The notes below the pieces were generated by a model. That model searched no databases. It was not told the DNA's origin and saw only the letters and a list, made by a program, of their open reading frames with translations. The translations under genes and the position numbers were made by a program. This document shows, in pieces, positions 1-32,691 of a DNA stretch of 32,691 nt; the first letter of the stretch is position 1, and every line of letters begins with the position of its first letter. The DNA is taken from positions 1-32,691 of the forward strand of contig JAXHVO010000136.1 of assembly GCA_034189135.1 (NCBI GenBank), written 5' to 3'. This DNA comes from Thermodesulfobacteriota bacterium (GTDB lineage Bacteria > Desulfobacterota > Desulfobacteria > Desulfobacterales > JAUWMJ01).

Positions 1-129
1 ACTTTAAGACAAAAGTCTAGATATTTCTTATCATTTCAGCATGTTATAACATACTGTTTTCTTACGCAATTTAATCTAGCTCGGCTAAATCCTTAAAAAA
101 CCAAATGCGGTTACCCTGGGGTGTGGTTA

Positions 130-1167
130 CTACACAGGAAAAGGAGCATTCATCAGCCCTTTGGTTTCATCAAGACCGTGCATGATGTTCATGTTTTGAA
201 CAGCTTGCCCTGCCGCACCTTTTACCAAGTTATCGATCGCCGATATCAATATCAACCGGTTGTTACGAAAATCAAGTTTGAATCCAATATCACAGTAATT
301 GGTCCCGCGAACGTGTAATGTATCCGGAAAGTTTCCTTTAGAACAGATTCTTATAAAGGGGCTGCCGGAATAAAATGAAGAAAAGCAATTTTGTATATCT
401 TCATAACCGACATCTTTTAAAAGATCTGCATATATCGTGGTCAACATCCCACGGGTCATGGGAATAAGGTGGGGAGTAAAAGTTATATTTATATCCTGTT
501 TCGCTTCCAGGCTCAATATCTCTTCCATCTCCGGATTATGCCTATGCTCGGCCACTTTGTATGCTTTTAACGATTCATTTACTTCACAAAAATGCGTGGT
601 AAGCGAAAGCGATCTTCCCGCACCGCTCACTCCTGATTTTGCATCTGCCACAATAGTATGAATATCTATCAGCTTGTTTTTTACCAGAGGAATCAGCGGC
701 AGCAGAACACTGGTCGGATAACATCCAGGGTTGCCAATCAAAGAAGCTTTCTTAATTCGGTCATAATAAATTTCACAAAGCCCGTAAACAGAACGCTCTA
801 TCAAGTCAGGAGCGGTATGCTCCTGGTAATATTCCTCATACTTGGCCACATTACGGAACCTGAAATCGGCAGAAAGGTCGATTACTTTTTTCCCCCTCCC
901 TATAAGTGCGGGGACAAGTTCCATGGGGAGTTTGTGCGGCAGGGCCATGAATATGACATCCGCCTTTTCACAGATATAGTCTGCTTCAAATTCATCGCAT
1001 GTCAGGTTGACACTGCCTGCCATTGACGGATATATGCGGTCAAATTTTTCTCCCTTATATTTGCGGGAAGTCAGAATGGTAAGGGTTGCATCCGGGTGTC
1101 CCGAAAGAATCCTTACCAGCTCGGCACCTGCATACCCGGTCGCTCCAACAACGCCGACTTTGATCAT
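130..1167 (-). CDS. argC: N-acetyl-gamma-glutamyl-phosphate reductase
   Basis: 345 aa, the normal length for the family. ArgC catalyses NADPH-dependent reduction of N-acetylglutamyl-5-phosphate to the semialdehyde in cytoplasmic arginine biosynthesis. Visible: N-terminal Rossmann motif GVVGATGYAGAEL (residues 5-17), the catalytic cysteine in GNPGCYPTS (Cys149), and the conserved SGVSGAGR segment after it. The ATG start is preceded by GGAGAGG at good spacing. The gene stands alone and is divergent from the FmdB/ABC block to its right; no other arg gene is in the window. The 129 bases between its stop and the window edge show no gene or clear terminator. Identity is secure from the motifs. Confidence 0.97.
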   Translation of the reverse strand: MIKVGVVGATGYAGAELVRILSGHPDATLTILTSRKYKGEKFDRIYPSMAGSVNLTCDEFEADYICEKADVIFMALPHKLPMELVPALIGRGKKVIDLSADFRFRNVAKYEEYYQEHTAPDLIERSVYGLCEIYYDRIKKASLIGNPGCYPTSVLLPLIPLVKNKLIDIHTIVADAKSGVSGAGRSLSLTTHFCEVNESLKAYKVAEHRHNPEMEEILSLEAKQDINITFTPHLIPMTRGMLTTIYADLLKDVGYEDIQNCFSSFYSGSPFIRICSKGNFPDTLHVRGTNYCDIGFKLDFRNNRLILISAIDNLVKGAAGQAVQNMNIMHGLDETKGLMNAPFPV

Positions 1168-1259
1168 AAATCCTCTCCGCAGTCTATTGCACGTTTAAAC
1201 ATCAGGCATCGCCCAAAATCATCGGTAAATACTCAAAGTCGTTTTTAATAACAGAGGTA

Positions 1260-1268
1260 TGATATAAT
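1260..1268 (+). promoter_or_regulatory. Extended -10 promoter candidate upstream of the fmdB/ABC block
   Basis: TGATATAAT is a perfect extended -10 (TG, one base, then TATAAT). The -35 region 16-18 bases upstream (around 1240) is poor, as is common for extended -10 promoters. It points at the FmdB-family gene at 1470 and the ABC cluster, with transcription expected to start around 1275. The rest of 1168-1469 holds only the doubtful small frame at 1282-1428 and nothing else recognisable. Confidence 0.45.
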
Positions 1269-1281
1269 TTCAAGGAGATTC

Positions 1282-1428
1282 ATGACCTCGAATGAAACAA
1301 ATGCATTTTCCCAGCGCTGCTTTAAAACCTCCCTTTTATGCTGTTTCTCGTTAAGCGGATTTATTTTTTCCCATGGATGCATTCTATTTTTTACTGCTGC
1401 CTCTATCTTGACAGTATCGATTTTATGA
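1282..1428 (+). CDS. Possible small Cys-rich membrane peptide (doubtful)
   Basis: 48 codons starting with ATG behind an AAGGAG Shine-Dalgarno (1272-1277). The product is hydrophobic in its C-terminal two thirds, with four cysteines and a probable membrane segment (about residues 17-48). Its TGA overlaps an ATG at 1425 that is in frame with the downstream FmdB-family gene, an arrangement that would allow translational coupling. Against it: no family is recognised, and the perfect extended -10 at 1260-1268 would start transcription at about 1275, cutting into the ribosome site. It may simply be leader sequence of the operon. Confidence 0.2.
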   Translation: MTSNETNAFSQRCFKTSLLCCFSLSGFIFSHGCILFFTAASILTVSIL

Positions 1429-1469
1429 TTAGTTTTTTCTCGTCGAAACCAAACAAAGATACACATCGC

Positions 1470-1784
1470 ATGCCGGTATATGAATACGAACATATAGAAA
1501 AGCCCTGTCATCTAGGTAAAGTTTTTGAAATAAAACAGTCCATTAAAGATAAACCATTGCGCAAATGCCCTGAATGTAACGGACCGATAAAAAAAATCAT
1601 GTCTCTGGGAAGTATCAGCACCAAAAAAAGCAACAGTGAACTGCGTGATCTTGGTTTTACCAAGCTGGTGAAGAGAGATGATGGGGTTTATGAGAATGTG
1701 ACCGCCCGAAATGGGGACAGCCGTTACATGCTTCGCGACAAACCCGAAACAATTCCAAACCTTAAAAAGACCATAACCGATTAA
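1470..1784 (+). CDS. FmdB-family zinc-ribbon protein
   Basis: 104 aa beginning MPVYEYEH, the characteristic start of the FmdB/CxxC_CxxC_SSSS family of small putative regulatory zinc-ribbon proteins, whose exact role is unknown. Only one clear CxxC is present (CPEC, Cys33 and Cys36). Where most members have the first CxxC there is a single cysteine in PCHLGKVFE (Cys13), a variant I associate with deltaproteobacterial members. The start was placed at 1470 because family homology begins exactly there; an in-frame ATG at 1425 would add 15 non-conserved residues. It ends 21 bases before the ABC ATPase gene and is probably cotranscribed with it. Confidence 0.8.
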   Translation: MPVYEYEHIEKPCHLGKVFEIKQSIKDKPLRKCPECNGPIKKIMSLGSISTKKSNSELRDLGFTKLVKRDDGVYENVTARNGDSRYMLRDKPETIPNLKKTITD

Positions 1785-1805
1785 AAGTTTGCAAAGGAGA
1801 AGGAT

Positions 1806-2741
1806 ATGATCCATGTTGAAAGCCTGACAAAATATTATAACGATCTCTGCGCGGTGGATCAGATCAGCTTTGATATCTCAAAAGGTGAAATTATGGGGCT
1901 GCTCGGTCCCAACGGCGCCGGCAAAACGACCACTTTGCAGATACTTACGGGCTTTTTGAGACCGACTTCCGGAAGCATCAGGGTCAAAGATTACAGCATT
2001 GATGAAGATTCTCTTCAGATCAAGAAACTGCTGGGCTATCTTCCTGAATCCGCACCCCTTTACCATGACATGCTGGTCTATGACTATCTGGATTACGTGG
2101 CAAATATCAGAGGAATCGACCGCTCCAATAAAATATCTCGGATTCGTCATTTGGCCGACCTCTGTGGCATCAGTGAAGTGATGCACAAAACCATCAACGA
2201 ACTTTCTAAAGGCTTTAAACAGCGTGTGGGTCTGGCCCATGCCATGATGGATGACCCCGAAATACTGGTTTTGGACGAACCCACGTCAGGTCTTGATCCG
2301 AATCAAATTATAGAAATCCGTGACATCATTAAACAGATCGGCCAAGAAAAAACCGTCATTCTATCCACACACATTCTAAGTGAAGCCGAAGCGACATGTG
2401 ACCGTATTGTGATCATTAACAAGGGAAAAATCGTGGCCAACGACACCACCCAGACTTTAAAGCAATCTGCCGGTGGAAATACTCTTATCAGTATTTCCCT
2501 GCAAAAAGCCGAGTTAGAATCCGTCAAAAAACAGCTCACTGATATTAGCGGAATTTCAGACATCGTCCAGGTCAGCGATGATAATGGCATTTTAAATCTT
2601 AAACTGACCAGCACCTCTTCTGCCGACATCAGAGGTGACATATATAAAAAGGTCAGACAAACCGACTGGATACTCTTAGAGATGCATCAGGAAACCCAAA
2701 CCCTGGAAAATATTTTTCGGGAACTCACAAGGGAGAATTAA
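1806..2741 (+). CDS. ABC-2 type transporter ATPase, GldA-like
   Basis: 311 aa ATP-binding subunit of an ABC-2 type exporter. Walker A is GPNGAGKTT (residues 34-42). The signature is the LSKGF variant (133-137) typical of the GldA/NatA/DrrA group rather than LSGGQ. Walker B is ILVLDEP (153-159), with the D-loop SGLDP just after. About 90 C-terminal residues follow the ATPase domain, as in GldA-type proteins. It has a strong AAGGAGAAGG ribosome site. The stop is 1 base from the ATG of the permease gene, so the two are surely translated together. Substrate unknown; in Bacteroidetes the homologous GldAFG set is needed for gliding, which cannot be assumed here. Confidence 0.93.
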   Translation: MIHVESLTKYYNDLCAVDQISFDISKGEIMGLLGPNGAGKTTTLQILTGFLRPTSGSIRVKDYSIDEDSLQIKKLLGYLPESAPLYHDMLVYDYLDYVANIRGIDRSNKISRIRHLADLCGISEVMHKTINELSKGFKQRVGLAHAMMDDPEILVLDEPTSGLDPNQIIEIRDIIKQIGQEKTVILSTHILSEAEATCDRIVIINKGKIVANDTTQTLKQSAGGNTLISISLQKAELESVKKQLTDISGISDIVQVSDDNGILNLKLTSTSSADIRGDIYKKVRQTDWILLEMHQETQTLENIFRELTREN

Positions 2742-2742
2742 T

Positions 2743-3447
2743 ATGCCTCAGGCCTTTTTCGTTTTCAAAAGAGAATTTCGGACCTACTTTGTATCGCCAA
2801 TTGCCTATATTGTTATATCGTTTTTTCTTCTGGTTACGGGATGGTTCTTTTTTACCACCTTCTTTCTTTATAACCAGGCGAGTCTTCGCAATTTCTTTGC
2901 ACTTCTTCCAATTATCTTTTCATTTGTCGTTCCGGCAGTCACCATGCGGCTTTTTTCCGAAGAATTCAATGTCGGATCATATGAGACCTTACTTACCATG
3001 CCGGTTACATTTATTGACGTGCTTTTAGGTAAATTTCTGGCCTCGATTGCCTTTATTGCCGCCATGTTGATACCGACCCTGGCCTACCCTCTCACCGTTG
3101 GAATCCTTGGACAGTTGGATTGGGGCCCCGTTGCAGGAGGATACATTGGAGCCATCCTTCTTGGTGCCGCTTTCTCGGCAATCGGTCTTTTTGCTTCATC
3201 TATGACCAGAAACCAGATTATTGCTTTTATTACCGGGATGGCCATCTGCTTTTGCCTGGTCATGATTGATAAAATGCTCTTTTTCCTCCCCCGGTTTTCA
3301 CTGGTATTTTTTCAATACCTGGGAGCAGATCATCACTTTCAAAATATCTCAAAAGGTATTATCGACTCAAGGGATATTCTCTATTTTCTGAGTATAAGCT
3401 TTATCGGCCTTTACGGTACCCATCTTGTTTTACAGGAAAAAAATTAA
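2743..3447 (+). CDS. ABC-2 type transporter permease, GldF-like
   Basis: 234 aa integral membrane protein with about six hydrophobic segments (roughly 17-40, 52-70, 95-115, 130-155, 160-180, 208-228). The phrases RLFSEEFNVGSYETLLTMPV (69-88) and GKFLAS are characteristic of the ABC-2/GldF permease group. It would form the membrane channel for the ATPase encoded directly upstream and pair with the auxiliary protein encoded 11 bases downstream. GAGAATTA serves as its ribosome site, inside the end of the ATPase gene. Substrate unknown. Confidence 0.9.
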   Translation: MPQAFFVFKREFRTYFVSPIAYIVISFFLLVTGWFFFTTFFLYNQASLRNFFALLPIIFSFVVPAVTMRLFSEEFNVGSYETLLTMPVTFIDVLLGKFLASIAFIAAMLIPTLAYPLTVGILGQLDWGPVAGGYIGAILLGAAFSAIGLFASSMTRNQIIAFITGMAICFCLVMIDKMLFFLPRFSLVFFQYLGADHHFQNISKGIIDSRDILYFLSISFIGLYGTHLVLQEKN

Positions 3448-3458
3448 GGAGCATGTAA

Positions 3459-5663
3459 ATGACTGCGAATAAAAGATCGATAAATTTTCTGAAATTTTTC
3501 ATCTATCTGATTGTCATTGTTCTTATAAACTTGGCTGGAACCACTCTCTTTTTCAGACTCGATCTTACGAAAAACGGGACCTATTCCATCTCCAAAGCCA
3601 GTCAGAAAGTGGTTTCCACTCTATCGGAACCTCTCACCATCAAGGTTTTTTTCACTAAAAACCTTCCTGCGCCCAACAATAATACGGAACAGTATCTACA
3701 TGACCTTCTGGAAGAATACTCCATTTTTGCCAATCAGCATTTTAACTACACCTTTTATGATGTCAGTCCCGACGAAGGAGATATCAGGCAGGAAGCAAAG
3801 GAAAATCGAGAGCTGGCGGAAAATTATGGAATTCGTCCTGTTCAAATTCAACTGGTGGAAAAAGATGAAATCAAGTTCCAAAAAGCGTACATGGGCATGG
3901 TGTTAATTCACGGGGATCTGATCGAAAAAATTCCCACCGTCACATCCATTGACGGGCTGGAATACAAATTAACCACGGCCATTAAAAAAATGAACCATAA
4001 AATAAGTGCCCTCCTCGGCCTGTCGGAAAAAATACGGATTAAACTGTTTCTCTCTTCCTCCCTAAAGCTGGTGGCCCCTTACATGAAATTAAACAATCTT
4101 TCCGGACTTTCCCAAACAATAGACGAAACGGTTCAAAAGCTTAACCAAAGAAACTACGGCAAGTTGGAGTTCCAATATCTTGACCCTACCAAAGATCCCG
4201 GGCTCAATGAACTGGTAAAAAAATACAACATCCTCAGCCTGAAATGGCCCGATTTTGCCGACGGAAATATCAAGGCAGGCAATGGTGCCATCGGCCTGAT
4301 GATGGTGTACCAAGACAAGGCGATAACCATCCCGCTGCTGAATATTCTCCGGCTGCCCATTATCGGAACGCGATACGAACTGGTTGATTTAAATGAATTG
4401 CAAGAAATCATCTCCGAGCATATCGAATCTCTCATCGATATCAATGAGGACATCGGCTACCTTGCCGACCACGGGACACTCAATATGCAGGGTGTTTCCT
4501 CCTTTGACCCGTCAAGGCAGCGGGGCCAAAACAACCTTAACAATTTTAAGATGCTGACTGAACAAAACTACTCGATCAAACCGGTCAATCTTAAGGAAAA
4601 AAATATTCCTGAGAGTCTTGGCTCCTTAATTATCGCGCGACCCACCGAAGCATTTACCGATCACGAGCTTTTTCAAATCGACCAGTTTTTGTCGCAGGGA
4701 AAAAATCTTGCCCTGTTTGTTGATTCTTTCAATGAAGTAATGCCCGGCGGTCAGCAGGGTATGGCTTTTGGCCGCGGGCCTATGTATCTCCCCATTGATA
4801 CCGGTCTGGAAAAACTACTTAAACACTACGGAATCAGCATTAAAAAATCCTATGTCATGGATGAAAATTGCTACAAGCAGGAAATGCCCAGGCAACACGG
4901 CGGTGGTCAAAGGCCCATCTATTTTGCGCCACTTATTAAAAATAAATTTATCAATAAAGACCTAGATTTTATTAAAAACATAAAACGACTGATTGCCATA
5001 AAAATATCTCCTGTTGAAATCGACGAAGCACAAATCCAAAAAAATGGCCTTATTGCCCACAGGCTGTTCGCTTCATCGGAAAAGTCATGGGAAATGAGCG
5101 GACAAATTAATTTAAACCCCATGTTTATTTCCCCCCCACCGGCAGATAAAAAGAAAAGCCTGCCTCTGGCGTATATTATCGAAGGACAATTTCCCAGTTA
5201 TTTTGCCGGCAAACCGATACCGATAAAAAATGCAGCTGAAAATAAGAAAGACAAAGCAGACGATAAGAGTCGAACCGCCTCGCAACAAAAAAATGACGGC
5301 AGTGATTTTCCCCAAATAGAAAGCGAAGGCGGGTTTATTGCAAAAGGCAAGCCGGCAAAGATTTTTATCATCTCCTCATCTGATATGCTTACGGATAATA
5401 TACTGGATCAGGAAGGAAGAAGCTCCAACGCTGTTTTTATCATGAACGTATTGGACTATTTAAATAATCGGGAAGAAATCGCTGTAATGCGCAGCAAACA
5501 GCAGCAATTTAACCCCCTGGGAGAATCAACGGCAGGAGCAAAAACGTTTATAAAATCTTTTAATATTGCCGGTCTGCCTGTACTGGTGGTCATCTTCGGA
5601 CTTTTTGTGCTGTTTAGACGCCATTCTCGAAAAAATCATATCATGATGATGTTTAAAAAATAA
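3459..5663 (+). CDS. GldG-like ABC transporter auxiliary protein
   Basis: 734 aa, anchored by an N-terminal membrane segment (about 10-32) and a second at the extreme C-terminus (about 704-719) followed by a basic tail. The bulk is therefore predicted to lie outside the cytoplasmic membrane. The early motif LTKNGTYSISKASQKV and the later stretch SLIIARPTEAFTDHELFQID match the GldG/ABC_transp_aux (PF09822-like) family, which accompanies GldA/GldF. A Lys/Asp/Ser-rich low-complexity patch lies near residues 585-620. It has an AAGGAGC ribosome site. Its function is probably to help the ABC-2 exporter act in the periplasm; the cargo is not known. Confidence 0.88.
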   Translation: MTANKRSINFLKFFIYLIVIVLINLAGTTLFFRLDLTKNGTYSISKASQKVVSTLSEPLTIKVFFTKNLPAPNNNTEQYLHDLLEEYSIFANQHFNYTFYDVSPDEGDIRQEAKENRELAENYGIRPVQIQLVEKDEIKFQKAYMGMVLIHGDLIEKIPTVTSIDGLEYKLTTAIKKMNHKISALLGLSEKIRIKLFLSSSLKLVAPYMKLNNLSGLSQTIDETVQKLNQRNYGKLEFQYLDPTKDPGLNELVKKYNILSLKWPDFADGNIKAGNGAIGLMMVYQDKAITIPLLNILRLPIIGTRYELVDLNELQEIISEHIESLIDINEDIGYLADHGTLNMQGVSSFDPSRQRGQNNLNNFKMLTEQNYSIKPVNLKEKNIPESLGSLIIARPTEAFTDHELFQIDQFLSQGKNLALFVDSFNEVMPGGQQGMAFGRGPMYLPIDTGLEKLLKHYGISIKKSYVMDENCYKQEMPRQHGGGQRPIYFAPLIKNKFINKDLDFIKNIKRLIAIKISPVEIDEAQIQKNGLIAHRLFASSEKSWEMSGQINLNPMFISPPPADKKKSLPLAYIIEGQFPSYFAGKPIPIKNAAENKKDKADDKSRTASQQKNDGSDFPQIESEGGFIAKGKPAKIFIISSSDMLTDNILDQEGRSSNAVFIMNVLDYLNNREEIAVMRSKQQQFNPLGESTAGAKTFIKSFNIAGLPVLVVIFGLFVLFRRHSRKNHIMMMFKK

Positions 5664-5672
5664 GGACATTCT

Positions 5673-6638
5673 ATGAAAATTAAAAAGGAATATATCATTC
5701 TTGCGGTCATCATTGCGGCCCTGCTGGTTTATCTGAGCCAGCGCAGGACTGACAGAACCCTTTACCAGTTGGCGGATGTACCGCAAATCTCTCATTCAGC
5801 CATTACTAAAATAGAAATAACTAAAAACAACACAGCGATTGCCCTTGTCAAACAAGGCGACCAATGGAGCATCGGGCCTAAAAAATATCCGGCAAACGGA
5901 ATAAAAGTGAATGACATGCTCGATTTGATGAGCAAACTCACGCTTACGGCCCTTGTGTCTGAATCAAAGAGCTACAACCGGTATGATCTTGACGAGGTTA
6001 ATAAAATAACGGTTAAAGCCTTTGATAAAGATAAGGTTAAACTCGAGTTTGATATTGGTAAAGCAGCAGCATCGTTTCGCCATACTTTTGTAAAAATTGC
6101 CGGTGACGAGCGGGTTTTTCATGCACGCGGCAGTTTCAGGGGCAAGTTTGACCAAACCATGGATGACCTGCGGGATAAAGCCGTACTTGCATTTAAAATA
6201 AGCGAGATATGGGAAATAAATATTGCCAAAAACAAGGATAAGATGGTTTTCAGCCGCATGCAGATACCGGATAAAACCAAGCCATCCGAGACGTCTAAAC
6301 CAAAAATCGAGCCAGTAAAAACGACCTGGCAAAATGCCGCCGGTCAAAAAGCCGGTAATTCTAAAATAAATCGTCTTCTTACCACCCTTTCAGACCTTAG
6401 TTGTGAAAAATATATTTCAGACCGAACCAAAGGCGAATTCACCGATCCTGTATTCACCCTGCTTCTTAAGGGGAGCAAGGAATATAAACTGTCTATATTT
6501 GAAAAACTGAACAAGGATGATAAAGACTATCCGGCCATATCATCAGAAAACAGCTATCCTTTTATTTTGTCGGGCTCACAGGTGAAAAGCATCATGGAAG
6601 ATCCTGCTGAAATGCTGGAAAAGAAGGATAAAAAGTAA
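5673..6638 (+). CDS. DUF4340 domain protein
   Basis: 321 aa, last gene of the ABC cluster, 9 bases after the GldG-like gene. An N-terminal anchor (about residues 7-22) is followed by a polar, probably periplasmic region. Phrases such as ALVKQGDQWSIG and PANGIKVNDMLDLMSKLT match DUF4340, a family that commonly sits downstream of GldG-like proteins. No catalytic motif is evident, and a Lys/Pro/Thr-rich spacer lies around 190-215. Inference: an accessory subunit of the same exporter. No convincing terminator follows; the next 120 bases are AT-rich, then comes a repeat element. Confidence 0.8.
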   Translation: MKIKKEYIILAVIIAALLVYLSQRRTDRTLYQLADVPQISHSAITKIEITKNNTAIALVKQGDQWSIGPKKYPANGIKVNDMLDLMSKLTLTALVSESKSYNRYDLDEVNKITVKAFDKDKVKLEFDIGKAAASFRHTFVKIAGDERVFHARGSFRGKFDQTMDDLRDKAVLAFKISEIWEINIAKNKDKMVFSRMQIPDKTKPSETSKPKIEPVKTTWQNAAGQKAGNSKINRLLTTLSDLSCEKYISDRTKGEFTDPVFTLLLKGSKEYKLSIFEKLNKDDKDYPAISSENSYPFILSGSQVKSIMEDPAEMLEKKDKK

Positions 6639-6760
6639 ATCTTTCAAGAAAAGAATTCCGGCCTATGAGGCCAGGATTTGAGTTACCTCATAAATAGTCT
6701 GTTTTTAGCTGGTTGCAATATATAAAATAGAAAGCTTAAAGTTAATTCAGAGTATATAAA

Positions 6761-6877
6761 CGAACATTCAACATCGAACGTTCAACGTCGAATTTTGAAT
6801 AAGGTATTCTGCCAATTTACAAATAGTTAGAGCGAAGCGATTTAACTATTCGATGATCGCCGTTCGATGTTCAAAAA
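6761..6877. repeat. Composite intergenic repeat element, short copy A
   Basis: Built of GAACATCGAACGT-type units facing inward at both ends (for example ACATCGAACGTTCAACGTCG at 6771 and GTTCGATGTTC near 6862) around a core that includes AATAAGGTATTCTGCCAATT (6799-6818). Positions 6771-6824 match the reverse complement of 23154-23207 at 51 of 54 bases by my alignment. Compared with copy B it lacks about 35 internal bases containing a GC-rich hairpin. It lies between the DUF4340 and livF genes, which converge on it. Probably non-autonomous and MITE-like; no coding capacity. Confidence 0.85.
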
Positions 6878-6904
6878 CGACAAAACCTTAATCAATTATT
6901 TCCT

Positions 6905-7618
6905 TCATCCTCCCAAATATGCTTTCTTGACCTCCGGATTTTCAAGCAATTCTTCTGATGGGCCCTCCAGCACCACACTGCCGCTTTCCAATACATAACC
7001 TCGACGGGCAAATTTCAACGCCATCCTTGCATTCTGTTCAACCAGCAAAATGGTGGTGCCCTCCTGATTGATTTCCTTTAACGCATCAAAAACATCGAGC
7101 ATCAGCAAGGGGGCCAGCCCCATGGACGGCTCATCGAGAAGCATAATTTTTCTACCGCTCATAAATGCCCTGCCGATGGCCAGCATTTGCTGCTCTCCGC
7201 CGCTTAACGTACCGGCTTTCTGAACTTTACGCTCATCCAACCGGGGGAATATGGCGAATACCCTCTCAATGTCTTTGGCGATATCTTCTTTATCCCTGCG
7301 AGAAAAGGTGGCAAGTTGAAGGTTTTCCAAGACCGTCAGGTTACCGAACAGCCGTCTTCCCTCTGGAACATGGGAGATACCGAGCTGACTGACCACTTTA
7401 TCAGCCGCATACCTGAGCAAGTCTTTTTCCTTAAAACTCATTCGGGTACCTTCCTCTACGGGTACCATCCGTGAAATAGCTCGCAATGTGGTGCTTTTCC
7501 CCGCACCGTTGGCTCCGATAATGGTTACAATCTCACCTTCATCAATCTCAAAGTTTATTCCGTGGAGAGCCTTAATTTTATCGTAGGATACCTGCAAATT
7601 TTTCACCGACAGCAGCAT
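6905..7618 (-). CDS. livF: Branched-chain amino acid ABC transporter ATPase LivF
   Basis: 237 aa, normal length. Walker A GANGAGKST (35-43), signature LSGGEQQMLAIGR (138-150), Walker B IMLLDEP (158-164) and MGLAPLL directly after are typical of LivF. With LivG it powers uptake of branched-chain or related amino acids through LivHM. It is the last gene of the minus-strand liv operon; its ATG overlaps the TGA of livG by one base (TGATG), so translation is coupled. The substrate is not fixed by sequence: this family also carries amides, urea and aromatic compounds. Confidence 0.95.
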   Translation of the reverse strand: MLLSVKNLQVSYDKIKALHGINFEIDEGEIVTIIGANGAGKSTTLRAISRMVPVEEGTRMSFKEKDLLRYAADKVVSQLGISHVPEGRRLFGNLTVLENLQLATFSRRDKEDIAKDIERVFAIFPRLDERKVQKAGTLSGGEQQMLAIGRAFMSGRKIMLLDEPSMGLAPLLMLDVFDALKEINQEGTTILLVEQNARMALKFARRGYVLESGSVVLEGPSEELLENPEVKKAYLGG

Positions 7619-8388
7619 CAGTCTATTGCCTCCTTGCCCAGATAAGCATCAATCACTTTAGGGTTGTTCTGTATTTCTTCCGGCGTACCTTCGGCAATTA
7701 CCTCGCCGAAAACCAGGGTCTGTATCTCCTGGCAAAGTTCCATAACCAGTTTCAACCGGTGTTCAATTAAGAAAATGGCCAGTCCGAATTCTTTATGAAC
7801 CTGACGAATGATTTCCATCATCTGAATCAGTTCTTCCGGGTTCATACCGGCGGTCGGCTCATCCAAAAAAAGGATCTTCGGTTCCATGGCCAGCGCCCTG
7901 GCCATTTCCACCCTTCTTTGAGCCCCGTAGGGAAGATTAAGCACATTCTCATGTGCCAGATCACTAATACCGACCAGTTTCAGCAGTCCATATGCTTTTT
8001 CTTCGGCTGCGGCCTCCTGCCTGTTTCGTTTTGCGGTTCCAAAAAAAGCCCCGGTCAACCCGTAAGTCATTTTCGAATACTGGGCCATGATCACATGCTC
8101 AAGAACGCTCATATGACGCCATAGCAGCAGATTTTGGAAAGTCCTACCGAGTCCGGCGGAAGCAATCTGGTGGGGCTGAAGTCCAACCAGATTCAGGTTT
8201 TCTAGTTCAACCGTTCCTTCGGTGGGTTGGTGAATGCCGGTTATCAGATTAAAAATAGTCGTTTTACCCGCTCCGTTGGGGCCGATCAGCCCCCTTATCT
8301 GACCCGGTTCAATAGTAAGATCATAGTTATACACAGCCCGCAGTCCGCCGAAATAGTGAGTCATTTTCTTTACCTGAAGCAAGGACAT
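7618..8388 (-). CDS. livG: Branched-chain amino acid ABC transporter ATPase LivG
   Basis: 256 aa. Walker A GPNGAGKTT (36-44) is followed by the LivG-typical IFNLITG. Other LivG marks are LGRTFQN, the signature-like region LPYGAQRRVEMARAL, Walker B ILFLDEPTAGMNP and the H-loop IEHRLKLVM. It is a cytoplasmic ATPase partner of LivF. It starts 1 base after the stop of livM, and AGAGG lies just upstream of the ATG. Confidence 0.95.
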   Translation of the reverse strand: MSLLQVKKMTHYFGGLRAVYNYDLTIEPGQIRGLIGPNGAGKTTIFNLITGIHQPTEGTVELENLNLVGLQPHQIASAGLGRTFQNLLLWRHMSVLEHVIMAQYSKMTYGLTGAFFGTAKRNRQEAAAEEKAYGLLKLVGISDLAHENVLNLPYGAQRRVEMARALAMEPKILFLDEPTAGMNPEELIQMMEIIRQVHKEFGLAIFLIEHRLKLVMELCQEIQTLVFGEVIAEGTPEEIQNNPKVIDAYLGKEAID

Positions 8389-8389
8389 A

Positions 8390-9697
8390 TTATACCTCTT
8401 CTCCCTTTTTCTTTTTAGGCTGAATCAATTTCTTCACGTTAAACTCCTTAAAGGCGATCAATCCTGTGGGACGGTAAATCATTACCAGGATCAAAAGCAG
8501 CGGAATGGCAATCCATTTAAAAAGCTCCAAAGGCCGCAGGGCTTCGCCAAGCACGCTGAGACTTACAGCGCCCACAATCGACCCGTACACCGAATTCAAG
8601 CCGCCGAAATAGACCATCGCCAAAACCTCGGCCAGTTTCTGAATGCCAAACGTTGCCGGGTTCACATAACCCAGCACATGGGCAAACAGCCCGCCGGCCA
8701 CACCGGCCCAAAATGCAGCAAACATGAAAGCCACCACCTTTGTACGCTTGGTGTTGACGGTCATTGCATTGGCAGCCGTTTCTTCATCCCGTACAGCATT
8801 TAGCGCCTTGCCAAGGGTGGAACGAACAAAGTTGTTGATTACCCAGATACAGACCACAGTCCAGATAAAAACGGTGGGCAAGTTGGCCCAGTTTGGCTGA
8901 CTGCTGAGTCCACGGGGTCCGCCCACGAATTCCATGTTTTCAACCAGACTTTTGACGATAAACATAAACGCCAGAGAGATGATCGCCAGGTAATCTCCCC
9001 GTGTTCTGAATGAAGGAATGGCGACGATCAATGCTCCCAGGGCGGCCACGCAACCACCCAGAATGAGTCCCAGGGGAAACAGAAACGGACCTATAAAGGA
9101 AGGCATAAGCGCTTGGCCAAACATGCTGTCGTTAACAAAAAGGGATACGGAAAAAACCGAAGCAGTATAAGCACCCAGAGCCATAAATCCAGGATGTGAA
9201 CAGGAAAATTCTCCCATGTAACCGTTGATTATGTTCAGACTTACGGTGACCATGATAGCGATCAGAGTAAATTTGAGCGTAATTAAACGGTAGTCACTCA
9301 CATCCGCCCAGATATGAAAAATGATATAAAGCAACACCAGATGGATAAATACCGATCCCGGCATGGAAAAATGGATTAGTTTTTCCGCCAGCCGGTTGGC
9401 CGGTGCAAGGCTCAACCGCGCAATAATGCCGATGGGTAAAATGAATATCAATAAAACGTAAAGCATGGTGCTGGGAACAAGCAACGGTTTTTTAAGCATG
9501 ATTAAGAAACCAAAAAGTGCCGGAATTTTAGGTAATCCCAAAGCCAGTGCCAGCTGTGTTCCCACCGCTTGTTCCAGGATAACCGCAATCATTGCACCAA
9601 AAAGCCACCCCAGAATCGGTACCATGGAAAACATCTCTATGATTTTACTTTTTAATCCTGTTTCAGGTGTAGATAATTCGCTACTTGTTACTTCCAT
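8390..9697 (-). CDS. livM: Branched-chain amino acid ABC transporter permease LivM
   Basis: 435 aa inner-membrane permease with about ten hydrophobic segments. It carries the LivM landmarks GYMGEFSCSHPGFMALGAY, SFRTRGDYLAIISLAF and GKALNAVRDEETAANAM (the ATPase-coupling loop). The C-terminal tail is strongly basic (KKLIQPKKKKGEEV). The start is set at the ATG at 9697, which has AAAGGG six bases ahead; an in-frame TTG at 9712 would add five residues and would consume that ribosome site. The N-terminal extension of about 120 residues before the core is longer than in short LivM proteins but similar to enteric LivM. Confidence 0.93.
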   Translation of the reverse strand: MEVTSSELSTPETGLKSKIIEMFSMVPILGWLFGAMIAVILEQAVGTQLALALGLPKIPALFGFLIMLKKPLLVPSTMLYVLLIFILPIGIIARLSLAPANRLAEKLIHFSMPGSVFIHLVLLYIIFHIWADVSDYRLITLKFTLIAIMVTVSLNIINGYMGEFSCSHPGFMALGAYTASVFSVSLFVNDSMFGQALMPSFIGPFLFPLGLILGGCVAALGALIVAIPSFRTRGDYLAIISLAFMFIVKSLVENMEFVGGPRGLSSQPNWANLPTVFIWTVVCIWVINNFVRSTLGKALNAVRDEETAANAMTVNTKRTKVVAFMFAAFWAGVAGGLFAHVLGYVNPATFGIQKLAEVLAMVYFGGLNSVYGSIVGAVSLSVLGEALRPLELFKWIAIPLLLILVMIYRPTGLIAFKEFNVKKLIQPKKKKGEEV

Positions 9698-9736
9698 TTG
9701 AATCCCTTTCAATAAAGAGCCAACTTGATCTCGTGA

Positions 9737-10660
9737 CTACAGTCTCAACTTGGCACTGTATGGCTCGCCAAAGAAGCCGTAAGGCCTGAAAACCAAAATA
9801 AGCAGTACAATTGAATAAGCGATTATATCCCTCAAGGTAGATGGAAAAATCATCGCCACAAAGATTTCAATAAACCCAAGTAAAAATCCCGCCAGAGTGG
9901 CCCCCATAATCGAGCCTCTTCCGCCTAATATCGCTGCCACAAAGGCTTTCCAGCCAAATAAAATTCCCATGTACGGATCGAGTACCGGATAAGCCACCCC
10001 GAAAAGAATACCGGCCACAGCGGCCAAAGCCGATCCAATGGCAAATGTCATGGCCGCAATACGGTTGATCGATACCCCCATCAAAGGTACCACCACAAAA
10101 TCAAAGGCCATGGCCCGCATGGCCATCCCCCAGCGGGTTTTTTTTATAAACAGATGCAACGCCAGCATAAAGGAAAGCGAAACGGCCACAATCATGATCT
10201 TTTTGTTGGTGATGAATACACCATTGACATTATAGGTCAGGGTTTCGATCAATGGAGGAAAGGATATCCGTTGAGTACCCACTCCCCACAGGACCAGCAT
10301 TTCGAGAATAATACCAATCATTAAACCGGTAATGGCTGCCGATGCACGCGGTGCCTCCCGTAGCGGACGATACCCCACACGCTCTACGAACATCCCCACA
10401 AAAGAAGTTAAGAACATGGAAAGAAGGATGGTCAGCACCAGCACAAACCATCCGGGCAAAGGAAGAGTCCACAGTGATGCCAGCGCCATCAAGCCTGTGG
10501 CAACACCAAACCCGATATAGGCCCCGACCATAAAAATATCGCCGTGCGCAAAATTAAACAGCATCATGATGCTGTAAACCATGGAGTATCCCAATGCGAT
10601 GAGTGCATAGAAACTGCCCCACTGTAAAGCGTTGATCAGGTTCTGAAAGAAAAATACCAT
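9737..10660 (-). CDS. livH: Branched-chain amino acid ABC transporter permease LivH
   Basis: 307 aa permease. Starting at MVFFFQNLINALQWGSFYAL it has the LivH hallmarks ALGYSMVYSIMMLFNFAHGD, GYRPLREAPR and a C-terminal RPYGFFG. About eight membrane segments are expected; it pairs with LivM. The start at 10660 is preferred because GAGAGGAAAG precedes it and because the upstream in-frame ATG (10732) would run through the intrinsic terminator at 10683-10722. The gap to livM is 39 bases when livM is started at 9697. Confidence 0.95.
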   Translation of the reverse strand: MVFFFQNLINALQWGSFYALIALGYSMVYSIMMLFNFAHGDIFMVGAYIGFGVATGLMALASLWTLPLPGWFVLVLTILLSMFLTSFVGMFVERVGYRPLREAPRASAAITGLMIGIILEMLVLWGVGTQRISFPPLIETLTYNVNGVFITNKKIMIVAVSLSFMLALHLFIKKTRWGMAMRAMAFDFVVVPLMGVSINRIAAMTFAIGSALAAVAGILFGVAYPVLDPYMGILFGWKAFVAAILGGRGSIMGATLAGFLLGFIEIFVAMIFPSTLRDIIAYSIVLLILVFRPYGFFGEPYSAKLRL

Positions 10661-10682
10661 CTTGCTTTCCTCTCGTTCTTTC

Positions 10683-10722
10683 AAAAAAGCGGGCTCAGGG
10701 TTTATCGCCCTGGCCCGCTTTT
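10683..10722 (-). terminator. Intrinsic terminator/attenuator between livK and livH
   Basis: Read on the minus strand: AAAAGCGGGCCAGGG, loop CGATAAA, CCCTGAGCCCGC, then a run of six T. The stem is about 15 bp with a single bulged A, GC-rich, directly followed by the T tract. It lies 91 bases after the livK stop and 22 bases before the livH start, within the operon. This is a classic way to make much more binding protein than membrane permease from one promoter. The A run on the other side makes it potentially bidirectional. Confidence 0.85.
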
Positions 10723-10813
10723 GATATGACATTTACAGGCTTTAAGCCTTTACGGACCTCAGGTCATCATATGAGATCTATCCTGCAATTTTTACTTATC
10801 GATTGCGCCCATC

Positions 10814-11989
10814 TTAGGGACAGATGGACTTGTAGAACTCGAACTCACCGGCATCGCTGATTCTGACGATAACGGCACATTTTTTCGGATCGCCTTCTTC
10901 GGTAAAAGTCATTTTACCGGTAATACCATCAAATTCCTTGATCTTAGCAAATGCATCCCGAATCCCCTGGCGGTCTTTTTTCAGGTCTCCGGTAATTGTT
11001 CCGTAAGATTCAATTGCTTTTTGTACCAGTCGTATGGCATCCCAGGTCAGAGCGCCGACATCGTCCGGAATATAACCGTGTTTTTTATTATACCTGTCGA
11101 TAAATTCCTTGGTGGCTCCCTTGGCCCCGGCGGCTGCATAGTGAGTACTGAAAAACTGCCCGTAGCAGTCTTTCCCGCACAGTTTAACGGTTTCTGCAGA
11201 ACCCCAGCTGTCGCTACCAACAATCGGTTTGTCCCATCCAAGCTGATGAGCCTGCTGTACGATTAAAGCCACTTCATTATAGTACTGCGGAGTAAACAGA
11301 AACTCAGCGCCTGATTTGATTATTTTTGTCAATTGTGAACTGAAATCAGCGTCTTTAGTGGTAAAGCTTTCATAGGCCACCACTGAACCGGCACCGTTCA
11401 GATCTTCCCAGGCTGCTTTAAAAAACTCGGCAAGACCTTTCGGATAGTCACTGGCCACGTCGTATAAAACCGCTGCCTTGGTATATCCGAATTCTTTCTT
11501 TACGAAATTGGCAACCACCGGACCCTGAAACGGATCAAGAAAACATCCCCGGAAAACAAATGGTCGGTCTTTGGTTGTTTTTGGGTTGGTCGACCAGGGG
11601 CTGATCATCGGGGTGTTGTACTTATTGGCCACTTCACCCGCAGGTACTGCTTGTTTGGAAGACTGGGGGCCCACAATCACCAGGACGTCATCCTCTGTAA
11701 TCATTTTGGTATTTGCCTTCACCGCCGATTCCGCTTTGGCCTCATTATCCTCTATGACCAGCTCTACCTTGTACTTTTTTTCCCCTACCTCAAGTCCGCC
11801 TGCAGCATTAATATCTTCAAGCCACATTTGGGCGGCAAACTTTGTTCCCTCCCCTACTTTGGGGATATCTCCGGTAATCGGAGCATTTATGCCAATCTTA
11901 ATCGTCGTTGGCTCCTTGGGACCACAAGCGAATACAATTAGACCCACCACCAGACAGCAAATAATACCTACAAATAGTCCTTTTTTCAT
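10814..11989 (-). CDS. livK: Branched-chain amino acid ABC transporter substrate-binding lipoprotein
   Basis: 391 aa periplasmic binding protein of the LivK/peripla_BP_6 type. The N-terminus MKKGLFVGIICCLVVGLIVF leads to a lipobox ending at Cys22 (VFAC, then GPKEP), so it is predicted to be lipid-anchored rather than free. The mature part opens with TIKIGINAPITGDIPKVGEG and contains VGPQSSKQAVPAGEVANKYN and PMISPWSTNPKTT, typical ligand-cleft segments. The AAAGGAGG ribosome site is strong. It lies 125 bases downstream of lpdA on the same strand, with its own terminator after it. Ligand not determinable; glycine or another amino acid is possible given the neighbours. Confidence 0.93.
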   Translation of the reverse strand: MKKGLFVGIICCLVVGLIVFACGPKEPTTIKIGINAPITGDIPKVGEGTKFAAQMWLEDINAAGGLEVGEKKYKVELVIEDNEAKAESAVKANTKMITEDDVLVIVGPQSSKQAVPAGEVANKYNTPMISPWSTNPKTTKDRPFVFRGCFLDPFQGPVVANFVKKEFGYTKAAVLYDVASDYPKGLAEFFKAAWEDLNGAGSVVAYESFTTKDADFSSQLTKIIKSGAEFLFTPQYYNEVALIVQQAHQLGWDKPIVGSDSWGSAETVKLCGKDCYGQFFSTHYAAAGAKGATKEFIDRYNKKHGYIPDDVGALTWDAIRLVQKAIESYGTITGDLKKDRQGIRDAFAKIKEFDGITGKMTFTEEGDPKKCAVIVRISDAGEFEFYKSICP

Positions 11990-12114
11990 TACTACCTCCT
12001 TTTTTATCCGGCCATTTTTTTGATCTGTTTAAATAAAACCATCTCCCCACATCAAATTACGTTTGCCTGTTATCACAGGAACAAAACTTAATCAACCTGT
12101 AAACCAAAAAAATA

Positions 12115-13548
12115 TTATCCATGCAAAGATCTGTCAAGCGCCTTGAATGAAGTTTCCTGCATAACTTCAGAGAACGTGGGGTGCGCATGAATGGTGGCAG
12201 CCAGATCTTTTACACTGGATCCGCTCTTAATGGCCAGTGTGCCTTCGGCAATAAGATCGGTTGCGTGCGATCCGACAATGTGAACACCTAAAATTCTACC
12301 GGTGTCAACATCTGATACTATCTTTGCCATACCGGCAATTTCTCCCACAACCTGTGCCTTTCCCATTGCCCGGAAAAGAACACTGTCTGAACGTACGCGA
12401 TCATTTATCTGTTTTGCCTGCGATTCTGTCAGCCCGACGTTTGCTATTTCCGGTGTGGTAAAAATTGCACCGGGCACAGCAGTATAGTCCATCTTTTTAC
12501 TCCCTTGCATGGCATTTTCTGCCGCAACAAGGCCTTCCGCAGAGGCAACGTGTGCAAGCATAACTTTTGCCGGTCCGAGGACATCACCAATGGCATACAC
12601 CCCTGCAATATTGGTTTCCATCTTCTCATTGGCAATGACCCATCCCTTTTCGTCCACATGAACCCCTATGTTTTCAAGGCCGAGGTGATCGGTACTCGGT
12701 TTACGTCCAACACATACCAAAATCTTTTCCACTCTCTCGATTTTGGGTTCTTCGTCTTTTGGAGAAATATTCTCCAAAAAAGGCGAGGGCCCTATTGTTA
12801 CAGCAAGACTGCTCTCTTGATCTTCAACCGATTCCACACTTCTGTTAACCAAAAACTTAATTTTTCGCTTTTTCATTTCACGCTGCAAAATCTTTGAGCA
12901 ATCTTCATCAACGGATGGAAGCGGCAACATCCTTGACAAAGCCTCCACCACAGTCACTTTGCAACCAAGTGCGGCGAGCACAAATGCAAACTCACAACCG
13001 ATAACTCCACCTCCGACAATGAGTATTGATTGCGGAATTTGGCGCAGGCTAAGCGCTTCGTTGCTCGATATAATCCGATCCCCGTCAAAGGGTATCGATG
13101 AAAGGCTTATCGGGTATGACCCAATGGCTAAAATCAGACCGTCATAAGATATTTCTGCGGTATTCCCGTCCTCATATTTTACCGTGGTCCGTCCCGGCTC
13201 CTCGATAAATCCTTTTGCTTTCAGATATTGAATCCTATTTTTTTCCAAAAGCTTATTAATCCCTTGGGCCTGGCTTTTAATCACCTTTTCCTTCCGATCC
13301 ATCAGTTTTGGTAAGTCCGGCATAACCGACCCCATTGACCGGATACCAAATTCTTCGGCTCTTCTGAAGTTTTCCAGCATCTTGGCGGTGTGAATCAATA
13401 TTTTAGAAGGAATACAACCCCAGTTTAAACATGTCCCGCCCACACTCTCCTTTTCAATAAGGGTCACTTCGCCACCAAGCTGGGCAGCACGTATTGCAGC
13501 AATATACCCGCCGGGGCCGGAGCCGATTACAGTTATTTTTCTTGCCAT
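12115..13548 (-). CDS. lpdA: Dihydrolipoamide dehydrogenase (glycine cleavage L protein)
   Basis: 477 aa flavoprotein disulfide reductase. FAD motif GSGPGGYIAAIRAAQLG (9-25), redox-active disulfide GGTCLNWGCIPSK (Cys40 and Cys45), NAD-binding GGGVIGCEFAFVLAALG, second FAD motif GVYAIGDV, and C-terminal HAHPTFSE with the catalytic His456-Glu461 pair. It reoxidises the dihydrolipoyl arm of carrier proteins with NAD+. It is transcribed divergently from the glycine-cleavage genes across a 226-base intergenic region, and no 2-oxoacid dehydrogenase genes are near, so serving GcvH is the natural reading. GAGAGG lies 11 bases before the ATG. Confidence 0.96.
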   Translation of the reverse strand: MARKITVIGSGPGGYIAAIRAAQLGGEVTLIEKESVGGTCLNWGCIPSKILIHTAKMLENFRRAEEFGIRSMGSVMPDLPKLMDRKEKVIKSQAQGINKLLEKNRIQYLKAKGFIEEPGRTTVKYEDGNTAEISYDGLILAIGSYPISLSSIPFDGDRIISSNEALSLRQIPQSILIVGGGVIGCEFAFVLAALGCKVTVVEALSRMLPLPSVDEDCSKILQREMKKRKIKFLVNRSVESVEDQESSLAVTIGPSPFLENISPKDEEPKIERVEKILVCVGRKPSTDHLGLENIGVHVDEKGWVIANEKMETNIAGVYAIGDVLGPAKVMLAHVASAEGLVAAENAMQGSKKMDYTAVPGAIFTTPEIANVGLTESQAKQINDRVRSDSVLFRAMGKAQVVGEIAGMAKIVSDVDTGRILGVHIVGSHATDLIAEGTLAIKSGSSVKDLAATIHAHPTFSEVMQETSFKALDRSLHG

Positions 13549-13590
13549 GCTTTTTTAAACCTCTCTTTACTATCTGTCCTTTTATCGGAA

Positions 13591-13621
13591 ATTATGTTCT
13601 TTTTGTAACAAAAAAACTCAA
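13591..13621 (-). promoter_or_regulatory. Weak candidate promoter for lpdA with internal dyad
   Basis: On the minus strand TTGAGT (13616-13621) and CATAAT (13591-13596) are separated by 19 bases, longer than ideal. Nearly all of the spacer is the perfect dyad TTTTTGTAACAAAAA (13600-13614), a possible operator position. This is pattern reading only, with no support beyond position. Confidence 0.3.
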
Positions 13622-13686
13622 TAATGAAAACACTAAAGGAGGAAAACATAAAATACTATTTTTCCGTGTTTTGGTGATAAATAAAT

Positions 13687-13715
13687 TTGACTCTTAACAA
13701 CAATTTCTCTATTCT
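13687..13715 (+). promoter_or_regulatory. Candidate sigma70 promoter for the GcvT-SHMT gene
   Basis: TTGACT (13687-13692), a 17-base spacer, then TATTCT (13710-13715). Start of transcription would be near 13722, leaving a leader of about 50 bases before the ATG at 13775. That is too short for a tandem glycine riboswitch, and none of its conserved segments is seen. Confidence 0.5.
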
Positions 13716-13774
13716 TCAATAGTTAGTGTCTGAGTTCATACCTGCATATCAATTGAAAGGGGACTTTAAATAAA

Positions 13775-16423
13775 ATGCCAAAACTTAATCGAACCATTTT
13801 TTATGAACGGCATGTAAAGCTCGGGGCCAATATGGTAGAATTTGCCGGCTGGGAAATGCCGATTCAGTATGATGGGGGAATCGTCCAGGAGCATCTTGCT
13901 ACCAGAAAGCATGCCGGCCTTTTTGACGTTTCCCACATGGGCCGCTTTGTGATCAGCGGGAAAGACTCGCTGGCTTTTCTGCAGCATGTTCTTTCCAACA
14001 ATGCGGCGGCCCTCGAACTAGAAGAAAGCCAGTACACCATTATCCCCAACAAGCAGGGTGGTGCGATCGATGATGCCTATCTTTACCGCTTTGTGGAGGA
14101 TGAATATCTGTTGGTGGTGAACGCCTCAAATCGGGAAAAGGACTGGAACCATTTAAACCAGCACCGGAAAAATTTCAACGAGGTAAAACTGGTTGATCGC
14201 ACTGCCGATCTGATCATGATCAGCCTACAGGGTCCTTTATCAAAAAATATCCTTTTGGGTGTTATAGATTCCGGGCATCTACCTGAACCACAGAGAAATT
14301 GTCTGGCAACCGATGCCATAAAAGGCGCCAAAGTCCAAATCGCAAGAACCGGATACACCGGAGAGCCCATCTGTTTCGAACTCTTTGTGAACACCGAAAA
14401 TTCATTGATGATCTGGGATCTATTGATAGAATGTGGCGCTCAGCCTGTCGGCCTTGGAGCCAGGGATACCTTGAGGCTTGAAGCATGTCTTCCTCTGTAT
14501 GGACACGAATTGGGAGACGATCCTGAAAACAACGAAATTCCCATTTTTGCATCGAGTCTTTCCAAATTTGCAGTCAGTTTATCACCCTTAAAGAAAAATT
14601 TTGTCGGCCGCGAGGCCCTGGAAAAACAATTTAATGCTCTGAAGAAAATAATAAATGACGACTTTTCTCTCATCACAGACCTCCCGCGCATGATCATGCC
14701 GGTAGCCATAGTCGGCAAAGGACTGGCCCGCAGCGGATATAAGGTTTTCCATAACGGTCACCACGTCGGATATGTAACCAGCGGTACCATGGTCCCCTAC
14801 TGGAAGTATGAAGGGATCGGTATTTCCTCCAAAATTACGGATGAAAAAGGGCTGCGGGCAATCTGTCTGGCATTTATAAACAGCGACCTTAGCGAAGGGG
14901 ATGAACTGCAGCTAGAAATCAGGAACAAAATGACGCCAGCAGTGGTCGTTCCCTACCATATGAGAAGCGAGGCCCCGCCTTTTGCCCGGGCTATTTTCCA
15001 TGATCAGATCAGACAGGAAAAAGCGGATTTCCCAAACAAAGAAGCGGTAAAAAAGGTCCGTTCATTGCTTGATAAAACCATTGAAAATACAATCTGGCGA
15101 CAGCATGAATGTATCAATCTTATTCCATCGGAGCAGACCCCTTCTAAGATGGTAAAACTTCTTTCGATTATGGACCCTGTCGGTCGTTATGCCGAACATA
15201 AACAGGTGATGGCTTTCAACGAAGCCGAAGTCTTTTACTACCAGGGAACCGAGTTCATTGCCAGAGTTGAAGAACTGCTGGAAAATGAATTGCGCCATTA
15301 CCTTGAATGTACCGAGGTGGAAACACGCCCTGTCTCAGGTCAGATGGCAAATACAGCGTTATTCAGTGCAATGGTGGATTTTTTAAACCGGGCGGACAGG
15401 AAAAGCGAACAAAGGAGAATCCGCAACGTATTAAATAACCACATTATCAAAGGCGGTCATCTCAGCGCACAGCCCATGGGCGCTCTGCGAGATTTTGTCG
15501 CCCGCAATCCCAAATGGGAAAAGCCTGCTGTGGTTAATTTTCCGGTTCATGAGGATAATTCTTATAAAATAGATGTGGACGCCTGCAAAAATGTGATTGA
15601 AGAGCACCAACCTGAACTGATTATTTTCGGCAAAAGCATGACCTTACATAAGGAACCTGTGGCTCAAATACGGTCATTTGTTGATGACCTGTCCATTGAC
15701 TGTGTCATTTTATATGATATGGCCCATGTTCTTGGCCTGGTGGGACCTTATTTCCAGCAGCCTTTTAAGGAGGGAGCCGATATCGTTACCGGATCTACCC
15801 ATAAGACATTTTATGGTACCCAGCGGGGAATAATCGGGTCGAACTATACAGATGAAGATCTGCGTTACGAATTATGGGAAGCCATACAACGCAGGGCTTT
15901 TCCAGGCAGTGTCAGCAACCACCATCTTGGCACTATGCTCGGTCTGCTGATGGGCGCTTATGAAATGAATTACTTCAAGGATGAATACCAACGGAAAGTA
16001 CATTCAAATGCAAAAGCCTTTGCAAAAGCTCTGAAGCAGTGCGGCCTTGATGTTGCCGGAGATCCCGATATCTCATATACTGAAACCCACCAGGTGATCC
16101 TTAATGTTGGCTATTCCAAAGGTCCTGAACTTGCGCAACGACTTGAACAGAATAATATCATAGTCAATTACCAGGCAGCCCCTGATGAAGAAGGTTTTAC
16201 CGCATCCGGATCTTTACGAATGGGGGTACAGGAGATGACCCGCTTCGGCATGGCAGAAAGAGATTTTCAAAAACTGGCCCAGATTATTTACGATGTGGTA
16301 GCCGGAAATAAAGGAGTTAAAGAAGAGGTTAAATCTTTTAGAAACGCTTTTAGCGACATGCAGTTTTGTTTTTCAACAAACGATTTTGACGACCTTATAC
16401 AAAAGCTGCATACACTGATATGA
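13775..16423 (+). CDS. Fused aminomethyltransferase (GcvT)-serine hydroxymethyltransferase-like protein
   Basis: 882 aa with two enzyme domains in one uninterrupted frame. Residues 1-405 are a complete T protein: GANMVEFAGWEMPIQY (18-33), DVSHMG (51-56), the catalytic-region IDD (98-100), the folate-site GYTGE (193-197) and ARDTLRLEACLPLYGHEL (229-246). After a short linker, residues 425-845 are a fold-type I PLP enzyme of the SHMT family: NLIPSE (448-453), RYAE (471-474), FYYQGTEF (487-494), GGHLS (560-564), DMAH (648-651), STHKT with PLP Lys677, and LRMGVQEMTRFGM (814-826). The T half releases methylene-THF from the lipoyl arm of GcvH; an SHMT half would use it to make serine. The PLP loop HKTFYGTQRG differs from the usual HKTLRGPRGG. 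A ribosome site GAAAGGGGAC lies 12 bases before the ATG. Confidence 0.93.
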   Translation: MPKLNRTIFYERHVKLGANMVEFAGWEMPIQYDGGIVQEHLATRKHAGLFDVSHMGRFVISGKDSLAFLQHVLSNNAAALELEESQYTIIPNKQGGAIDDAYLYRFVEDEYLLVVNASNREKDWNHLNQHRKNFNEVKLVDRTADLIMISLQGPLSKNILLGVIDSGHLPEPQRNCLATDAIKGAKVQIARTGYTGEPICFELFVNTENSLMIWDLLIECGAQPVGLGARDTLRLEACLPLYGHELGDDPENNEIPIFASSLSKFAVSLSPLKKNFVGREALEKQFNALKKIINDDFSLITDLPRMIMPVAIVGKGLARSGYKVFHNGHHVGYVTSGTMVPYWKYEGIGISSKITDEKGLRAICLAFINSDLSEGDELQLEIRNKMTPAVVVPYHMRSEAPPFARAIFHDQIRQEKADFPNKEAVKKVRSLLDKTIENTIWRQHECINLIPSEQTPSKMVKLLSIMDPVGRYAEHKQVMAFNEAEVFYYQGTEFIARVEELLENELRHYLECTEVETRPVSGQMANTALFSAMVDFLNRADRKSEQRRIRNVLNNHIIKGGHLSAQPMGALRDFVARNPKWEKPAVVNFPVHEDNSYKIDVDACKNVIEEHQPELIIFGKSMTLHKEPVAQIRSFVDDLSIDCVILYDMAHVLGLVGPYFQQPFKEGADIVTGSTHKTFYGTQRGIIGSNYTDEDLRYELWEAIQRRAFPGSVSNHHLGTMLGLLMGAYEMNYFKDEYQRKVHSNAKAFAKALKQCGLDVAGDPDISYTETHQVILNVGYSKGPELAQRLEQNNIIVNYQAAPDEEGFTASGSLRMGVQEMTRFGMAERDFQKLAQIIYDVVAGNKGVKEEVKSFRNAFSDMQFCFSTNDFDDLIQKLHTLI

Positions 16424-16883
16424 TACCGTTGTACAAAACCCAACTTATCCTCATATATTAGTTGTCATAAATTTTCATGCCCGACCGGGCACAACATTGC
16501 ATGAAAATTTATGCGAAACAGAATATTGCTATCAATTAATTTTACATTTAGACAAATTATATTTTTTTTATTGACTTTTATCGCAATTTAATTTAGTTAT
16601 TTTAATGTATTCTTAATATTTTTCAGAGATACCTCGGATGCTGCACGAAATATTCGTGCCAAATCCTTAGGGTTCGAACAGGTAAGCGTAGACTCCGAAA
16701 ATAATTTTATACCTTAGGCGCCTATGCAGTCCTTCTGAATTTAGATGTCGATGCATCCCGCCTGACTACGTTTTAAAACTTTCGAATCTGATCGATATTT
16801 CATTGTTTTTAGACCCTTGTAAGCCGGACCCTTCAACACCTTAAACCACCAACTTATTTTTATGTAAACCTTTAGAGTAAACC
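16424..16883. other. 460-base non-coding interval before the Lrp gene
   Basis: No convincing gene on either strand. It contains the nested inverted repeat at 16466-16513, a very AT-rich stretch (about 16520-16620) with an isolated TTGACT at 16571 lacking a good -10, and two short perfect dyads: GCACGAA-ATA-TTCGTGC (16643-16659) and TAGGCGCCTA (16715-16724). It probably holds the promoter and long leader of the regulator gene. No glycine riboswitch core was recognised. Confidence 0.5.
16466..16513. repeat. Nested inverted repeat downstream of the GcvT-SHMT gene
   Basis: Perfect 14-bp arms CATAAATTTTCATG (16466-16479) and CATGAAAATTTATG (16500-16513). The 20-base spacer carries a second small hairpin, GCCC GACC GGGC, whose first G is the last base of the left arm. 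There is no T run after it, so it is not a standard intrinsic terminator. It looks like a REP-type palindrome or a cruciform-forming element. Confidence 0.7.
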
Positions 16884-17327
16884 ATGAAAATAGATGATAT
16901 AAACGTTGAGATTATCAAAAACCTCCGTGATGGCAGAAAATCCTTTAAAAAAATTGCTAACATACTGAACATCACCGAAAATACCGTTCGATCGCGGGTA
17001 AACAAACTGACGAGCGAAGGTATACTGGAAACCACAGGCCTGGTAGACCCGGAAGTCATGCCCGACCATCGGGTCGTGTTTGTCGGCGTAAAATTATCCA
17101 CCTTTAATCTTGTTGAGAAAGGAAAGGAGTTCAGCAAATTAAAAGGGGTGGTGTCAGTAAGCGTGGTGACAGGACGCTTTGACCTTATCCTGGTGGTTTT
17201 ATTAAAAAGAGGGTTCGATCTGCTGGAGTTTTATACTCAGGAGGTTTACCAGCTTGATGGCGTTCGTTCGGTGGAAACTTTTGTGGTATATAAGGGATAC
17301 AACCTGAAGGTGCCCTATATACTCTAA
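16884..17327 (+). CDS. Lrp/AsnC-family transcriptional regulator
   Basis: 147 aa. Residues 1-50 form the AsnC-type winged helix-turn-helix (DDINVEIIKNLRDGRKSFKK, then IANILNITENTVRSRVNKL). Residues about 66-140 form the RAM ligand-binding domain, including VVSVSVVTGRFDLILVVLL. Such regulators sense amino acids and control their metabolism. Its position between the two gcvT genes and ahead of gcvH-gcvPA-gcvPB suggests it controls glycine cleavage, perhaps in response to glycine, serine or a branched-chain amino acid; this is inference. The ribosome site is weak (GAG in AGAGTAAACC). Confidence 0.9.
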   Translation: MKIDDINVEIIKNLRDGRKSFKKIANILNITENTVRSRVNKLTSEGILETTGLVDPEVMPDHRVVFVGVKLSTFNLVEKGKEFSKLKGVVSVSVVTGRFDLILVVLLKRGFDLLEFYTQEVYQLDGVRSVETFVVYKGYNLKVPYIL

Positions 17328-17504
17328 AACCCGAAGGATTCAGCCAGTTAGATATTCTGTAATGAATATTTTGCTATCTTATCGTCAAACGGAACCCAAT
17401 AAACCTGTGTATCATGCTCTGGATTGCAAAAGACCAGCTGATCATTTAAACTCTCAGTTTTAAAATCTGCAATCCTCAATGCAAAATAGGAACGGGGGTC
17501 AAAG

Positions 17505-18782
17505 ATGGAAAAAGAAGTAAAAATGACGTTGCTGCATGAATGGCATGTTAATCGAGGTGCCAATATGGCGCAGTTCGGTGAATATGATATGCCGCTTTGG
17601 TACCCAACTGGCGTTAGAAGCGAACATCTTTCGGTACTTACCAACGCCGGTATTTTTGACACCAGCCATATGGCTGTGGTAATGATTGACGGATCCGACG
17701 CCCGGGATCTGCTTCAGCATTGTTTTTCTAATAACCTGGATGCCTGCATCGGAAAGCAGCAAAATCCGTTGATTCCGGGAAAATGCGTGTACGGAGTTTT
17801 TTTGAGAGATACCGGTGACGTCATCGATGATGCCATTGTATTTCAAATTGATGAGTCAATTTACATGGTGGTGGTTAATGCCGGAATGGGGAATGCGATC
17901 AGTACTCACTTGTTGGACCATGCAGGCCGTAGTAACGTAGACATTACCGATCTGACCGACAAATTAGGCAAGCTGGATGTGCAAGGTCCTTTTGCTGCAA
18001 AAATCCTCATTAAGGTGTTGAAAAGCCCCCAAACCGTGTTTGACAAGCTGCCGTATTTTTCCTTCAAAGGTCATTTTGATCCAAGTTCGACTGCGGCTAA
18101 AACCGTGCTTCTTTCCGACGGAACACCCATTTTGCTTTCCCGTACCGGTTATACCGGTGAATTCGGTTTTGAAATTTTTGTCGAACCGGATCACTTCACC
18201 CGAACCTGGGATATACTTGTTGAAGCCGGAAATGAATTCGGACTGGTGGCCTGTGGCCTGGCTGCCAGAGATTCCCTCAGAGCCGGTGCCGTGTTGCCGC
18301 TTTCACACCAGGATATCGGCCCATGGCCTTTTCTTTATAATCCGTGGCCATTTGCCCTGGCGTATAATGCTGATTTCTCGGGATTCACCAAACAGTTCAT
18401 CGGCAGCGAGTCGCTTTTAAAAACAGATTATAGTGAGCACACCCTTCCCTTTGCCGGTTACGACCTTCGCAAGGTGTCCACCCACAACCAGGCAATTGTC
18501 ACAGATGATAACGACAAACAAATCGGCAAAGTGCTGACATGTGCCACTGACATGGCAATCGGACGTCACAACGACCGGATTTACAGCATCGCCAGCCCGG
18601 ACAAACCGAAAAATTTTAATCCGCGAGGACTCTGCTGCGGCTTTGTTAAAACCGCCGTCCGGTTATCACCAGGTCAAACAGTGACCATAAATGACAACCG
18701 CCGGAAAATCAAAGTTGAAATTGCAAACGACCTGCGCCCGAACCGAACCGCACGTCTGGCACTGTCCAAGTTCTTGAATTAG
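17505..18782 (+). CDS. Second, divergent GcvT-family aminomethyltransferase
   Basis: 425 aa, a full-length GcvT-family protein. NRGANMAQFGEYDMPLWYP (17-35), DTSHMA (52-57), IDDAIVF (107-113), GYTGEFGFEIF (215-225) and AARDSLRAGAVLPLSHQDIG keep the folate-binding framework and the aspartate pair. It departs from standard T proteins where LRLEAGLPLYGHD is expected and in the following NPWPFALAYN segment. Its C-terminal half has an insertion also seen in the GcvT half of the fusion. Start at 17505 follows GGGGGTC by a few bases; an ATG at 17523 is also possible. It could be the T protein serving this P/H set, or a relative acting on another methylamine-type donor. GcvT family: sure; exact reaction: not. 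Confidence 0.85.
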   Translation: MEKEVKMTLLHEWHVNRGANMAQFGEYDMPLWYPTGVRSEHLSVLTNAGIFDTSHMAVVMIDGSDARDLLQHCFSNNLDACIGKQQNPLIPGKCVYGVFLRDTGDVIDDAIVFQIDESIYMVVVNAGMGNAISTHLLDHAGRSNVDITDLTDKLGKLDVQGPFAAKILIKVLKSPQTVFDKLPYFSFKGHFDPSSTAAKTVLLSDGTPILLSRTGYTGEFGFEIFVEPDHFTRTWDILVEAGNEFGLVACGLAARDSLRAGAVLPLSHQDIGPWPFLYNPWPFALAYNADFSGFTKQFIGSESLLKTDYSEHTLPFAGYDLRKVSTHNQAIVTDDNDKQIGKVLTCATDMAIGRHNDRIYSIASPDKPKNFNPRGLCCGFVKTAVRLSPGQTVTINDNRRKIKVEIANDLRPNRTARLALSKFLN

Positions 18783-18925
18783 TGGTTTTGCCTGAGATTT
18801 ATGATAGCTGTTCTTTAGCAGTTTGGCAATGCGTTAAAACTGGACATTAGGGACATCATGTGTTTAAATTTTTTTTAAATTTTTAAACGACAGAATCAAA
18901 ACAAACAACCAAAGGAGGAATATGC

Positions 18926-19324
18926 ATGAAAGAAATAGCTGAATTGAATCTGCCGGATGATTTGCGTTATGCAAAAGACCATGAATGGGCAAAGCTCGAA
19001 GGTGACAAGGTTAAAATAGGTATTGACGACTATGCCCAGGACCAGCTTGGCGATATCGTTTTCGTAGAATTACCCGAAGCGGGCACCACATTCTCCCAGG
19101 GGGAGGAATTTGGTACCGTAGAATCGGTTAAAGCGGTTTCCGAGCTTTTCATGCCCGTCGGAGGAGAAATTGTGGCAATCAATACCTCCCTGGAAGAAAC
19201 CCCGGAACACGTCAACAACAGTCCTTACCAAGACGGATGGATGATCGAGGTCAAGCCGAGTGATGTGGCGGAAATGGACGCCCTTATGGATAAAGAGGCA
19301 TATATAAAAATGCTGAAAGGATAA
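18926..19324 (+). CDS. gcvH: Glycine cleavage system H protein
   Basis: 132 aa lipoyl carrier. KDHEWAKLEGDKVKIGIDDY (17-36) and the lipoylation site GTVESVKAVSEL with Lys69 are canonical; NNSPYQDGWMIEVKPSD near the end is also typical. The lipoyl arm shuttles the aminomethyl group from P to T and is reoxidised by L. A very strong AAAGGAGGA ribosome site precedes the ATG, fitting the need for excess H protein. gcvPA follows after 5 bases. The 143-base gap from the gcvT gene upstream is AT-rich and shows no clear promoter or terminator. Confidence 0.98.
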   Translation: MKEIAELNLPDDLRYAKDHEWAKLEGDKVKIGIDDYAQDQLGDIVFVELPEAGTTFSQGEEFGTVESVKAVSELFMPVGGEIVAINTSLEETPEHVNNSPYQDGWMIEVKPSDVAEMDALMDKEAYIKMLKG

Positions 19325-19329
19325 AACCT

Positions 19330-20661
19330 ATGCGCTATTTACCACATACAGATGCAGATATTGCATCAATGCTTAAAGTTGTCGGAGCAGACAATCTGGA
19401 GGGACTTTTTCCCACCGTTCCTAAAGACTGTCGCTGCACCGACGATCTCAAATTACCTAAACCGTTAACGGAATGGGAACTCAACAGCTCTATAGACATG
19501 CTGGCAGGAAATGTGGCTGTATCTCCGGAATATAAAATTTTTATCGGAGCAGGGAGTTACGAGCATTTTATTCCTTCAAGTGCATCTTACCTGCTCAGTC
19601 GCTCCGAGTTTGTCACATCGTACACCCCGTACCAGCCGGAAATGAGCCAGGGAACCTTACAGGCAATCTTTGAATACCAAACCCTGATATCCCGGCTTCT
19701 GGGAATGGAAGTGGCCAATGCATCCCTTTACGACGGGGCTTCCGCCCTTGCTGAAGCGCTCCTTATGGCTGCCCGTGTCAATCGCCAGAATAAAATCGCC
19801 GTGTCAGGCCTGATTCACCCCATGTACCGCCGTGTACTCGAAACTTACCTTAAGCCCACCGGGTTCGAAATAATTGAACTGCCTTATGTTGAAAACGGCA
19901 GAACTGATCTAACCCCTGTTGACGGAATGGAAGGACTTGCCGCCGTGGCCGTACAATCTCCCAACTTTTTCGGGTGCGTGGAAGATCTTAAGGCCATTGG
20001 TGAAAAAGCCCATGAGAAAAAAGCACTTTTTATTACTTCTTTCACTGAACCGCTGGCTTACGGCCTGTTAAAAAACCCGGGAAACCTGGGTGCTGACATT
20101 GCCTGCGGTGAAGGTCAGAGTATGGGTATCCCGCGATCTTTCGGTGGACCGGCTCTGGGAATGTTTGCCGCCAAAATGAAGTATGTGCGAAACATGCCGG
20201 GACGACTGGTGGGTGAAACCAAGGACAAAGACGGAAAAAGAGGTTTTGTTTTAACTCTGGCCACCCGTGAACAGCACATCCGTCGGGAAAAGGCCACATC
20301 CAACATATGCACCAACAGCGGGCTCTGCGCACTGGCGTCTGCTATTTACATGGCCTCGGTTGGGGGTACGGGCATACGCGAGCTGTCCCAACTGAATCAT
20401 GACAAGGCGGCATATCTTAAATCAGAACTTGAAAAAGCAGGATTTGCCATTCCCTTTAACAGCCCTTTCTTTAACGAATTTGTAGTTAAATTTCCTGCCG
20501 GCTTTGAGACAACCTACCAGCGATTGCTCGAAAAAAAGATTGTTGCCGGCCTGCCCCTTGCTTCCTATTATCCCGAACTTGAAGATCATTATCTTATGTG
20601 TGTGACGGAAACAAGGTCAAAAGAAGATATCGATATCCTGGTCAGGGAGGTGAAATCATGA
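19330..20661 (+). CDS. gcvPA: Glycine dehydrogenase (decarboxylating) subunit 1
   Basis: 443 aa, the N-terminal half of P protein in the two-subunit form. It opens with MRYLPHTDADIASML and contains FIGAGSYEHFIPS, TPYQPEMSQGTLQAIFEYQT and EGQSMGIPRSFGGPALGMFA. The PLP-binding lysine belongs to the partner subunit. Together the subunits decarboxylate glycine and load the aminomethyl group onto lipoyl-GcvH. Its TGA overlaps the ATG of gcvPB as ATGA, ensuring balanced synthesis of the two subunits. Confidence 0.97.
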   Translation: MRYLPHTDADIASMLKVVGADNLEGLFPTVPKDCRCTDDLKLPKPLTEWELNSSIDMLAGNVAVSPEYKIFIGAGSYEHFIPSSASYLLSRSEFVTSYTPYQPEMSQGTLQAIFEYQTLISRLLGMEVANASLYDGASALAEALLMAARVNRQNKIAVSGLIHPMYRRVLETYLKPTGFEIIELPYVENGRTDLTPVDGMEGLAAVAVQSPNFFGCVEDLKAIGEKAHEKKALFITSFTEPLAYGLLKNPGNLGADIACGEGQSMGIPRSFGGPALGMFAAKMKYVRNMPGRLVGETKDKDGKRGFVLTLATREQHIRREKATSNICTNSGLCALASAIYMASVGGTGIRELSQLNHDKAAYLKSELEKAGFAIPFNSPFFNEFVVKFPAGFETTYQRLLEKKIVAGLPLASYYPELEDHYLMCVTETRSKEDIDILVREVKS

Positions 20662-22115
20662 AAGAATCTTTAGGCACAACCGGTCTCATACTAAACGAAC
20701 CCTTGCTCTGGGAAAAGGGCAAAAAAGGACGGTACGGGTTTTCCATTCCCCGCCGTGATGTCGATCGTTTTCCCCTGGACGAAAATGTAGCGGGTGACGG
20801 TCCCGACTTTCCCGATCTGAGCGAAGTGGATGTGGTTCGCCATTATACAAGACTGTCGCAGTGGAATTTCGGTGTGGACACCGGAATGTATCCCCTGGGA
20901 TCATGTACCATGAAATATAACCCGAAAACCAATGAAAGACAGGCAAGCCAGCCCGGATTTGCCGGAGCACACCCTCTGCTCCCCACTGGACTGACCCAGG
21001 GCGCGCTGAGGCTGATGTTCGAACTGGAAGACTTCCTGGCTGAAATAACCGGCATGGATGCAGTCACGCTTCAGCCTGCTGCAGGTGCCCATGGTGAACT
21101 TGCCGGAATGCTTCTGATATGGGCCTTTCATAAAGACAAAGGACAGAACCGCTCAAAAATTATTGTTCCTGACACCGCACACGGGACAAACCCTGCCAGT
21201 GCATCTTTGTGCGGCTTTCGCTCCGTGCCGGTAAAATCTAACCAACAGGGAGTGCTTTCTGTCGAAGCGGTGGCTGAAATTATGGACGAAGAGACCGCCG
21301 GGATCATGGTCACCAATCCCAACACCCTGGGTCTTTTCGAAGAAAACATTATAAAAATTGCCGATATTGTTCATTCCAAAGGTGGTCTGGTATACTGCGA
21401 CGGTGCAAATATGAATGCGGTAATGGGTATTGCAGACATGGGAAAAATCGGTATCGATGTTTTACATCTCAATCTCCACAAAACGTTCTCCACACCTCAC
21501 GGTGGCGGAGGTCCTGGTGCCGGACCGGTGTGTGTGAAAAAACAACTTGAACCTTTTTTACCGGTTCCCCGTATCCGCTCTAAAGATAATAAATACTCTA
21601 TTTCGTTTGATTACCCTAAATCTATCGGCAAACTGCATGCCTTTTACGGCAATTTCGGTGTCATGGTAAAAGCCTACAGTTACATTCTCAGCATGGGTGC
21701 GTCAGGGCTGAAAAAGGCCAGCAGCCTGGCTGTACTGAATGCCAATTATATCAAGGAAAAACTCAAAGATACTTTTCACCTGCCGTACGACCGGCCATGT
21801 ATGCATGAATGTGTTTTTTCCGATAAAAATCAAGAGCCTGATAAAGTAACCACTCTCGATATCGTAAAGCGTCTGATCGATTACGGTTTTCATCCGCCCA
21901 CCATTTATTTCCCGCTGGTGGTGCATGGGGCAATAATGATCGAACCGACGGAAACCGAGTCCAAAGAAAACATTGACCTTTTCATCGATGCCCTGAAACA
22001 GGTTGTAACGGAGGCCAAAAAAGATTCCGAAATCCTGACACAGGCCCCAACGCGTACAAAAGTCAGAAGGCTTGATGAGACCAGCGCTGCGCGTCATCCC
22101 TGTCTTACAGGCTGA
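20658..22115 (+). CDS. gcvPB: Glycine dehydrogenase (decarboxylating) subunit 2
   Basis: 485 aa, the C-terminal half of P protein. It contains YPLGSCTMKYNPK (78-90), LQPAAGAHGELAGML (138-152), DTAHGTNPASA (172-182) and the PLP lysine Lys275 in LNLHKTFSTPHGGGGPGAG. The start at 20658 is fixed by GGGAGGTG just upstream and the ATGA overlap with gcvPA; a longer frame beginning at 20598 only reads through the end of gcvPA. The block of small palindromes and repeats downstream marks the end of the core gcv unit. Confidence 0.97.
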   Translation: MKESLGTTGLILNEPLLWEKGKKGRYGFSIPRRDVDRFPLDENVAGDGPDFPDLSEVDVVRHYTRLSQWNFGVDTGMYPLGSCTMKYNPKTNERQASQPGFAGAHPLLPTGLTQGALRLMFELEDFLAEITGMDAVTLQPAAGAHGELAGMLLIWAFHKDKGQNRSKIIVPDTAHGTNPASASLCGFRSVPVKSNQQGVLSVEAVAEIMDEETAGIMVTNPNTLGLFEENIIKIADIVHSKGGLVYCDGANMNAVMGIADMGKIGIDVLHLNLHKTFSTPHGGGGPGAGPVCVKKQLEPFLPVPRIRSKDNKYSISFDYPKSIGKLHAFYGNFGVMVKAYSYILSMGASGLKKASSLAVLNANYIKEKLKDTFHLPYDRPCMHECVFSDKNQEPDKVTTLDIVKRLIDYGFHPPTIYFPLVVHGAIMIEPTETESKENIDLFIDALKQVVTEAKKDSEILTQAPTRTKVRRLDETSAARHPCLTG

Positions 22116-22130
22116 AAATGAATATTTTTT

Positions 22131-22150
22131 TCACCACGGAGGGCACAGAG
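22131..22150. repeat. CACCACGGAGG-type intergenic repeat fragment
   Basis: TCACCACGGAGGGCACAGAG, preceded by a T run. It resembles one unit of an intergenic repeat family (CACCACGGAGGACACGGAG-like) that I remember as frequent in deltaproteobacterial and planctomycete genomes. A single unit is present here, so assignment is by recall of the motif only. Confidence 0.45.
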
Positions 22151-22159
22151 AAATAGTTT

Positions 22160-22194
22160 TTTAGTTTGTCCTGATGATATCAGGACAAACTAAA
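22160..22194. repeat. Perfect 16-bp palindrome downstream of gcvPB
   Basis: Arms TTTAGTTTGTCCTGAT (22160-22175) and ATCAGGACAAACTAAA (22179-22194) are perfectly complementary around a 3-base loop GAT. No T run follows, so it is not a textbook terminator, but it would form a very stable hairpin 44 bases after the gcvPB stop and could protect or end the gcv transcript. REP-like. Confidence 0.85.
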
Positions 22195-22201
22195 CCATTG
22201 A

Positions 22202-22218
22202 TCCCGCTTTAAGCGGGA
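22202..22218. repeat. Small GC-rich palindrome
   Basis: TCCCGCTTTAAGCGGGA: 8-bp arms around a single T, seven bases after the larger palindrome. A second small palindromic unit of a different sequence in the same gap. Confidence 0.75.
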
Positions 22219-22255
22219 CTTAGAAACAAAGATTTCAAATTTGAAGAATTGAAAA

Positions 22256-23065
22256 ATGAACCTAAACCTGGCAACTACCGGCTCGCAACACGTAACTCGC
22301 AATCCGGAACCCGCAACCCGCAACCCGCTCCACGAAACCTGCTTATGCGTGGAATTGCCTGTGATTGATTATCAAAAGGCGAGGGATCTACAAAGCTATC
22401 TTGTATCCGCCAGAAAAGATAACATAATAGACTCGGATATGGTGATAATTCTGGAACACCCTCCGGTCTTTACTCTTGGCCGCCGGGGTGGACTTGAAAA
22501 TCTGAGCGTATCTGAATCTTTTCTAAAAAAATTGAAAATCCCGCTCATCCATGTGGAACGAGGGGGAAATATCACTTTTCACGGTCCCGGACAGATCGTG
22601 GTTTACCCTATTATTAACCTGGGAAAAGCCAGACTGGCTGTGACCGATTTTGTCAGTAACCTTGAGGAGGTCATGATTCAGACTGCTAAAGACTTAGGGG
22701 TTCAAGCACGGCGTAACGGTATAAACCGAGGCATATGGGTAGGAGAAAAAAAACTGGGAAGTATCGGAATAGCTGTTCGAAAAGGAATCAGTTTTCACGG
22801 CATGGCTCTAAATGTGAATCTGTCGCTTGAACCCTTTAACTGGATCAACCCCTGCGGATTGCAAAACATAAAGATGACCTCCATCCAGCAGGAACTTTCC
22901 CATTCTGTTTCTCTGTCTCACATCAGGCGGACGCTGAAACAGCATTTTGAATCGATCTTCGGGATAAAACTCGTGGCAACTGATATAAAAGAGTTATGCA
23001 GAAATTTTAACTTGAGTAGCATGTTGGAATTTAAAAGTGTCAAAAAAGAGCATAACGTTTTTTGA
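22256..23065 (+). CDS. lipB: Octanoyltransferase LipB with repeat-derived N-terminus
   Basis: 269 aa as read. The LipB fold begins at about residue 29 (CLCVELPVIDYQKARDLQ). It includes HPPVFTLGRRG (68-78), RGGNITFHGPGQIVVYPI (102-119), the catalytic lysine Lys166 in KKLGSIGIAV and the catalytic cysteine Cys200 in NPCGLQNIKMTS. LipB transfers octanoate from acyl carrier protein to the lipoyl domain, here most obviously GcvH Lys69. Residues about 10-26 are encoded by a heptamer DNA repeat and have no counterpart in the family. The only ATG upstream of the fold is at 22256, without a good ribosome site, so the real start may be a GTG or TTG just inside the conserved region (for example near 22352). 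The stop codon TGA is at the first bases of repeat copy B. Confidence 0.9.
   Translation: MNLNLATTGSQHVTRNPEPATRNPLHETCLCVELPVIDYQKARDLQSYLVSARKDNIIDSDMVIILEHPPVFTLGRRGGLENLSVSESFLKKLKIPLIHVERGGNITFHGPGQIVVYPIINLGKARLAVTDFVSNLEEVMIQTAKDLGVQARRNGINRGIWVGEKKLGSIGIAVRKGISFHGMALNVNLSLEPFNWINPCGLQNIKMTSIQQELSHSVSLSHIRRTLKQHFESIFGIKLVATDIKELCRNFNLSSMLEFKSVKKEHNVF
22284..22325. repeat. Degenerate CGCAACC heptamer tandem repeat inside the lipB frame
   Basis: Six consecutive seven-base units: CGCAACA, CGTAACT, CGCAATC, CGGAACC, CGCAACC, CGCAACC. Three units make 21 bases, so the translated TRNP motif recurs every seven residues. Similar CGCAACCCG strings are, from memory, an intergenic repeat type in this group of bacteria; here it lies inside the apparent 5' end of lipB. 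Confidence 0.85.
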
Positions 23066-23218
23066 ACGTCGAACATCCAACATCGAACGTTGAACATCGA
23101 ATAATGAAATCGCTCAAGCAGCGCAGGCGTTTGCGCCGCGTGTCGCTCCGCCGATTTATAAATTGGCAGAATACCTTATTAAAAATTCGACGTTGGACGT
23201 TCGATGTTCGACGTTCAA
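23063..23218. repeat. Composite intergenic repeat element, long copy B
   Basis: Inward-facing arrays of GAACGTCGAACATCCAACAT-like units (23064-23100) and CGTTCGATGTTCGACGTTC-like units (about 23190-23216) flank a middle with a GC-rich hairpin (GGCG TTTG CGCC at about 23126-23137) and the conserved core. Positions 23154-23207 are the reverse complement of 6771-6824 with 51 of 54 identical. It begins at the lipB stop codon and ends 48 bases before the lipA ATG. Frames read across it give only spurious peptides rich in NVEHPTSNVEHR-like runs. Confidence 0.87.
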
Positions 23219-23266
23219 AGTCTTTTACCTTAACGGCTACGTCTTTGATATTGGATTGCAATCTGA

Positions 23267-24145
23267 ATGCTCACCACCATAAAACAACATAAACGAAAAC
23301 AAAAACCCCCCTGGCTTAAGCGGCACCTTCCAACCGGACCCGACTATGAGCAAATTAAAGCCCTTATTACTAAAGGCGGGCTGCACACAGTATGCCAGGA
23401 AGCAAAATGCCCCAATATCTGGGAGTGCTTTTCCAAACATACGGCCACATTTATGATTCTGGGATCTCGATGCACGCGCAATTGCAGATTTTGTGCCGTT
23501 GCTCATGGGCCGGCTGATGAACCCGATCCGAAAGAACCTGTGAGAGTAGCCAACGCGGCTCGTAAAATGGGTTTAAATTACGTGGTCATCACCTCTGTCA
23601 CCCGTGATGATCTTCCTGACGGCGGTGCTGTCTTTTTTTCCCAAACCTTACAGGAAATCCGAAAACAAATACCTGACGCACTGATAGAGATCCTCATACC
23701 CGATTTTCAGGGAAACCAACATGCCCTGAAAACGGTTCTTAAAGCCCGACCCGATGTGTTGAACCATAATATAGAAACCGTTCCGCGTCTGTATTCGACG
23801 GTTCGCCCTGAAGCAAACTACCAACGCTCCCTGGAGCTTTTACAACAAACCCGCCAATACGATCCGTCTATACCAACCAAATCAGGACTCATGCTCGGCC
23901 TGGGTGAACAGCCTGAGGAGATCACCGGGACTCTTGAAGATCTTTTCAACACCGGCTGTCGAATCTTAACGCTGGGACAGTATCTCCAGCCTTCAAAACA
24001 ACACCTTCAGGTTGAGCGTTTTGTTTCGCCGGAAGAATTTGACAACTGGAAAAAAACCGCCCTTGAAATCGGCTTTTCACAGGTGGCCGGCGGTCCTTTT
24101 GTTCGGAGCTCCTATCATGCAAAAGAGCTGTTTCAAAACCAGTGA
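23267..24145 (+). CDS. lipA: Lipoyl synthase
   Basis: 292 aa radical-SAM enzyme. The auxiliary cluster motif is Cys43-x4-Cys48-x5-Cys54 (CQEAKCPNIWEC); the radical-SAM motif is Cys69-x3-Cys73-x2-Cys76 (CTRNCRFC); the C-terminal RSSYHA motif is present. It inserts two sulfurs into protein-bound octanoate made by LipB, completing the lipoyl group needed by GcvH. No strong ribosome site is seen at the ATG (23267), and a 156-base repeat element separates it from lipB. The downstream hydrolase gene overlaps its end by 29 bases. Confidence 0.97.
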   Translation: MLTTIKQHKRKQKPPWLKRHLPTGPDYEQIKALITKGGLHTVCQEAKCPNIWECFSKHTATFMILGSRCTRNCRFCAVAHGPADEPDPKEPVRVANAARKMGLNYVVITSVTRDDLPDGGAVFFSQTLQEIRKQIPDALIEILIPDFQGNQHALKTVLKARPDVLNHNIETVPRLYSTVRPEANYQRSLELLQQTRQYDPSIPTKSGLMLGLGEQPEEITGTLEDLFNTGCRILTLGQYLQPSKQHLQVERFVSPEEFDNWKKTALEIGFSQVAGGPFVRSSYHAKELFQNQ

Positions 24146-24923
24146 TCACACCCACATCTATTATGAAACACACGGATTTGAATCAAAAAATCCTGTGGTC
24201 GTTTTTTTGAACGGTACCATGCAAACCACCTTGAACTGGAGACCGCACGCCCGTATCTTTAAAGACCGCTTCAGGGTGATTCTGTATGATGCCAGAGCCC
24301 AGGGTCAAAGCAAGCTTGGGGGGAAAAAACCATCTGTCGACCTTCATGTCCAAGACCTTTCAGACCTTCTTCATCACCTTAAAATTAAAAGGACACACCT
24401 GGTAGGGGTGAGCCACGGTTGTTATATTGCACTTTCACTGGCTTCCCGGACTCCAGACCTGGTTGACGGCTTGGTACTGTGCAGCGTCGGTTCAAAAATC
24501 AACGCTCAGGCGAAAATTATTATACGGTCCTGGCTGGAAATACTTCAATCAGACGGGCTTAGGTCTTTGGGATGGGCGGTTCTTCCCGTTGTTTTTGGAA
24601 AAAACTTTTTAAAACAAAATGAAAGAATGATCGATAAAATGGTAGAGGCCATTGTGGCGCGAAACAATAAAGATGCTATCATGGCCCAACTCAAGGCGAT
24701 AAAAAATTACCCTGCGCCCGGATCCCTGGCAAAAAAGATCAACTGCCCTACCCTCATTGTGTCAGGTCTCCAGGATCGTCTGGTAAATATTGAAGATGCC
24801 ACGCATCTTGCCAAGCTCTGCCGGGGAAGTCATGAGAAATTGCCAGGCATCGGCCACAGTATTCCGGCTGAGACACCGGAGCTATTTAACAGCACAGTAC
24901 TGAAATTTCTACTTTCTTTTTAA
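24117..24923 (+). CDS. Alpha/beta hydrolase
   Basis: 268 aa alpha/beta-hydrolase fold protein. Nucleophile elbow GVSHG with Ser99, oxyanion-region LNGTMQTTLNW (31-41), YDARAQGQS (57-65), acid Asp220 in LIVSGLQDRL and base His247 in GIGHSIP give a full triad. The start at 24117 is chosen because the fold starts there and GGAG lies nine bases upstream; a frame open from 24012 merely shadows lipA. The overlap with lipA implies joint expression. Substrate unknown; an esterase, thioesterase or amidase acting around lipoate metabolism is conceivable from position only. Confidence 0.85.
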   Translation: MQKSCFKTSDHTHIYYETHGFESKNPVVVFLNGTMQTTLNWRPHARIFKDRFRVILYDARAQGQSKLGGKKPSVDLHVQDLSDLLHHLKIKRTHLVGVSHGCYIALSLASRTPDLVDGLVLCSVGSKINAQAKIIIRSWLEILQSDGLRSLGWAVLPVVFGKNFLKQNERMIDKMVEAIVARNNKDAIMAQLKAIKNYPAPGSLAKKINCPTLIVSGLQDRLVNIEDATHLAKLCRGSHEKLPGIGHSIPAETPELFNSTVLKFLLSF

Positions 24924-25118
24924 ATCATCGACAAGATCTTTCATGATGGATATGACATTGCGGCCTCTTTCCCGGGCGATCCGGTGTGCATCATCAACCA
25001 GTTTTGCTGCCTGGCGATCCAATTCGGGCATAGATGGAACAGTCATATTCATCTTCTGATACCGCCAGGTTAAAAGTCGCACGGCCAGCTTCTGTTCCTG
25101 TTGTCTGAAAAATCCCAT
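24909..25118 (-). CDS. Small protein of unknown function
   Basis: 69 aa, charged and probably helical, with no cysteines, signal or membrane segment. I do not recognise the family. It starts 4 bases after the holA stop, and its last 15 bases overlap the end of the convergent hydrolase gene. GGGAAAT a few bases upstream could act as a ribosome site. Its tight position at the end of the ileS-lspA-lgt-holA run and its protein-like composition make it a likely real gene; alternatively it is a chance frame. Confidence 0.55.
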   Translation of the reverse strand: MGFFRQQEQKLAVRLLTWRYQKMNMTVPSMPELDRQAAKLVDDAHRIARERGRNVISIMKDLVDDLKRK

Positions 25119-25122
25119 GGGG

Positions 25123-26601
25123 CTAATTTCCCGTCATGCATATTTTAAAAAGGACATCTTCCAATATAAGTTTTGAATTCTGTACTGTTCTTTTGAGCCT
25201 TAAATCCGCATGACTCAGGCACTCAAGAGCATCAAGGAGTTCATTGGTGGTAAATCGGTCAGATTTTTGCAACATCATAAACACAGGATAGGGGTTTTGG
25301 GGATTTTTGGCAATAACAAGATCTGCGGACACTTTGCTTTTTTTCTTCTTTTTCCCGCCTTTTTTTTGCTTTTTATGATCACCCTTCTCTGCTGAAAGCA
25401 TGTTTTTCCAATCATCCACCTGTTGTAAAAATTTTCGGTCATGCTCAATTATCTCCGGCATCACCTTGCTTTGAAAATGATTATACCGACATCCGGGAAA
25501 CCAGACGACCCCTCGGGAACTTTCGGTAAAATCCTTAATTATCAGAAGCCTTCTGACCTGGTTGACTATTGCAGTTAAAAGCTGAAGCGGATGATCGATT
25601 TGGCCACCACCAAGGAGAGAATCCAGATAAAAAAGGGCCCTTTCAATGTTTTTATCGGTGACTGCGTTGGTAAATTCATATATCGGATCTTTTTTGGTTC
25701 GTTTTAAGACAAACCTCACATCTTCAGCGGTTATACTTTTCCGTCCTCCCACATAACTGATGAGCTTATCCATATTGCTGGAAACGGTCCGCAGGTCAAA
25801 ACCGGTCATCTGATACATGGCCTTATATGCATCCTGGCTCATGGTCTTATCGTTTTGGTTGAGAATCGATTTCATCTTTTCATTAAGGACCTTTTCCTGG
25901 GCTATTTTATCAGCCCGTCGATCTCCTTTCGGCACAAAACAGTCAATGATGATCCCTTTTTTTTCAATGCCCTTATAAAGGCTTTTCCTTTTATCCACAA
26001 AATCCGTGGTAATAATCAGATGGTTTCCTTGGGGAAATCCTTTGTCAATGGCCTGCTGCAATTTTTTGCTTTTATTCTCACCGGAAGGCACAGACTGTCT
26101 GCTCTCAAGGCAGTAATCAATAATTTCATCCAGCCATTTTTCGTCGCTGTTGAAGCTAGTAAATCTTTTGAACGTTTTACTTCTGTTTGTTTTATCGACA
26201 TCTTCAAAGGAAAGATTTAACATCCCTAAAAGGCTTAAAAAATGCCTGGCCGCTTTTTTAATATCGTTTTTATCGTATTCTTCCTTTACTTTTTTGAGTA
26301 TCTTTTCTTCATCCTGTTTGGAATAGAATACCCTGGAGTCAATGATAGAGACCACCTTGTTACCGGATAAAAGAGAAAATGTATTTACCCGCGCGATAAT
26401 TTCGCCCATATCCTCATTGGATCCGTCAAACGGCTCATAGTTTAGGCTGCGTCTGGAATTGGGAACAAGGGCATCTAAAATCTTTTCAAATGCTTCTTTA
26501 CAGAGCAGTTCTTCTCCATATATCAGAAACACAGGAGCGAGCTGATCCTCTTTTTTATCCTTAATATATTTTTCCAGCTCTTGGTAATTTATGGTTGGCA
26601 T
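25123..26601 (-). CDS. holA: DNA polymerase III delta subunit, enlarged
   Basis: 492 aa, clearly longer than the roughly 340 of typical delta subunits. The N-terminal APVFLIYGEELLCKEAFEKI (22-41), GNHLIITTDFVDKRKSLYKG (192-211) and C-terminal DPIYEFTNAVTDKNIERALFYL (305-326) match HolA, the clamp-loader subunit that opens the sliding clamp. The extra length comes from an insertion of about 100 charged residues (91-190) inside domain I and a Lys/Gly-rich linker (406-423) in the C-terminal domain. The ribosome site is poor. It lies 30 bases after lgt. Confidence 0.88.
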   Translation of the reverse strand: MPTINYQELEKYIKDKKEDQLAPVFLIYGEELLCKEAFEKILDALVPNSRRSLNYEPFDGSNEDMGEIIARVNTFSLLSGNKVVSIIDSRVFYSKQDEEKILKKVKEEYDKNDIKKAARHFLSLLGMLNLSFEDVDKTNRSKTFKRFTSFNSDEKWLDEIIDYCLESRQSVPSGENKSKKLQQAIDKGFPQGNHLIITTDFVDKRKSLYKGIEKKGIIIDCFVPKGDRRADKIAQEKVLNEKMKSILNQNDKTMSQDAYKAMYQMTGFDLRTVSSNMDKLISYVGGRKSITAEDVRFVLKRTKKDPIYEFTNAVTDKNIERALFYLDSLLGGGQIDHPLQLLTAIVNQVRRLLIIKDFTESSRGVVWFPGCRYNHFQSKVMPEIIEHDRKFLQQVDDWKNMLSAEKGDHKKQKKGGKKKKKSKVSADLVIAKNPQNPYPVFMMLQKSDRFTTNELLDALECLSHADLRLKRTVQNSKLILEDVLFKICMTGN

Positions 26602-26631
26602 GTTTTAAAAGAATGCGGTGATATAAAGTTT

Positions 26632-27399
26632 TTAATTTGTTTCCGGCGTTTTTCTAAGCAGCATAATCATCACAGCGGCAATCATCGCCAATCCTGCGCC
26701 GACTGTTTGGGAAACAGATAACGCCCCGGAAACAGAGTAGCTTTGGATGTCGCCGCGAAATGTTTCAAGGGTGGCAAAGGTCACCCCAAAAAGCAAAACG
26801 TAAATCCAGAATAATTGGCCGTCAAATTTTTTATACTTACGAAAAACAAGTAAAACACCATAGATAATAAGATAATTTAAAGCAAAATAAAGCTGTACCG
26901 GGTGGATAGGAATACCGGTAGGCGCAAGAGAATGTGGGTGGGTGAAGGTCACTGCCCAGGGAAAATCGGATACCCTTCCGTAACAGCAGCCCGTAAAAAA
27001 ACAACCAATCATTCCCCAAAACTGGCCCACTGCAATAGCCGGGGCCAACATGTCAGCCGTTTTCCAAAGGGGCATGGCTGTTGATTTCATATAGATGAGC
27101 CCTGTGATCAGGGCGGCGATCAATCCTCCGTAAAAAACAAGACCCCCGTTTTGTATTCGTATTATTTCCCAAGGATCCTGAAAAAATATAACGGGGTTTG
27201 TCGCCATATAAAACAGCCGTGACCCGACAATAGCCGAGATCAGCAAATAGAAACACAGATCCATGATCTTTTCCGGATCTTCTCCTGTCCTGTTGGCCTC
27301 TTTCCTGACAATCAATATCCCCAGTATCAACCCGATTGCTATGAAAAAACTGTAGCTGCAGAGGGAAAACTTTCCAATTTTAAAAAGGATGGGGTACAT
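26632..27399 (-). CDS. lgt: Prolipoprotein diacylglyceryl transferase (Lgt), atypical signature
   Basis: 255 aa polytopic membrane enzyme with about seven hydrophobic segments. NGGLVFYGGLIAA (84-96), GMIGCFFTGCCYGR (129-142), HPVQLY (166-171) and FRGD (214-217) identify Lgt. It transfers diacylglycerol to the lipobox cysteine of prelipoproteins, the step before LspA, which is encoded just upstream. The usual signature is GRxGxF with an essential arginine (Arg143 in E. coli); here that residue is Met130 (codon ATG). HPVQLYF also has Phe where Glu is common. Confidence 0.92.
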   Translation of the reverse strand: MYPILFKIGKFSLCSYSFFIAIGLILGILIVRKEANRTGEDPEKIMDLCFYLLISAIVGSRLFYMATNPVIFFQDPWEIIRIQNGGLVFYGGLIAALITGLIYMKSTAMPLWKTADMLAPAIAVGQFWGMIGCFFTGCCYGRVSDFPWAVTFTHPHSLAPTGIPIHPVQLYFALNYLIIYGVLLVFRKYKKFDGQLFWIYVLLFGVTFATLETFRGDIQSYSVSGALSVSQTVGAGLAMIAAVMIMLLRKTPETN

Positions 27400-27415
27400 T
27401 TTGCTCGCTTTTGTT

Positions 27416-27907
27416 CTACTCGGGCAGTTTTTTAAACAGCAGGTGAAAAATAAAAACAGTAATTCCTACGGAAATGGCGCTGTCTGCTATATTAAAAGCA
27501 TGCCAGTGCAAATCCCCCAGGTAGAAATCAAGAAAATCAATCACCTTTCCAAAACGTATTCTGTCAATGAGGTTGCCGATAGCGCCTCCGAAAATCATGG
27601 CAAAAGCGGTGGCAAGCCATGGATGTGTCTTGGGCGTGTTTTTATAGAACCAGAAAACCAATCCCACCGCCAGTGATGAAATAAAAAGGAATACGACGGT
27701 TCGCAAAGCTGAGCTTTGATTGGCCAAAAACCCAAAAGCGCCACCTGGATTTTGAATATGAACGAGGTTGAAGAATCCGGGTATCACCGTCACTGAATGA
27801 TAAAGAGGCATTGATTTCAAGATCAATGTTTTGGTGATCTGGTCGGCAACTACAACCAATCCGGCAACACTGACAAGCCTTATGTATTTGGCGTAAAAAG
27901 CGTTCAT
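27416..27907 (-). CDS. lspA: Lipoprotein signal peptidase
   Basis: 163 aa with four membrane segments. NPGGAFGF (53-60), the first catalytic aspartate Asp124 in VIDFLDF and the second Asp142 in FNIADSAIS match signal peptidase II, which cleaves diacylglyceryl-prelipoproteins. The start at 27907 overlaps the ileS stop as ATGA; a longer frame from 27958 only shadows ileS. ileS-lspA linkage is common in bacteria, and lgt follows 16 bases later, so lipoprotein maturation is encoded as one unit. Confidence 0.97.
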
Positions 27908-30717
27908 ACCGATTCTTCCTGCGCGATAAGATCCAGCGCATGTCGGCACCGATCGCAAATGGTAGGATGATCCGGATTGGTCCCAACCGAAGGTTCATGT
28001 ATCCAGCATCTTTCGCACTTATCTCCCCCGGCGACTTCCACCTTAATGCACAAGCCCTCTATATCGCTGCTCTCATATGCGCCGGTAAGCCTTTCACCGT
28101 CAACCAGTGATGCTTTAGAAACAATGAATATAGATTTTAGCTCATCTGCATAAGGATCCAGGATGTGCTTCATCTCTTTTTTACACGAAATGGTTACCGC
28201 CGCATCAAGGGGGTGCCCGATAATTTTTTGGGCCCTGGCTTCTTCCAGGGCCTTTGTCACCTCGGAGCGAATTTCGAGCAACCGTTCCCATTGTCCTGCC
28301 AGACTTTCGTCTATCCAGTTTTCATTTACCACGGGCAAGGAGGCCAGATGAACGCTTTCCTCTTTTTCCTTTTGTTCCGGCATAAAACTCCAGATTTCTT
28401 CTGCGGTAAATGACAGTATCGGTGCCATCAGCCGCACCATGGCGTTCAGCATGCTGTACATGACGGTCTGGGCACTCCTCCTTTCTTTTGATTTCGCTGG
28501 TGAAGTGTACAGCCTGTCTTTTAGAATATCTAAATAGAATGCGGAAAGATCAAGGGTGCAATAATTGTAAAACGCGTGATACACCAGATGAAATTCGTAC
28601 GTTTGATAGGCTTTCCGGGTTTTTTCGATCAGTTCCTGCAATTTGTGCAGGGCAAATCTGTCAATATCCGGCATCGATGCATAGGAAACAGAATCTTTTT
28701 CCACATTAAAATCAGAGAGGTTACCCAGCAGGAACCGGCAGGTATTTCTTATCCTTCGATACGCGTCGCTTAGCTGCTTTAAAAACTTTTCCGAAATACG
28801 GATATCATCCCTGTAATCAGAGGCGGACACCCAAAGACGCAATATCTCCGCCCCGAATTTATCGATCACCTCGCTTGGGGCCACGATATTCCCCAGGGAC
28901 TTGGACATCTTCTTTCCCTGGGCATCCACAACATATCCATGGGTTAACACCGCGTGATAGGGCGCAGTTCCCCTTGTTCCCACAGCGGTCAGAATGGAAC
29001 TGTGAAACCACCCCCTGTGCTGGTCACTTCCTTCCAGATAAAGATCGGCAGGCCATCTTAGATAAGGACGCTGCTCAAGTACGGCTGCATGGCTCACCCC
29101 TGAATCGAACCACACATCCAAAATATCGGTCTCCTTAACAAAGGATGTATTTTGGCACTTTTCACACAGCGCTCCTTGGGGAAGAAATTCATCCGCATCC
29201 TTTTCAAACCAGATATCAGCACCATGCTTCTCAAATGCACGGCAAATACGATCAATGATTTCCTGGGTGATATAAAGCTCTCCGCACTTATCACAATAAA
29301 ATACGGTAATCGGCACACCCCAGGCCCGCTGCCTGGATACACACCAGTCGGGTCGATTTTCGATCATGCTGTATATTCTTTCCTTGCCCCAATGGGGAAT
29401 CCATTCCACCCGGTCGATCGCTTCAAGGGTTTTCTTCCTCAGGCCCGTCTTATCCATGGAAATAAACCATTGGGGCGTGGCACGAAAGATTACCGGCTGT
29501 TTGCATCGCCAGCAATGAGGATATGAATGTTCGATTGTTTCCTCCGCCAGGAGTGCTCCGGTTTCCTTCAACTTTGCATTGACATTTTTGTTGGCCTCAA
29601 AAACAAACTGCCCGTTGAAAAACTCAACATCCTGAGTAAAACAGCCTTTGTCATCTATGGGGGAATAGACATCAATGTCATACAGCAGGCTAACCTCATA
29701 ATCTTCGCGGCCATGACCCGGAGCCGTATGCACACATCCTGTACCGGCCTCAAGCGTCACATGGTCTGCCAAAATTAACATCGATTCCCTGTGATAAAGG
29801 GGGTGCATGCACTTTTTTCGTTCAAGCATCTTCGGATCAATATCCGCAATAATTTTATAGTTTGCCATACCAAAGGTGTGCATACATCTTTCCACCAGCT
29901 CTCCGGCCAAAATAAAAACTTCGTTGTTCCCCACATCCACTGCAACATATTTAAAATCAGGATGAAGGGCGACGGCCATGTTCGCCGGAATCGTCCAGGG
30001 GGTGGTGGTCCAGATCACCACAAAGACCTTTTTCCCTAAGACCGCTTTTTCTTCTTTGCTGATGTCATCTTTCAAGGGAAACTTAACAAAAATCGACGGC
30101 GATGCTTCGTCATGATATTCTACTTCTGCTTCCGCCAGGGCAGTCTGACAGGTAGAACACCAGTATATAGGCTTTTTACTCCGGAAAAGACTCCCGTTAA
30201 GCGCAAATTTCCCGCACTCCCTGGCAATGGTGGCTTCGTATGCATAGTTCATGGTCAGGTATGGATTCTCCCATTCACCCATTACACCGAGCCGTTTAAA
30301 CTCTTCCCGCTGAATGTTGATAAATTTTTCCGCATATGACCTGCACCGCTTTCTAACCTGTGCCATGGAAAGATCATTTTTTTTATCTCCAAGCTCCTTG
30401 TCCACATTATGTTCAATGGGAAGCCCATGACAGTCCCACCCCGGCACGTAGACCGCATCAAAGCCCATCATCTGCCTTGACCGAACGATAATATCTTTTA
30501 ATATTTTGTTTAAAGCCGTACCGATATGTATATAACCGTTTGCATATGGAGGTCCGTCATGAAGAATAAAAAGTTCACTCCCCTTTGAAGTATTTCTGAT
30601 CTTCTCAAGCAAACGGCTCTCTTCCCAGTGTTTTAATTGCTCCGGCTCACGCTTGGCCAGATTTGCCTTCATCGGAAACTTGGTTGCCGGAAGGTTGAGT
30701 GTCTTCTTGTAATCCAT
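27904..30717 (-). CDS. ileS: Isoleucyl-tRNA synthetase
   Basis: 937 aa class I aminoacyl-tRNA synthetase of the bacterial type. HIGH motif variant HIGT (64-67) within [20 protein letters not shown], the KMSKS motif in [21 protein letters not shown], and a C-terminal zinc finger CERCWIH followed by CDRCRHAL. It includes the CP1 editing domain ([16 protein letters not shown] region). A good GGAGG ribosome site lies four bases before the ATG. A large perfect palindrome lies 55 bases upstream, and no T-box leader is seen. Confidence 0.98.
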
Positions 30718-30771
30718 TTAATCCTCCATAATTCATCAGGTTTTGCACCCTTTGGTTTAGCAAAATCCACA

Positions 30772-30812
30772 GACGGTAAGGGGTAAAAATTACATTTTTA
30801 CCCCTTACCGTC
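30772..30812. repeat. Perfect 19-bp palindrome upstream of ileS
   Basis: Arms GACGGTAAGGGGTAAAAAT (30772-30790) and its exact reverse complement (30794-30812) around a 3-base loop TAC. It lies between the end of rfbA and the start of ileS. Neither side has the T run of a standard terminator outside the stem, although the stem itself contains a T/A tract. REP-like element or transcript-end hairpin. Confidence 0.88.
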
Positions 30813-30944
30813 TTGACAGTGAAATAAATCAGAGATGCAAAACTTGAGTGTTACGCTTTGGGTTCCTGGTTAATGGCCTATTAGATCATTAAAACTTAAT
30901 ACTTAAAGTTAAACACGTTGCTTAACCAGCGGCCATGCATTTTC

Positions 30945-31820
30945 TTATACTCTGGCTTCACAAACGATATCCATAAGGTACCGTCCGTATTCATTTTTCA
31001 GCATATCTGCGGCAATGTTCTCAAGCTGGCTATCATCAATATATCCAAGGCGAAAGGCAATCTCCTCTATGCTGGCAATCCTGAGTCCCTGGCGTTCCTG
31101 GATTGCCTGCACATAACTGGATGCCTGTTGCAGGGCTTCATGGGTGCCGGTGTCCAGCCAGGCAAACCCTCTGCTTAAAAGCTCCACTTTAAGCTCGCCC
31201 CTTTTCAGATACTCCATATTCACATCTGTAATCTCTAGTTCTCCACGATTAGACGGCTGTATACCTGCTGCAATGCTCACCACATCATTGTCATAAATGT
31301 AAAGTCCGGGAACGGCATAATTCGATTTTGGTTTTAACGGCTTTTCTTCAATCCCCATCACATTTCCATCTCCGTCAAACTCCACCACCCCATACCGTTC
31401 GGGATCACGAACCAGGTAGCCGAAAATTCGCCCTCCTTTTTCCAGGCAAACGGCCCTTTTTAATGTGTCCGAAAGATTATGGCCGTAGAAAATATTATCC
31501 CCCAGGATAAGACAAACATGGTCATCTCCGATAAATGACTTGCCTATGACAAAAGCCTGGGCCAACCCCTCGGGTCTTGGCTGGACGGCATAGGAAAAGT
31601 TAAGCCCCAGTTTGGAACCGTCCTGAAACAGTCTTTCGAAATCAGGCAAATCTTGGGGAGTTGAGATGATAAGTATTTCCCTGATCCCGGCCAGCATTAA
31701 AACCGACAAGGGATAGTAGATCATGGGTTTATCATAAACAGGTAAAAGCTGCTTGCTGACCACACGGGTAATCGGGTAAAGCCGGCTTCCTGATCCGCCG
31801 GCCAAAATGATTCCTTTCAT
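30945..31820 (-). CDS. rfbA: Glucose-1-phosphate thymidylyltransferase
   Basis: 291 aa, the normal RmlA length. The N-terminal nucleotide-binding [20 protein letters not shown] (8-27), KPMIYYPLS (31-39), [20 protein letters not shown] and [11 protein letters not shown] are diagnostic. It makes dTDP-glucose for dTDP-rhamnose and related surface sugars. Start 31820 has AAGGAAAATC ahead and begins at the conserved MKGIILAGG; an in-frame ATG at 31871 adds unconserved residues. The usual rfbB/C/D partners are absent from the window. Confidence 0.96.
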
Positions 31821-31975
31821 GATTTTCCTTTTTTTAGTAACTACCAACCATTTAGGCTGAAGCAATCTCACAGCCTTCAGCCATCGGTCTATTCTCCTGA
31901 GTAATTATTAGTTTGACATTGTCTCTCAGATGAAGCACAGGCGGTGGCAAGATAGGATATAAAGATGGAACCAGC

Positions 31976-32482
31976 CTAGTAAATTCCAAATCCTTTCAGG
32001 ACTTCATAAATACCAAGCTTTTTAACTTTTAACCTTAAGAACTCTGAAATTGTCGGCTGATACGCCTTAACTTTGAGATACATATTTGCCTCGCTGGGAG
32101 TTTTATCGCCCTTTTTGTTGTTACACGGCTTGCATGCAGCCACACAATTTTCAAAATCTGTCTTGCCGCCTCTGGATCTTGGTATAATGTGATCAATGGT
32201 CAATTTGTCTTTTTTGGCGCTGCAATATGCACACTTAAAACCATCTCTTACCAGAACGTTTCTCTTGCTGAAAGGAACTCTCGTTCTATAAAGAGCCCTT
32301 ATTAATTTGATCAGCTTCATTACCGCAGGAATTTTCATGGCAACGCCTTCAGCAGTTCTAACTATTCTATCAGAATACTTCAGGACTGTAATCTTACCTT
32401 TGGTCAGCAGACACATTGCTCTCTTCCAATCCACTACATTTAAAAATGTATAGTCTGCATTCAATAAAACGCACTGAGTCAT
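31976..32482 (-). CDS. HNH endonuclease family protein
   Basis: 168 aa. The HNH core has zinc ligands CAYC (Cys84, Cys87) and CKPC (Cys117, Cys120), with LTIDHIIPRSRGGKTDFENC (94-113) carrying the Asp97-His98 catalytic pair. The N-terminal VLLNADYTFLNVVDWKRAM and the C-terminal PTISEFLRLK stretch match the widespread stand-alone 5-methylcytosine-restriction-like HNH family found in chromosomes. GGAGG lies six bases before the ATG. Role unknown; no methylase or phage genes are adjacent. The 209 bases beyond it to the window end contain no recognisable gene. Confidence 0.88.
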   Translation of the reverse strand: MTQCVLLNADYTFLNVVDWKRAMCLLTKGKITVLKYSDRIVRTAEGVAMKIPAVMKLIKLIRALYRTRVPFSKRNVLVRDGFKCAYCSAKKDKLTIDHIIPRSRGGKTDFENCVAACKPCNNKKGDKTPSEANMYLKVKAYQPTISEFLRLKVKKLGIYEVLKGFGIY

Positions 32483-32691
32483 GTTAAACCTCCGTGTACC
32501 AAGCCGTCAATTTCTCTTGCTGCTAAATTTGTTTAACCTCCCAATGATGAACTCGTAAAAAATATCACTGATACCCCAATTGAGCGAAAACTTATGCTGC
32601 TTTTTTAAATTCATTTTCGTTTAGAGTAGTACAAATGTTACGATAAAGTAATTCAGTTTCATTGTTCTTTGTCAATTCGATGACTTTTACA

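Follow-up and report, generated by a model that had tools for sequence, protein, structure and literature searches.

In plant photorespiration, glycine decarboxylase and serine hydroxymethyltransferase (SHMT) act as separate proteins to convert two glycines to serine, CO2, and NH3. Elsewhere, a GcvT-type domain is joined covalently to a one-carbon partner; dimethylglycine oxidase/dehydrogenase, sarcosine oxidase, and TMAO demethylase (1pj5, 5l46, 1vrq, 9q59) are built in this way. In those proteins, the GcvT-type domain receives an imine or formaldehyde from its partner. In Desulfovibrio desulfuricans, the reductive glycine route is encoded by separate genes (SHMT, DsvG11_2276; glycine cleavage system, DsvG11_0325-0328), according to PMC7547702.

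The window analyzed here is a stretch of 32,691 nucleotides from a Thermodesulfobacteriota bacterium (contig JAXHVO010000136.1). It carries a gene in which GcvT and an SHMT-family domain are a single polypeptide. As in the oxidases and the demethylase, a GcvT-type domain has a one-carbon partner; unlike their partners, the SHMT domain would consume the methylene-THF that the T half delivers. The net reaction proposed for it equals that of photorespiration, whose proteins are separate. Among the literature matches listed, from a collection made up mainly of open-access journals, no title or abstract opening names a GcvT-SHMT fusion. A term search of PMC12827605 finds no "fused", "fusion", "gcvT", or "glyA".

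The fused gene and its neighborhood

The initial annotation held that a GcvT and an SHMT-family enzyme, both complete and joined by a short linker, occupy one open frame. Translation of positions 13775-16423 (+) indeed gives 882 residues with zero internal stops, and Pfam profiles recognize both partners. The motif positions it gave (IDD at 98-100, GYTGE at 193-197, DMAH at 648-651, and Lys677) are correct when checked against the sequence, and the linker is short, about 22 residues (399-420). The features are as follows.

13775..16423, + strand: fused gene, GcvT plus SHMT-family domain, protein P0001, 882 residues (translation, profiles, congener copy 89% identical)
13775..14968, + strand: T-protein half, about residues 1-398, folate-binding domain and C-terminal barrel (GCV_T, GCV_T_C, TIGR00528, Foldseek)
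14969..15034, + strand: sequence-variable linker, about residues 399-420 (pLDDT, alignment of fusions)
15035..16420, + strand: SHMT-family half, about residues 421-882, with PLP Lys677, DMAH 648-651, GGH 560-562, YAE 472-474, and Arg815 (PF00464, residue table, Foldseek)
12115..13548, - strand: dihydrolipoyl dehydrogenase (L protein), divergent neighbor (TIGR01350, 509.9 bits, cut-off 408.8)
16884..17327, + strand: Lrp/AsnC-type regulator, located between the fused gene and the remaining gcv genes (PF01037, PF13404)
17505..18782, + strand: second, divergent GcvT-like protein, 425 aa (PF01571, 205.3 bits; below the NCBIfam GcvT cut-offs)
18926..19324, + strand: GcvH, with an ESVKA stretch (TIGR00527, 167.4 bits, cut-off 115.85)
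19330..20661, + strand: GcvPA (NF001696, 607.1 bits, cut-off 364)
20598..22115, + strand: GcvPB (NF003346, 718.2 bits, cut-off 441)
22256..23065, + strand: LipB, octanoyltransferase (TIGR00214, 171.5 bits, cut-off 83.55)
23267..24145, + strand: LipA-like radical SAM protein, lipoyl synthase (PF04055, PF16881)

By these profile matches, the partners of a GcvT (the H, P, and L proteins) are all encoded near the fusion; the ESVKA stretch of GcvH corresponds to the lipoylation motif. In the window, as in the related loci L012-L015, the fusion adjoins gcvH, gcvPA, and gcvPB; L012 also has the divergent GcvT-like protein. Nine of 20 further fusion stretches carry gcvH or gcvP and one carries lipA only; in the remaining ten, a search for six reference genes found none. 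The Lrp/AsnC-type regulator and a branched-chain amino-acid-type ABC transporter also adjoin the cluster in the window.

A frame spanning the junction is found in 34 of the 395 genomes of the phylum sample (its own included), from 13 family groups; 31 of these frames are full length and three are cut by contig ends (G045, G201, G260). In a 35th genome (G321), only the SHMT half is seen, at the end of a contig. Because the same junction recurs in so many genomes, the fusion is not an accident of assembly or a frameshift artefact. The initial annotation was right to mention similar fusions in Desulfobacteraceae: L012 and L015 are titled Desulfobacteraceae, and L014 is titled Desulfobacterales. 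The contig of G666 carries the fusion as well. One congener (G001) provides the 89% identical copy, whose first 17 residues lie off the contig; a second (G002, 75% complete) gave no match. A third domain was considered for one longer frame (L082, 1107 residues) and dismissed, its extra 226 N-terminal residues being, by eye, an apparent upstream read-through in G+C-rich DNA.

The two halves and the join between them

The T half is predicted to be a GcvT aminomethyltransferase (EC 2.1.2.10). Pfam GCV_T matches residues 9-249 with 257.6 bits (cut-off 25.6); for GCV_T_C, the strongest segment is 315-341, with 39.4 bits (cut-off 25.9). The GcvT equivalog profile TIGR00528 is passed as well (280 bits, cut-off 235.85). 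The top Foldseek structure is 1wos, with a TM score of 0.89 on the target. Asp99 and Asp100 of the IDD motif and Gly193-Glu197 of GYTGE are invariant in 32 of 32 fusions, and 32 of the 35 fusion genomes have no second T protein of GcvT size. Fold, motifs, and an operon with H and P are what this half has in common with solved GcvT proteins (1wos, 3a8k); the fusion differs from them in the extra C-terminal domain.

In that C-terminal domain, Pfam SHMT (PF00464) matches residues 433-838 with 132.3 bits (cut-off 27). The NCBIfam SHMT subfamily model NF000586, which requires 335 bits, is missed both by the whole protein (249.8) and by the half alone (252.5), as it is by the unfused sisters L152 (265.4) and L067 (258.1). 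The model is passed by relatives of the Methanocaldococcus jannaschii type (L053, 407.8; L054, 404.9) and by two further SHMT-family genes in the window's own genome (L001, 632.6; L002, 543.2). The first of these, an own-genome GlyA, matches the fused half with 65 bits only. In the tree (computed without the archaeal M. jannaschii protein itself), the fused half sits on a fully supported branch apart from ordinary bacterial GlyA, with which it shares the PLP site and the expected reaction.

The top Foldseek structure for this half is M. jannaschii SHMT (4bhd, TM 0.84 on the target). By sequence comparison, it is assigned to a distinct lineage related to that enzyme, a point absent from the initial annotation. 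With M. jannaschii SHMT (4bhd, 4uqv) and its unfused bacterial relatives such as L054 (L054 against 4uqv, 363 bits; next solved SHMT, 190), it shares the fold, the active-site set, and a Gln replacing R235. It differs from them in lying behind a GcvT, in a longer folate loop, in an insertion before GGH, in three replacements described below, and in failing NF000586.

Those replacements come from a residue table with 38 rows, of which 36 are fusions and two are SHMT halves cut by contig ends; its numbering follows E. coli SHMT, mapped through the alignment. The same residue stands in 38 of 38 rows at S35, Y55, E57, Y65, S97, H126, L127, S175, D200, H203, and K229; Y64 is kept in 37, with Phe in one, and R363 in 37, the remaining row being cut there. 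Thus the PLP lysine and the catalytic E57, Y65, H126, D200, H203, K229, and R363 are kept in every readable row. N347, a folate contact in E. coli, is Gln in 37 of 37 readable fusion rows and stays Asn in 14 of 14 rows for ordinary SHMT and in 15 of 15 for the M. jannaschii type. S99 is replaced by Gln and K346 by Tyr (Phe in one row), and the loop from E57 to Y64 is seven residues longer. Conserved residues therefore back the claim that each half is, by prediction, catalytically complete.

Between the halves, the predicted structure has pLDDT below 50 at residues 398-402 and 413-420, and the helix from residue 422 is already part of the SHMT half. The stretch 403-437 comprises the linker and the helix that opens the SHMT half. 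All 32 fusions compared have 33-36 residues there, 22 of them exactly 34, at a mean pairwise identity of 29%; its length is kept as its sequence drifts. This suggests a geometric limit on the join, though a helix belonging to the SHMT half makes up part of the stretch.

Unfused relatives and genome context

Among unfused T proteins of the phylum sample, the highest scores belong to family f12 (57% identical), with f20 and f26 next (43-47%). The f12 proteins were expected to represent the state before fusion. This idea was dropped: they nest among the fused T halves, and the AU test rejects a tree in which the fusions form a group that excludes them (p 0.0018). The order of branching of fused and unfused forms is otherwise largely without resolution in the T-protein tree. 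L067, like L152 an unfused relative of the SHMT half, falls outside the fused clade, together with a copy from the Chloroflexota sample. Its genome (G079) is 8.9 Mb in size with 8% contamination, given which L067 may be foreign to it. The stretches around the standalone relatives L053-L066 contain no reference gcv genes.

The genomes themselves offer a second kind of evidence, which the initial annotation did not include. In 23 of the 35 fusion genomes, the window's own not among them, nothing besides the fusion matches PF00464. These are all 13 of f18, all seven of f30, and G370, G178, and G161; in the last three, a gap is possible, since members of their families have an SHMT with an ordinary score. 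Of the 23, 15 reach 90% completeness or better with no more than 5% contamination. An SHMT-family match exists in 377 of 390 sampled genomes, including all 35 with the fusion, so that 342 of 355 fusion-free genomes have one; control genomes were positive in 14 of 14 cases. Genomes with no SHMT match do exist, which weakens the argument: they number 13 of 390, and the four good-quality ones include G095 of f30. The sole-match pattern is indirect support for the prediction that the fused half is a working SHMT (EC 2.1.2.1).

A PF01212 match below 1e-90, from the family that includes threonine aldolases, occurs in 28 of the 35 genomes and in 21 of the 23 whose only SHMT match is the fusion. Glycine could therefore arise there without SHMT, which speaks against the argument. 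GDC-P occurs in 33 of the 35 fusion genomes. So does CdhC (acetyl-CoA synthase), which the phylum sample shows in 262 of 385 genomes, some of the 262 matches being weak; a link between fusion and acetyl-CoA synthase is suggestive only, because relatives are not independent.

What the fusion may do

Active sites and genomes together favor, with good though not full confidence, a bifunctional T protein/SHMT whose two halves are both predicted to work. The coupling of glycine cleavage to serine/glycine exchange, as the initial annotation proposed, is the best reading of the evidence. Here, the T half would take the aminomethyl group from lipoyl-GcvH and, with THF, give methylene-THF and ammonia, or run in reverse. 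The PLP-dependent SHMT half would move the methylene between THF and glycine, so that serine is made or broken. With P, H, and L, two glycines would be interconverted with serine, CO2, and NH3, both folate steps residing on one polypeptide. The two activities, the direction of flux, and any benefit of tethering (a local hand-over of labile methylene-THF) are what we infer from these data.

Could the C-terminal half be something else? It might be a related aldolase or transaldolase that acts on threonine, phenylserine, or a different beta-hydroxy amino acid, feeds the resulting glycine to the cleavage system, and does not have THF as a substrate. Such an enzyme might well fail NF000586 where the M. 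jannaschii-type relatives pass, and might have Gln for N347 and a remodeled folate loop; further, after M. jannaschii SHMT, the next solved relative is the L-threonine transaldolase 7k34 (112 bits, TM 0.80), with which it shares an SHMT-like fold. Yet E57, Y65, H126, L127, and the other listed residues are kept in all rows, the half is the sole SHMT match in so many genomes, and the separate PF01212 protein is already a possible threonine aldolase. The transaldolase model TIGR04506 gives 121.5-123.6 of a required 650, not above an ordinary SHMT (L001, 130.5). We consider this identity quite improbable. It is scarcely credible that the half has lost catalysis and serves for regulation or as a scaffold: the additional SHMT genes in the window's genome are all that speak for it, and the retained PLP lysine and catalytic residues (Y64 being Phe once) and the many genomes where the half has no substitute speak against it.

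If both halves work, as preferred here, the fusion may do nothing beyond fixing equal amounts of the two, with methylene-THF diffusing freely. We give this an even chance. The predicted structure places the halves without confidence relative to each other (pTM 0.56), and the unfused kin of the SHMT half and the lone T halves of f12 mean that neither half requires the other in every genome; on the other side stands the constant length of a stretch so variable in sequence, if partly SHMT helix. The more ambitious proposal is a direct hand-over of methylene-THF from T site to SHMT site across a tether of constrained length, with no free methylene-THF or formaldehyde and with all SHMT flux in f18 and f30 bound to glycine cleavage. 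This is tentative, and rather doubtful as a whole.

The direction of flux is a separate question. The initial annotation saw in the same pair, run in reverse, the core of a reductive glycine route (CO2, NH3, and methylene-THF to glycine, then serine), which is compatible with a bifunctional protein. In the window, the genes for P and H lie next to the fusion, GDC-P is nearly universal in fusion genomes, and D. desulfuricans is a precedent for the route. These give no specific support: the precedent, as described in PMC7547702, has its genes separate, and the frequency of CdhC makes a Wood-Ljungdahl route likely in 33 of 35 fusion genomes. The transporter and the regulator fit amino-acid use at least equally well. 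A reductive role seems unlikely.

The fusion offers a natural test of whether methylene-THF is handed from one enzyme to the next. It is also a candidate part for engineered glycine and serine routes, in which formaldehyde formed by loss of methylene-THF is a by-product of glycine cleavage reported in PMC7227101. Pathways in the genomes that carry the fusion may be misjudged by surveys in which gcvT and glyA are tallied as two genes. In a broad group of bacteria, two enzymes usually described apart are a single protein, and in most of those genomes (23 of 35) that protein is the sole match to SHMT.

The fused gene and its surroundings

The window is the complete contig C136 of a draft genome of 4.6 Mb (completeness 95.5%). 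The following features are considered here.

6905-11989: branched-chain amino-acid type ABC transporter, lying with lpd upstream of the fusion and divergent from it
9737-10732 and 10814-11989: permease and binding protein of that transporter, identified by Pfam
13775-16423, + strand: fused gene, a frame encoding 882 residues (P0001)
17505-18782: second, divergent GcvT-like protein of 425 aa, with IDD and GYTGE motifs kept
Downstream of the fusion, in order: Lrp/AsnC-type regulator, the second GcvT-like gene, gcvH, gcvPA, gcvPB, lipB, lipA-like gene

The other three frames of 6905-11989 are assumed, from position only, to belong to the transporter.

The N-terminal half of P0001 is a complete T protein (GCV_T and GCV_T_C of Pfam; TIGR00528 of NCBIfam, 280 bits against a cut-off of 235.85), and an SHMT-family domain follows it (132.3 bits, cut-off 27). 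The initial annotation had placed both domains in this single frame, as these matches bear out, and the four motifs that it named (IDD at 98-100, GYTGE at 193-197, DMAH at 648-651 and the PLP lysine at 677) lie where it put them. An AlphaFold2 model, made from an alignment of 32 fusions, has a mean pLDDT of 80. Values fall below 50 at residues 398-402, 413-420, 468-489, 559-565 and 710-713, so that the SHMT active site is in part poorly modelled, and the mutual placement of the two halves carries no confidence (pTM 0.56). In a Foldseek search, the first half resembles T proteins (1wos, TM on target 0.89). The second half comes closest to the SHMT of Methanocaldococcus jannaschii (4bhd, 0.84); an L-threonine transaldolase (7k34, 0.80) ranks next, ahead of ordinary SHMTs.

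Carriers named in one contig scan are CSMAG_2445 (L012) and UBA2156 (L015) of the Desulfobacteraceae, Desulfobacterales HyVt-363 (L014), and a MAG titled Deltaproteobacteria AB_69_Bin_102 (L013). The genes gcvH, gcvPA, gcvPB and lipB directly follow the fusion at L013 and L014, with lipA additionally at L014; at L015 a contig-cut SHMT half is followed by the same series of genes. L012, a contig of the window's genus, resembles the window in having the regulator and the second GcvT-like gene in between. Among the neighbourhood loci compared, that second gene, whose product scores below the GcvT cut-offs, occurs only at these two. Twenty further fusion stretches have gcvH or gcvP genes in nine cases (L076, L078, L080-L083, L085, L090, L092) and lipA alone in one (L091); H, PA, PB, LipA, LipB and Lpd are all absent from the other ten (L073-L075, L077, L079, L084, L086-L089). 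Several of these ten stretches are short or stop close to the fusion gene.

Distribution and the sole-SHMT pattern

With P0001 as query, a single frame crosses the junction in 34 of 395 phylum-sample genomes, the window's own counted; 31 of these frames are full length, and those of G045, G201 and G260 are cut by contig ends. With G321, where the SHMT half stands at a contig end, the fusion genomes number 35, spread over 13 family groups. The order to which the window belongs has the fusion in 5 of its 17 sampled genomes. A second sample comprised 301 genomes from the phylum of L019, taken as Chloroflexota because L019 is titled Dehalococcoidia. One of these, G666, has a 4.3 kb contig (L153, G666:C220) with a frame, cut by the contig end, that matches P0001 residues 4-599, junction included; transfer and a stray contig are both possible explanations.

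The listings from searches of open-access literature include no account of this fusion. A survey of the two pathways in Desulfobacterota, published in 2026, treats GCST and SHMT separately, and a term search of its text finds neither "fused" nor "fusion" (PMC12827605). GcvT-type domains with other fusion partners are already known.

In 23 of the 35 fusion genomes the fusion is the only PF00464 match (for 15 of the 23, completeness is 90% or more and contamination 5% or less); the remaining 12 have at least one more. Such matches are found in 377 of 390 phylum-sample genomes (321 of 325 good ones), and in 342 of 355 once the fusion genomes are removed. Thirteen phylum-sample genomes have none, four of them of good quality; G095, a good-quality member of family group f30, has neither a PF00464 nor a P0001 match. 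The 23 are all 13 fusion genomes of family group f18, all seven of f30, and G370, G178 and G161. Because family members of these last three carry an ordinary-scoring SHMT, gaps are possible there; f18 and f30, 20 genomes, form the robust set. Another T protein of GcvT size (PF01571) is lacking in 32 of the 35. The three exceptions are the window's genome, with its second GcvT-like gene, G045, with a 379-aa frame, and G321, which has no PF01571 match, its T half lying off the contig. Other PF01571 matches in fusion genomes lie in frames of about 770-1000 residues or are small pieces. GDC-P is present in 33 of 35 (missing in G217 and G194).

Since the fused half is often the only SHMT match of its genome, we read it as performing the SHMT reaction, the natural evidence being this genomic pattern. 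The weak point is another possible source of glycine, a PF01212 protein, which matches below 1e-90 in 28 of the 35 fusion genomes and in 21 of the 23. Unfused SHMT-family genes also occur in the window's own genome, the second of them being the following.

G000:C7:14323-15456: second unfused SHMT-family gene (L002)

Its product exceeds the cut-off of the SHMT subfamily model (543 bits), lies on a long branch in the SHMT tree, and has T, F and H at the positions of E. coli Y55, Y64 and Y65.

Active site and lineage of the SHMT half

Residues aligned with the catalytic set of E. coli are conserved across 38 rows. Changes common to the fusions are S99 to Q, N347 to Q and R235 to Q, the last likewise in the M. 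jannaschii-type SHMTs; K346 is replaced by Y (F in one). The E57-Y64 loop is seven residues longer in fusions, and GGH is preceded by an insertion that includes a KSEQRRIR-like stretch. Unfused L067 shares the YAEH form, the N347 to Q change and the second insertion, its folate loop being shorter, and L152 reads like it; thus, these features need not derive from fusion.

L152, 8848-10290, - strand: unfused SHMT of the fused-half type, 480 aa, in a Chloroflexota-sample genome

The 19 kb stretch that carries it holds no reference gcv gene.

On the NCBI SHMT subfamily model (cut-off 335), the fused half and its unfused sister form score 252-265 bits, as against 405 and 408 for M. jannaschii-type relatives. 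On this measure, the type is more distant from known SHMTs than those relatives are, and another substrate is therefore possible.

The SHMT tree sets ordinary SHMTs apart with full support. It groups the unfused M. jannaschii-type rows at 90/76 (L057 unsure), a label given because L054 matches the M. jannaschii SHMT best (363 bits; next solved SHMT, 190), the archaeal protein itself not being among the tree's rows. These unfused proteins (L053-L056, L058-L066) replace ordinary GlyA in several phylum genomes; they are the only PF00464 match in, for example, G036, G162, G073 and G296. In addition to the fusion, both HyVt-363 and UBA2156 encode a 436-aa match that scores about 202-206 bits, as the M. 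jannaschii type does; these two are not among the tree's rows.

All 38 rows that are fused or cut by a contig end fall into a single clade (99/98 with L152, 89/88 without it), to which L152 and L067 are the unfused sister form; these two are 64-66% identical, and each is about 55% identical to the fusions. On the simplest reading, the type was unfused at first and a single fusion event followed; the SHMT and T trees are unrooted. The T tree resolves little of the branching order among fused and unfused T proteins. T halves of family group f12 nest among the fusions, which points to later loss or splitting of the fusion there. The f12 genomes' L068 and L069 are T proteins of the fusion's kin with no SHMT half attached. 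In G003 of this group, an M. jannaschii-type SHMT is the only SHMT match.

The linker and the proposed working

Residues 403-437 span 33-36 residues in all 32 fusions, exactly 34 in 22, at a mean identity of 29%; elsewhere this is 61% (T core), 49% (T C-terminal part) and 66% (SHMT part). This near-constant length hints at a fixed geometry between the halves, and is the sole indication of it in the sequences. In the model, the helix from residue 422 onward is part of the SHMT half, so the linker proper is less tightly constrained in length than these figures suggest.

Of the 35 fusion genomes, 33 have CdhC; for the phylum sample the figure is 262 of 385. A further route that both supplies and consumes methylene-THF is therefore likely in fusion-bearing cells. 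The protein itself probably combines the T-protein and SHMT reactions in one polypeptide, linking glycine cleavage to serine.
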